45,034 nucleotides of DNA. Origin: Ureibacillus massiliensis 4400831 = CIP 108448 = CCUG 49529 (GTDB lineage: Bacteria; Bacillota; Bacilli; Bacillales_A; Planococcaceae). Within the stretch, counting starts at the first letter, position 1; each line of letters opens with the position of its first letter. The stretch covers positions 1 to 45,034 of the forward strand of contig NZ_JPVQ01000028.1 of NCBI RefSeq assembly GCF_000772965.1. The letters run 5' to 3'. A program made the translations under genes and the position numbers. Below, one piece after another: positions 1-45,034 of the stretch. The notes under the pieces are model-generated. The model saw only the letters and a program-made list of their open reading frames with translations. It was not told the origin of the DNA and ran no database searches.

Positions 1-17
1 GAAATGAACCTAAAAGG

Positions 18-46
18 ACCGGGCATGGTTTTCGCCCGGTTTTTCT
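18..46 (+). terminator. Intrinsic terminator of an upstream gene
   Basis: A 7-bp perfect GC-rich stem (18-24 pairing with 34-40) is followed directly by a run of T. It would end a plus-strand transcript entering from outside the window; that gene itself is not visible. Confidence 0.8.
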
Positions 47-120
47 TATTTGTAGAATAAGGAATTTAATGGTAAATTATGCAATATGAATATAAAACTA
101 TTTAGAAAAGATGTGATTAA

Positions 121-702
121 TTGGAAACTGGTTATTTGGAAAATAAAATTGTGAAATTGAAACCAATGGAAATGGAAGATGTGGATGATATATTTGCAGT
201 AGCTTGTTATGATGAAATCTGGACACATATGTCTATTACAGTTAAAAATCGTGAAGATGTTATAAAATATGTAGAGAGTGCATTAACTTTAAAAAAAGCT
301 GGTGTTGAGTTTCCTTTTGTGATCATTGATGCATTTACTAATAAAATTATTGGTGCTACAAAGCTAATGGACATTAACGAGCATCATAAAAGAGGCGAAA
401 TAGGCTTTACTTGGTTAACCCCAGATTATTGGAGAACGTCAATCAATACAAATTGTAAATATTTATTATTAACCTATTGTTTTGAGCATCTAGGGTGGCA
501 AAGAGTTCAAATTAAAACAGATCACGAAAATATCCGTTCTCAAAAAGCTATTGAACGAATTGGTGCAAAAAAAGAAGGAGTTTTACGTAACCATATGATA
601 AGGAAAGACGGAACGAGTAGACATACGGTTATGTTTAGTATAACGTCTGACGAATGGACTAAAGAGATTAAAGCTCATTTGGAAAATCTTTTAGAAAAAT
701 GA
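121..702 (+). CDS. GNAT family N-acetyltransferase (RimJ/RimL type)
   Basis: Predicted acetyl-CoA-dependent N-acetyltransferase of 193 aa. The C-terminal half carries the GNAT motif B/A region, with NIRSQKAIERIGAKKEG at residues 137-153 followed by a Arg-Asn-His-Met stretch, typical of the RimJ/RimL group that acetylates ribosomal protein N-termini or small amines. The pantetheine-binding loop around residues 103-112 is degenerate compared with the usual Q-x-x-G-x-G. The chosen start is TTG, because family members begin with a short lead into the first strand (ENKIVKLKPM); the first in-frame ATG at residue 16 would cut that strand. The Shine-Dalgarno match is weak. It appears monocistronic. 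The substrate cannot be told from sequence. Confidence 0.8.
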   Translation: METGYLENKIVKLKPMEMEDVDDIFAVACYDEIWTHMSITVKNREDVIKYVESALTLKKAGVEFPFVIIDAFTNKIIGATKLMDINEHHKRGEIGFTWLTPDYWRTSINTNCKYLLLTYCFEHLGWQRVQIKTDHENIRSQKAIERIGAKKEGVLRNHMIRKDGTSRHTVMFSITSDEWTKEIKAHLENLLEK

Positions 703-797
703 CAATAATTATCGTAAAGTTGGCAATAATTTTATCTAAATATTGTTGATTATAATTTATAATGGTATTTACGAGGTTAAAACAAGGAGAATATTTA

Positions 798-1352
798 ATG
801 GGAGAAAAAGAAAAATCAACTAAGAAAGAATTATTTTCTTGGGTCATTGCCATCGTATTTGGAATAGTTATTGCTTTCGTTTGTCGAGAATATGTTTTCT
901 CACCTGTAGTAGTAAAAGGAGCATCAATGATTCCGACCTACGAAAATAAAGATGTGATTATTGTAAGTAAAATTAGCAATATTGATCGTTTTGATCATGT
1001 AGTTTTCAAAGCGCCTTATGAGGATGAATATTACATTAAGCGTGTGATAGGATTACCTGGAGATACTGTAGAAATGAAAGAAGATGTTTTAATTGTTAAC
1101 GGTGTGGAGTACGAAGAACCATATGTAAATCGCAAAACAGAAACGCCGATGCAGCAACGAATTACGGAAAACTTTACATTAGAAGAATTGACTGGGGAAA
1201 ACAAAGTTCCTGAAGGATTTATTTTTGTATTGGGCGATAACCGATTGAAAAGTGCTGATAGTCGCCATTATGGACTTATACCGATCGATTCAATACTAGG
1301 TGAATCAAAACTACGAATATTTCCCTTCCAAAGTATAAAATTATTTTGGTAG
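798..1352 (+). CDS. Signal peptidase I (SipS/LepB family)
   Basis: Type I signal peptidase of 184 aa, which cleaves signal peptides from exported preproteins at the outer face of the membrane. A single N-terminal membrane anchor spans about residues 12-32. The catalytic serine is S43 in GASMIPT (box B), the general-base lysine is K81 in YYIKRVIGLPGD (box D), and box E is GDNRLKSADSRHYG. The size and single anchor match the short Gram-positive SipS/T/U class. I chose ATG 798 because an AAGGAGA ribosome-binding site lies 8 bp before it; the upstream ATG at 762 has none. A terminator follows, so it seems monocistronic. Which Sip paralogue it is cannot be decided here. Confidence 0.93.
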   Translation: MGEKEKSTKKELFSWVIAIVFGIVIAFVCREYVFSPVVVKGASMIPTYENKDVIIVSKISNIDRFDHVVFKAPYEDEYYIKRVIGLPGDTVEMKEDVLIVNGVEYEEPYVNRKTETPMQQRITENFTLEELTGENKVPEGFIFVLGDNRLKSADSRHYGLIPIDSILGESKLRIFPFQSIKLFW

Positions 1353-1364
1353 GGATGATTACAT

Positions 1365-1394
1365 ACCTTCTACATTTTATGTGGAAGGTTTTTT
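1365..1394 (+). terminator. Intrinsic terminator after signal peptidase gene
   Basis: An 11-bp stem with one G-U pair (1365-1375 with 1379-1389) closes a 3-nt loop and runs into six T residues. Confidence 0.88.
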
Positions 1395-1511
1395 GATGCA
1401 ATAAAAAACTAGTAATTGATTATTTATTTTGAATTTTCATCCTCTTATACACTATTTTTCATTTATAATAACAATAATATGAATTTAGGTTGCACTAGGG
1501 GGAGATTAAAG

Positions 1512-2282
1512 ATGGTAGAAATGGAAATGGTATCTGTTATCCGAAATAAAAAGTATTTATTAAAAGATATTAACTGGTCGATTAAAAAGAGAGAACATTG
1601 GTGTTTATTCGGTTTAAACGGGTCGGGCAAAACGACATTACTTAATGTGATAAATGGTTATGTCTATCCGACAAAAGGTAAGGTAACGGTTTTAGGAAAC
1701 GAATTTGGGAAAACAAGTATTCCTGATTTACGTAAAGAGATAGGTATTGTTAGTTCGTCTATAAAACACGAGTTCCATATTAATCATAGTGTATTAAGTA
1801 TAGTATTAAGTGGGAAATTTGCATCGATTGGTTTATATGAGGCAGTTGAACAAAAAGATGTGGATTTCGCTAGAAGCCTTATGGAAATGTTAAATTGTCT
1901 TCATTTAGAAGATGAGGAATATGGCGTATTATCCCAGGGAGAAAAACAGAGGGTACTAATTGCGAGAGCGTTAATGTCGCAACCTAAAATTTTAGTTTTA
2001 GATGAGCCATGTAACGGTTTGGATATTATAGCGAGAGAAGAATTGCTCCTATTTATCGAAAAAGTAGCGAACCAAGAAAATGGTCCAACCTTAATATATG
2101 TTTCTCATCATGTAGAAGAGGTATTGCCATGTTTTACCCATAGTCTATTGTTAGAAAAAGGAGAAGTATATACGCAGGGGTTAACAAAAGAGGTATTTAA
2201 TGAAGTAACTTTATCAAATTTTATCGGTCGTGAAGTATCGGTTCAATTAGAAAATGAAAGAACATGGATTGCATTAAAGTAA
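1512..2282 (+). CDS. ABC transporter ATP-binding protein, YlmA-like
   Basis: Stand-alone ABC ATPase of 256 aa. The Walker A is GLNGSGKTT near residue 34, the signature is LSQGEKQR, the Walker B is ILVLDEP, and the switch region has SHHVEE. The overall length and the N-terminal KYLLKDINWSIKKREHWCLFG resemble B. subtilis YlmA, a ModF/PhrA-like ATPase of unknown substrate. No permease or binding-protein gene is adjacent, so it may work with a membrane partner encoded elsewhere or outside transport. Start ATG 1512 is set by a strong AGGGGGAGA site about 8 bp upstream; the reading frame is open further upstream but with no credible start. Confidence 0.82.
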   Translation: MVEMEMVSVIRNKKYLLKDINWSIKKREHWCLFGLNGSGKTTLLNVINGYVYPTKGKVTVLGNEFGKTSIPDLRKEIGIVSSSIKHEFHINHSVLSIVLSGKFASIGLYEAVEQKDVDFARSLMEMLNCLHLEDEEYGVLSQGEKQRVLIARALMSQPKILVLDEPCNGLDIIAREELLLFIEKVANQENGPTLIYVSHHVEEVLPCFTHSLLLEKGEVYTQGLTKEVFNEVTLSNFIGREVSVQLENERTWIALK

Positions 2283-2297
2283 AAAAAGAGACAGAAA

Positions 2298-2346
2298 AAT
2301 GCTCGTTATTGTTAGGTTACATAACAATAATGGGCATTTTTATTTG
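2298..2346 (+). terminator. Long intrinsic terminator
   Basis: A 17-bp stem with two G-U pairs (2298-2314 with 2322-2338) is followed by a T-rich tail. Runs of A on the left side may allow it also to stop transcription coming from tnrA on the minus strand. Confidence 0.88.
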
Positions 2347-2378
2347 TCTAATTTTATTGGAATTTATCAGACTAGAAA

Positions 2379-2708
2379 TTAAATTTTAAAGTGTGCATTA
2401 ATTTGACCTTTAATTAGGTTTGTCCGAATATTACTGTTATTTAGTTGTTGTTCGCGTTTTTTTAGTTCTTTCCGAATTTCGCTCGTCCAAACACCTTCCT
2501 CAAGATGATTGGCGATTTCGATTAAAGTTTCAACATCTTGAAAGGAGTATTTCCTTAAACCTGTCTTCGTACGTTCAGGAAAAATAAGCTGTCGTGATTC
2601 ATAATACCTAATTTGTCGTTCGGTTAATCCCGTTAATTCGCTCACTGTACCAATAGATATTACTTTTTTATCTTTATACGAGGCGTCATTATATGTCATT
2701 TCATTCAC
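2379..2708 (-). CDS. tnrA: MerR-family nitrogen regulator TnrA
   Basis: Global nitrogen regulator of 109 aa, active in nitrogen limitation and inhibited by feedback-inhibited glutamine synthetase. The MerR-type winged helix lies at about residues 14-80, with [27 protein letters not shown] as first helix-turn-helix and wing. TnrA is favoured over its paralogue GlnR for two reasons: the short length of about 110 aa, and a C-terminus GQINAHFKI that closely matches the GQLNAHFR tail of B. subtilis TnrA, the segment contacting glutamine synthetase. It is divergent from a transporter operon. A perfect TnrA box lies about 90 bp upstream of its own start, consistent with the known autoregulation of tnrA. 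No glnA is adjacent. Confidence 0.93.
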
Positions 2709-2722
2709 ACTCCCCTTTTAAG

Positions 2723-2737
2723 AATATTCAGAAAATT
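2723..2737. promoter_or_regulatory. CodY-like box in the tnrA leader
   Basis: The sequence AATATTCAGAAAATT matches the CodY consensus AATTTTCWGAAAATT at 14 of 15 positions. It lies 15 bp upstream of the tnrA start codon, just beyond the AAGGGGAG ribosome-binding site. A CodY roadblock there would tie tnrA expression to branched-chain amino acid and GTP levels. The match is seen directly; function is inferred. Confidence 0.55.
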
Positions 2738-2796
2738 AAAGTCTATAAATATTTTACATTTATTTCTATGTATTAACAACTGTATTTTTAATTTCA

Positions 2797-2813
2797 TGTA
2801 AAAAAAGTTAACA
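2797..2813. promoter_or_regulatory. TnrA box upstream of tnrA
   Basis: TGTAAAAAAAGTTAACA is a perfect TGTNA-N7-TNACA match. It is centred about 97 bp before the tnrA start codon and about 45 bp upstream of a TACATA hexamer (minus strand, 2772-2767) that could be the -10 element. This fits autoactivation by TnrA. Confidence 0.78.
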
Positions 2814-2899
2814 AAATAACAATTAAAATCCACTTTTTTTAATGATGAACATAAAATATCCGTAAAATAATTAGATTACAAAGATATTACAAAAAAGTA

Positions 2900-2916
2900 T
2901 GTTAGAAATCCTAACA
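2900..2916. promoter_or_regulatory. TnrA box of the liv operon promoter
   Basis: TGTTAGAAATCCTAACA is a perfect TnrA/GlnR box with complementary arms. A TATACT -10 hexamer lies at 2946-2951 with no good -35, placing the likely start near 2958. The box centre is then at about -50, the position of activating TnrA sites in B. subtilis. Confidence 0.85.
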
Positions 2917-3008
2917 ACATTAATGATATTTGCAATTTACAAAATTATACTTAAATAGAACTAGTTCAAAACTAGTAAAAAAAGAAAAATAGAATTAGGG
3001 GGTTAACT

Positions 3009-4238
3009 ATGAAGTTTAAAAAATCAGTAGGTTTACTTCTATCTAGTGCTTTAACTGTTGGGATATTGGCTGCTTGCTCTTCTGGTGGTTCATCATCTAC
3101 AACTGAACCAGAATCAACAGGTACGGAAACAGAAACGGAAACAAGTGGTGAAAATACGGTTATTAAAATCGCTACTCAATCACCTTTATCAGGTGGCTCT
3201 GCAATTTTAGGGGAAGCATTAAAATTAGGTGCTCAATTAAAATTAGAAGAAGAAATTGCGAAGTTTGAAGAATTAGGCTATACGCTTCAGCTTGAACCGT
3301 ATGATGATCAAGGAGACCCTAAAAAAGGTGTATCTAACGCGAACATTATTGGTACAGATGATGCTATCTATGGTGTAGTGGGACATTTAAACTCAGGTGT
3401 ACAAATCCCATCTACTGAAGTTTACGAGAAATACAATATCGTAAGTGTATCTCCTGCAGCAACAGCTACAGACGTAACGGATCGTGGATTAAGTACAGTT
3501 AACCGTATTGTTGCTCGTGATGACTTCCAAGGTCCTGCTGGTGCAGAGTTTGCTGTCAATGAATTAGGTGCAAAGGCAATTTTTGTTATCAACGATAAAA
3601 CAGCTTACGGTGTAGGGTTAGCAGATGCGTTTAGAGATGCTGCAGCTGAGCTAGGTGCTGAAATCGTAGGCGAAGGATCTGTAACAGTTGGTGAAAAAGA
3701 CTTTAACGGTGTAATCAACCAAATTACAACTGCTAAACCTGATTTAGTATACTTTGGTGGTTTATATTCTGAAGCAGGTATTTTAATTAAACAAGCTCGT
3801 GATAAAGGATTAGATATTCCATTCATGGGTGGAGATGGACTTGACTCTTCTGGTTTAGTTGATATTGCTGGGGATTCGGTCATTGGTACTTATATTACTT
3901 CTGTAGCTGGTAGCTCTGAAACATCGGAATCTGGTAAAGCATTCGTTGAAGCATACCGTGCTGCTTTCAATAAAGAACCAGAATCATACTCTGTTTATGG
4001 CTATGATGCAATGGGCGTATTATTACAAGGTTTAGAAAATGCGATTACTGATAATGGAGGAGAACTTCCTTCTAAAGCGGATGTAGCAGCCGCTGTTCGT
4101 GCTATTCAAAACTTTGAAGGTGCGTTAACTACAGTATCATTTGATGAAAAAGGCGATAACGTAAACGCAAAAGTATTCATTTACGAATTCGCAGAAGCTG
4201 CTTATCCTCCAGTACAAGTTGGGGAAGTAAGTCAATAA
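3009..4238 (+). CDS. livJ: Branched-chain amino acid ABC transporter, substrate-binding lipoprotein
   Basis: Extracellular solute-binding lipoprotein of 409 aa, of the LivJ/LivK periplasmic-binding type I fold. The signal peptide ends in a lipobox ILAAC with lipidated C23, followed by a Ser/Thr/Glu-rich linker to about residue 48. The mature domain starts IKIATQSPLSGGSA and contains the family-typical YDDQGDPKKGVSNAN and SPAATAT segments that line the ligand cleft. It is the first gene of the transporter operon; a terminator hairpin separates it from the permease genes, which should give excess binding protein. A TnrA box precedes it, implying induction under nitrogen limitation. Branched-chain amino acids are the usual ligands of the family; another amide or amino acid is possible. 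Confidence 0.9.
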   Translation: MKFKKSVGLLLSSALTVGILAACSSGGSSSTTEPESTGTETETETSGENTVIKIATQSPLSGGSAILGEALKLGAQLKLEEEIAKFEELGYTLQLEPYDDQGDPKKGVSNANIIGTDDAIYGVVGHLNSGVQIPSTEVYEKYNIVSVSPAATATDVTDRGLSTVNRIVARDDFQGPAGAEFAVNELGAKAIFVINDKTAYGVGLADAFRDAAAELGAEIVGEGSVTVGEKDFNGVINQITTAKPDLVYFGGLYSEAGILIKQARDKGLDIPFMGGDGLDSSGLVDIAGDSVIGTYITSVAGSSETSESGKAFVEAYRAAFNKEPESYSVYGYDAMGVLLQGLENAITDNGGELPSKADVAAAVRAIQNFEGALTTVSFDEKGDNVNAKVFIYEFAEAAYPPVQVGEVSQ

Positions 4239-4261
4239 TAGTTAATTAAAATGTAGAAAGG

Positions 4262-4298
4262 GTGTTGAGATCGTTCCTATTTTTCTCAACACTTTTTC
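4262..4298 (+). terminator. Attenuating terminator between livJ and livH
   Basis: A 9-bp perfect stem (4262-4270 with 4284-4292) is followed by five T. Its position between binding-protein and permease genes is typical of partial termination that lowers permease expression. The following 185 bp, AT-rich, hold no clear gene. Confidence 0.8.
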
Positions 4299-4483
4299 TA
4301 TACATAAATTAATAGTGATATGAAATTGACTTTAGTTTTCTCTCGAATAATTAAATTTTATATTTACCTTTTTAAATTACTTGCAAAATAAATTAATGAA
4401 CTAGTTTAAGTGATTATAATATGAAGGAAATAAATAGAGATATAAATGCTATTATGGAAAGTTGAGTTTAGGGAGGGTTAAGT

Positions 4484-5473
4484 ATGCTTCAAGATATGTT
4501 AATTAGTTTGCCTCAGGTTTTAATTGATGGACTTGCTCTTGGTGCTGTTTATGCCGTAGTAGCCCTTGGTTACACGATGGTTTATGGTATTTTACAGTTA
4601 ATCAACTTTGCACACGGTGAAATCTTTATGACGGGTGCATATATCGGAACTGCATTATTTATTTTAATTATGGGTATGAGTTGGACAAGTGCAATCCCGC
4701 AGTTAATCGTATTTATCGTTGTACTTTTAATATCAGCAGGTTTAGTTGGACTATTAGGGGTTGGAATCGAAAGGGTTGCTTATAGACCTCTACGAAATAC
4801 GCCTCGACTTATCCCATTAATTACTGCGATTGGTATTTCATTTATTTTACAGGATGTTGTTCGATTTATAGCTGAAATGATGAACGGTGGTACTTATATT
4901 TTAACAGGACCTTCATTATTTACAGGTCAGGTGACGATTGGTTTCTCATCTATAAGTAGTTTGTTTAACGATGCTAGTTTCAAAATTTCATTTATTATTA
5001 TGATTGTTACAGCAATTTTAATGATGGTTGCATTAGATTTCTTCGTTAATCGTACTAAATGGGGAACAGCAATCAGAGCAGTTTCCTTAGATCGTGAAAC
5101 TGCATCTTTAATGTCAATTAATGTGAATAAAGTAATTTCTACTACATTTTTTGTTGGTTCTGCGTTAGGTGGCGCAACAGGTGTTCTTTTTGCTATGCAA
5201 TATGGAACAATTGACCCGTATATTGGATTTATCCTAGGATTAAAAGCATTTATTGCTGCGGTATTAGGTGGAATTGGTAATATCCGTGGTGCAATGATTG
5301 GTGGTTTATTGCTAGGCTTAATGGAGATGTTTGCTGCTGCCAATTTAACAACTCTAACAGGTGGAATCCTTGGTGCAGAATATAAAGACGTATTCGCGTT
5401 TGCTATTTTAATCATTGTATTAATCTTTAAACCAGAAGGATTATTAGGCAAACCGACTGCGGAGAAAGTGTAG
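4484..5473 (+). CDS. livH: Branched-chain amino acid ABC transporter permease LivH
   Basis: Inner permease subunit of 329 aa with about eight hydrophobic segments. The N-terminal GLALGAVYAVVALGYTMVYGILQLINFAHGEIFMTGAY is the hallmark of LivH. The C-terminal region has the GLKAFIAAVLGGIGNIRGAMIGG coupling loop that docks on the ATPases. It pairs with LivM to form the transmembrane channel. A strong GGGAGGG site precedes ATG 4484. The livM start overlaps or directly follows its stop codon, so translation is probably coupled. Confidence 0.94.
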   Translation: MLQDMLISLPQVLIDGLALGAVYAVVALGYTMVYGILQLINFAHGEIFMTGAYIGTALFILIMGMSWTSAIPQLIVFIVVLLISAGLVGLLGVGIERVAYRPLRNTPRLIPLITAIGISFILQDVVRFIAEMMNGGTYILTGPSLFTGQVTIGFSSISSLFNDASFKISFIIMIVTAILMMVALDFFVNRTKWGTAIRAVSLDRETASLMSINVNKVISTTFFVGSALGGATGVLFAMQYGTIDPYIGFILGLKAFIAAVLGGIGNIRGAMIGGLLLGLMEMFAAANLTTLTGGILGAEYKDVFAFAILIIVLIFKPEGLLGKPTAEKV

Positions 5474-6775
5474 GTGACTGAAATGAAAGAAAAATTAAAC
5501 TTATTTTTACAACATAAATGGTCACAAGTTATTTTATTTACATTATTTGTTGTTATTACATCAGCTGCATTATATTTATCCCAAAAATCAGTAATAGCCT
5601 TTTTATTATTATTGGCATCTTTATTAGTCCTATATTATATGAAACTAAAAAATGTAACAAAGTGGATCGTTGGTGGGGGAATATTATTCTTTTTAATTCC
5701 ATTTGCATCAAGCGGCGGTCCAGCATTCCAAAATTACATGGAAGTTGCCACAATGGTAGGAATTTACGTTTCTATGGCATTGGGACTTAACATCGTAGTT
5801 GGTATGGCAGGATTGCTAGATTTAGGCTTCGTTGCATTCTTTGCTGTTGGTGCTTATTCGTATGCTATATTTGCAACACCACAGGCTTCAAACTTTATGC
5901 CATTCGGTGAATATCCTCTTGGTGGGGAATCTTTCTGGATTTTCTTAATTATCGGTGGTATTCTTGCTGCCATTGCTGGAGTACTGATTGGTGTACCTGT
6001 ATTACGAGTAAAAGGAGACTATTTAGCAATTGTTACACTAGGTTTCGGTGAAATTATACGAATTGTGTTTAACAATGCGGATAGACCAATCAACTTAACA
6101 AATGGGGCAATGGGTATCTCATCTGTAACACCTCCAAGACTATTTGGGATGGACTTAGTTTTTCCAAATCAATACTACTTCGTAACGCTGATCATTTTAG
6201 CATTTACGATTTTTGCTGTAATCCGTTTTGAACATTCAAAGCTTGGACGTTCGTGGAAGGCGGTACGTGAAAATGAAATCGCAGCACAGGCGATGGGTAT
6301 TCCCTTAGTTAAGACGAAATTAATGGCCTTTGCATTAGGTGCTTCCTTTTCAGGGATGATGGGTGTAGTATTTGCCGCTAAGCAAGCATTTATCGATCCA
6401 ACAAGTTTCACTTTGATGGAATCATTTACCATACTAGTGATGGTTGTGCTTGGTGGTATGGGTAGTGTGCCAGGTGTAATTTTGGGTGCCGCCCTAGTTA
6501 CAATATTAAACTTACAGGTACTTACTGAGTTAACTAACTGGGTGAATCAACTTAGCTTAAGCGGAGTCATCTCTATTCCTGATGCGCTTTCACCTGCAAA
6601 AATGCAAAAATTATTGTTCGGTTTACTTCTTGTACTATTTGCATTATACAGACCTATTGGATTAATTCCTGCTAAAAATAAGAAATTTGATGAGCAGAAA
6701 TTGAAAAAAGATGGTGCGCTGATATTGAAAGAAAAAGAATCAGCTGCAGTAGAAAAAGAAAAGGTGCAGATTTAG
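5474..6775 (+). CDS. livM: Branched-chain amino acid ABC transporter permease LivM
   Basis: Second permease subunit of 433 aa. Family features include the MALGLNIVVGMAGLLDLGFVAFFAVGAY segment, the VLRVKGDYLAIVTLGFGEIIRI segment and the VLGGMGSVPGVILGA coupling loop. The first two or three hydrophobic segments (residues 15-70) are an N-terminal extension common in LivM proteins. The last 35 residues are highly charged and cytoplasmic. Two starts are possible: GTG 5474, immediately after the livH stop, or ATG 5483, which has AGGTG 6 bp before it; the choice changes only three residues. Confidence 0.93.
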   Translation: MTEMKEKLNLFLQHKWSQVILFTLFVVITSAALYLSQKSVIAFLLLLASLLVLYYMKLKNVTKWIVGGGILFFLIPFASSGGPAFQNYMEVATMVGIYVSMALGLNIVVGMAGLLDLGFVAFFAVGAYSYAIFATPQASNFMPFGEYPLGGESFWIFLIIGGILAAIAGVLIGVPVLRVKGDYLAIVTLGFGEIIRIVFNNADRPINLTNGAMGISSVTPPRLFGMDLVFPNQYYFVTLIILAFTIFAVIRFEHSKLGRSWKAVRENEIAAQAMGIPLVKTKLMAFALGASFSGMMGVVFAAKQAFIDPTSFTLMESFTILVMVVLGGMGSVPGVILGAALVTILNLQVLTELTNWVNQLSLSGVISIPDALSPAKMQKLLFGLLLVLFALYRPIGLIPAKNKKFDEQKLKKDGALILKEKESAAVEKEKVQI

Positions 6776-6787
6776 GAGGGAATGTAT

Positions 6788-7573
6788 ATGCCAATATTAG
6801 AAGTAACGAATTTAACAAAGGAGTTTGGTGGACTCGTTGCCAATAAAGATATTTCGATGACTGTAAATGAAGGTTCAATTACCGCGGTTATTGGACCAAA
6901 TGGTGCAGGGAAAACAACATTCTTTAACATGGTAACAGGCGTTTATAAACCAACTTCAGGTGATATTTTATTAGAGGGTGAATCAATCGTCGGTTTAAAA
7001 CCCGATGTTGTTGCAAAAAAAGGGATATCAAGAACATTCCAAAACATTCGTCTCTTTGGAGAAATGTCTGTCATAGAAAATGTATTAGTTGGAATGCATA
7101 ATCATTTAAATACTGGATTGCTAGGAATTCTCTTCAATTTACCTAGTACAAAAAAGGAAGAATTAGATGCTGAACAGGAAGCATATCGACTTCTAGAATA
7201 CTTCGACCTAGCAAAATTATTAAATGAAAAAGCGAAAAATTTAAGCTATGGAGCACAACGAAAATTAGAAATTGCCCGTGCATTAGCTACAAAGCCAAAA
7301 TTAATCTTATTAGATGAACCAGCTGCTGGGATGAATCCAAAAGAAACAGCAGAATTAACTAGTATTATTAAAAAGATGGGCGAAGAATTTAATGTTTCAG
7401 TTTTATTAATTGAACATGATATGAAACTTGTTATGGAAATTTCTGAACATATTTATGTACTCGACCACGGTGAAAAAATTGCAGAAGGAAACGCAGAGGA
7501 AATCCGTTCAAATCCTAAAGTAATCGAAGCATATTTAGGTTCTGCTGCTGTACAAATTGGACAAAAGGAGTGA
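6788..7573 (+). CDS. livG: Branched-chain amino acid ABC transporter ATPase LivG
   Basis: ABC ATPase of 261 aa. The Walker A is GPNGAGKTTFFNMVTG, the Q-loop region has SRTFQNIRLFGEMSVIENV, the signature is LSYGAQRKLEIARAL, and the Walker B is LILLDEPAAGMNP. The LSYG signature and the NPKETAEL following the Walker B are typical of LivG. The internal ATG 6788 is preferred over ATG 6782, because the TTAGGAGGG site at 6773-6780 lies only 1 nt before the first but 7 nt before the second, and LivG proteins begin MP-x-LEV. Confidence 0.94.
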   Translation: MPILEVTNLTKEFGGLVANKDISMTVNEGSITAVIGPNGAGKTTFFNMVTGVYKPTSGDILLEGESIVGLKPDVVAKKGISRTFQNIRLFGEMSVIENVLVGMHNHLNTGLLGILFNLPSTKKEELDAEQEAYRLLEYFDLAKLLNEKAKNLSYGAQRKLEIARALATKPKLILLDEPAAGMNPKETAELTSIIKKMGEEFNVSVLLIEHDMKLVMEISEHIYVLDHGEKIAEGNAEEIRSNPKVIEAYLGSAAVQIGQKE

Positions 7574-7579
7574 TTGAAG

Positions 7580-8287
7580 ATGCCAATACTTGAATTAAAA
7601 AATATAGAGACATATTATGGTGCAATTCAAGCTCTTAGAGGAATTAGTCTTGAAGTAGAGCAGGGTGAAATTGTTACTTTAATAGGAAGCAATGGTGCAG
7701 GGAAATCAACAACGTTAAAATCAATCAGTGGACTAGCAAAGGTAAAAAAAGGATCGATCATTTATAAAGAAAAAGATATTACAAATAAACCGCCTCATGA
7801 AACAACGCTTTTAGGTTTATCCCATGTACCAGAAGGACGTAGAATTTTCTCTCAACTAACAGTTAAAGAAAATTTAATTATGGGTGCCTATTCGGTAAAA
7901 GGGAAAGATGTAATTCAAGAACGTATGGAAATGGTATTTAACTATTTTCCTAAATTAAAAGAAAGACTAAACCAAAAAGGTGGAACAATGAGTGGTGGGG
8001 AGCAGCAGATGCTTGCCATTGGACGAGCGTTAATGATGAATCCTGAAGTATTAATGCTAGACGAACCATCAATGGGACTGGCTCCTATCATTGTAGAACA
8101 AATCTTTGAAATTATCCTACAGCTAAATTCGATGGGGATAACAGTCCTTCTTATCGAACAAAATGCTTACCAAGCATTAAGTATTGCTCATAGAGGATAT
8201 GTTATTCAAAATGGAGAAATTGTTTTATCAGGTAAAGGTACGGATTTAATTGAAAATGAACAAATTAAAGAAGCATACTTAGCATAA
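7580..8287 (+). CDS. livF: Branched-chain amino acid ABC transporter ATPase LivF
   Basis: ABC ATPase of 235 aa, the second nucleotide-binding subunit. Walker A is GSNGAGKSTTLKSISG, the LivF-specific HVPEGRRIFSQLTVKENL follows, the signature is MSGGEQQMLAIGRAL and the Walker B is VLMLDEPSMGLAP. ATG 7580 has AAAGGAG 9 bp upstream, located in the end of livG. A strong terminator follows, ending the operon. Confidence 0.94.
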   Translation: MPILELKNIETYYGAIQALRGISLEVEQGEIVTLIGSNGAGKSTTLKSISGLAKVKKGSIIYKEKDITNKPPHETTLLGLSHVPEGRRIFSQLTVKENLIMGAYSVKGKDVIQERMEMVFNYFPKLKERLNQKGGTMSGGEQQMLAIGRALMMNPEVLMLDEPSMGLAPIIVEQIFEIILQLNSMGITVLLIEQNAYQALSIAHRGYVIQNGEIVLSGKGTDLIENEQIKEAYLA

Positions 8288-8288
8288 A

Positions 8289-8336
8289 AATAAAAACGAC
8301 TACTTGATTTTAAAAATCTGTAGTCGTTTTTATTTT
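8289..8336 (+). terminator. Terminator of the liv operon
   Basis: A 12-bp perfect stem (8292-8303 with 8320-8331) flanked by A and T runs. The rest of the gap up to the next gene (about 260 bp) is very AT-rich. It should hold the promoter of the second binding-protein gene, but I cannot assign -35/-10 boxes with confidence. Confidence 0.88.
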
Positions 8337-8597
8337 GGTTGCTGGTTTATAGATAGTTATCGAGCTTAAAGGTTATAAAACTAATAACATATTGTTCATT
8401 AATGAATATTGAATTGTATTAATTGTTAACTTTTATCATATATAAAAGTATTTGAACTAAATGATATACTTAGTCATTAAAATATTATTAAAAACTAACA
8501 AGAGAATGATAGAAATCAATCCTAATAAAATACCTCAAACTATAAAGAAGAAAATACAGATGCTCAATAAGAAAGGTAATTTAAAGGGGAGTATAAA

Positions 8598-9815
8598 ATG
8601 GATTTCAAAAAATTTATAGGTGCACTTCTTGCATGTTTTTTAGTTGTTGGAACATTGTTTGCTTGTTCATCAAGTACATCTTCAATAATTAAACCACAAA
8701 CAAGTGATGGAGCCGAGACTACAGATAGCAAAACGACTATTAAAATTGCAACACAATCGCCGTTATCTGGTGGTTCAGCCAATATTGGTGAAGCTATTAA
8801 GTTAGGTGCACAAATGAAATTAGAAGAGGAACAGGCTAAATTTGAAGAATTGGGTTTTTCGTTACAGCTTGTACCTTACGATGATCAAGGGGATCCAAAA
8901 AAAGGCGTTTCCAATGCGAACTTAATAAGTGAGGATAGATCGATTTATGGAGTGATTGGTCACTATAACTCAGCGGTCGCCATTCCAGCATCTGAGGTTT
9001 ACGAAAAATATAATATAGTAATGGTATCTCCCGCAAATACTGCTAATGAAATAACGGATCGAGGTTTAAAAACAGTGAACCGGATTGTTGCACATGAAAA
9101 CTTCCAAGGCCCAGCTGGTGCACAATTTGCTGTGAAAGAATTAGGTGCGAAGAAAATCTTTGTGATTCATGATAAAACTTCATATGGTACAGGTTTGAGC
9201 GAGGCATTTATTCAGGCTGCAAAAGATTTAGGGGCTGAAATTGTTGGAGAAGATTCAATTACAGTTGGAGATAAGGATTTCAACGATGTGATAAGTAAAG
9301 TGAAATCAGCTGCACCTGATTTAGTATTTTTCGGTGGTCTTTATTCTGAAGGTGGAATATTGGTCAAACAAGCTCGAGAGAATGGCATCGATGTACCATT
9401 TATGGGTGGGGATGGTTTGAACTCTTCCGGGTTAGTAGATATTGCTGGCGAAGCTGTTATAAACACTTATTTTACTTCCATTGCTGGAGATAGTAATGCG
9501 ACAGAAGCAGGAAAAAAATTCGCTGAAGAATATAAAACAAAATTTGATAAAGAGCAGAATTACTTCTCCATATACGGTTACGATTCCATGGGTGTACTTT
9601 TACAAGGTTTGGAAGATGCCATTAAAACAAATGATGGTAAACTTCCATCAAAAGCAGATGTTGTTACAGCAGTTCGTGGTATAAAAGATTATGAAGGGGC
9701 ATTAACGACTGTTACTTTTGATGACAATGGCGATAATATTAACGCAAAAGTATTTATTTATCGATTCGATCAGGCTTCCTATCTTCCGGTTCAAGTAGGG
9801 GAAGTCCACCAATAA
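8598..9815 (+). CDS. Second LivJ-like substrate-binding lipoprotein (paralogue)
   Basis: Solute-binding lipoprotein of 405 aa, closely related along its whole length to the binding protein at 3009-4238, so clearly a tandem duplicate that now flanks the permease/ATPase genes. The signal peptide ends LFAC with lipidated C23, then a short Ser/Thr linker. Differences fall in presumed ligand-contacting stretches: GHYNSAVAIP instead of GHLNSGVQIP, and SPANTAN instead of SPAATAT. The two proteins may therefore offer different specificity or affinity to a shared LivHMGF translocator. It has its own AAGGGGAG site and lies beyond the operon terminator, so it is probably transcribed separately. Confidence 0.88.
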   Translation: MDFKKFIGALLACFLVVGTLFACSSSTSSIIKPQTSDGAETTDSKTTIKIATQSPLSGGSANIGEAIKLGAQMKLEEEQAKFEELGFSLQLVPYDDQGDPKKGVSNANLISEDRSIYGVIGHYNSAVAIPASEVYEKYNIVMVSPANTANEITDRGLKTVNRIVAHENFQGPAGAQFAVKELGAKKIFVIHDKTSYGTGLSEAFIQAAKDLGAEIVGEDSITVGDKDFNDVISKVKSAAPDLVFFGGLYSEGGILVKQARENGIDVPFMGGDGLNSSGLVDIAGEAVINTYFTSIAGDSNATEAGKKFAEEYKTKFDKEQNYFSIYGYDSMGVLLQGLEDAIKTNDGKLPSKADVVTAVRGIKDYEGALTTVTFDDNGDNINAKVFIYRFDQASYLPVQVGEVHQ

Positions 9816-9832
9816 TAAAAGTAAGGGTGTTG

Positions 9833-9884
9833 TGAACTACCCCGTAAGAGTTAGACACTAATCTAATTTTTACGGGGTAGTTCA
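9833..9884. repeat. 52-bp element with perfect 15-bp inverted ends
   Basis: Perfect inverted repeats (9833-9847 and 9870-9884) beginning TGAACTACCCCGTAA enclose 22 bp. It lies between convergent genes, so a bidirectional terminator is possible, but there is no real T run on either side. The ends resemble terminal repeats of IS3/IS150-group elements, so it may be a minimal insertion-sequence relic. No target-site duplication is evident. Confidence 0.5.
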
Positions 9885-9907
9885 TAATGACCTATACTTT
9901 TAAACTG

Positions 9908-11521
9908 TTACTTTGCAATGATATATGGCTCACTATTTTCAAATCTTACTTCCCAAAGCTTTAAACAAAATTGTAATAAGAAGATATCATCTGGGTCACT
10001 TAAAGAGCGATTGGTTAATGCCTCTATTTTTCTTAAACGATATAAAAGTGATTGTCGATGAAGTGATAAAGCTCTGGCAGTTTGGCTTACATTCCCTTGG
10101 TGATAAATATAAGAAGATAATGTTCTTAAAAGATCGAGTCCGTTGTTTTTATCATAGGAAGCAATAGAACCAATCGTTGAATGCATTAATTCTGTTGAAA
10201 ATGTGTTATTTTGTAAGGAAATAAGCAATTGGTAAATGCCTGTACTTGCAAATGTACTTCGAGAACCTGTACCTTTATGACTTCTACCAACTTCAAGTGC
10301 TGTTCTTGCATTTTTATAACTATAGTGAAATGTCATAACTCCTGCATGATTTTCACCAATCCCCCAAGAAATAACAGGTATCTTCTTTTCTTCAACATAA
10401 CAATTTAATAAATCTAAAAAGTCATTTACTTCATGGTTTACTTTTTCTAAACTGCATTCTAGAAATATCACAATTACTTCACGATGAAATGTTAGAATGA
10501 TTTGCTTATTCACTTTATTTTTTAATTCGTTAATGATCATCGTAAACTCATGTTTAAATTCCTTTTCGATCGCTGCGGTATTCTTTTTCTGCGAGGAGTA
10601 ATATTCATCTAATTTTTCAGGCTGACCAACAATACAAACATAAGGTACATCAACAATAAACCCCAGTTTTTTTCCCTCATCGATGAATTTTTCTTTATTT
10701 ATCCAATTGCCATTCGTTAAGTCCTTTAAATAATCATCAATTTCCTTTTGTTTATTATCAGCTAGTGTAATTTCTTTTTGAATCCATAAAGTTAATATCG
10801 TCACCACTTGATTTAAAACGAGCCATGGAATAGGTTGTGCGTTTAGTTTTTTTGATTTTAATAGTAAAAAGTAAGTATCTTTCCCTGATAATTTAATAGG
10901 AACAATTTGAGTAAAAGTACCATTTTCATGACGAATAATAGTGGGTTCTTCTGTATCTAAATCTATCTGTCCTAATAGATTTGGTTCTGTACAATCACGT
11001 TCTCGTTTTAGTTCAACATTCATTTGAAAGTCCTTTGATAAATATTTAAGAACATAGTCAACGGATTCGTGATCTAAAAAAAGCTTTAGTAACTCACGCT
11101 GAATGGAGTCTGCCTTTAAAAGGGAAGTTTGTTCCCATTTATTTATTTGCTCCAATACGGTCTTTAAAATTTCGGAAAATCGTAATTCCCATGGAAGTTC
11201 AATAAGAGGAAAATGGTGATTATTACAAAACTCAATAATTTCTTCGGGGACGTATTGAACATGTCTTCCTACAGCAATTCCCATTGCGGCAGCTCCAGAT
11301 TCGAAAACCTCTCTTACATACGAAAGAAATAGCTCTGTATTATTTCCACATCCAATAGCAGTAGTTAAAACGAATTCGTTTTTTCCTACGAAGTTTTCGA
11401 CAGGGATTTCCATTACAGATACTGATTTAATAATTTGAGAACTGATAATCTTTTCACCTGATAGAAGTTTTGCAGATTGTAATAATGGAATTGCTAGCAC
11501 GTTTTTAACAGTAAATTGCAT
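9908..11521 (-). CDS. PucR-family transcriptional regulator
   Basis: Transcription factor of 537 aa, the usual length for PucR proteins. The N-terminal PucR sensor domain covers about residues 5-125 (VLAIPLLQSAKLLSGE through FPLIELPWE). A degenerate middle domain follows. The C-terminal helix-turn-helix (residues about 460-525) contains the family signature NVSQTARALSLHRQSLLYRLRKIE. B. subtilis PucR controls purine catabolism and PutR relatives control proline use. Here the gene lies 48 bp downstream of eutB on the same strand, next to the ectoine operon, so its inducer is probably an ectoine breakdown product. Start ATG has AAGGGGTG upstream. A TnrA box before eutB would also place this gene under nitrogen control, as is known for B. 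subtilis pucR. Confidence 0.85.
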   Translation of the reverse strand: MQFTVKNVLAIPLLQSAKLLSGEKIISSQIIKSVSVMEIPVENFVGKNEFVLTTAIGCGNNTELFLSYVREVFESGAAAMGIAVGRHVQYVPEEIIEFCNNHHFPLIELPWELRFSEILKTVLEQINKWEQTSLLKADSIQRELLKLFLDHESVDYVLKYLSKDFQMNVELKRERDCTEPNLLGQIDLDTEEPTIIRHENGTFTQIVPIKLSGKDTYFLLLKSKKLNAQPIPWLVLNQVVTILTLWIQKEITLADNKQKEIDDYLKDLTNGNWINKEKFIDEGKKLGFIVDVPYVCIVGQPEKLDEYYSSQKKNTAAIEKEFKHEFTMIINELKNKVNKQIILTFHREVIVIFLECSLEKVNHEVNDFLDLLNCYVEEKKIPVISWGIGENHAGVMTFHYSYKNARTALEVGRSHKGTGSRSTFASTGIYQLLISLQNNTFSTELMHSTIGSIASYDKNNGLDLLRTLSSYIYHQGNVSQTARALSLHRQSLLYRLRKIEALTNRSLSDPDDIFLLQFCLKLWEVRFENSEPYIIAK

Positions 11522-11569
11522 GTTATTTCACCCCTTAAAATAGAAGAAAATCTATTAAATTCTCTATAT

Positions 11570-12577
11570 TTATATATATGCTTTTATTGCATTAAGATGA
11601 GAAGTAAGATCGACATTATTTCCGCTTATGATCACTACGTTTTTCGTATTTTCTTTTAATGAAATAATGTTATCGATTATTGCTCCAATTCCCACTGCTG
11701 CAGCGCCTTCTACGACAATTTTATGTTCTTTATATAAATAAGCCATTCCTTTTTTTATGGTTTCTTCGTTTACTAATACCGATTGATCAACATATTGGTT
11801 TACCATACTAAATGTATATTTATTTTCGTCACCAATGCCTCCTAGTAAACTATCAGCTAGTGTTTCATGTTCCGAAACTACTACAGGTTTTCCTGCTTTA
11901 AGACTTTCGTACATTGCAGCACCCTTTTCCATGCTGACACCAAACACTTGGATAGAAGGATTAGTATTTTTCATAACTAAACCTACTCCTGAAAGAAGTC
12001 CTCCACCTGAAAGTCCACCAATCACACTATGAACTGAGGGTAAGTCTTCTAATATTTCTAGCGCAATTGTACCCTGTCCCGAAATAACAGAAGGGTGATC
12101 AAAGGGTGGGATGAGGGTTAGACCTTGCTCTTTTTGTAGTTCATAGCAACGTTGTTCAGCATCATCTTGTCCATCGCCGTAGATTTCTAATTCCGCACCT
12201 AAGCCCTTAATTTTTTCAAATTTCGCCTGTGGTACGTGTTTTGATACACAAATGACCGCTCGTATACCGAGTTTTTTTGCAGCAAGAGCTACTGCAAATC
12301 CATGATTTCCTGTTGAGAAGGTAGTAACACCATGTTTCTTTTGCTCTTCCGTTAATTGATAAATGGCATTTACGGCCCCCCGCATTTTAAATGCTCCGCT
12401 ATCATGAATATGTTCATATTTTAAATAAATTTCAGCTCCTGCTTTTTCTGATAGAGCTTTTGAATAGATTAGAGGAGTTTTGTGAATGATCGCTGAAATT
12501 GTACTTTTTGCTTTCCATACATCTTGTAAAGTAATCGTTTGATTATGAACCTGTTGCACACTTGGAATTTGAACCAC
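11570..12577 (-). CDS. eutB: EutB-like PLP-dependent dehydratase for hydroxyectoine use
   Basis: PLP-dependent fold-type II enzyme of 335 aa related to threonine dehydratase. The Schiff-base lysine lies in DSGAFKMRGAVNA (about residue 64), followed by TFSTGNHGFAVA, and the phosphate-binding glycine loop is GGLSGGGLLSG. There is no ACT regulatory domain. Next to doeA, eutC and ehu genes the best assignment is EutB, proposed to remove the 3-hydroxyl of the hydroxyectoine-derived diamino acid. Alternatives are a threonine/serine dehydratase or racemase. The start is GTG with AAGGGGC about 10 bp upstream. It is divergent from doeA and appears co-transcribed with the pucR-family gene. Confidence 0.78.
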   Translation of the reverse strand: MVQIPSVQQVHNQTITLQDVWKAKSTISAIIHKTPLIYSKALSEKAGAEIYLKYEHIHDSGAFKMRGAVNAIYQLTEEQKKHGVTTFSTGNHGFAVALAAKKLGIRAVICVSKHVPQAKFEKIKGLGAELEIYGDGQDDAEQRCYELQKEQGLTLIPPFDHPSVISGQGTIALEILEDLPSVHSVIGGLSGGGLLSGVGLVMKNTNPSIQVFGVSMEKGAAMYESLKAGKPVVVSEHETLADSLLGGIGDENKYTFSMVNQYVDQSVLVNEETIKKGMAYLYKEHKIVVEGAAAVGIGAIIDNIISLKENTKNVVIISGNNVDLTSHLNAIKAYI

Positions 12578-12607
12578 TTAGATTTTGCCCCTTTCATTCT
12601 TAAATTG

Positions 12608-12624
12608 TGTAATTTATTCTAACA
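12608..12624. promoter_or_regulatory. TnrA box upstream of eutB
   Basis: TGTAATTTATTCTAACA is a perfect TGTNA-N7-TNACA match, centred 39 bp before the eutB start codon. That is closer than the usual activating distance of about 50 bp to a transcription start, so it could act as an overlapping operator instead of a classical activator site. Confidence 0.62.
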
Positions 12625-12636
12625 CAAATTCTATTC

Positions 12637-12651
12637 AATATTTAGAATATT
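12637..12651. promoter_or_regulatory. Weak CodY-like site in the eutB/doeA gap
   Basis: AATATTTAGAATATT matches the CodY consensus at 12 of 15 positions. In a very AT-rich gap this could be chance. Confidence 0.25.
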
Positions 12652-12716
12652 TTAAGATTTGATTATCTTATTTATCAATTTTTAAAATTGTCTAATAATT
12701 TCATACAAATTGACAG

Positions 12717-12747
12717 ATTGTTTAGAGTACTTATCAGACAATATAAT
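12717..12747 (+). promoter_or_regulatory. doeA promoter with candidate PucR-type operator
   Basis: A TATAAT hexamer (12742-12747) lies 18 bp after a weak TTGTTT. Overlapping it is an interrupted inverted repeat, ATTGTTTAG at 12717-12725 and TCAGACAAT at 12734-12742. A further ATTGTCTAA copy lies at 12687-12695. Three ATTGTYTRR half-sites around the promoter suggest the binding site of the pathway regulator. The repeats are seen; the assignment is inference. Confidence 0.45.
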
Positions 12748-12751
12748 ACTT

Positions 12752-12768
12752 TGTAACTAATCATAACA
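12752..12768. promoter_or_regulatory. TnrA box upstream of doeA
   Basis: TGTAACTAATCATAACA is a perfect TGTNA-N7-TNACA match. It begins 4 bp after the putative -10 hexamer, about 40-55 bp before the doeA start. At this position TnrA would more likely repress than activate from that promoter, unless another start is used. Confidence 0.65.
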
Positions 12769-12805
12769 ATTGTTAGTGATTATTCATAACAAGGGAGGTA
12801 AGTAT

Positions 12806-13993
12806 ATGGAGATTTTTGAGTTATCTGAGTATAAAGAACGATTGAGAAAAACGAAAGAAAAAATGCAAGAAAAAGGACTAGATATATTACTTGTCACAGA
12901 CCCTGCGAATATGAATTATTTAACTGGCTATGATGGATGGTCATTTTACGTTCATCAATGTTTAATCGTGCTTCTAGATGAAGAAGAACCATTTTGGATT
13001 GGTCGTAATCAAGATGCAAATGGCGCAAAGGTAACAACTTACCTAGGAGAAAATCATATTATCCCATACCCAGATATTTATGTTCAATCAACTGAAAGAC
13101 ACCCAATGGACTTTGTTTGCGACATCTTAAAAGAATTAGGCCAAACAAATGGAACAGTCGGTTTAGAAATGGATACTTACTACTTTACTGCAAAATGTTT
13201 TACTCAGTTACAGCTTGGATTGCCACAAAGTACCTTTGTAGATGCAACTTCTCTTGTAAATTACGTTCGCATTATTAAATCTGATAAAGAAATTGAATAT
13301 ATAAGAAGAGCTGCAAGAATCGTAGAAAATGCAATGCAAACTGGTATTGATGCAATCGAAGAAGGTGTAAGAGAATGTGACGTTGTGGCAAAAATTATGC
13401 ATGCCCAAATTAGCGGGACAGTTGAATTTGGTGGTGACTATCCTGCAATTATGCCTTTACTACCATCAGGTGAAAGAACATCAACACCTCATCTAACATG
13501 GACAGATGAAAAATATAAATCCGGTATACCTGTCATTTTAGAATTAGCAGGATGCTATCACCGCTACCATTCTCCATTATCTCGAACAGTATTTATTGGA
13601 GAACCAGATCCAAAAATTAAATATTTAGCAGATGTTGTGATTGAAGGTCTTAACGAAACATTGAGCTCTGTTAAACCGGGGATTACTTGTGAAGAAGTAG
13701 AAGCGGTATGGAGAAAAAGTATTGCAAAAAGTGGATTTGAAAAGGAATCTCGTATCGGTTACTCAATGGGCTTAAACTATCCTCCAGATTGGGGCGAACA
13801 CACTGCAAGCTTACGTCCCGGAGATAAAACAGTTTTACAACCAAATATGACATTCCATTGTATTCCTGGTATTTGGCTTGATGAATATGGTGTAGAACTA
13901 AGTGAATCCTTCCGAGTAACGGAAACGGGGATAGAAGTATTTGCAAACTTCCCACGACAACTATTTGTTAAAAATTCTACAAAAATCTATTAA
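12806..13993 (+). CDS. doeA: Ectoine hydrolase DoeA (EutD), M24/creatinase-like
   Basis: Ring-opening hydrolase of 395 aa that converts ectoine to N-acetyl-diaminobutyrate, the first step of ectoine catabolism. The assignment rests on stretches typical of DoeA: TGYDGWSFYVHQ (residues 40-51), VQSTERHPMD (93-102), GGDYPAIMPLLPSG (209-222) and SLRPGD. It has the creatinase N-domain plus a pita-bread C-domain, but the usual M24 metal-binding aspartates are replaced in LELAGCYHRYHSPLSRT (245-261), as in metal-free creatinase. Start ATG 12806 has GGGAGG 8 bp upstream; earlier in-frame starts overlap the TnrA box region. It is the first gene of a ten-gene plus-strand operon. Confidence 0.9.
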   Translation: MEIFELSEYKERLRKTKEKMQEKGLDILLVTDPANMNYLTGYDGWSFYVHQCLIVLLDEEEPFWIGRNQDANGAKVTTYLGENHIIPYPDIYVQSTERHPMDFVCDILKELGQTNGTVGLEMDTYYFTAKCFTQLQLGLPQSTFVDATSLVNYVRIIKSDKEIEYIRRAARIVENAMQTGIDAIEEGVRECDVVAKIMHAQISGTVEFGGDYPAIMPLLPSGERTSTPHLTWTDEKYKSGIPVILELAGCYHRYHSPLSRTVFIGEPDPKIKYLADVVIEGLNETLSSVKPGITCEEVEAVWRKSIAKSGFEKESRIGYSMGLNYPPDWGEHTASLRPGDKTVLQPNMTFHCIPGIWLDEYGVELSESFRVTETGIEVFANFPRQLFVKNSTKIY

Positions 13994-14007
13994 AGCGGTG
14001 AAATACT

Positions 14008-14970
14008 ATGAAAATATTTCATGAAAATGAAATAAGAGAATTTGTAAAAGTAAATCCAACAGCTATTGAAATAGTAGAGGAAGGATTTACCGCACTGGCA
14101 AAAGGCATTGTAACACTACCGCCGATTATGAGAATCGACATCCCTGAGCATAATGGAGAAATCGATGTTAAAACGGCGTATATAAAAGGTTTAGATACCT
14201 TTGCAATAAAAATATCATCCGGTTTCTTTAATAACTCATTAATAGGATTACCTAGCTTAAGCGGTATGATGATTTTATTTCAAACGAAAACTGGTTTAAC
14301 AGAAAGTATTTTGCTAGATAACGGCTATTTAACTGATGTTAGGACTGCAGCTGCAGGGGCAATTGCTTCCAAATATTTAGCAAAATCAAAGGTTGATCGA
14401 GTTGGAGTAATTGGTACAGGAACACAGGCTCGTTACCAAATTGAAGCCTTATCCCATGTAAGAGATTTTAAACAGTTAACTGTTTACGGTAGAAATGAAG
14501 AATCGGCAAAAAAATATGCTCTTGAAATGGAATCAACATTAGGGGTAAAAGTTGTAATCGCAAAAAATGTAGAAGAATTAGTGAAAGAAAGCGAAATTGT
14601 TGTCACAACAACCCCTTCTATAACCCCTTTAATTAAGGCGGATTGGCTCCACCCAGGCTTACATATTACAGCGATGGGATCAGATGCAGAGCATAAGCAG
14701 GAGCTAGAACCCCTAATCTTTGAGAAGGCAGATATCATCGCATGTGATGTTAAATCACAATGTTTTAGATTAGGCGAATTACATCACGCTCTTGAAAGCC
14801 AAATCATTACTCAACATAACGAAAACATATTGGAAATTGGCGAAATAATTTCCGGTATAAAAACAGGGCGGATAGATGAAAGGCAAATAACAATATGTGA
14901 CTTAACAGGCACAGGTGTTCAAGATACAGTGATTGCAAGGTTTGCTTACAATCAATTAATAAACAAATAA
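14008..14970 (+). CDS. eutC: EutC-like ornithine cyclodeaminase/ketimine reductase family protein
   Basis: NAD(P)-dependent enzyme of 320 aa from the ornithine cyclodeaminase/mu-crystallin family. Visible features are the substrate-side lysine in FAIKISSGF (K68), YLTDVRTAAAGA (107-118), and the Rossmann loop GVIGTGTQAR (133-142). In ectoine gene clusters the member of this family is EutC, thought to act with EutB on the hydroxyectoine-derived branch, plausibly as a ketimine reductase restoring diaminobutyrate. It begins 14 bp after doeA. Its exact reaction is not established. Confidence 0.82.
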   Translation: MKIFHENEIREFVKVNPTAIEIVEEGFTALAKGIVTLPPIMRIDIPEHNGEIDVKTAYIKGLDTFAIKISSGFFNNSLIGLPSLSGMMILFQTKTGLTESILLDNGYLTDVRTAAAGAIASKYLAKSKVDRVGVIGTGTQARYQIEALSHVRDFKQLTVYGRNEESAKKYALEMESTLGVKVVIAKNVEELVKESEIVVTTTPSITPLIKADWLHPGLHITAMGSDAEHKQELEPLIFEKADIIACDVKSQCFRLGELHHALESQIITQHNENILEIGEIISGIKTGRIDERQITICDLTGTGVQDTVIARFAYNQLINK

Positions 14971-14995
14971 CTTCAAGTAAAGCGGAGGTATAGAC

Positions 14996-16204
14996 ATGAA
15001 AGAAGAAAAAGTTAATGTAGGTACACAAGCAGTTTGGGCAGGAGAAAAGGAAGTGCTAGTACATGGTGCATCACAAGTACCTGTCATAGTAAGTGTAGCT
15101 TATTCCTATGACGATATGGACGAATGGTATGACGTGGCGGTTGGTAAAAAGCAAGGCCATATTTATGGCAGAAATACAAACCCAACAGTGCAAGCTTTTG
15201 AGAATAAAGTAAAAGCACTTGAAGGGGCAGAAGCAGCCACAAGTTTTTCAACAGGAATGGCTGCCATCAGCAATACACTTTACACATTTTTACAGCCTGG
15301 AGATAGAATTGTTTCTATTAAAGATACTTACGGTGGAACGAATAAAATCTTCATTGAATTTCTGCCAAAAATGGGGATAGAGGTAGCCCTTTGTGAAACA
15401 GGAAATCATGAAGCAATTGCGAAAGAAATTGAAAAAGGTTGTAAAATTCTATATTTAGAAACCCCTACTAACCCAACGGTAAAGATTACTGATATTGAAT
15501 TGATGGCGAAAAAAGGGAAGGAAGTTGGAGCGCTTGTCGTTGTTGATAATACATTTGCAACCCCAATCAACCAAAATCCATTAGCATTAGGTGCAGATCT
15601 TGTTTTACACAGCGCTACGAAATTCCTTGGTGGCCATGCTGATGCTTTAGGTGGTGTTGTTTGTGGATCGAAGGAGTTAGTTGAACAAATTTACCACTAC
15701 CGCGAAATCAATGGAGCAACACTTGATCCTTGGGCAGCTTATCTTTTATTAAGAGGTATGAAAACTTTAAAGTTACGTGTTAGACAACAAGAAAAAAATG
15801 CACTAGCTATTGCAAAATTTTTAGAGCAGCAAGAATTAGTGGAAGGCGTTTATTATCCAGGTTTAGAATCCCATGTTAACCATGACATTGCGAAAAAACA
15901 AATGAGAGGCTTTGGTGGTATGTTAAGTTTCTCTTTAAAGGGTGGCATGGATGCTGTGAGAATTTTATTGCCACAATTGAAATATGCAAATCGCGCGGCG
16001 AACTTAGGGGCAGTTGAAACAACTTATGGTCCAGCTAGAACAACGAGCCATGTAGAAAGTACCCCTGAGGAAAGAGCGGCAATGGGAATTCCTGAAGGTT
16101 TAGTTCGACTTTCAGCAGGTATTGAAGATACTGAGGATCTTATCCAAGATCTTGAACAAGCATTTGCCATTTTAAAAGATAGTGCAGTAGCAATCGGCGA
16201 GTAA
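14996..16204 (+). CDS. Cystathionine gamma-synthase/methionine gamma-lyase-like PLP enzyme
   Basis: PLP fold-type I trans-sulfuration family enzyme of 402 aa. The Schiff-base lysine is K209 in HSATKFLGGHADALGG, D184 in VVVDNTFATP holds the pyridine nitrogen, and IYGRNTNPT (56-64) supplies the phosphate-binding Tyr/Arg of the neighbouring subunit. The family eliminates or replaces gamma substituents on homoserine or cysteine derivatives. No sulfur genes are nearby. Placed between eutC and an amidohydrolase, it probably acts on a C4 amino acid from ectoine, such as diaminobutyrate or homoserine, giving 2-oxobutyrate. That role is inference. It has an excellent GCGGAGG site and lies 25 bp after eutC. 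Confidence 0.85.
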   Translation: MKEEKVNVGTQAVWAGEKEVLVHGASQVPVIVSVAYSYDDMDEWYDVAVGKKQGHIYGRNTNPTVQAFENKVKALEGAEAATSFSTGMAAISNTLYTFLQPGDRIVSIKDTYGGTNKIFIEFLPKMGIEVALCETGNHEAIAKEIEKGCKILYLETPTNPTVKITDIELMAKKGKEVGALVVVDNTFATPINQNPLALGADLVLHSATKFLGGHADALGGVVCGSKELVEQIYHYREINGATLDPWAAYLLLRGMKTLKLRVRQQEKNALAIAKFLEQQELVEGVYYPGLESHVNHDIAKKQMRGFGGMLSFSLKGGMDAVRILLPQLKYANRAANLGAVETTYGPARTTSHVESTPEERAAMGIPEGLVRLSAGIEDTEDLIQDLEQAFAILKDSAVAIGE

Positions 16205-16216
16205 GAAGGTGTGCAT

Positions 16217-17458
16217 ATGGAAATAGACATCCTTTCACGAGTAAATCAGTTGTCTGAACAATTAGTTCTATGGAGAAGACAGCTTCATGAAAACCCTGAA
16301 CTAAGTTTTGAAGAATATGAGACTTCTAACTTTGTTTATGAGCAGTTATCAAAAATTGAAGGTATGAAGGTTGAGAAAGGAATCGGTGTAGAGACAGCTG
16401 TAATCGGAACATTAACGCGAGGAATTGGTCCAACAGTAGCTATCCGAGCTGATATAGATGCATTACCTATCGTCGAACAAACAACCCATTCCTTTCGTTC
16501 AAGAAATAATGGCGTCATGCATGCTTGTGGGCATGACGCTCACACTTCCATTGGAATAGCTGTAGCAACTCTAATGGGTGAGCTATTTGTTAAAACTACT
16601 ATTCAAGGCACTGTGAAATTCATCTTTCAACCTGCTGAGGAAAATACAGATGCAAATGGTAAAACGGGATCACCTTATTTAATTGAAGCAGGTGTACTAA
16701 AAGATATTGATGCAATTGTAGCTCTTCATATGAATCCGGAGCGCGAGGTAGGAACAGTTTTCATCCATGATGGATATAGTATGGCGAATGTTGATGTATT
16801 TCAAGCGACGATACATGGTTCAGGTGGCCATGGTGCATACCCACATTTAGGTACAGATCCAATTTGGATGCTAGGTCCTGTATTGCAAGCTCTTCATGGA
16901 ATCGTAGCTCGAAATATTTCACCACTTGATGCGGCGGTTATTAGTGTTGGTGAAGTAAAGGGTGGTTCAGCTAGTAATATCATACCAACTGAAGTGTTTT
17001 TACAAGGTACAATGCGCAGCTACACACCGACTGTTCGAAGTAGTTTAGAACAAAAATTAGATAAGGCATTTTCAATTGTTGAAGCATTTGGAGGGACATA
17101 TGAGTTAAAAATCACTCATGGTGAGCCGGCATTATATAATCATCCAGAAGTAAATGCGGTGCTGAAAAATACAACTCAAGAATTATACCCCTTGATGAAA
17201 ATTGAAGAAGTTCCATTTGGTTTAGGTGGGGAAGATTTCTCTCATATGACTTATGAAGCACCTGGTTCTATGATTTTCCTAGGATGTGCCTATCCAGATG
17301 GTGTAAAACGGGATTTACATACACCAATATTCGATATTGATGAACGGTGTTTACCAATTGGCGCAGCCATTTTGACGCAAACATTATTAAATTATCTATT
17401 AGGAAATGCCAAGTTACCAGAAAAACGATTTAAAAAAGAAAACTTATTCGCTTCATGA
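16217..17458 (+). CDS. M20-family amidohydrolase, candidate N-acetyl-diaminobutyrate deacetylase
   Basis: Zinc-dependent M20D amidohydrolase of 413 aa (hippurate hydrolase/N-acetyl amino acid deacetylase group). Metal-binding residues are seen in HACGHDAH (residues 102-109), PAEE (139-142) and LGGEDFSHM. A typical dimerisation domain has SGGHGAYPH. In the pathway, N-acetyl-diaminobutyrate must be deacetylated; known DoeB/EutE enzymes belong instead to the AstE/aspartoacylase family, so this would be a non-orthologous replacement. Start ATG 16217 is chosen over GTG 16211, which overlaps the AGAAGGTG ribosome-binding site. It lies 12 bp after the previous gene. Confidence 0.85.
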   Translation: MEIDILSRVNQLSEQLVLWRRQLHENPELSFEEYETSNFVYEQLSKIEGMKVEKGIGVETAVIGTLTRGIGPTVAIRADIDALPIVEQTTHSFRSRNNGVMHACGHDAHTSIGIAVATLMGELFVKTTIQGTVKFIFQPAEENTDANGKTGSPYLIEAGVLKDIDAIVALHMNPEREVGTVFIHDGYSMANVDVFQATIHGSGGHGAYPHLGTDPIWMLGPVLQALHGIVARNISPLDAAVISVGEVKGGSASNIIPTEVFLQGTMRSYTPTVRSSLEQKLDKAFSIVEAFGGTYELKITHGEPALYNHPEVNAVLKNTTQELYPLMKIEEVPFGLGGEDFSHMTYEAPGSMIFLGCAYPDGVKRDLHTPIFDIDERCLPIGAAILTQTLLNYLLGNAKLPEKRFKKENLFAS

Positions 17459-17472
17459 TTGGAGGAGTATAT

Positions 17473-18513
17473 TTGGAACACCGAGTGGCATTATTAGGTT
17501 TTGGAGTTGTAGGCCAAGGTTTTGCGGAAATCGTATTAAACAAAAAACAACAATTAGAAAATGAGTATGGTTTAAATATTTCCATTGTAGCAGTAAGTGA
17601 TTTAATGAAAGGCTCCGTTTATCATCCAGAAGGTCTTTCTGTTGAGGATTTATTGAAAGTCATTAAAGAAACAGGATCATTTGATGCATATCCGGATTAT
17701 CCAGGTCTTATTAGAGGATTGGATAGCTTTGAAACTATTGCAAATACAAATGCAGAAACGATTGTTGAAGTAACATTTACTGATGTTCAAACTGGTCAAC
17801 CAGCAATTGATCATTGTAAACACGCCTTTAACCATGGGAAAAATGTCATTATGAGTAATAAAGGTCCTGTTGCATTGGCATTTCAGGAACTGAATACCCT
17901 TGCGCAACAAAATAAAGTACGTTGGGGCTATGAAGGCTCAGTAATGAGTGGAACACCTGCTTTAAGGATGGCAACAACATCATTAGCAGGTAATGATATA
18001 ACCGAGATTCAAGGGATATTCAATGGTACGACGAATTATATGCTGACACGTATGGAAGAGGGTCTTTCTTATGAAGAAGCGTTAAAAGAAGCTCAACAAC
18101 TAGGCTATGCTGAAGCAAATCCAACAAATGATGTTGAAGGCTATGATGCGTTATATAAAATTGTCATTCTTTCAAATGTTTTACTAAATTATCCTATAAA
18201 AATGGATGCGGTAGAACGAGTGGGAATCTCTCGCTTAACAAATAAGGATATCGAGCAGGCAAAAAATGAAGGTAAAAGATGGAAGCTAATTGCTCGGTTA
18301 ATGAAAACGTCAGACGGTATTTCCGCTTCTGTTAAACCAGAAATGATAGCTTTAAATCATCCGCTAGCAAGTATTAACGGTGCTACAAATGCAATTTCTT
18401 ATCATTGTGATTTATTAGGACCAGTTACGTTAATAGGGGCGGGTGCAGGTAAATCTGAAACAGGTTTTTCGATTTTGATTGATTTAATTAATATTCATCG
18501 TAGACAACTTTAG
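17473..18513 (+). CDS. Homoserine dehydrogenase-like NAD(P)-dependent oxidoreductase
   Basis: Oxidoreductase of 346 aa with an N-terminal Rossmann fold (LLGFGVVGQG, residues 7-16) and a homoserine dehydrogenase catalytic domain including SNKGPVAL, GTTNYMLTRM and NPTNDVEGYDALYK. It lacks the C-terminal ACT domain of many biosynthetic homoserine dehydrogenases, so threonine feedback is unlikely. In this operon it would interconvert aspartate 4-semialdehyde and homoserine, or a related hydroxy acid. The TTG start at 17473 is set by GGAGGAG at 17461-17467; the upstream in-frame ATG 17455 overlaps the end of the previous gene and has no ribosome-binding site. Confidence 0.84.
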   Translation: MEHRVALLGFGVVGQGFAEIVLNKKQQLENEYGLNISIVAVSDLMKGSVYHPEGLSVEDLLKVIKETGSFDAYPDYPGLIRGLDSFETIANTNAETIVEVTFTDVQTGQPAIDHCKHAFNHGKNVIMSNKGPVALAFQELNTLAQQNKVRWGYEGSVMSGTPALRMATTSLAGNDITEIQGIFNGTTNYMLTRMEEGLSYEEALKEAQQLGYAEANPTNDVEGYDALYKIVILSNVLLNYPIKMDAVERVGISRLTNKDIEQAKNEGKRWKLIARLMKTSDGISASVKPEMIALNHPLASINGATNAISYHCDLLGPVTLIGAGAGKSETGFSILIDLINIHRRQL

Positions 18514-18534
18514 ATGCAAGAAAGGAGAGAATTA

Positions 18535-19977
18535 ATGGAACAAACACTCCTAAGTAAAAAGATGTTGTTAGCTGGTGAATGGGTATGGCGGGAAAGTATG
18601 ATTGAAGTTGAAAATCCACAAAACGGTGAGATTATCGCAAAGGTTCCCGCCGCGAGCAAAGATGATGCCTTAATTGCAATTGAAGAAGGCGTCATTGGTG
18701 CAAAAATTGCTAGTAATCTCTCAACTTACGAACGGATGACGATATTAAATAATGCTGCAAACTGGATTGAAGAACGAAAGAATGTGTTTGCAGAAACGAT
18801 TGCATTAGAAAGTAGTAAGACGATTCGAGAAGCTCAAAAAGAAGTGAAACGATGTATTCAAACCATTCGCTTAAGTGCGGAAGAGGCAAGGCGTATTAAG
18901 GGTGAAACGATTCCTTTTGACCAAATGGAGGGCAACGAAAATAGAGTCGGTTATTATGAACGATTACCTGTTGGTTTAATCGTTGCAATTACACCCTTTA
19001 ACGACCCTCTTAATTTAGTAGCTCATAAACTAGGTCCGGCCATTGCTGCAGGAAATGCAATTATTATAAAGCCTGCTACCGTTACACCATTAAGTGCACT
19101 TTTATTAGCAGAAGCATTTGAGCATGCGGGATTACCAAAAAAAATCCTTTCTGTTTTAACTGGCTATTCAAGTGAGATTGGAAATGTACTTGTGACAAGT
19201 TCATCGGTAAGAATGATTTCTTTTACTGGTGGAAATAAAGCTGGCAATGATATTGCTTCAAAAGCTGGAGTGAAAAAGCTAAGTATGGAGCTTGGATCAA
19301 ATTCCCCTTGTATTGTATTGAAAGATGCTGATTTGAAGGAAGCTGTTGATTCCATTGTTTCAGGAGCCTTTTGGGCTGCCGGACAAAATTGTTTAGGAGT
19401 CCAACGGGTTTATATAGAAAATGATATTTATGAAGAATTTGAAAATGCGATTGTTTATCGGACGAATCAGTATAAGGTTGGCGATAAAATGAGTGAACTA
19501 ACAGATATGGGACCACTTATAACAGAAAAAGAAGCTATCCGTGTAGAAAAACTAGTGAATGAAGCTATTGCTGAAGGTGCAATTTGTCTTTGTGGTGGTC
19601 AACGAAAAGGCGCTTACTATTATCCGACTATACTGACAAACGTCGACCCTGAAAATAAGATATCGAAAGAGGAACTATTTGGACCAGTAGTCATTTTAGA
19701 TAGAGTAGAAGATTTAAATGAAGCAATTGAAAAATCTAACAATGTTCAATACGGATTGCATGCAGGAATATTTACTAAAAATATTGACTTAGCCTTTAAA
19801 GCTATTAAACAGATGGAATACTCAGGTGTAATGGTAAACGATAGTAGTGATTTTAGAATCGATTCTATGCCATTTGGAGGAATTAAAGGATCTGGAATTG
19901 GTAGAGAAGGCGTTTCCTTTTCAATTGAAGAAATGACTGAGCTGAAAGTAGTGTGCTTTAAAATAGGTAAAACCTAA
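18535..19977 (+). CDS. NAD(P)-dependent aldehyde dehydrogenase, DoeC-like
   Basis: Aldehyde dehydrogenase of 480 aa. The general-base glutamate is E252 in SMELGSNSP and the catalytic cysteine is C286 in AAGQNCLGVQ. The oxyanion asparagine lies in TPFNDPLN (153-160). In context the substrate is most likely aspartate 4-semialdehyde, yielding aspartate, as for DoeC; succinate semialdehyde or another semialdehyde is possible. ATG 18535 is preceded by AAAGGAGAG at ideal distance; an in-frame ATG seven codons earlier lacks one. It follows the dehydrogenase gene by 21 bp. Confidence 0.84.
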   Translation: MEQTLLSKKMLLAGEWVWRESMIEVENPQNGEIIAKVPAASKDDALIAIEEGVIGAKIASNLSTYERMTILNNAANWIEERKNVFAETIALESSKTIREAQKEVKRCIQTIRLSAEEARRIKGETIPFDQMEGNENRVGYYERLPVGLIVAITPFNDPLNLVAHKLGPAIAAGNAIIIKPATVTPLSALLLAEAFEHAGLPKKILSVLTGYSSEIGNVLVTSSSVRMISFTGGNKAGNDIASKAGVKKLSMELGSNSPCIVLKDADLKEAVDSIVSGAFWAAGQNCLGVQRVYIENDIYEEFENAIVYRTNQYKVGDKMSELTDMGPLITEKEAIRVEKLVNEAIAEGAICLCGGQRKGAYYYPTILTNVDPENKISKEELFGPVVILDRVEDLNEAIEKSNNVQYGLHAGIFTKNIDLAFKAIKQMEYSGVMVNDSSDFRIDSMPFGGIKGSGIGREGVSFSIEEMTELKVVCFKIGKT

Positions 19978-20030
19978 TAACCGCTATTTAATGACATTTT
20001 AAATAGAATTTTATTTGGAGGAGGGTTTTT

Positions 20031-20951
20031 ATGAAAAAACACGTATTAATGCTATTAACTACATTAGTCATCCTTGTATTAGCTGCCTGTGGAGGACCTG
20101 GTGAATCTAGTGAACCAGCAGAGGAAAATGATTCTTCTGAAACTACAACAGCAAGTGAACCATCAAAATTAGAGAAACTACAAGAAGCTGGAACAGTCAA
20201 AATTGGTTTTGCCAATGAGGTACCATATGCATATGAAGAAAATGGTGAATTAAAGGGAGCTAATGTTGACATTGCAAAAGCTGTTTTTAAAGAATTAGGC
20301 ATTGAAAATGTGGAAGCACAATTAGCTGATTTTGGTCAATTAATCCCAGGTGTGCAAGCAGGACAATTCGATGTTATTACTGCAGGTATGGCCATCAATC
20401 CTGATCGCTGTGAGAGAGTATTATTTAGTGAACCAGAAATGAAATATGGTGAGGGTTTAATCGTTCAAACCGGAAACCCACAAAATATCCAAAGTTATAA
20501 AGATATCGCTGCAAATCCAGAATTAAAAGTTGTTGTAATGGAAGGGACAACGGAAATTGGCTTTTTACAAGAAGAAGGTGTAAGTCCTGATCAAATTATT
20601 ACAGCTCCAGATATCCCTGCTACATTCTCTGCTGTTCAAGCAGGGCGTGCTCATGCTACAACAGGAACTGAAATGACTGTAAAAATGGCGTTAGTTTCTG
20701 CAGGAACGGATGCGTTAGAGTTTGTTGAAACATTTGAACAACCAGATGTTGAAGGCGTACCAAGCTATGGTGCTGCAGCCTTTAATCTTGAAGATCAAGA
20801 ATTACGTGATGCATATAATGAAAAATTACAAGAACTGAAAGAGAATGGCACGATAGCAGAACTACTAGAAGCAAATGGCTTTAGTGAAATTAGTAATATG
20901 GTAGAAGTAGGAGAGATTACAACTGAACAAGCTTGTGCAGGTCAGAGTTAA
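20031..20951 (+). CDS. ehuB: Ectoine/hydroxyectoine ABC transporter substrate-binding lipoprotein EhuB
   Basis: Binding lipoprotein of 306 aa, bacterial extracellular solute-binding family 3. The lipobox is LAAC with lipidated C20, followed by an acidic Ser/Glu linker. The mature part starts LQEAGTVKIGFANEVPYAYEE and contains FDVITAGMAINPDRCERVLFSEP; both are characteristic of EhuB more than of general polar amino acid binders. It has a very strong GGAGGAGGG site and lies 53 bp after the aldehyde dehydrogenase gene. A terminator-like hairpin separates it from the permease genes. Confidence 0.88.
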   Translation: MKKHVLMLLTTLVILVLAACGGPGESSEPAEENDSSETTTASEPSKLEKLQEAGTVKIGFANEVPYAYEENGELKGANVDIAKAVFKELGIENVEAQLADFGQLIPGVQAGQFDVITAGMAINPDRCERVLFSEPEMKYGEGLIVQTGNPQNIQSYKDIAANPELKVVVMEGTTEIGFLQEEGVSPDQIITAPDIPATFSAVQAGRAHATTGTEMTVKMALVSAGTDALEFVETFEQPDVEGVPSYGAAAFNLEDQELRDAYNEKLQELKENGTIAELLEANGFSEISNMVEVGEITTEQACAGQS

Positions 20952-20985
20952 TTCTACTATTTGTAAAATGATTGATTGCTAGATT

Positions 20986-21028
20986 AATAGGGACAAGCTT
21001 CTTTCATAATAAGCTGTCCCTATTTTTT
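20986..21028 (+). terminator. Attenuating terminator between ehuB and ehuC
   Basis: A stem of about 13 bp with one bulged A (20987-21000 with 21011-21023) ends in six T. As in the liv operon, it would let the binding protein exceed the permease in amount. Confidence 0.82.
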
Positions 21029-21069
21029 CATAAGATATTAATTGATGAGAGAGAAGGGAATGATCTAAT

Positions 21070-21729
21070 ATTAGCACTTTAATTGACATATTTCCTCAGC
21101 TCATGAGAGGTCTTGGTATAACCGTTTCGGTATTAGTTGTTTCTGCATTAATTGCATATTTTATGGCTTTTATAGCAGGATTGTCTAAACTATCAAAAAA
21201 TAAAGTAATAACCGGTATTACAGGTGTATATGTTGAAGTTTTCCGTGGCACATCATTAATAGTTCAGCTCTTTTGGCTATATTACGCTATACCAATGTTA
21301 TTCGGAATTCAACTAGGGTCAAATTGGTGGACAGGAGTTATTGCCATCGGGCTAAACTATGGCGCCTATTTATCTGAGGTTGTAAGAAGCTCCGTTTTAG
21401 CTGTGGATAAAGGACAGACGGAAGCTGGTATTGCCTTAAACATGTCCTCCTTTCAAAGAATGCGGTACATCATATTACCACAAGCTGTTCGCATGATGCT
21501 ACCGGAGTTCGGAAATTATACAATTCAAATGATGAAAGCGACGTCACTTGTATCTTTAATTGGTATGAGAGACATTTTATACTACGGAGATATTATGAGA
21601 AGTACAAATTTATCACAAGCACCACTTATTTATGTTGCGGTATTAATTATGTATTTCGTTCTAGCGCTTCCGTTGATTTGGTTAACTAGAAAAGGAGAAA
21701 GTATTGCTAAGAGAGGGGTGGCAAGCTGA
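21070..21729 (+). CDS. ehuC: Ectoine/hydroxyectoine ABC transporter permease EhuC
   Basis: Polar amino acid-type permease, 219 aa if begun at ATT 21070 and 208 aa if begun at ATG 21103. It has an RGTSLIVQLFWLYYAIP segment and the coupling loop EAGIALNMSSFQRMRYIILPQAVR. No ATG, GTG or TTG exists in frame between the stop codon at 21061 and ATG 21103. ATG 21103 has no ribosome-binding site and would drop the ISTLIDIFPQL segment that family members have before the first helix. AAGGGA lies about 10 bp before ATT 21070, so a rare AUU start is likely. Its stop overlaps the ehuD start (TGATG). Confidence 0.82.
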   Translation: MSTLIDIFPQLMRGLGITVSVLVVSALIAYFMAFIAGLSKLSKNKVITGITGVYVEVFRGTSLIVQLFWLYYAIPMLFGIQLGSNWWTGVIAIGLNYGAYLSEVVRSSVLAVDKGQTEAGIALNMSSFQRMRYIILPQAVRMMLPEFGNYTIQMMKATSLVSLIGMRDILYYGDIMRSTNLSQAPLIYVAVLIMYFVLALPLIWLTRKGESIAKRGVAS

Positions 21730-22451
21730 TGAATAATTGGAAATGGGAAACCTTTTTTGAAGCATTACCAATTGTATTAAAGGGACTAGGTATTACAGTA
21801 GGTTTAACATTTGCCTGCTTTGCATTTGCTTTAATCTTTGGATTTGTATGGGTTATTCTTCGAAGTGTACCAAGTAAATACTTTACTTGGATTGTTACTT
21901 GGATTATGGAATTTATCAGATCAACCCCTCTTTTAGTTCAGTTATTCTTTATCTTTTATGCATTACCTGTATTGCCTGTCGTAGGTGTGACATTAGAGCC
22001 ATTTACTTGCGCGGTATTAGGAATTGGAATCCATTATAGTACGTATATAGGTGAGATTTATCGTGCAGGTATTGAAAGTGTAGATAAAGGACAATGGGAA
22101 GCTTCAGTAGCGTTGAACTTTTCTACATTAGATAAATGGAAAAAAATTATTTTACCACAAGCAATTCCCCCAACTATACCGATGCTAGGAAATTATTTCA
22201 TTATTATGTTCAAAGAAGTTCCGATTGCATCGACAATCAGCGTAGGTGGAATTTTATACATGGCTAATTCCTATGGTGCTTTGAATTTTGCTTATTTAGA
22301 ACCATTAACAATTGTAGGAATTATTTTCTTAACACTTAGTTATCCATCCTCAATACTTATTAAAAAACTTGAAGTAAAGATGAATACAAGATTTGATAAA
22401 AATGCTTTATTAAAGAAAGCGAGAAAGAAAAATTTGAAGGTATCCATTTAG
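21729..22451 (+). CDS. ehuD: Ectoine/hydroxyectoine ABC transporter permease EhuD
   Basis: Second permease of 240 aa from the HisM/GlnP family. Features are the RSTPLLVQLFFIFYALP segment (residues 59-75) and the coupling loop EASVALNFSTLDKWKKIILPQAIPP. It has about five membrane segments and a basic cytoplasmic tail. Its ATG overlaps the ehuC stop by one base, indicating translational coupling and a heteromeric EhuC-EhuD channel. Confidence 0.88.
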   Translation: MNNWKWETFFEALPIVLKGLGITVGLTFACFAFALIFGFVWVILRSVPSKYFTWIVTWIMEFIRSTPLLVQLFFIFYALPVLPVVGVTLEPFTCAVLGIGIHYSTYIGEIYRAGIESVDKGQWEASVALNFSTLDKWKKIILPQAIPPTIPMLGNYFIIMFKEVPIASTISVGGILYMANSYGALNFAYLEPLTIVGIIFLTLSYPSSILIKKLEVKMNTRFDKNALLKKARKKNLKVSI

Positions 22452-22466
22452 AGGGGGGACATTCTA

Positions 22467-23282
22467 TTGGTTAAAAACTTAACTTTAAAAACGAAAGAAG
22501 AGCTGAAAAACAGTGAGGCTATTGTAAAATATCGGGATGTAACAAAATCCTTTGGAGATGTACATGTTTTAAAGGGGATTAATCTTGATATCCACTCAGG
22601 AGAAAAAATAGCAGTGATTGGTCCGAGTGGATCTGGAAAAACTACTATTATTCGAATGTTAATGACCTTGGAAGAACCGACGTCAGGCGATATTTTTGTT
22701 GCGGATAAAAACCTATGGAAGATGGAAAAGAAGGGTGAACTAGTCCGAGCAAATGAAAAACATTTAAGAGAGGTACGAGGGGATATCGGAATGGTATTTC
22801 AGCATTTTAATCTATTTCCCCATATGACAATTTTAGATAATTGTATGGCAGCACCAATTCATGTGAAAAATGAAAATAAGGAAGAAGTTCGAGAAAGATC
22901 TATTCAGATGCTTGAAAGAGTAGGGTTAGGTGATAAACTAAATAATTATCCTTCTCAGCTATCAGGCGGTCAAAAACAGCGAGTTGCAATGGCACGGGCA
23001 TTGGTTATGCGTCCTAAAATCATGTTGTTTGATGAAGTCACTTCTGCCTTAGATCCAGAACTAGTTGGAGAAGTATTAGAAGTAATTCGTGATATTGCTC
23101 GCAATGAGGATATGGCAATGGTACTCGTCACGCATGAAATGGATTTTGCTTTAAATGTGGCAGATAGAGTACTATTTCTAGATCAAGGGGTTATCGCAGA
23201 ACAGGGAACAGCATCTGAAGTATTAGAACATTCTAAAAATGAACGTCTTCAATCGTTCTTACGTAGATTTAGAAAAGCATAG
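22467..23282 (+). CDS. ehuA: Ectoine/hydroxyectoine ABC transporter ATPase EhuA
   Basis: ABC ATPase of 271 aa from the polar amino acid group. The Walker A is GPSGSGKTTIIRMLM, the Q-loop has GMVFQHFNLFPHMT, the signature is LSGGQKQRVAMARAL and the Walker B is IMLFDEVTSALDPE. An insertion of about 20 residues before the Q-loop (KNLWKMEKKGELVRANEKHLREVRGD) is typical of EhuA. The start is TTG with GAGGGGGG about 9 bp upstream. It is the last gene of the operon, ended by the terminator at 23341. Confidence 0.9.
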   Translation: MVKNLTLKTKEELKNSEAIVKYRDVTKSFGDVHVLKGINLDIHSGEKIAVIGPSGSGKTTIIRMLMTLEEPTSGDIFVADKNLWKMEKKGELVRANEKHLREVRGDIGMVFQHFNLFPHMTILDNCMAAPIHVKNENKEEVRERSIQMLERVGLGDKLNNYPSQLSGGQKQRVAMARALVMRPKIMLFDEVTSALDPELVGEVLEVIRDIARNEDMAMVLVTHEMDFALNVADRVLFLDQGVIAEQGTASEVLEHSKNERLQSFLRRFRKA

Positions 23283-23340
23283 GTGTTAAAAACATGAGGA
23301 CATTACGTATAAATAGATGTTCATTTTATGAAGAAATGAA

Positions 23341-23385
23341 AAGAAACGAGTAGATTTATGAATAAATCTATTCGTTTCTTTTATC
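23341..23385 (+). terminator. Terminator of the ectoine operon
   Basis: An 18-bp stem with one G-U pair (23341-23358 with 23363-23380) and a T-rich tail. It lies between convergent ehuA and guaC and may work in both directions. Confidence 0.88.
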
Positions 23386-23413
23386 TTTATAATGGGTAGT
23401 TAATAAAATCGAT

Positions 23414-24397
23414 TTAGTATACTTTATCACCATTGAAAATAGAATTTTTTACGACAACATAATCTACAGTGCGGATAGCTTCTAATTTATTGCCACCAGC
23501 GTAAGAGATGGATGATTGTAAATCCTGTTCCATTTCCACTAAAGTATCCTTTAATGATCCTTTATGCTCTACATACATTTTTTTACCTTCAACGTTTTTC
23601 TTTTCACCTTTTTGGAATTCAGATGCAGAACCAAAGTATTCTTTAAACATTTTTCCATCTTTTGTAATCGTTTGACCTGGTGACTCTTCATGGCCGGCAA
23701 ATAAAGAACCAATCATTACCATAGATGCACCAAAACGAACAGATTTAGCGATGTCACCGTGAGTACGAATGCCACCGTCAGCTATAATTGGTTTTGTAGC
23801 AGCTTTTGCACACCAGCGTAGCGCGGCTAATTGCCATCCACCAGTTCCAAAGCCTGTTTTGATTTTTGTAATACAAACTTTACCAGGTCCAATACCAACC
23901 TTTGTTGCGTCTGCACCAGCGTTTTCTAATTCTCTTACAGCTTCCGGAGTACCGACATTACCTGCAATAACAAAGCTTTGTGGTAAATGATTTTTAATAT
24001 GCTTAATCATGTTAATTACAGCATTAGAATGACCATGGGCAATATCAATCGTAATAAATTCAGGAACTAAATCTTCGATTGCTAATTGTTCTATAAACTT
24101 ATATTCTTCTTCTTTAACACCTACACTAATAGAAGCGATTAACTTACGTGCATGCATATCTTTAATAAAATCTGCACGAGTCTCTGGATTGAAACGGTGC
24201 ATAATATAGAAGTAACCATTTTCGGCTAACATAACAGCAATTTTTTCATCAATAATTGTTTGCATATTTGCTGGCACAACAGGAAGTTTAAATTTAAATC
24301 CACCAAACATTACAGAAGTATCACATTCAGAACGGCTATTTACGATACATTTATTAGGAATTAGTTGAATATCTTCATAATCAAATACATTATCCAT
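23414..24397 (-). CDS. guaC: GMP reductase
   Basis: NADPH-dependent GMP reductase of 327 aa, converting GMP to IMP with release of ammonia in purine salvage. The sequence is very close to B. subtilis GuaC (formerly YumD) throughout: [17 protein letters not shown] at the N-terminus, the active-site cysteine in [20 protein letters not shown] and the flap [24 protein letters not shown] 24397 is chosen because GAGGTG lies 6 bp upstream; GTG 24406 and ATG 24400 are too close to it. It converges with the ehu operon. A PurR-type inverted box pair lies upstream. Confidence 0.95.
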
Positions 24398-24410
24398 CAT
24401 ATACACCTCG

Positions 24411-24456
24411 AAAAAACGAATATTTTTTTAAAATAAGGCTATTATTGTTCGCCCTT
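24411..24456. promoter_or_regulatory. Candidate PurR box pair upstream of guaC
   Basis: Two inversely oriented sites, AAAAAACGAATAT at 24411-24423 and ATTGTTCGCCCTT at 24444-24456, match the PurBox AWWWCCGAACWWT at about 11 and 10 of 13 positions. They are separated by 20 bp. guaC (yumD) is a PurR-regulon member in B. subtilis, which supports the reading. Confidence 0.45.
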
Positions 24457-24671
24457 ACGTAATTTAACGTATTTTTTTTCTGATGTCAAAGCATTTATTA
24501 TAAAAAAACGTAAATTTAGTTTGGACTATGTTAAGAAATTTATAAATTTAAGATTTCAACATTCGTTTCTGGATAAAATTTGATTTATGATAGAAAAAGT
24601 AACATTTATAAAAAAATATTGCATAATTCTCATCTTCCTTCGTCATATTAAAAATCAAAGGAGATGAAATT

Positions 24672-24905
24672 ATGCCAAGAGACACAGACAACCAACATGT
24701 AGAGGCAACCCCTCATTTTGATGGTAAAGAAGAAAGCATTATAAATGATCCAACAGCAACGGCTGGAGACAAGTTAAGCGTTTTTACTAAAGCAAACCAA
24801 AATGAGGAGTTTGGAATGGAGAAGAATCCATTTCATTTCACTCCGAAAAAAGATCCAATGATGGATCGTTTTGAAAAGTTAATGAGAGGAAACAGAAAAA
24901 AATGA
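24672..24905 (+). CDS. Small hydrophilic protein of unknown function
   Basis: A 77-aa hydrophilic, charged protein with no membrane segment, no cysteine and no recognisable domain. It is rich in Asp, Glu, Asn and Lys and probably largely disordered, with a basic tail (RFEKLMRGNRKK). A near-ideal AAAGGAGATG ribosome-binding site and a following terminator argue that it is a real, well-expressed monocistronic gene. It could be a spore-associated or stress small protein, but nothing in the sequence proves this. Confidence 0.75.
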   Translation: MPRDTDNQHVEATPHFDGKEESIINDPTATAGDKLSVFTKANQNEEFGMEKNPFHFTPKKDPMMDRFEKLMRGNRKK

Positions 24906-24912
24906 TACCACT

Positions 24913-24947
24913 ACTCCGTTCGAATAATGATGAACGGAGTTTTTTTA
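24913..24947 (+). terminator. Intrinsic terminator after the 77-aa gene
   Basis: A 9-bp perfect stem (24913-24921 with 24932-24940) leads directly into seven T. Confidence 0.92.
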
Positions 24948-25022
24948 TATATAAGTAGAAAGGCAATCGCACAGCTCTTTTATGTTCATAGTCATAATCT
25001 AGAATATAAGGGGGCTAATATC

Positions 25023-25241
25023 ATGAATGATCGAATAAAGTCCTTGGTTGGCCAGCCTATTGGTGTTGCTTTTAAAAATGGATTATCCATCTCTGGTGTA
25101 CTATGTGATGTAACTGACGAAGAAATTATACTAATGGAATACGTATATAATTCAAAATTTAGACAAAAACATTACGATATAGATTTAATTGACGGAATAT
25201 ATATCTTTCCAAGCTATCACACCGATATCCATTTAAATTAA
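25023..25241 (+). CDS. Small protein of unknown function, possibly Sm-like fold
   Basis: A 72-aa protein. Residues 8-32 (VGQPIGVAFKNGLSISGVLCDVTDE) show the alternating beta pattern and K-N-G-x(4)-G-x-L spacing reminiscent of an Sm1/SH3-like strand set. Residues 50-62 (YDIDLIDGIYIFP) could be the closing strands. I do not recognise a named family. ATG 25023 is preceded by AAGGGGG at good distance; upstream in-frame codons overlap the previous terminator. It ends in a terminator and looks monocistronic. Confidence 0.7.
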   Translation: MNDRIKSLVGQPIGVAFKNGLSISGVLCDVTDEEIILMEYVYNSKFRQKHYDIDLIDGIYIFPSYHTDIHLN

Positions 25242-25247
25242 TTCGAA

Positions 25248-25286
25248 AAAATTCTCAAAGGTGTAAAATGACTTTTGGGAATTTTT
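25248..25286 (+). terminator. Intrinsic terminator after the 72-aa gene
   Basis: A stem of about 14 bp with two G-U pairs (25249-25262 with 25271-25284) merges into a run of eight T. Confidence 0.8.
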
Positions 25287-25473
25287 TTTATTGCTGAATT
25301 ATGTAAGATGTGTAGTAAAAAAGAAGTATAAAAATACAAAAAGGAGCAACCTCTCGTAAACAGTTAAAAGTATTTATTTTTAGAAAAAAATGAAAATTAG
25401 TTTAGTTAAAGGGTACGCTAATTGTTAAATTATTCAAAAGAAATGAAAAATATGTAAGCGTTTCAAAGGTTGA

Positions 25474-25490
25474 TGTTACAATATTTCACA
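25474..25490. promoter_or_regulatory. Distal TnrA box upstream of amt
   Basis: TGTTACAATATTTCACA is a perfect TGTNA-N7-TNACA match, centred about 204 bp before the amt start codon. The 440-bp gap between the 72-aa gene and amt is otherwise AT-rich, with no gene I can support. Confidence 0.72.
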
Positions 25491-25567
25491 TTGAAAGACG
25501 GTTGGTTTTTATGTAATAAATTCTTACATTAGATAATACTTATCGCAAATTGATATTCAAAACAATA

Positions 25568-25595
25568 TTGACAATGCTTATAGATAGGTTAAAAT
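25568..25595 (+). promoter_or_regulatory. Candidate sigma-A promoter of amt
   Basis: A TTGACA hexamer (25568-25573) and TAAAAT (25590-25595) are spaced 16 bp apart, giving a predicted start near 25602 and a leader of about 84 nt. The proximal TnrA box would then lie just downstream of the start. Confidence 0.55.
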
Positions 25596-25611
25596 AAAGC
25601 TATAAAATACA

Positions 25612-25628
25612 TGTTACATTTCATCACA
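25612..25628. promoter_or_regulatory. Proximal TnrA box upstream of amt
   Basis: TGTTACATTTCATCACA is a perfect TGTNA-N7-TNACA match, centred 66 bp before the amt start codon. B. subtilis amtB (nrgA) is a classic TnrA-activated gene. Confidence 0.75.
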
Positions 25629-25685
25629 TGAAAGAATAATATAACGTAACATGTTTACTTTTCACTACAGAAAGGGGAATGTTTT

Positions 25686-26981
25686 ATGGATTTGGATGCA
25701 GTTGTTGTTCTGATGGATAACCTGTGGGTAGCTCTAGGTGCAATTTTAGTATTTTTCATGTTAGGCGGATTCATATTATTAGAAGCAGGTTCCACTCGAA
25801 TGAAAAACGCCGGTCATATTGCTGGTAAAACAATTTTCACAGCTGGTATCGGAACATTAGTATTCTGGGCGGTTGGATATGGATTTATTTACGGTGAAGG
25901 AAATCCATTTATCGGATTATCAAGCTTCTTCTATGGAGACTTTTCAGCTGCTGATGGTGGTTTAACACCAGCTGTAGACTTCTCATTCCAAGTAATGTTC
26001 GCGTTAGTTGCGTTAACAATCGCATTTGGTGGTTTTGCTGAACGTGCGAAATTATCAGTTTATGTAATCTTTGCAGTATTATTCTCAGCATTTATTTACC
26101 CAGTCGTTGCTCACTGGATTTGGGGTGGCGGATGGTTAGCTGAACACGGCAAACAAGACTTTGCTGGTTCAACAGTTGTTCACTTAACTGGTGCAATGGC
26201 TGCATTAGCTGCAACAATCATTTTAAAACCACGTATTGGTAAATATAATAAAGATGGTTCTTCTAACAATCTATTAGGTCATAACCAAGTTTACACTGCA
26301 TTAGGTGTATTAATCCTTTGGGTAGGTTGGTTTGGATTTAACGGTGCATCAACATTTGGTGTAGCAGATGGCTTCCTAGGATTTGTTATTTTAAATACAC
26401 AATTAGCTGCTGGCGCTGGTGCTGTTGCAGCAATGTTTACAGTATGGGCAGTAACAGGTAAAGCTGATGTTCCAACAACATTAAATGGTGCTCTTGCAGG
26501 TTTAGTTGCAATTACAGCTTCATGTGGTTTCGTTGAACCGTGGGCTGCGGTAATTATCGGTGCAATCGGTGGTATCATGGTAGTATTCTCTATGAAACTA
26601 TTTGAAAAACTTAAAATTGATGATCCAATCGCTGCATTATCAGTTCATGGTACTGTAGGGGTTTGGGGTACATTATCAAACGGTTTATTCGCTGTACCAG
26701 CTCTTTCTGTTGACATCGAATGGGGTCTACCAGGATTATTCTACGGTGGTGGCTTCGAGCAATTAGGTGTTCAAGCTTTAGGTGTTGTTGCTTCTGGTGC
26801 ATATGCATTTGTAGTATCTTTCATTATTTTAAAAGTTTTAGATATGACAATTGGACTTCGAGTTTCTGAAGAAGAAGAAATCATGGGTCTAGATATTAGT
26901 GAACACGGTAGCTACGGTTATCCTGAACATATGGAACAAGAAGCAAAATTAACAACAGCTGCAACTACAGAAGATAAATAA
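25686..26981 (+). CDS. amt: Ammonium transporter Amt
   Basis: Amt/MEP/Rh ammonium channel of 431 aa with 11 predicted membrane helices. The pore twin histidines are in DFAGSTVVHLTGA (H166) and ALSVHGTVGVWGTL (about H310). The cytoplasmic tail after the last helix is acidic (EEEEIMGLDISEHGSYGYPEH), a form that normally binds a PII protein such as GlnK. No glnK gene follows here, unlike B. subtilis nrgA-nrgB. Two perfect TnrA boxes upstream imply nitrogen-limitation control. ATG 25686 has an AAAGGGG site. Confidence 0.95.
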   Translation: MDLDAVVVLMDNLWVALGAILVFFMLGGFILLEAGSTRMKNAGHIAGKTIFTAGIGTLVFWAVGYGFIYGEGNPFIGLSSFFYGDFSAADGGLTPAVDFSFQVMFALVALTIAFGGFAERAKLSVYVIFAVLFSAFIYPVVAHWIWGGGWLAEHGKQDFAGSTVVHLTGAMAALAATIILKPRIGKYNKDGSSNNLLGHNQVYTALGVLILWVGWFGFNGASTFGVADGFLGFVILNTQLAAGAGAVAAMFTVWAVTGKADVPTTLNGALAGLVAITASCGFVEPWAAVIIGAIGGIMVVFSMKLFEKLKIDDPIAALSVHGTVGVWGTLSNGLFAVPALSVDIEWGLPGLFYGGGFEQLGVQALGVVASGAYAFVVSFIILKVLDMTIGLRVSEEEEIMGLDISEHGSYGYPEHMEQEAKLTTAATTEDK

Positions 26982-27002
26982 TTTCATTAAAACATAGTAT
27001 AT

Positions 27003-27040
27003 AAAAAACCTCTGTTTCAAATTTGTCACAGAGGTTTTTT
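27003..27040 (+). terminator. Terminator after amt
   Basis: A 13-bp perfect stem (27003-27015 with 27028-27040) whose right arm ends in six T. Confidence 0.92.
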
Positions 27041-27147
27041 GGTAGATAAAAGTTGTAAAAACAACTTCCTATCTTGTTTAATGAAACTGAGGCTTGTGTT
27101 AGAAACGTATAATCAAAGTTTCCGAACGTAAAAAAAGGAAGTGGCTC

Positions 27148-28107
27148 ATGGAAACGTATGAATCAATAAGACAATGGAAGAATCAATATATTTCCTCTTA
27201 CATAGATACAAGCGTTTCTCTTAATGATTTTCATGATCAAGTGATGCTAAAAGTGTTAGAGGTAGCAAAAGGGAAAATGAAAATGGACTCGCCACCCTGC
27301 AGCTTTTCTTGGTTTATCACAGGAAGTGGAGGTCGTTTAGAACAGGGCTTAATAAGTGATCAAGATCATGGCATTGTATATGAAGTTTCTAATCAAATAA
27401 ATGATTTATATTTTAAGGAACTTGGTGAGGAGATAGCTTTTGGACTTGATTTCGTAGGATACCCTTACTGTAACGGGAATATTATGAGTTCCAATCCTAT
27501 TTGGTGCAAATCGTTAAAAGATTGGGAAACACAATTGGTGGATTGGATGGAAAATGAAAGCTGGGAAGTCATAAGATATTTACAAATATTTTTTGATGCA
27601 CGAGTACTTTTTGGAAATACGTATTATATCCATCATTTAAAATCGGTTATTTTTGATTTTAAACAACATCACCCTAAAATACTTAAACGATTTGCAGCAA
27701 ATATGAAACACGCAAAAAATGTAATTGGTCCATTTGGTCAAATTATTGTTGAACCGCACGGAGTATATCAGGGGTGTATAAATTTGAAATATAGTGCGTT
27801 TATACCCTATGTAAATTCTATAAGATTGCTTTCAATTAAAGAGAATATCTATGAAACGTCCACATTAGATCGGATGGGTAAGTTAGTAAAAAAAGAAGAG
27901 TATACATCATTATTAAAAAATTGTGAGGGACATTTTTCTAATTTAATTAAATACCGTATGTCACTATTAAATGCTTCTACTTATGATGATACACATTATT
28001 TGAATATTAAAAACTTATCAAAAGAGCAGCGTAAAGAAATAAAACAAATATTAAAAGATGGTAAAAGACTTCACGATGCAGTGATATCAATGAACTTTAT
28101 AGGCTAA
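27148..28107 (+). CDS. DUF294-type nucleotidyltransferase-like protein
   Basis: A 319-aa protein related to the GlnD-type nucleotidyltransferase fold (DUF294). The N-terminal half has the core motif GSGGRLEQGLISDQDHG (residues 59-75), where the Gly-Ser and Asp-x-Asp pattern of nucleotidyltransferases is preserved. The C-terminal half (about 170-310) is helical and matches the DUF294 C-terminal region. In many bacteria this family also carries CBS domains; these are absent here. A DnaQ-like exonuclease gene follows, a pairing I recall from other bacteria. Substrate unknown: nucleotidylation of a protein or small molecule is possible. Confidence 0.8.
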   Translation: METYESIRQWKNQYISSYIDTSVSLNDFHDQVMLKVLEVAKGKMKMDSPPCSFSWFITGSGGRLEQGLISDQDHGIVYEVSNQINDLYFKELGEEIAFGLDFVGYPYCNGNIMSSNPIWCKSLKDWETQLVDWMENESWEVIRYLQIFFDARVLFGNTYYIHHLKSVIFDFKQHHPKILKRFAANMKHAKNVIGPFGQIIVEPHGVYQGCINLKYSAFIPYVNSIRLLSIKENIYETSTLDRMGKLVKKEEYTSLLKNCEGHFSNLIKYRMSLLNASTYDDTHYLNIKNLSKEQRKEIKQILKDGKRLHDAVISMNFIG

Positions 28108-28171
28108 TGAGATTATCGTTAATTTATTAAAAGTAAGTCTTCAATCGAGACTAAACAAAAGGGTGTTTATT

Positions 28172-28897
28172 ATGGCGTTTGAACCATTTATGCAAATGTT
28201 AAGGGGTATACAATCGAGAAGATCAGTAGGTGGAATTGGTGAAACGCAAAATCCTCAACAAATTGCTTATTTAAGACATTTACAAAAAGAGATGAATCAG
28301 GAAGATGTCATGAATATCAATTTAAATAAGTTAAATGTCGTTGTATTTGATATCGAAACGACTGGTTTTTCACCAGAGAAGGGTGATTGTATCCTTTCTT
28401 TAGGTGCTACAAAAATGTCTGGTAAAGAGATTATAGAAAATGAAACATTTTATTCTCTCGTTCAATATGATAAAGAGGTTTCAAAAGAAATTGAAACGTT
28501 AACAGGTATTACAACGGAACAAGTAAAAGATGCACCGCCAATTATAGAAGTATTAACTCAATTCTTCAAATTTACACAAAACTCTACATTAGTGGCGCAT
28601 CATGCGAATCATGAAAGAAGTTTTTTGCAGCATTTTAGTAATAAAATATTACGTACGCCATTTAAGCAACGAATTGTAGACACATCATTTTTGTATAAAG
28701 TTGTAGAGCCACAAATTATGACCATGACGACATTAGATAATCTTTGTAGTCATAATAATATTCCTATTGAAAATCGACACCATGCGTTAGGTGATGCAAA
28801 AATGACAGCAAAAATTTGGAGTATTTATATTGAGAGAGTACAACAAATGGGGTGTGAAACTTTAAATGATGTGTATCATCGTTTTGCCAGAATGTAA
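28172..28897 (+). CDS. DnaQ-like 3'-5' exonuclease (DEDDh)
   Basis: A 241-aa protein whose residues 55-235 form an RNase T/DnaQ-type exonuclease domain. Exo I is VVFDIETTGFSPE (D60, E62), Exo II is in the LVAHHANHERSF region, and Exo III is the HHALGDAKMTAKIW block with catalytic His and Asp. The N-terminal 50 residues are a non-conserved lead. The gene lies about 65 bp after the DUF294 gene without a terminator, so they are probably co-transcribed. ATG 28172 is preferred over GTG 28163, which overlaps the AAAGGGTG site. Polymerase III proofreading subunit is less likely, since PolC carries its own in Firmicutes. Confidence 0.85.
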   Translation: MAFEPFMQMLRGIQSRRSVGGIGETQNPQQIAYLRHLQKEMNQEDVMNINLNKLNVVVFDIETTGFSPEKGDCILSLGATKMSGKEIIENETFYSLVQYDKEVSKEIETLTGITTEQVKDAPPIIEVLTQFFKFTQNSTLVAHHANHERSFLQHFSNKILRTPFKQRIVDTSFLYKVVEPQIMTMTTLDNLCSHNNIPIENRHHALGDAKMTAKIWSIYIERVQQMGCETLNDVYHRFARM

Positions 28898-28920
28898 TAA
28901 TAAAAGATTTATCGAATTAT

Positions 28921-28968
28921 AATGAAGGTTCTGTTATGAATAATAAAACAGAACCTTCATTTTTTTAA
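28921..28968 (+). terminator. Terminator after the exonuclease gene
   Basis: A 15-bp perfect stem (28921-28935 with 28947-28961) followed by T residues. The remaining gap to ribA contains the ribA promoter and a hairpin-rich stretch but no gene. Confidence 0.92.
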
Positions 28969-29132
28969 ATTGAACAAAATCCAATCCCTCTTATTACCTT
29001 CCTATTAAAATAACGTAGATAATGAAATTTCTTTGAGTTGAGTCATTTTTAGTATTTTTCACTATGTGGTAGTATTCTAAGTGTGAATTGGATATTCGCC
29101 AAATAGAATGGTGAAAGTCTGAATACTATGAT

Positions 29133-29161
29133 TTGACGTGTTAAAATTATTAACCTACACT
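29133..29161 (+). promoter_or_regulatory. ribA promoter with palindromic spacer
   Basis: TTGACG (29133-29138) and TACACT (29156-29161) are spaced 17 bp apart. The spacer is a palindrome, GTTAA-AATTA-TTAAC, that could be an operator; it is also one base short of a TnrA box. With a start near 29168 the leader is only about 45 nt, too short for an FMN riboswitch. Confidence 0.5.
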
Positions 29162-29212
29162 TAGTTACGAATAGTAACTGAGTTGTTAATTTAAGATTGG
29201 TTGGGGTGTGGA

Positions 29213-29956
29213 ATGAACAATTTACTTATAAATAAAAAGGAAATCCTTTTAAATAAAATGAACATCGTACCGTTCAATAAAAATCAGAATCTATGCTTAG
29301 TTGGTCCTGTAAAATTACCGGTGAAACAGGGTGATTTTGAAGCGACCTTTAAGTGGTATACATGGTTAAAAATAGATGGAAAATTAACAAAAGAAGAAGT
29401 GTTAGATTTAATTGCTAATGCAAATTTAGCTGATCAGCAGCAGTCGTCGGTGTTAGTATATGGTGATTTTGAGGCTGCAGAGGACGCAATAATTCGAATG
29501 CATAGTATTTGTCATACGGGAGATATTTTCGGAAGTATGCGATGTGATTGTGGATACCAACTACATCAATCTATGAAAATGATAAAAGAACACGGTCATG
29601 GAGCGATTTTTTATCTTGCTAACCATGAAGGCCGAGGAATTGGTCTATTTTCCAAATCTCTTGCGTACTTATTGCAAGAAGAAGGTTTCGATACAGTTGA
29701 GGCAAATGAAGCATTAGGGTTTGAAGATGATACTCGTTCTTATGAGGAAGCTTTACGAATTCTTGAATCTCTAAGACAAAAGCCAGTAACACTAATAACA
29801 AATAATCCTAAAAAGCTACAAGCATTAAAAAGCCACGGCTTAATTGCTAAAGAACATATCCCTTTATGGGGCGGAATGACAGAGACAAATCGTTATTATC
29901 TAAATACAAAAATACTGAAATCAGGACATATTCCTGACCCAAAAATGACTTTGTAG
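29213..29956 (+). CDS. ribA: GTP cyclohydrolase II, stand-alone
   Basis: GTP cyclohydrolase II of 247 aa, catalysing the first step from GTP to the riboflavin precursor pyrimidine. Zinc ligands are C100, C111 and C113 in CHTGDIFGSMRCDCG, and the catalytic loop NHEGRGIGL is at 137-145. It has no fused RibB domain, unlike the common RibBA of Firmicutes. The first 85 residues are more divergent than the catalytic part. ATG 29213 is chosen because GGGGTG lies 5 bp upstream. ribD follows after 12 bp, but ribE and ribH are absent. Confidence 0.88.
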   Translation: MNNLLINKKEILLNKMNIVPFNKNQNLCLVGPVKLPVKQGDFEATFKWYTWLKIDGKLTKEEVLDLIANANLADQQQSSVLVYGDFEAAEDAIIRMHSICHTGDIFGSMRCDCGYQLHQSMKMIKEHGHGAIFYLANHEGRGIGLFSKSLAYLLQEEGFDTVEANEALGFEDDTRSYEEALRILESLRQKPVTLITNNPKKLQALKSHGLIAKEHIPLWGGMTETNRYYLNTKILKSGHIPDPKMTL

Positions 29957-29968
29957 TAGGTGTATTTT

Positions 29969-31066
29969 GTGAAAACTGATAAAGATTATATGCAGTTAGC
30001 ATTAGATTTAGCGGCTTCAGCTAAAGGGAGAACAAATCCTAACCCTGTTGTTGGAGCTGTGCTAGTTAAAGACGGTGTAATTGTAGGCTCAGGTTTACAT
30101 CGAAAAGCAGGAGAACCACACGCTGAAGTACATGCATTTAATATGGCTGGTGAACATGCAAAAGGGGCTACTTTATATGTTACATTAGAACCTTGCTCAC
30201 ATTTCGGGAAAACACCTCCATGTGCAAATTTAGTTGTAGAATCGAAAGTTGCACGTGTAGTAGTTGCAACAAAGGATCCAAATCCAGCTGTAGCGGGACG
30301 TGGTATCCAATTGATTAGAGATGCAGGAATTGAAGTTGAAGTGGGCTTGCTCGAAGATGAGGCGATAAAGCTTAATGAACGATTTATTCATAATATGATT
30401 ACAAAACGACCATTTGTTATTTCAAAGTTTGCAATGACACTTGATGGGAAAATAGCTACTCACACAGGACACTCAAAATGGATTACAGGTGAAGAAGCAA
30501 GACTACATGTACATCAATTACGTAATGAAGTAGATTCAATTTTAGTGGGGATCGGTACAGTACTTGCAGATAATCCAACATTAACGACGCGCTTGCCTGA
30601 AGGTAAAGGGAAAAATCCAATAAGAATTATTCTAGATAGTCAATTGCGTATTCCCTTAGCTTCTAATGTATTAAATACTAGTGATGCTAAAACAATTATT
30701 GTTACAGAAAAAAATGTAAACCCGAATAAAATTGCAGAACTTGAGAAAAAAGGCGTATCAATTATTAGTGTAACGAAAGCCGAGAATGGTCTGGATTTAG
30801 ATGAAATGTTAGAAGCCTTATATAATGAAGGAATTACAGATATTTTAGTAGAAGGTGGGGGAACAGTAAATGGCTCCTTCCTTAGACGAGGTCTTATTAA
30901 TAAATACCATGTATACATTGCTCCGAAAATAATTGGGGGCATTCATTCGAAATCACCTGTCCTTGGCGATGATTTAGATAGCATGGACTTAGCGACAAAT
31001 CTCGAATTTGAATCTTATCATCAAATTGGACAAGATTTAATGATAGTCGCCTATCCGAAAAAATAG
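29969..31066 (+). CDS. ribD: Bifunctional riboflavin deaminase/reductase RibD
   Basis: A 365-aa enzyme acting after GTP cyclohydrolase II. The N-terminal deaminase domain has zinc motifs PHAEVHAF and EPCSHFGKTPPC; the C-terminal reductase domain has FAMTLDGKIATHTGHSKWITG and DILVEGGGTVNGSF for NADPH binding. Length matches B. subtilis RibD. The GTG start at 29969 has TAGGTG 6 bp upstream; the earlier in-frame GTG 29960 is inside that site. It is probably translationally linked to ribA and followed by a HAD phosphatase gene. Confidence 0.92.
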   Translation: MKTDKDYMQLALDLAASAKGRTNPNPVVGAVLVKDGVIVGSGLHRKAGEPHAEVHAFNMAGEHAKGATLYVTLEPCSHFGKTPPCANLVVESKVARVVVATKDPNPAVAGRGIQLIRDAGIEVEVGLLEDEAIKLNERFIHNMITKRPFVISKFAMTLDGKIATHTGHSKWITGEEARLHVHQLRNEVDSILVGIGTVLADNPTLTTRLPEGKGKNPIRIILDSQLRIPLASNVLNTSDAKTIIVTEKNVNPNKIAELEKKGVSIISVTKAENGLDLDEMLEALYNEGITDILVEGGGTVNGSFLRRGLINKYHVYIAPKIIGGIHSKSPVLGDDLDSMDLATNLEFESYHQIGQDLMIVAYPKK

Positions 31067-31099
31067 TAATAGTTATCTCCTTAAGAAAGTAGGATTGTT

Positions 31100-31654
31100 G
31101 TGAGATTTGGTTTTGATATTGATGATACGTTGATTAATTTAAGAGAGCACGCTTTTCATATATATAATCAAAAGCTTCATCAAAATGTAAGCATTGAAAT
31201 TTTTAAACAGCTGAAAACTGTCGAAATCCATGAAGCATTTGGTTTAGATAAAGTGGCTGGTGGTAAAATGTGGGCAAGTTTATTAGAGGAAATATATTTT
31301 ACTAATTGCCAAGCTTTTGATGGAGCAATAGAATTGTTGAATCGATTACATCAGGATGGTCATGAAATTTTTTATATTACATCTCGCCCAAAAGGTTATT
31401 GTACACGAACGAAGCAATGGGTAGAAGAGAGGGGGTTTCCTGTAAAAGCAGAAAACTTTTATTGTGGTATGGAAGATCACGAGAAAATTCACATAATAAA
31501 AGAGTTGAAATTAGATTACTATTTTGACGATAAGCCACAGGTTATTAATACACTAACCGATATTCCAACTAAACTTTTTGTGAAGGATCAATCCTACAAT
31601 CAACATATAAATTTACCAAGAATCAAAAACTGGTTTGACTTTAAATTTGAATAA
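31100..31654 (+). CDS. HAD-family phosphatase, 5'-nucleotidase-like
   Basis: HAD hydrolase of 184 aa. Motif I is FGFDIDDTLIN (nucleophile D6, acid D8), motif II is the Thr/Ser in FYITSRPKG, and motif III/IV lies in LDYYFDDKPQVI. It resembles the NT5C/YqfW-type deoxyribonucleotidase group. The gene lies 33 bp after ribD with no terminator, so it may be in the same operon. A tempting role is dephosphorylation of the ribitylaminouracil phosphate made by RibD, a step done by HAD enzymes, but a nucleotidase role is equally possible. GTG start with AAGTAGG upstream. Confidence 0.8.
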   Translation: MRFGFDIDDTLINLREHAFHIYNQKLHQNVSIEIFKQLKTVEIHEAFGLDKVAGGKMWASLLEEIYFTNCQAFDGAIELLNRLHQDGHEIFYITSRPKGYCTRTKQWVEERGFPVKAENFYCGMEDHEKIHIIKELKLDYYFDDKPQVINTLTDIPTKLFVKDQSYNQHINLPRIKNWFDFKFE

Positions 31655-31656
31655 AT

Positions 31657-31694
31657 AAAATGAGCATATCAAAATAAAGATATGCTCATTTTTT
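31657..31694. terminator. Bidirectional terminator between HAD gene and bioY
   Basis: A 14-bp perfect stem (31657-31670 with 31679-31692) with A and T runs on its two sides, between convergent genes. Confidence 0.9.
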
Positions 31695-31700
31695 CATACA

Positions 31701-32249
31701 TTATGCAAATTGTTGCAATAGTTTAGCTGTAGTTAATCGATTGCGAACCATTATGCCTACCCATGCAGCAATGATTGCTTTTATAATCCCAACAACTATA
31801 AACGGAGCAACACCACTGAAAAAAGCAGCTTCCCATGAAATATTTGCTAAAATTTTCAGCCATATAGTTCCAAATGATAATGTTACAATCATTCCTAATA
31901 AATTGGAAATGATTGCTTGCACATAATTGTAACCAAGCTTATCCATGTAAATTCCCATAACGAGCGCTTGTACTAAAAAACCAACAATATAACCACCAGT
32001 TGGTCCTACAAGTACTGCAAAGCCACCTGAAAAACCGGAGAAGACTGGCATTCCTATAGCTCCTAATAAAATATAAACGAGTACAGAAAGTGTCCCGTAT
32101 TTAGTACCTAGAATAGTGACAACTAAACCAATTGCAAGAGTTTGCCCTGTAATCGGTACTAATGGTAACGGAATTGTAATTTGTGCTAATACTGCAATGA
32201 TTGCTGCTGCAAATGCTGTCATAACGTATGGATATGTTTTAGATTTCAT
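31701..32249 (-). CDS. bioY: Biotin transporter BioY
   Basis: S component of the biotin ECF transporter, 182 aa with about six membrane helices. Family marks are ITIPLPLVPITGQTLAIGL near residues 24-42 and VGPTGGYIVGF near 81-91. It uses the shared EcfAAT energising module encoded elsewhere. A strong AAAGGGGG site precedes ATG. A BirA-type operator lies just upstream, so it should be repressed by biotinyl-adenylate-bound BirA. Confidence 0.94.
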   Translation of the reverse strand: MKSKTYPYVMTAFAAAIIAVLAQITIPLPLVPITGQTLAIGLVVTILGTKYGTLSVLVYILLGAIGMPVFSGFSGGFAVLVGPTGGYIVGFLVQALVMGIYMDKLGYNYVQAIISNLLGMIVTLSFGTIWLKILANISWEAAFFSGVAPFIVVGIIKAIIAAWVGIMVRNRLTTAKLLQQFA

Positions 32250-32262
32250 AAATTTATCCCCC

Positions 32263-32299
32263 TTTGTGTTAACCTATAAAGTTATAAGGTTTACACAAA
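32263..32299. promoter_or_regulatory. BirA operator upstream of bioY
   Basis: Inverted arms TTTGTGTTAACCT (32263-32275) and AGGTTTACACAAA (32287-32299) agree at 12 of 13 positions. The TGTTAACC and GGTTTACA cores match known Bacillus BirA operators. Confidence 0.82.
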
Positions 32300-32448
32300 T
32301 GAGGATATTATATAAATAATTGTTTGTCAATGATAAAAATGGAAATATTTTTAGTGATAAATATCTTATTGATGATACTGTTTTTTTAAAGTCTATTAAT
32401 TATGGTAAAATTTCTTGTAGTATGGGTATAGGTTTGGAGGTGGGGACA

Positions 32449-33681
32449 TTGTCGAGGATTATTTTACATGTTGATATGAACAGTTTTTATGCTTCAGTGG
32501 AGCAAGCGTATAATCCGGAGTTAAAGGATAAACCAATCGCCATTGCAGGAGATCCAAAGCAAAGACGAGGGATTATTGTTACAAGTTCCTATGAAGCTCG
32601 CGCAAAGGGTATATATACAACGATGAATGTTGGCGAAGCTTTACGAAAATGTCCAGGTCTAATTTTATTACCCCCAGACTTCCCAAAATATCGACTAGCT
32701 TCAAAAGCTATGTTTTCAATTTTGCGAGAATATACAGACTTGGTTGAACCGGTTTCCATTGATGAAGGATATATGGACATTTCAGCTAAATCTAAAGAAC
32801 GACATCCAATTGAAATTGCAAAAGAAATTCAGCTTCGTATTCAAAACGAATTAGATCTTCCTTGTTCGATAGGCGTTGCGCCAAATAAATTTTTAGCTAA
32901 AACTGCTTCTGATATGAAAAAACCTATGGGTATCACTATTTTAAGAAAACGTGATGTTCCATCCATTTTATGGCCTTTACCTGTCATAGAAATGCACGGA
33001 ATAGGTGAAAGTACAGCGAAAAAATTACAGACCATTAAAATAAATACAATTGGTGACTTAGCACAGTCAAATGAAGGTTTATTAAAAGAAGCTCTTGGAA
33101 AAAATGGAATAAGATTGCGAGAACGTGCTAATGGTATCGACTTTCGAGAGGTTGATCCAGATTCGATTTATGAAACAAAAAGTGTAGGGAATTCAACAAC
33201 GTTGCCATTTGATGAAACGGATATAGATAAGCTTACAGATACTTTTCAAATGTTATCTGCAAAAGTAGCAGAAAGATTAGAAGTGAAAAAGCTATGTGGT
33301 TCAACGGTCAGTATCCAAATTCGAGATGCTGATTGGCATAATAGCTCACGTAGTAAAACATTACAAAACGATATTTATTTAAAAGATGATATTTTTGAAG
33401 AGGCGATAAAATTATTCCACAAGGGGTGGGATGGCTCTCCGATACGTTTATTAGGTGTAACGGTATCAAATGTTCGTGATCGAAAAAATTCTGCTCAACA
33501 ACTATCCTTTGATAACTACGAAAAATTTGCCAAGCAGGAACCTATTTACGAATTAATTGATGAAATTGAGAAAAAGTTTGGAAAAGGTCTAATCCAAAAA
33601 GGTATTGAAATTGATAAAAAAACTACCTATGCCTCTAAAACAAGTTTCAGTAAGGATTTTTTAGAGGATTTGAAAGAGTAA
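32449..33681 (+). CDS. dinB: DNA polymerase IV (Y family)
   Basis: Translesion DNA polymerase of 410 aa. Catalytic residues lie in ILHVDMNSFYASVEQA (first Asp), SIDEGYMD (Asp-Glu pair, SIDE) and the little-finger domain follows after the helix-hairpin-helix around MHGIGESTAKKLQTI. It matches B. subtilis PolY1/YqjH. The TTG start at 32449 is chosen because GGAGGTGGGG lies 4-8 bp upstream and the Y-family core begins a few residues later; upstream in-frame codons are not conserved. I see no SOS box just upstream. rnz follows after 19 bp. Confidence 0.92.
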   Translation: MSRIILHVDMNSFYASVEQAYNPELKDKPIAIAGDPKQRRGIIVTSSYEARAKGIYTTMNVGEALRKCPGLILLPPDFPKYRLASKAMFSILREYTDLVEPVSIDEGYMDISAKSKERHPIEIAKEIQLRIQNELDLPCSIGVAPNKFLAKTASDMKKPMGITILRKRDVPSILWPLPVIEMHGIGESTAKKLQTIKINTIGDLAQSNEGLLKEALGKNGIRLRERANGIDFREVDPDSIYETKSVGNSTTLPFDETDIDKLTDTFQMLSAKVAERLEVKKLCGSTVSIQIRDADWHNSSRSKTLQNDIYLKDDIFEEAIKLFHKGWDGSPIRLLGVTVSNVRDRKNSAQQLSFDNYEKFAKQEPIYELIDEIEKKFGKGLIQKGIEIDKKTTYASKTSFSKDFLEDLKE

Positions 33682-33700
33682 TATAAAACGGAGGCTTATT

Positions 33701-34639
33701 ATGCAATTACAATTTTTAGGTACTGGAGCTGGAATGCCTTCAAAAGAAAGAAATACAAGTGCATTAGCATTTAAATTGCTAGATGAATGTGGCACGATTT
33801 GGTTATTTGATTGTGGGGAAGCAACTCAGCATCAGATTTTACATACTTCTATTCGACCACGAAAAATTGATAAGATTTTTATTACCCATTTACACGGAGA
33901 TCATATATTTGGCTTACCAGGCTTTTTAAGCTCTCGTTCATTTTTAGGTGGGGAAGATCCATTAACCTTGTATGGTCCAAAAGGATTGAAAAGTTGGGTT
34001 TTATCGACTTTTGAATTATCCAATACACATATAACCTATGATATTCAATTTGTGGAAGTTGAAGAAGGTATTATTTTTGAGGATGAGCAATTTATCGTAA
34101 CTGCATTGGAATTGGAGCATGTCATACAATGTTTTGGTTACCGCATAGAACAGAAACCATTACAAGGTGAATTGCTTATTGAAAAGGCTCGTGAACTAGG
34201 TGTGCCAAAAGGTCCGCTTCTAGGAAAATTAAAAAATGGAGAAAATATAACATTAGAAAATGGGACGGTTGTATATAGTAAAGATGTAACAGCACCCCCA
34301 AAAGAAGGGTTTGTAGTTTCGATTTTAGGTGATACAAAGTATTGTGGTAATGCAATAAATTTAAGTGAAAATGCGGATATAGTCGTCCATGAAGCTACTT
34401 TCGATCATAATACAGCAGAGCTTGCAGCAAGTTACGGACATTCAACAAACCTTGAAGCCGCTAAAATTGCAAAAGAAGCGCATGCAGAAAATCTAATTTT
34501 AAACCATCTGAGCGCAAGGTTTTTATTCCCACAAATTCAAGCATTAGTTACTGAAGCAAAGGGGATTTTTCCAAATACTTTTATCGCCAATGATTTCGAT
34601 GAATTTTTGTGGAAAAATAATAAGTTATTAAAAATATAA
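33701..34639 (+). CDS. rnz: Ribonuclease Z
   Basis: tRNA 3'-end processing endonuclease of 312 aa, metallo-beta-lactamase fold. The zinc motif THLHGDH gives H63, H65, D67 and H68, and further ligands are in LEHV, GDTKYC and LNHLSARF. The exosite arm with GxPKGPLLGKLKNGE is present, typical of the long RNase Z form. Strong CGGAGG site. It lies directly after dinB and is ended by a terminator. Confidence 0.95.
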   Translation: MQLQFLGTGAGMPSKERNTSALAFKLLDECGTIWLFDCGEATQHQILHTSIRPRKIDKIFITHLHGDHIFGLPGFLSSRSFLGGEDPLTLYGPKGLKSWVLSTFELSNTHITYDIQFVEVEEGIIFEDEQFIVTALELEHVIQCFGYRIEQKPLQGELLIEKARELGVPKGPLLGKLKNGENITLENGTVVYSKDVTAPPKEGFVVSILGDTKYCGNAINLSENADIVVHEATFDHNTAELAASYGHSTNLEAAKIAKEAHAENLILNHLSARFLFPQIQALVTEAKGIFPNTFIANDFDEFLWKNNKLLKI

Positions 34640-34665
34640 ATAAGATAGAAAAAACATGCTTTAGA

Positions 34666-34713
34666 GCACCTCCATTATTAGAAACAATTCTAATATTCGA
34701 AGGTGCATTTTTA
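34666..34713 (+). terminator. Terminator after rnz
   Basis: An imperfect stem (about 34666-34682 with 34690-34706) with a central mismatch is followed by T-rich sequence. Confidence 0.7.
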
Positions 34714-34796
34714 ATTGAAATATAATTATATGTAGAAAATAGTAGAACAAACGAGTAAAATGATAGTGTGATGGAGAATTAATAAGGGGTGGTCAA

Positions 34797-35027
34797 ATGA
34801 ATCAACCAAAAATCAATCCTGCTGTTTTACGTTTACTCGTAATATTTCCAAATGTTTTAAGCTATCTACTATTATTTGGTTTAATCATTTATATCATTAC
34901 GAATTTTGAGGGATTACAAGCAGCTAATGCTTTGAATATTTGGATTATCATAACTGCAGTTCTTGGACCTATGGCTTTGTTCACTACATATTCAATTGTG
35001 AAACGTATAAAGGAAGGTACTCTTTAA
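34797..35027 (+). CDS. Small membrane protein with two predicted helices
   Basis: A 76-aa protein with hydrophobic segments at about residues 12-34 and 45-68 and short charged ends (basic C-terminus IVKRIKEGTL). No family is recognised. A good AAGGGGTGG site precedes ATG 34797, and codon use resembles the neighbours. Its location between rnz and yqjM is not occupied by an obvious homologue in B. subtilis as far as I can recall. Confidence 0.7.
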   Translation: MNQPKINPAVLRLLVIFPNVLSYLLLFGLIIYIITNFEGLQAANALNIWIIITAVLGPMALFTTYSIVKRIKEGTL

Positions 35028-35029
35028 TA

Positions 35030-35083
35030 TAAAAAAATACGCGTGAATAGATAGTTTTGTTACTTCAAAACTATCTATCACGC
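35030..35083 (-). terminator. Terminator of yqjM
   Basis: A hairpin of about 18 bp with one bulged A (35041-35059 with 35066-35083). Read on the minus strand it is followed by a run of seven T, so it ends the yqjM transcript. Confidence 0.85.
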
Positions 35084-35097
35084 GCAGGTTATCTTCC

Positions 35098-36117
35098 TTA
35101 AAAACGCCAACCTCGATCATATGAATCATTTGGCGCTTCAATTGTTATCCCCAGCTGCACTGCTGCCGTGTATGGGAAATGAGGATTTCTTAAAAGTTCC
35201 CGTCCAATAAAGATTAAATCTGCCTTTTGCTCCTGTAAAATAGCCTCGGCATCTTTTCCGTTTGTAATAATACCAACTGCTCCAGTTGCAATGTTTGCTT
35301 CTTGTTTTAAAGTTGCAGCGTAAGGAACTTGATAAAGGGGGAAGGATGTAACTGATACAGATACAACGCCACCAGAGCTCACATCGATCAAATCAACATC
35401 TTGAGACTTCATCCTTAATGCAAATTGAATATAATCCTCTGGTTTTAATCCACCTTCAGCATATTCATTTGCAGATATGCGAACAAATAGGGGACCATCC
35501 CAAATTGAACGGACTGCATCAATTACTTCTCTAAGTAAACGATATCGGTTTTCAATAGAGCCACCATATTCATCTGTTCGTTGATTTGTTAATGGAGATA
35601 AAAATTCATTAAGTAAGTAACCGTGCGCCCCATGGATTTCTAAAACGTCGAAACCTGCTTTTATCGCTCGTTGCGCAGCGGCCTTAAATGCTGAAACAAC
35701 CTCTTTTATATCGTTCTTTGACATTTCTAAAGGCGTTTTATACATTTCACTAAATGCAATAGATGATGGGGCATATGTATCGCCATCAACCGTTGCTTTT
35801 CTTCCAGCATGAGCAAGCTGAATGCCAGCTTTTGAACCATACGCTTTTACGTTAGATACAATTTTAGTCAGGTTTTCAATATGTTCATCGCTCCAAATGC
35901 CTAAGTCTTTATTTGTAATTCGACCTTCTGGAACAACTGCAGTAGCTTCTAAAATAATCAGTCCAACTTGACCGATTGCTCTTGATGTATAATGAACAAG
36001 ATGAAAATCAGTAGCAATACCGTCATCCTCCGCCTGGTACATGCACATAGGGGACATTACTATGCGATTTTTAAGTTCAATAGTTCTTATTGAAAATGGT
36101 TCAAAAAGTTTTACCAT
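35098..36117 (-). CDS. namA: NADPH dehydrogenase, old yellow enzyme (YqjM/NamA)
   Basis: FMN-dependent ene-reductase of 339 aa. The redox-tuning cysteine C25 is in SPMCMYQ, as in B. subtilis YqjM C26. Substrate histidines lie in [10 protein letters not shown], and the C-terminal DRGWRF contains the arginine finger that reaches the neighbouring active site. It reduces activated alkenes and is linked to oxidative or xenobiotic stress. In B. subtilis yqjM also sits close to proI (yqjO), as here. Confidence 0.94.
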
Positions 36118-36231
36118 AATTCAAACTCCTTTCAAATTAGCTACTCTCTTATCTTACAGAAAAATACGCTCGTATGGAAAAAAGTTGCTTTGGTAAGAGA
36201 AGAGTAATAGAAAAGACGAAAAAAGCTTTGA

Positions 36232-37038
36232 TTATTCTCCCTTTGCTAATTCTCTAGATCTTGCTTCTGCACTTTTAATACATTGATAAATGGCCTCATT
36301 GAAATGATGACTTTCTAACGCTTGAATTCCTGCCTCAGTTGTTCCTCCTGGACTTGTCACTTTTTTTCGTAGAACATCAGGCTCTTCTTTTATTTGCTGT
36401 AACATCGCGGCTGATCCAGCGATTGTTTGAACCATTAATTTTCTGACGGTCTCCTTTGATAAGCCAAACTCTGTTCCTACCTTTTCCCAAGCCTCGAGCA
36501 GATAGTATAGATAAGCTGGACCGCTTCCAGATAGAGCTGTAACAGCATGTAATTTTTCTTCCTCGACTTCAATAACAATGCCAATTGCATCTAGCATTTG
36601 TAAATATTGTTTCTTTAAATCCTCATTCACATCTTCATTGAATGCAACACCACTCGCTGACATTCCGATAGTTGCTGATGTATTTGGCATAACACGTGCG
36701 ATCGGTCTATTTCCTAATAAATTAGAAATTGCATTAATTGATATTCCGGCCATTACTGATAATACAGGTGTGTTCTGTGCAATAAATGAAGAAATAGATT
36801 CCATAGCAACTTTTCCATCCTTTGGTTTCACCGCTAAAACGATGATATCCGCATGAAAAAGTTCTTCCTTTTTTTGTAATATATTCACGCCATATTTTAA
36901 ACTTAATTCATCAAGTCTTTCATAATTTGAGCGATTTGTTATATAAATCTGTGTTGCGTCTACCACATTTTGTTCAATCCACCCCTGAATCATTGCTTCA
37001 GCCATTGATCCTGCTCCAACAAAAACTACTTTTTCCAT
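36232..37038 (-). CDS. proI: Pyrroline-5-carboxylate reductase
   Basis: Last enzyme of proline synthesis, 268 aa. The Rossmann loop is VVFVGAGSMAEAMIQG at residues 4-19, with RVMPNTSATIG and the C-terminal signature LSGSGPAYLYYLLEA and VTSPGGTTEAGIQAL. It corresponds to B. subtilis ProI (YqjO). A strong CGGAGGGA site precedes ATG. Upstream lie a proline-specific T-box leader and a consensus promoter, so expression rises when tRNA-Pro is uncharged. Confidence 0.95.
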   Translation of the reverse strand: MEKVVFVGAGSMAEAMIQGWIEQNVVDATQIYITNRSNYERLDELSLKYGVNILQKKEELFHADIIVLAVKPKDGKVAMESISSFIAQNTPVLSVMAGISINAISNLLGNRPIARVMPNTSATIGMSASGVAFNEDVNEDLKKQYLQMLDAIGIVIEVEEEKLHAVTALSGSGPAYLYYLLEAWEKVGTEFGLSKETVRKLMVQTIAGSAAMLQQIKEEPDVLRKKVTSPGGTTEAGIQALESHHFNEAIYQCIKSAEARSRELAKGE

Positions 37039-37082
37039 CTATATCCCTCCGTTTCAATATATGTGTTAAGTTCATAACAAAT

Positions 37083-37330
37083 AAAAAATGCGTTTTCCAT
37101 CCTTAAATAAGGACGAAAAACGCATACAGTTTCCGCGGTACCACCTTAGTTTGCCATAATAGCACAACTCATTTCCTTTTATCGCAAGGCTACGGTCATG
37201 TTGTCATGACTGTTCAGAAGTAGGTTCAATGAATTGAGGGGGTTATGCTATTCTCACCAAACATAGCACTCTCTTAAACCATCAAATCATTTACTCGGCT
37301 TCATCATTACATTTTTAATATTAAGAATAA
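37083..37330 (-). ncRNA. T-box leader, proline-specific, controlling proI
   Basis: On the minus strand the leader contains the T-box core AAGGTGGTACCGCGG (plus 37132-37147). It is followed by a terminator stem that closes to a run of T (37083-37125) and overlaps the antiterminator region. Upstream stem I shows AGTA and AGAGAG motifs. The specifier context GAACCTACT places CCT (proline) at 37224-37222, in agreement with the downstream gene proI. Confidence 0.93.
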
Positions 37331-37335
37331 TGAAA

Positions 37336-37364
37336 ATTATATGCACTATACGAGAATATGTCAA
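37336..37364 (-). promoter_or_regulatory. Consensus sigma-A promoter of the proI T-box
   Basis: On the minus strand TTGACA (37364-37359) and TATAAT (37341-37336) are separated by exactly 17 bp, a perfect consensus promoter. The start is expected near 37330. Confidence 0.92.
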
Positions 37365-37462
37365 CTCTGTTACATAGACGAAATTAGAAAAAAGAAGTAA
37401 AATATAATGAATAATGATTCATTTTTTAAAATAATTGTTTAGTTCACTTAGGGGGAAGATTA

Positions 37463-38404
37463 ATGAACATACATAAAATAGTTTTGCCAACACCATTTCC
37501 TGTTGGAGATGTTAATGTGTTTTTAGTGAAAGGAGAAGCATTGACATTATTTGATGCAGGTCCAAAGACAACAGAGGCCTATGAAACATTGAAAACGGGA
37601 ATCCGTGCAGCTGGCTATGAAATGAAAGATATCGATCAAGTCATTTTAACCCATCAACATCCTGACCATGCCGGATGGATTGATGCATTTCCAAAGGCAA
37701 ACATTTTAGCCCATGAGTATGTGGATCATTGGTTACGCCAAAAACCAGAGTTTCTTGAATACAGAGATCAATTTTATCAATATCATATGATACGGCAAGC
37801 AGTGCCTGAACGTTATATTGAAAAAATGTTGCAAATTCGAGGTGAACTAGAATTATTAGGTACTACGCCTTTAACTCATTTTATTCAAGATGGAGATGAA
37901 ATGCCTGGACATCCTGGATTGAAAGCACATTACACACCTGGTCATGCCCAAAGTCATTTGATTTTTGTTGATGAAAAAACAAACACAGCAATTGGGGGAG
38001 ATTTGTTGTTAGAAACAATCTCATCGAATCCTTTAATTGAACCGCCGATCGACCTTTCAATGGATCGCCCTAAAACGCTTCTACAGTATCATCAGTCTTT
38101 AACACTATTAAAGGATTTAAACGTAAGTAAATTATATACTGGACACGGCAATGAAATCGAAAACGTGAATGAATTAATTGATTTTAGAATTAAAAGAGAT
38201 CATAAGCGAGCAAAACAGGCTTATGATATTTTAAGTGAACCTAAAACAGTGTATGAGGTAACACAAAAATTATATGCATCTCTTTATAAATCAGAGCTTG
38301 GATTAACTTTGTCGAAAACAATAGGGGAGTTAGATTACTTAGAACAAGAAGGATTAGTTAAGGTAGAACTAGTAGGAGATGTTTTGATTTATTCAAGAAC
38401 ATAA
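37463..38404 (+). CDS. Metallo-beta-lactamase family hydrolase, YqjP-like
   Basis: A 313-aa protein with an N-terminal metallo-beta-lactamase domain: LTHQHPDHAGWI is the zinc motif (HxHxDH), then YTPGHAQSHLIFV and YTGHGNEI. The C-terminal 70 residues form a winged-helix-like region. It matches the position and type of B. subtilis YqjP, of unknown substrate. Glyoxalase II or RNase roles are less likely. Strong AGGGGGAAG site. Confidence 0.85.
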   Translation: MNIHKIVLPTPFPVGDVNVFLVKGEALTLFDAGPKTTEAYETLKTGIRAAGYEMKDIDQVILTHQHPDHAGWIDAFPKANILAHEYVDHWLRQKPEFLEYRDQFYQYHMIRQAVPERYIEKMLQIRGELELLGTTPLTHFIQDGDEMPGHPGLKAHYTPGHAQSHLIFVDEKTNTAIGGDLLLETISSNPLIEPPIDLSMDRPKTLLQYHQSLTLLKDLNVSKLYTGHGNEIENVNELIDFRIKRDHKRAKQAYDILSEPKTVYEVTQKLYASLYKSELGLTLSKTIGELDYLEQEGLVKVELVGDVLIYSRT

Positions 38405-38440
38405 AAAAAACCCAAATGTATTATTCGCTATACATTTGGG
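38402..38440 (-). terminator. Terminator of hmp
   Basis: An 11-bp perfect stem (38411-38421 with 38430-38440). On the minus strand it runs into eight T, so it ends hmp; it may also stop the plus-strand gene. Confidence 0.9.
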
Positions 38441-38489
38441 GTGAATTTTTACCTTATATTAGAAAATGTAAACTAAATAGTCGATTAAA

Positions 38490-39659
38490 TTATGCATGAG
38501 CAAATGCTTTTATCGTCATAGCAGGTCCAAAGAATTCGAAGTGAATATTTTCTTTAGGTACATTTAGTTCATTTAAAAGAGAAATAACTGTTTCCATAAA
38601 TGGTGCTGGTCCACATACATAAACTTCTGTTGTTTCTTTTATATAAGGAGCTAATACTTCTTTTGTAATATAACCTTCGGAATCTGAGTAGTAAGCTCTA
38701 TAAGTTCCGTTTAGTTCTTTAACTTTGTTTTCAATTTGCTCTTGAAAAGCGATTACATTTTTATTACGTGCTGTATGAACAAATGTTACATCACGTCCTG
38801 GTTCCATTGCTTGTAACATTGTATTTAATGGCGTTACACCAATACCACCGCTAATAAATAGAGTAGGATTGTTAGTTTCTGATAAAGTAAATAAGCCCGC
38901 TGGAGCACTTACATCAATGAAATCGCCTTCATTTACATTGTTATGAAGGTAGTTTGATACAACACCCTTTGGATCACATGCATCTTCACGTTTTACTGAA
39001 ATACGGTATTCGTTAGGATTTGAAGCCTGTGATAAAGTATAATGACGGTTTGATGTGTATTCATCCCCAGGTACTTTCACACGAACTGTAATATATTGAC
39101 CTGGTTGGAAAGCTGGTAAAGTGGAACCATCTTCAGGTACTAAATAAAATGATGTTACTTCTTCGTTTTCTTGCACTTTTTGAGCTACTTTAAATGGTTT
39201 AAATAAACGCCAACCTCCATTATCTTCTGCAGCTTTATATAAATCCTCTTCTACAGAAATAAAAATTTCTGCAATAACACCATATGCGTTTGCCCAAGCG
39301 TCGATAATTTCATCAGTTGCAGCATCACCAAGTACTTCTTTAATAGCACGAAGTAAATTTTCACCAACAATTGGATAATGCTCAGGTAAAATACCTAATC
39401 CGCGGTGTTTATGTGCAATTTGCATTACTACAGGTACGATTGGTTCTAAATTGTCGATATATTTTGCAGCAGCTAATACTGTATTAGCTAAAGCGGTTTG
39501 TTGACGACCTTTTTGTTGATTGGCTCTGTTAAAATAATTTAATAATTCTGGATGTGCATTTAACATATTGCTGTAAAAAGTTTTAGTGATTGTAACCCCA
39601 TGTTGTTCTAATACTGGTACAGTTGATTTAATAACGTCGATAGTTTGTTGTGATAACAA
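38490..39659 (-). CDS. hmp: Flavohemoprotein, nitric oxide dioxygenase
   Basis: Nitric oxide-detoxifying enzyme of 389 aa: N-terminal globin domain (to about residue 140), FAD domain with RHYTLSQA, and NAD domain with ISGGIGVTPLNTML and YVCGPAPFME. The proximal haem histidine lies in IAHKHRGLGI. The TTG start at 39659 is preferred: it aligns exactly with B. subtilis Hmp (ML-x-x-x-TI-x-IKSTVPVL), and GAAAGGA lies about 10 bp upstream. A GTG three codons earlier is too close to it. Divergent nsrR and a pair of repeats in between indicate NsrR control. Confidence 0.95.
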   Translation of the reverse strand: MLSQQTIDVIKSTVPVLEQHGVTITKTFYSNMLNAHPELLNYFNRANQQKGRQQTALANTVLAAAKYIDNLEPIVPVVMQIAHKHRGLGILPEHYPIVGENLLRAIKEVLGDAATDEIIDAWANAYGVIAEIFISVEEDLYKAAEDNGGWRLFKPFKVAQKVQENEEVTSFYLVPEDGSTLPAFQPGQYITVRVKVPGDEYTSNRHYTLSQASNPNEYRISVKREDACDPKGVVSNYLHNNVNEGDFIDVSAPAGLFTLSETNNPTLFISGGIGVTPLNTMLQAMEPGRDVTFVHTARNKNVIAFQEQIENKVKELNGTYRAYYSDSEGYITKEVLAPYIKETTEVYVCGPAPFMETVISLLNELNVPKENIHFEFFGPAMTIKAFAHA

Positions 39660-39712
39660 TTTAAACACGTCCTTTCAAAAGTCACTATACTCCTAGGGAT
39701 TTTTAAAAGCAA

Positions 39713-39772
39713 TATATAAAATACATCTTTAACAAATCAGACACAAATGAAGTATATAAAATACATGTTTAA
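39713..39772. promoter_or_regulatory. Two 20-bp direct repeats, candidate NsrR operators
   Basis: TATATAAAATACATCTTTAA (39713-39732) and TATATAAAATACATGTTTAA (39753-39772) match at 19 of 20 positions, with 40 bp period. They lie between divergent hmp and nsrR. The ATACATSTTTAA part resembles NsrR half-sites, and the left copy overlaps a plausible hmp -10 element (TTGTGT-N17-TATTTT on the minus strand). Confidence 0.7.
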
Positions 39773-39844
39773 AATTTGTAGATTTCTTATTAAAAATTTC
39801 TATGAGAAAATGATACAATGGTCTTAAGAAAGTGTGGTGGCATT

Positions 39845-40282
39845 ATGCGCTTAACATTATATACAGATTATTCATTAAGAGTGTTGTTATATCTTGGCAT
39901 AAAAGGTAATGAACAATTATCGACGATCCAAGAGATTGCTGACAATTATAATATATCGAAAAATCATTTAATGAAAGTAACCTATGAGTTAGGTCAACTC
40001 GGATACATTGAAACAATCCGTGGTCGCGGAGGTGGGATTCGACTTGCCATGAATCCTAATGACATAAATATTGGTCAAGTTGTGCGTAAAACTGAAGAGG
40101 ATTTTTACTTAGTTGAATGTTTTAATAGTGAAAATAATATGTGTAAAATCTCTCCAGCCTGCCAATTGAAAAATGCATTAAATGAAGCGTTAAAGGCATA
40201 TTTAGCTGTTTTAGACACATACAATTTAAACGACTTTTTAAAGTCGAAAGATGAACTATATAAATTATTAATAGGCGGATAA
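39845..40282 (+). CDS. nsrR: Rrf2-family nitric oxide sensor repressor NsrR
   Basis: Iron-sulfur cluster repressor of 145 aa. The winged helix-turn-helix is in IQEIADNYNISKNHLMKVTYELGQLGYIETIRGRGGG. The cluster cysteines are C92, C100 and C106, the same positions known for B. subtilis NsrR. NO destroys the cluster and relieves repression of hmp, which is divergent here. The internal ATG 39845 is chosen since Rrf2 proteins start MRLTLYTDYSLR; the longer frame from 39818 adds nine unconserved residues. The GGTGG ribosome-binding site is modest. Confidence 0.94.
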   Translation: MRLTLYTDYSLRVLLYLGIKGNEQLSTIQEIADNYNISKNHLMKVTYELGQLGYIETIRGRGGGIRLAMNPNDINIGQVVRKTEEDFYLVECFNSENNMCKISPACQLKNALNEALKAYLAVLDTYNLNDFLKSKDELYKLLIGG

Positions 40283-40312
40283 AGGGTATAGATTTTCTAT
40301 ACTCTTTTTTCT
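40283..40312 (+). terminator. Terminator after nsrR
   Basis: A 9-bp stem with one G-U pair (40283-40291 with 40297-40305) is followed by six T. Confidence 0.88.
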
Positions 40313-40466
40313 AATTTTAGAGTAGCTATTCAATAGGACAAAATTGATGGTTGCTTTTAAAACAAATTAATTTAAAACAAAATACAAAAAACAATCATTT
40401 ATAATATGAGATATAAACACATTATAAATAAAAGTATGGATTGTTCAGAAAGGAACATGCGGTGAA

Positions 40467-41216
40467 ATGAATGGTAAAGTTATCTTTATAACAGGAGCAA
40501 CTAGTGGAATTGGTCGAATAATTACAGAAATGTGTATTAAAAAAGGTCATATTGTTTATGCCACTGGACGCAATGAACCATCATTAGAAATGCTTAGTAA
40601 ATTAGGGGCAAATGTTTTTCAAGCAGATTTAACTAAAATAGAAGATATAGAAAGAGTTTGTAGAAATCTTCCTCCACTAGATGTCGCCATCATGAATGCA
40701 GGATTAGGTATTTTCCAAAATGCTTTCGATTTACTTGATGATAATATTAATGAAATGATCGATGTCAATGTGCGTGCACCGATGCTAATGACCAGAAGAC
40801 TTTCTCAATCTATGATAAAAAGAAAAAAAGGTCATATTATTTTTATCGGTTCTCAAGCAGGGAAGGTAGCAACGAGAAAAGCAAGTATTTATGCTGCTAC
40901 AAAACATGCTATTACAGGATTTGCAAATGGGCTTCGAATGGAGCTAGCACCATTTGATGTGAAAGTTACAGCAATTTATCCCGGACCCATTGATACTCCT
41001 TTTTTACAAAAGGTAGATGCAACAAATGCCTATCGTAAAAGTATAGAAAAATTTTTGTTAAAACCCGAAAAGGTCGCAACAGGTATCGTAAATTGTATCG
41101 ATAAACCTGTAAGAGAAATAAATTTGCCAAAGGTAATGGGTTTTACAAGCAAGCTTTATGCAGTAGCTCCCAGACTAGTTGAGATGTTAGGAAGCGGGTT
41201 TTTTAATAAAAAATGA
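40467..41216 (+). CDS. Short-chain dehydrogenase/reductase, YqjQ-like
   Basis: Classical SDR of 249 aa. Cofactor motif TGATSGIG is at residues 8-15, NAG at about 77-79, catalytic Ser in FIGSQAGK, and YxxxK in YAATKHAITGF. The substrate is unknown. Its position, after yqjP with hmp-nsrR interposed, corresponds to B. subtilis yqjQ. The ribosome-binding site is a weak GGTGAA close to ATG 40467. Confidence 0.88.
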   Translation: MNGKVIFITGATSGIGRIITEMCIKKGHIVYATGRNEPSLEMLSKLGANVFQADLTKIEDIERVCRNLPPLDVAIMNAGLGIFQNAFDLLDDNINEMIDVNVRAPMLMTRRLSQSMIKRKKGHIIFIGSQAGKVATRKASIYAATKHAITGFANGLRMELAPFDVKVTAIYPGPIDTPFLQKVDATNAYRKSIEKFLLKPEKVATGIVNCIDKPVREINLPKVMGFTSKLYAVAPRLVEMLGSGFFNKK

Positions 41217-41222
41217 TACATA

Positions 41223-41272
41223 AACGAGTAGAACGTAAACACTTAGAAAATAAAAGGTTTTACTCGTTTTTT
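41223..41272 (+). terminator. Terminator after the SDR gene
   Basis: An 11-bp stem with one G-U pair (41223-41233 with about 41257-41267), then six T. Confidence 0.75.
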
Positions 41273-41285
41273 AAATAGTTAATTT

Positions 41286-41366
41286 TTTATAAAAATACAC
41301 TTGTATTTATTTTTATAACGTGTTACTATTCATGTATAAAGTTTTATATAGTTGTATAAAAATACA
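41286..41366 (+). promoter_or_regulatory. argG promoter with array of ARG boxes
   Basis: A promoter TTGTAT (41301-41306)-N17-TACTAT (41324-41329) is overlapped and flanked by ArgR/AhrC-like sites. TGTATAAAAATACA at 41353-41366 is a perfect palindromic ARG box, TTTATAAAAATACA at 41286-41299 differs by one base, and half-sites begin at 41302 and 41334. This fits arginine repression of argGH. Confidence 0.75.
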
Positions 41367-41393
41367 TTCAGTGTTATCGGAGGCGTAAGTTTT

Positions 41394-42605
41394 ATGGCAA
41401 ATAAAAAAGTAGTATTAGCATATTCAGGTGGTCTTGATACTTCAGTAGCAATTCCTTGGTTAAAAGAACAAGGATGGGATGTAATCGCTGTTTGTCTAGA
41501 TGTAGGTGAAGGAAAAGATCTTGAATTCGTAAAAAACAAAGCACTACAAGTTGGTGCTATTGAATCTTATATGGTAGATGCTAAAGACGAGTTTGCAGAA
41601 GAATACGTACTGCTTTCTTTACAAGGTCATACATGGTATGAACAAAAATATCCACTTGTTTCTGCACTAAGCCGTCCATTAATTTCAAAAAAATTAGTTG
41701 AAATTGCAAATGAAACAGGTGCAGATGCAGTAGCACATGGATGTACAGGTAAAGGAAATGACCAAGTACGTTTCGAGGTTTCAATTAAAGCATTAAATCC
41801 AGATTTAGAAGTTCTTGCTCCAGTACGTGAATGGGGATGGAGCCGTGATGAAGAAATTGAATATGCGCAAAAAAATGGTGTACCTGTTCCAGCTACAATC
41901 GATTCTCCATTCTCAATCGACCAAAACCTTTGGGGCCGTGCAAATGAAGCTGGTGTAATGGAAGATCCTTGGGTAGCTCCACCGGAAGAAGCATATGGTT
42001 TAACTGTTTCAGTTGAAAACGCTCCTGATGTAGCTGAATATGTGGAAATTGAATTTGTAGAAGGTAAACCAGTTTCATTAAATGGGAAAGAAATGAAACT
42101 TGCTGATTTAATCCAAGAGCTAAATAAAATTGCAGGTGCTCATGGTATTGGACGTATCGATCACGTTGAGAACCGTTTAGTTGGTATTAAATCTCGTGAA
42201 GTATATGAAATTCCAGGTGCAAAAGTACTTTTAACTGCTCATAAAGAGCTTGAAGATATTACATTAGTAAAAGAACTAGCCCATTTCAAACCGATTATTG
42301 AGCATAAACTTTCAGAGGTGATTTATGAAGGATTATGGTTCAACCCAATCCGTACTGCACTTGATGCTTTTATCAAGGAAACGCAAAAATACGTAAACGG
42401 TACAGTTCGTGTGAAATTATTTAAAGGTCACGCAATTGTTGATGGACGTAAATCACCAAATTCACTATACTCTGAGGAGTTAGCAACATACTCAAAAGCA
42501 GATAAATTTAACCATAATTCTGCAGTTGGTTTTATTGAATTATGGGGACTTCCAACAGTAGTTGCTGCGGAAGTCGCTAAAAATACACAGAAAGTAACAA
42601 AATAA
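41394..42605 (+). CDS. argG: Argininosuccinate synthase
   Basis: Joins citrulline and aspartate using ATP in arginine synthesis; 403 aa, the same length as in B. subtilis. The ATP loop [15 protein letters not shown] is at residues 9-23, with the [13 protein letters not shown] and [18 protein letters not shown] motifs. ATG 41394 has a CGGAGGCG site; the upstream TTG in frame falls within the ARG boxes. argH follows 39 bp later. Confidence 0.97.
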
Positions 42606-42644
42606 TTTCCACTAGTAATTTGGATCTTAGAAGTAGGTGTCATC

Positions 42645-44015
42645 ATGACAAAATTATGGGGTGGCCGTTTTCAAAAGTCAGCAGAAAGCTGGGTAGATGA
42701 ATTCGGTGCGTCAATAGGCTTTGACCAACAATTAGTAATGGAAGATATCGAAGGTAGTGTCGCACACGTAACAATGTTAGGCGCACAAGGAATCTTATCT
42801 GCTGAAGATGTAGAGAAGATACTTGGCGGTTTACATGAGCTAAAAACTTTGGCAGAGGCTGGAGAGCTCGAGTTTAGTGTTGCCAACGAAGATATCCATC
42901 TAAATTTAGAAAAAATGTTAACGGATATAATCGGTCCAGTAGGGGGAAAACTCCATACTGGCCGTAGCCGTAATGACCAAGTTGCAACGGATGTTCACTT
43001 ATTCTTAAAAAAACGTGTAGTCGAAGTGGTCGATTTAATTGAAGCTTTCCAACGTACAATTTTAGAAAAAGCTGAACAACACATTGAAACAATTGCACCG
43101 GGTTATACCCATTTACAAAGAGCACAACCAATCAGTTTTGCTCATCATTTAATGGCATATTTCTGGATGCTTGAGCGTGATAAAGAACGTTTTAACGAAT
43201 CCATGAAACGAATTGATATATTGCCATTAGGTGCAGGCGCCATGGCAGGCACAACATTCCCGATTGATCGTGAAAAATCTGCCCAGTTGCTTGGATTTAG
43301 CAAAGTGTATGCAAATTCAATGGATGCAGTAAGTGATCGTGATTTTATCGTAGAATTTTTATCAAATTCTTCATTGCTCATGACACATTTATCTCGATTT
43401 GCAGAAGAGATTATTATTTGGTCAACTGATGAGTTTAAATTTATTGAATTAGATGATGCCTTTTCAACTGGTTCGTCAATTATGCCACAAAAGAAAAACC
43501 CAGATATGGCAGAACTTATTCGTGGCAAGACTGGTCGCGTTTATGGGAACCTGATGGGACTGTTAACAGTATTGAAGGGTACACCGTTAACGTATAACAA
43601 AGATATGCAAGAGGATAAGGAAGGTATGTTTGATACTGTCCATACAATTCTTGGTGCATTGAAAATCTTTGAGGGTATGGTTCGTACGATGACTGTCAAT
43701 AAGGAGCGTTTGAAAAAGTCAGTTCATAGTGATTTTTCAAATGCAACTGAGCTTGCTGATTACTTAGCGACAAAGGGCATGCCTTTCCGTGAAGCTCATG
43801 AAGTAACTGGGAAATTAGTGTTTACTTGTATTCAAAGAGGGATTTATTTATTAGATTTACCTCTTGAAGATATGAAAGCAGAGAGCGACCTTATCGAAGA
43901 GGATGTGTATGAAGTATTAAAACCAGAAGCGGCCGTTAGTAGAAGAAATTCTCTTGGTGGAACTGGCTTTGATCAAGTACGACTTCAAATCGAAAAAGGT
44001 AAGCAGTGCTTATAA
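42645..44015 (+). CDS. argH: Argininosuccinate lyase
   Basis: Cleaves argininosuccinate to arginine and fumarate; 456 aa, fumarase/aspartase superfamily. The signature [16 protein letters not shown] supplies the catalytic serine loop, with [13 protein letters not shown] and [11 protein letters not shown] as other conserved blocks. It is the second gene of the argGH operon. Confidence 0.97.
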
Positions 44016-44121
44016 AATTTTAACTCAATTTTTTTATGACAACTATTAATGTAGTACAGTGATGCTCAATAGTTTTCAAATCTTTTATCAAGAAGCCAGA
44101 GGGTAACTTGATAATAATAAA

Positions 44122-44171
44122 AACTTTATAGGAAACGATTCACTCTTAGTGAGTCGTGAACATATAAAGTT
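44122..44171 (+). other. Nested hairpin of unknown function
   Basis: An outer 9-bp stem (44122-44130 with 44163-44171) encloses a purine-rich internal loop (GGAA opposite GAACA) and an inner 10-bp stem with one G-U pair and a 3-nt loop (44135-44144 with 44148-44157). It precedes a terminator. I do not recognise a known riboswitch class; it may be a structured 3' untranslated region or small RNA. Confidence 0.45.
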
Positions 44172-44176
44172 ACATA

Positions 44177-44208
44177 AACCGTCTCGGGGTCGCGAGGCGG
44201 TTTTTTAT
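44177..44208 (+). terminator. Terminator downstream of argH
   Basis: A GC-rich stem of about 11 bp with one G-U pair (44178-44187 with 44192-44201) followed by six T. The next 110 bp to the SLH gene is AT-rich with no other feature I can assign. Confidence 0.9.
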
Positions 44209-44316
44209 ATTCTCGAAAAAAATAAAATTAGCCTAGTTAATAACAAATTTATCTAGTATTTACCTCCCGACTTTGGTACGATTTGGGTGAGTATTAAATA
44301 CTATTATTGTGTATAA

Positions 44317-45034
44317 ATGAAAACAATAGTTAGAATTATATCACTCTTTGCTTTAACCATAATCTTTTGCTTACATAACAGCAATTTTATAACAGCAAAT
44401 GCTGAGGAGATTATGTTTAAAGATATTGATGTGGATGCTTATTTTTATGAACCTGTTCAACAATTAGCAGGTAAAGGAATCATTAAAGGTTACCAAGATG
44501 GAACTTTTAAACCTTATCAACCCGTAACTCGTGGACAAGCGGCCCTTATGCTTGTACAAACCCTACAACTAGATACTTCAACAGTAACTAACCCTCAATT
44601 TAAAGATATTTCAACTAAACACCCGTACTACAAACAAATTGCTACTCTTGTTAACAAAGGAATCATTAGTGGTTTTGAAGATAATACCTTTAGACCTAAT
44701 GAACAACTTACAAGAGCCCATATGGCAGGTATTTTAACAAAAGCATATGAATTTGAATTGAATGAAGAAGTACATCTTCCTTTTACAGATGTAAGTGAAA
44801 ATGCATGGTATAAAAATGCTATTCAAACTTTATTAAATCTTAAAATTACAAATGGTGTTACACCAACAACCTTTGAACCTAACAGTCCTGTGACACGGGG
44901 GCAATTAGCAACCTTTATTTACAAAAGTGATTTAGCTTCGATGAGTGTTGAAATAATTGCTGGCAATGGGATTTATGAAAATGTTGTAAACGCTAAACTA
45001 GAGTTAACAGTTTTCCACAAACAAAAATCAACAG
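44317..45034 (+). CDS. SLH-domain surface protein, truncated by window end
   Basis: Incomplete gene, 239 codons visible with no stop before the window ends. ATG 44317 gives an N-terminal signal peptide with likely cleavage after TANA, near residue 29. Three S-layer homology domains follow: FKDIDVDAYFYEPVQQLAGKG, FKDISTKHPYYKQIATLVNKG and FTDVSENAWYKNAIQTLLNLK, each with a downstream TR-x-[QH] block. These bind pyruvylated secondary cell-wall polymer and anchor the protein at the surface. After residue 220 a different, beta-rich-looking region begins. There is no good ribosome-binding site before the ATG, which is odd for this genome; another start is not apparent. Confidence 0.85.
   Translation, partial: MKTIVRIISLFALTIIFCLHNSNFITANAEEIMFKDIDVDAYFYEPVQQLAGKGIIKGYQDGTFKPYQPVTRGQAALMLVQTLQLDTSTVTNPQFKDISTKHPYYKQIATLVNKGIISGFEDNTFRPNEQLTRAHMAGILTKAYEFELNEEVHLPFTDVSENAWYKNAIQTLLNLKITNGVTPTTFEPNSPVTRGQLATFIYKSDLASMSVEIIAGNGIYENVVNAKLELTVFHKQKST

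What the first reader, a model, noticed from the sequence alone, without database searches (positions are those of the whole stretch)
9908..23282. Ectoine/hydroxyectoine island with a non-standard enzyme set in a Firmicute
The sequence shows DoeA, EutB and EutC homologues next to an EhuABCD-type transporter, which points to ectoines as substrate. The typical proteobacterial partners are not seen: no EutA racemase-like gene, no DoeD aminotransferase, no AstE-type DoeB and no EnuR. Instead the same operon encodes an M20 amidohydrolase, a cystathionine gamma-synthase-like enzyme and a homoserine dehydrogenase. This implies a variant route from diaminobutyrate to central metabolism.
Basis: partly seen in the sequence, partly recalled or inferred. 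Interest (0 to 1): 0.78.

Follow-up and report, generated by a model that had tools for sequence, protein, structure and literature searches.

The report
Ectoine breakdown by a homoserine detour
A Bacillales bacterium carries a gene set for eating the salt-protectant ectoine in which one usual enzyme seems to be replaced by two others that would pass the molecule through the amino acid homoserine; the gene set itself was already reported as putative, and the route proposed here still has to be tested.

Summary
The cluster recurs in Bacillales and was reported in April 2026 as putative ectoine catabolism (PMC13188858), its CGS position apparently labelled 'atf'. What I add is a route. M20 stands where DoeB stands. 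CGS plus HSD stand in for the DABA aminotransferase DoeD: in 93 doeA loci of relatives HSD never occurs without CGS (74 both, 12 CGS only, 0 HSD only, 7 neither); of the 7, 5 have a class III aminotransferase in the cluster, 1 has one nearby. Three enterobacterial plasmids read carry Ehu genes, a MocR gene and doeA-doeB-CGS. CGS-superfamily enzyme, HSD, ALDH and aspartase also form the canavanine gamma-lyase trunk. Best reading: CGS turns diaminobutyrate into homoserine; HSD makes aspartate semialdehyde, ALDH aspartate. No biochemistry. Against: 12 of 86 doeA+CGS loci lack a linked HSD; 15 of 18 DoeA genomes in a Bacillota-wide sample lack CGS; the own genome has one 35%-identical, PucR-flanked aminotransferase that could act instead. 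New variant of a known kind.

The parts
9908..11521 (-). PucR-family regulator (N-terminal PucR domain, GGDEF-like, C-terminal HTH_30)
   Evidence: Pfam PF07905, PF17853, PF13556; a pucR match lies in 62 of 80 named CGS loci
11570..12577 (-). EutB-like PLP dehydratase (hydroxyectoine branch)
   Evidence: NF005680 432.6 bits, cut-off 413; TIGR02991 379 vs 413
12685..12721 (.). Conserved element in the eutB-doeA intergenic region, candidate regulator site or promoter
   Evidence: Dense invariant columns in an alignment of the window with 7 relatives
12806..13993 (+). DoeA/EutD-like ectoine hydrolase (ring opening to N-alpha-acetyl-DABA)
   Evidence: TIGR02993 531 bits, below cut-off 613; solved ectoine hydrolase 6twk at E 1.8e-119; start chosen behind GGGAGG
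14008..14970 (+). EutC-like reductase (hydroxyectoine branch)
   Evidence: NF006141 470 bits vs 408; TIGR02992 420 vs 472
14996..16204 (+). CGS-family PLP enzyme; proposed diaminobutyrate gamma-lyase giving homoserine
   Evidence: NF006097 753.7 bits vs 600; context and motif
16211..17458 (+). M20 amidohydrolase; proposed N-acetyl-DABA deacetylase in the role of DoeB
   Evidence: TIGR01891 368 bits vs 153.75; DoeB2 model only 229 vs 550; present in both CGS and aminotransferase versions of the cluster
17455..18513 (+). Homoserine dehydrogenase; proposed direction homoserine to aspartate semialdehyde
   Evidence: NF004912 456.9 bits vs 373; conserved E/D/D/K motif
18514..19977 (+). Aldehyde dehydrogenase, DoeC candidate (aspartate semialdehyde to aspartate)
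   Evidence: PF00171 515.7 bits; 48-50% identical to the ALDHs of three rhizobial plasmid clusters
20031..20951 (+). EhuB, ectoine/hydroxyectoine-binding protein
   Evidence: TIGR02995 260 bits vs 190.9; 2q88/2q89 the only PDB sequence at E<=1e-30
21103..21729 (+). EhuC permease
   Evidence: TIGR03004 184 bits vs 197
21729..22451 (+). EhuD permease
   Evidence: TIGR03003 230.7 vs 205.2
22467..23282 (+). EhuA ATPase
   Evidence: TIGR03005 355.8 vs 345.4

Best explanation
An ectoine/hydroxyectoine uptake and catabolism operon. EhuABCD imports ectoines; DoeA opens the ring to N-alpha-acetyl-DABA; the M20 enzyme deacetylates it to L-2,4-diaminobutyrate (DABA); for hydroxyectoine EutB and EutC remove the hydroxyl. 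Then, instead of transaminating DABA (DoeD), the CGS-family PLP enzyme removes the gamma-amino group as ammonia and adds water, giving homoserine; HSD oxidises homoserine to aspartate semialdehyde and the ALDH oxidises that to aspartate. Shown here: gene content, recurrence, the swap of CGS+HSD with a class III aminotransferase, and conservation of motifs. Inferred: every enzyme activity, that the swapped-in aminotransferase acts on DABA, and above all the DABA-to-homoserine step.
For: CGS tracks DoeA: in 201 relatives the 22 genomes with NF006097 (E<=1e-150) all lie among the 27 with DoeA (E<=1e-100). Swap: of 93 doeA loci (window not counted) 86 have CGS; of the 7 without, 5 have doeA-M20-ALDH followed, directly or after a BCCT transporter gene, by a class III aminotransferase and no HSD; 1 (G082) has such a gene 7.7 kb beyond the ALDH; 1 is an orphan doeA. 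By genome, 5 of 5 CGS-less DoeA genomes hold that aminotransferase (E<=1e-80) against 5 of 22 with CGS, two of which (G020, G024) carry a second doeA-M20-ALDH-aminotransferase locus. CGS and HSD over the 93 loci: 74 both, 12 CGS only, 0 HSD only, 7 neither (Fisher p 5e-6, ignoring phylogeny). Gram-negative case: three of 28 listed enterobacterial plasmid records read; each has Ehu genes and doeA-doeB-CGS (60-61% identical CGS) with a MocR-type gene (GntR plus aminotransferase domains, tested in one) and no doeD annotated in the stretch. Same trunk: Mesorhizobium amorphae has B3/4 gene, ABC transporter, CGS-superfamily enzyme (36%), HSD (47%), ALDH (49%), dapA, aspartase; PMC10018355 passages say canavanine gamma-lyase gives homoserine and hydroxyguanidine and that a B3/4 gene stands in front of that operon. 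CGS copies in doeA loci share HIY[GS]RN[TS]NPT at the PLP site in 85 of 88 (the other 3 are second family members in the same loci), the plasmid one included; 5 of 6 loci with CGS, HSD and one family of amino acid permease but no doeA have YNRM instead. HSD motif kept in 81 of 81 linked HSDs.
Against: No biochemistry. No call documents ammonia as a gamma leaving group in this family. 12 of 86 doeA+CGS loci, the plasmid one included, have no linked HSD, so CGS could give 2-oxobutyrate instead. In a Bacillota-wide sample of 398 genomes 18 have DoeA and only 3 CGS (one is the own genome; in the other two CGS and doeA are on different contigs; at most four candidates per genome were scored). 11 of 104 loci have CGS but no doeA in the stretch. 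The own genome has a PRK06062-type aminotransferase, 35% identical to the doeA-linked one and beside a PucR gene, which could be an unlinked DoeD. G098, G100 and G130 have CGS and also a 50-58% relative of the aminotransferase, away from the doeA locus. The doeA-linked aminotransferase passes none of the model cut-offs listed.
Confidence: 0.6

Rival explanations
1. The CGS-family enzyme is a DABA lyase of the methionine-gamma-lyase kind: it turns DABA into 2-oxobutyrate and ammonia. The HSD is a side branch or has another substrate.
For: Best PDB matches are methionine gamma-lyases; the enterobacterial plasmid locus and 11 further doeA+CGS loci have no linked HSD.
Against: HSD is linked in 74 of 86 doeA+CGS loci and in 0 of 7 without CGS; TIGR01328 389 vs cut-off 549.7; the YGCT cysteine of the aligned methionine gamma-lyase is YGGT here.
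Confidence: 0.17
2. CGS and HSD serve the hydroxyectoine branch only, for example handling hydroxy-DABA or the EutB product, and DABA is transaminated by an unlinked aminotransferase such as the PRK06062-type one.
For: A second CGS copy in G079 sits with eutB and eutC without doeA; EutABC activities are called unknown in PMC8739950 (passages); the own genome has a PucR-flanked aminotransferase.
Against: 20 of 80 named loci have doeA, CGS, M20, HSD and ALDH without eutB or eutC in the stretch; G082 keeps eutB and eutC but lacks CGS and HSD and has the aminotransferase nearby; the plasmid clusters read have CGS without eutB or eutC in the stretch.
Confidence: 0.12
3. HSD runs toward homoserine: DABA is transaminated elsewhere, and homoserine made from aspartate semialdehyde feeds a sulfur-amino-acid reaction by the CGS enzyme.
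For: CGS-family enzymes usually act in methionine metabolism (general knowledge).
Against: Needs an aminotransferase, for which the own genome offers only a 35% relative of the doeA-linked one; free homoserine is not the usual CGS substrate (general knowledge); the operon also holds an ALDH that would compete for aspartate semialdehyde.
Confidence: 0.04
4. The cluster degrades another compound (canavanine or a relative) and the ectoine-like genes are paralogues.
For: DoeA, EhuC and some Eut models are below cut-off; HSD and ALDH resemble those of rhizobial homoserine/canavanine clusters.
Against: EhuA, EhuB and EhuD are above their cut-offs; DoeA matches the solved ectoine hydrolase at 1.8e-119; the plasmid cluster scanned pairs this CGS family with a DoeA over its cut-off (758 vs 613). 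A B3/4 gene was not searched for.
Confidence: 0.07

Closest known systems
Doe/Eut ectoine catabolism of Halomonas elongata and Ruegeria pomeroyi (DoeABCD; EutDE-Ssd-Atf, EutABC; passages of PMC5924519 and PMC8739950)
   Same: DoeA ring opening, a deacetylase, an aldehyde dehydrogenase candidate, EutB/EutC, an ectoine transporter.
   Different: M20 instead of AstE-type DoeB; PucR next door instead of EnuR; no linked DoeD but a CGS-family enzyme plus HSD; no linked EutA.
Putative Bacillota ectoine clusters of Boas Lichty et al. 2026 (PMC13188858)
   Same: By its description the same cluster: pucR-eutBCD-atf, then abgB-thrA-adh, with Ehu, BCCT or TRAP transport.
   Different: They label the fourth gene atf and say of thrA only what it encodes; 'cystathionine' does not occur in their text. 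Here that position is a CGS-family enzyme, and clusters with a true aminotransferase are separate. Their Fig. 7 was not seen, so that atf is the CGS gene is inferred from gene order.
Canavanine gamma-lyase pathway (Hauth et al. 2022, as cited in PMC10018355; original not held)
   Same: PLP gamma-lyase giving homoserine; HSD, ALDH and aspartase in the cluster that I take for its Mesorhizobium version.
   Different: The M. amorphae PLP enzyme is only 36% identical and below the NF006097 cut-off (289 vs 600); different substrate; here also DoeA and M20.
Methionine gamma-lyase
   Same: Same PLP family, best PDB match.
   Different: YGCT cysteine replaced by glycine; below the family cut-off.

Membership tests
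Ectoine catabolism (Doe/Eut) | Ectoine hydrolase DoeA/EutD | tested here: inconclusive
   TIGR02993 531 vs cut-off 613; 6twk E 1.8e-119
Ectoine catabolism (Doe/Eut) | Ectoine transporter | tested here: met
   EhuB 260 vs 190.9, EhuD 231 vs 205, EhuA 356 vs 345; EhuC just below (184 vs 197)
Ectoine catabolism (Doe/Eut) | AstE-type DoeB/EutE | tested here: not met
   PF04952: 0 matches in own genome
Ectoine catabolism (Doe/Eut) | DABA aminotransferase DoeD/Atf | tested here: inconclusive
   None linked; four of five own class III aminotransferases have other roles by model; the fifth (PRK06062-type) is 35% identical to the doeA-linked one of relatives
Ectoine catabolism (Doe/Eut) | Aspartate semialdehyde dehydrogenase DoeC/Ssd | tested here: inconclusive
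   ALDH family met; substrate not assignable from sequence
Ectoine catabolism (Doe/Eut) | EnuR regulator | not tested
   PucR is adjacent; the genome was not searched for EnuR
Ectoine catabolism (Doe/Eut) | Growth on ectoine, induction by ectoine | not testable with these tools
   -
DoeB2 (M20 N-acetyl-DABA deacetylase) | NF038260 score over cut-off | tested here: not met
   229 vs 550
PRK08249 CGS family (NF006097) | Score over curated cut-off | tested here: met
   753.7 vs 600
Methionine gamma-lyase | Family cut-off and active-site cysteine (role of the cysteine recalled) | tested here: not met
   TIGR01328 389 vs 549.7; YGGT where the aligned lyase has YGCT
Canavanine gamma-lyase pathway | Orthologous PLP enzyme | tested here: inconclusive
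   36% identity to the candidate enzyme of M. amorphae; no characterised enzyme sequence was at hand
Canavanine gamma-lyase pathway | HSD and ALDH of the same kind | tested here: met
   46-47% and 48-50% identity to three rhizobial cluster enzymes, against 34% for the own second HSD

The most novel reading that the evidence does not exclude
The CGS-family enzyme is a new PLP activity, a 2,4-diaminobutyrate gamma-lyase (hydrolase) that expels ammonia and yields homoserine, defining a homoserine route of ectoine catabolism found through much of the Bacillales and on enterobacterial plasmids; PRK08249 would be its family, marked by HIY[GS]RN[TS]NPT, with a permease-linked sister clade acting on another gamma-substituted amino acid.
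Probability: 0.56. Interest if true: 0.72.

Novelty: new variant of a known kind. Interest (0 to 1): 0.6.

Why it matters
Ectoine is a nutrient that bacteria scavenge in saline and soil environments, and PMC13188858 says that ectoine catabolism in Gram-positive bacteria still needs experimental confirmation. If right, a curated family without a named specific reaction (NF006097) gets one that a single enzyme assay can test, the 'atf' label of the published Bacillota clusters would be corrected, and ectoine and canavanine breakdown would share a homoserine-to-aspartate trunk. Gamma-elimination of ammonia would widen the chemistry of the CGS/methionine gamma-lyase superfamily.

Tried and rejected
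Canavanine as the operon's substrate: set aside because of DoeA, the Ehu genes and M20. Methionine gamma-lyase: set aside for this protein on cut-off and cysteine. M20 as a known DoeB2: the model is far below cut-off, so only the role, not membership, is claimed. Ectoine synthase in the own genome: no match, but the control was silent, so nothing is concluded. Lack of an ACT domain as a mark of a catabolic HSD: dropped, because the genome's second HSD frame is also short (328 aa). Literature: no paper held combines ectoine, cystathionine gamma-synthase and ectoine hydrolase, nor diaminobutyrate, ammonia-lyase, homoserine and cystathionine, nor diaminobutyrate, gamma-elimination, pyridoxal and homoserine; the library is open-access only and terms are literal, so this does not show that the idea is unpublished. 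E. coli genomes lack the enterobacterial doeA-doeB-CGS stretch at megablast sensitivity. No structure prediction was run. Row handling: six of 110 loci were dropped as duplicates of named ones (100% identical over 17-19 kb), leaving 104; L116 and L117 (99.7% identical, two species) were both kept; L023 counts as CGS-positive because tblastn found its CGS, which the ORF caller missed, so it stands as doeA+HSD without CGS.
Full report
What is there. The window (45,034 bases; contig C86 of a 4.0-Mb genome, 99.99% complete) holds at 9908-23282 a two-way gene cluster: pucR and eutB on the minus strand, and doeA, eutC, a CGS-family gene, an M20 amidohydrolase, a homoserine dehydrogenase (HSD), an aldehyde dehydrogenase (ALDH) and ehuBCDA on the plus strand. 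Spacing is tight: 14 bases between doeA and eutC, 25 to CGS, 6 to M20, a 4-base overlap M20/HSD, 0 to ALDH. doeA most likely starts at 12806, behind GGGAGG. The closest named CGS loci include Lysinibacillus and Ureibacillus, and three same-genus genomes (G003, G014, G024) are those very records (100% identical stretches), so the host belongs to that group (inference).

Family assignment. EhuA, EhuB and EhuD pass their ectoine-specific cut-offs, and EutB and EutC pass one model each, but DoeA (531 vs 613), EhuC (184 vs 197) and the TIGR models of EutB (379 vs 413) and EutC (420 vs 472) do not. The M20 protein is a generic amidohydrolase and matches the DoeB2 model only weakly (229 vs 550). The CGS-like protein is a clear member of NF006097/PRK08249 (754 vs 600), whose description names no specific reaction. 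PDB sequence searches put DoeA with the solved ectoine hydrolase (6twk, E 1.8e-119) and EhuB with 2q88/2q89 (Sinorhizobium EhuB by recall).

What is missing. Own genome: no AstE family; no EutA over cut-off, one distant homologue on another contig; EnuR not searched for. Five class III aminotransferases: four have other roles by model; the fifth is PRK06062-type (487 vs 472), 35% identical to the doeA-linked aminotransferase of relatives, and lies beside a PucR-type regulator and an iron-containing alcohol dehydrogenase. It is a weak candidate for an unlinked DoeD.

Comparative test. DoeA (TIGR02993, E<=1e-100) occurs in 27 of 201 relatives and NF006097 (E<=1e-150) in 22 of the same 201, all 22 among the 27. 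After dropping 6 duplicates, 104 loci remain, the window not among them; 93 contain doeA. Of these, 86 have CGS, 74 have CGS and HSD, and none has HSD without CGS. Of the 7 without CGS, five (L015, L016, L017, L033, L035) read doeA-M20-ALDH followed by a class III aminotransferase, directly (L033, L035) or after a BCCT transporter gene (tested in L015; the L016 and L017 genes are of its family). One (L037, G082) keeps eutB, doeA, eutC, M20, ALDH and ehuBCDA, lacks both CGS and HSD, and has a 65%-identical aminotransferase 7.7 kb beyond the ALDH with other genes between (L133). One (L039) is an orphan doeA. By genome, 5 of 5 CGS-less DoeA genomes have this aminotransferase at E<=1e-80 (G173 only a 51% relative, not linked) against 5 of 22 with CGS. 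Two of those five (G020, G024) carry both versions at two loci; in them the CGS locus has CGS and HSD but no M20 or ALDH, which the aminotransferase locus has. The simplest account is that CGS+HSD and the aminotransferase are alternatives for the same step, DABA to aspartate semialdehyde, while M20 and ALDH belong to both. That this aminotransferase acts on DABA is inferred; it passes none of the cut-offs listed.

Gram-negative case. Twenty-eight Klebsiella and Pluralibacter plasmid records listed have a CGS 60-61% identical to the window's. The three I read have ehuB and ehuC (ehuD and ehuA too in L042, ehuD in L136), a regulator of MocR build (GntR and aminotransferase domains; tested in L042) and doeA-doeB-CGS, with no doeD annotated in the stretch. 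An ALDH gene lies beyond an IS element, on the other strand beside a GMC oxidoreductase gene, in L136 only; its role was not tested. Here CGS directly follows the enzyme that makes DABA. These clusters do not tell homoserine from 2-oxobutyrate, since no HSD is linked.

Same trunk elsewhere. The window's HSD and ALDH are 46-47% and 48-50% identical to those of three rhizobial plasmid clusters. The Mesorhizobium amorphae one has a B3/4-domain gene, an ABC transporter, a CGS-superfamily PLP enzyme (36%), HSD, ALDH, dapA and aspartase. The R. acidisoli one has HSD, ALDH, an ABC transporter, a CGS-superfamily enzyme (41% over 350 residues) and aspartase, and no B3/4 gene annotated in the stretch. 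The R. leguminosarum CB782 one has HSD, ALDH, dapA, aspA and a homoserine kinase but no CGS-family match, so this HSD-ALDH pair is not tied to CGS enzymes alone. PMC10018355 (passages) says that canavanine gamma-lyase turns canavanine into homoserine and hydroxyguanidine and that a B3/4 gene stands in front of the operon; that M. amorphae carries this pathway is my inference. The original paper is not held; its statement that HSD, aspartate-semialdehyde dehydrogenase and aspartate lyase follow is recalled. Aspartase-like genes lie in 6 of the 104 loci (L037's supported by model, L124's by Pfam). Six loci carry CGS, HSD, ALDH and an amino acid permease of one family without doeA. In five of them a GntR-type gene stands upstream (domain tested in L092), the PLP-site motif is YNRM instead of Y[GS]RN, and CGS and HSD form clades (support 1.0 and 0.96) nested among the doeA-linked ones; the sixth (L054) has PucR and the ectoine-type motif. 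This fits the pair moving together to another gamma-substituted amino acid.

Residues. CGS copies in doeA loci carry HIY[GS]RN[TS]NPT in 85 of 88 cases; the other three are second family members in L062, L086 and L091. The four loci with CGS but neither doeA nor HSD, and L121, also carry it. The cysteine of the aligned methionine gamma-lyase (YGCT) is glycine. The HSD motif E-x-[DN]-x3-D-x4-D-x3-K is present in 81 of 81 linked HSDs and in the window's; that these include the catalytic residues of yeast HSD is recalled.

Mechanism proposed. Ectoine to N-alpha-acetyl-DABA (DoeA), to DABA and acetate (M20), to homoserine and ammonia (CGS: external aldimine, gamma-elimination of ammonium, addition of water to the resulting unsaturated PLP intermediate), to aspartate semialdehyde (HSD), to aspartate (ALDH). 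The standard route uses DoeD and DoeC after DABA (PMC5924519, passages). EutB and EutC would feed hydroxyectoine in; PMC8739950 (passages) reports DABA in cells grown on hydroxyectoine and calls the EutABC activities unknown. PMC10228743 (passages) describes a rhizobial DABA aminotransferase joining homoserine and DABA metabolism; the searched terms gamma-lyase and cystathionine do not occur in it. No step is shown biochemically here.

Results against. 12 of 86 doeA+CGS loci lack a linked HSD. 11 of 104 loci have CGS without doeA in the stretch: the five YNRM permease-linked ones, L054, L121 on a 6.7-kb contig that may cut doeA off, and L061, L111, L113 and L122 without HSD. In a Bacillota-wide sample of 398 genomes 18 have DoeA and 3 have CGS; all 3 have DoeA, but one is the own genome and in G354 and G556 the two are on different contigs (at most four candidates per genome were scored). 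Fisher p 5e-6 for CGS with HSD ignores phylogeny. The own PRK06062-type aminotransferase leaves a classical route open.

Prior work. PMC13188858 (April 2026; abstract, sections 8 and 9 and searched passages read, not the figures) reports putative Bacillota clusters pucR-eutBCD-atf with abgB-thrA-adh, labels the fourth gene atf, and says of thrA only what it encodes; 'cystathionine' does not occur in it. That their atf is the CGS gene is inferred from gene order. So the cluster is known as putative; its route was not found in the open-access papers held.

Noticed in passing
window 12685-12721: A strongly conserved stretch between eutB and doeA in the window and seven relatives; candidate PucR site or promoter.
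   Followed up: partly
L092, L102, L119, L123, L124: GntR-CGS-HSD-ALDH-permease modules (aspartase in L124) without doeA, with a different PLP-site motif (YNRM); substrate unknown.
   Followed up: partly
L042, L136, L137: Enterobacterial plasmids (Klebsiella, Pluralibacter) carry Ehu genes, a MocR-type gene and doeA-doeB-CGS.
   Followed up: yes
L128:281-4137: Own genome: PucR-type regulator, PRK06062-type class III aminotransferase and iron-containing alcohol dehydrogenase in a row on contig C1.
   Followed up: partly
L061:8178-16052: PucR-CGS followed by an amino acid permease, a glutamine-synthetase-family gene, an amidohydrolase and a peptidase C26 gene, resembling a gamma-glutamylation pathway.
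   Followed up: no
L023, L028, L036, L051, L055, L067: Second (or third) doeA-like copies in the same stretch; TRAP-type transporter genes (by eye) lie in L023, L036 and L051.
   Followed up: no
L041:5514-18861: The Bacillales cluster lies on a plasmid in Priestia megaterium DSM 32, with a pdxS gene inside it that may supply PLP for its PLP enzymes.
   Followed up: no
L134:4827-12797: G079 has a second CGS copy in a eutB-pucR-eutC-CGS-transporter-like cluster without doeA.
   Followed up: no
window 4484-9815: Branched-chain-amino-acid-type ABC transporter operon just upstream (named by eye); similar genes stand near the cluster in some relatives.
   Followed up: no
L138:3222-4004: Distant EutA homologue in the own genome next to TRAP-transporter-like and cyclase-like genes (named by eye), probably another racemase or isomerase.
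   Followed up: partly
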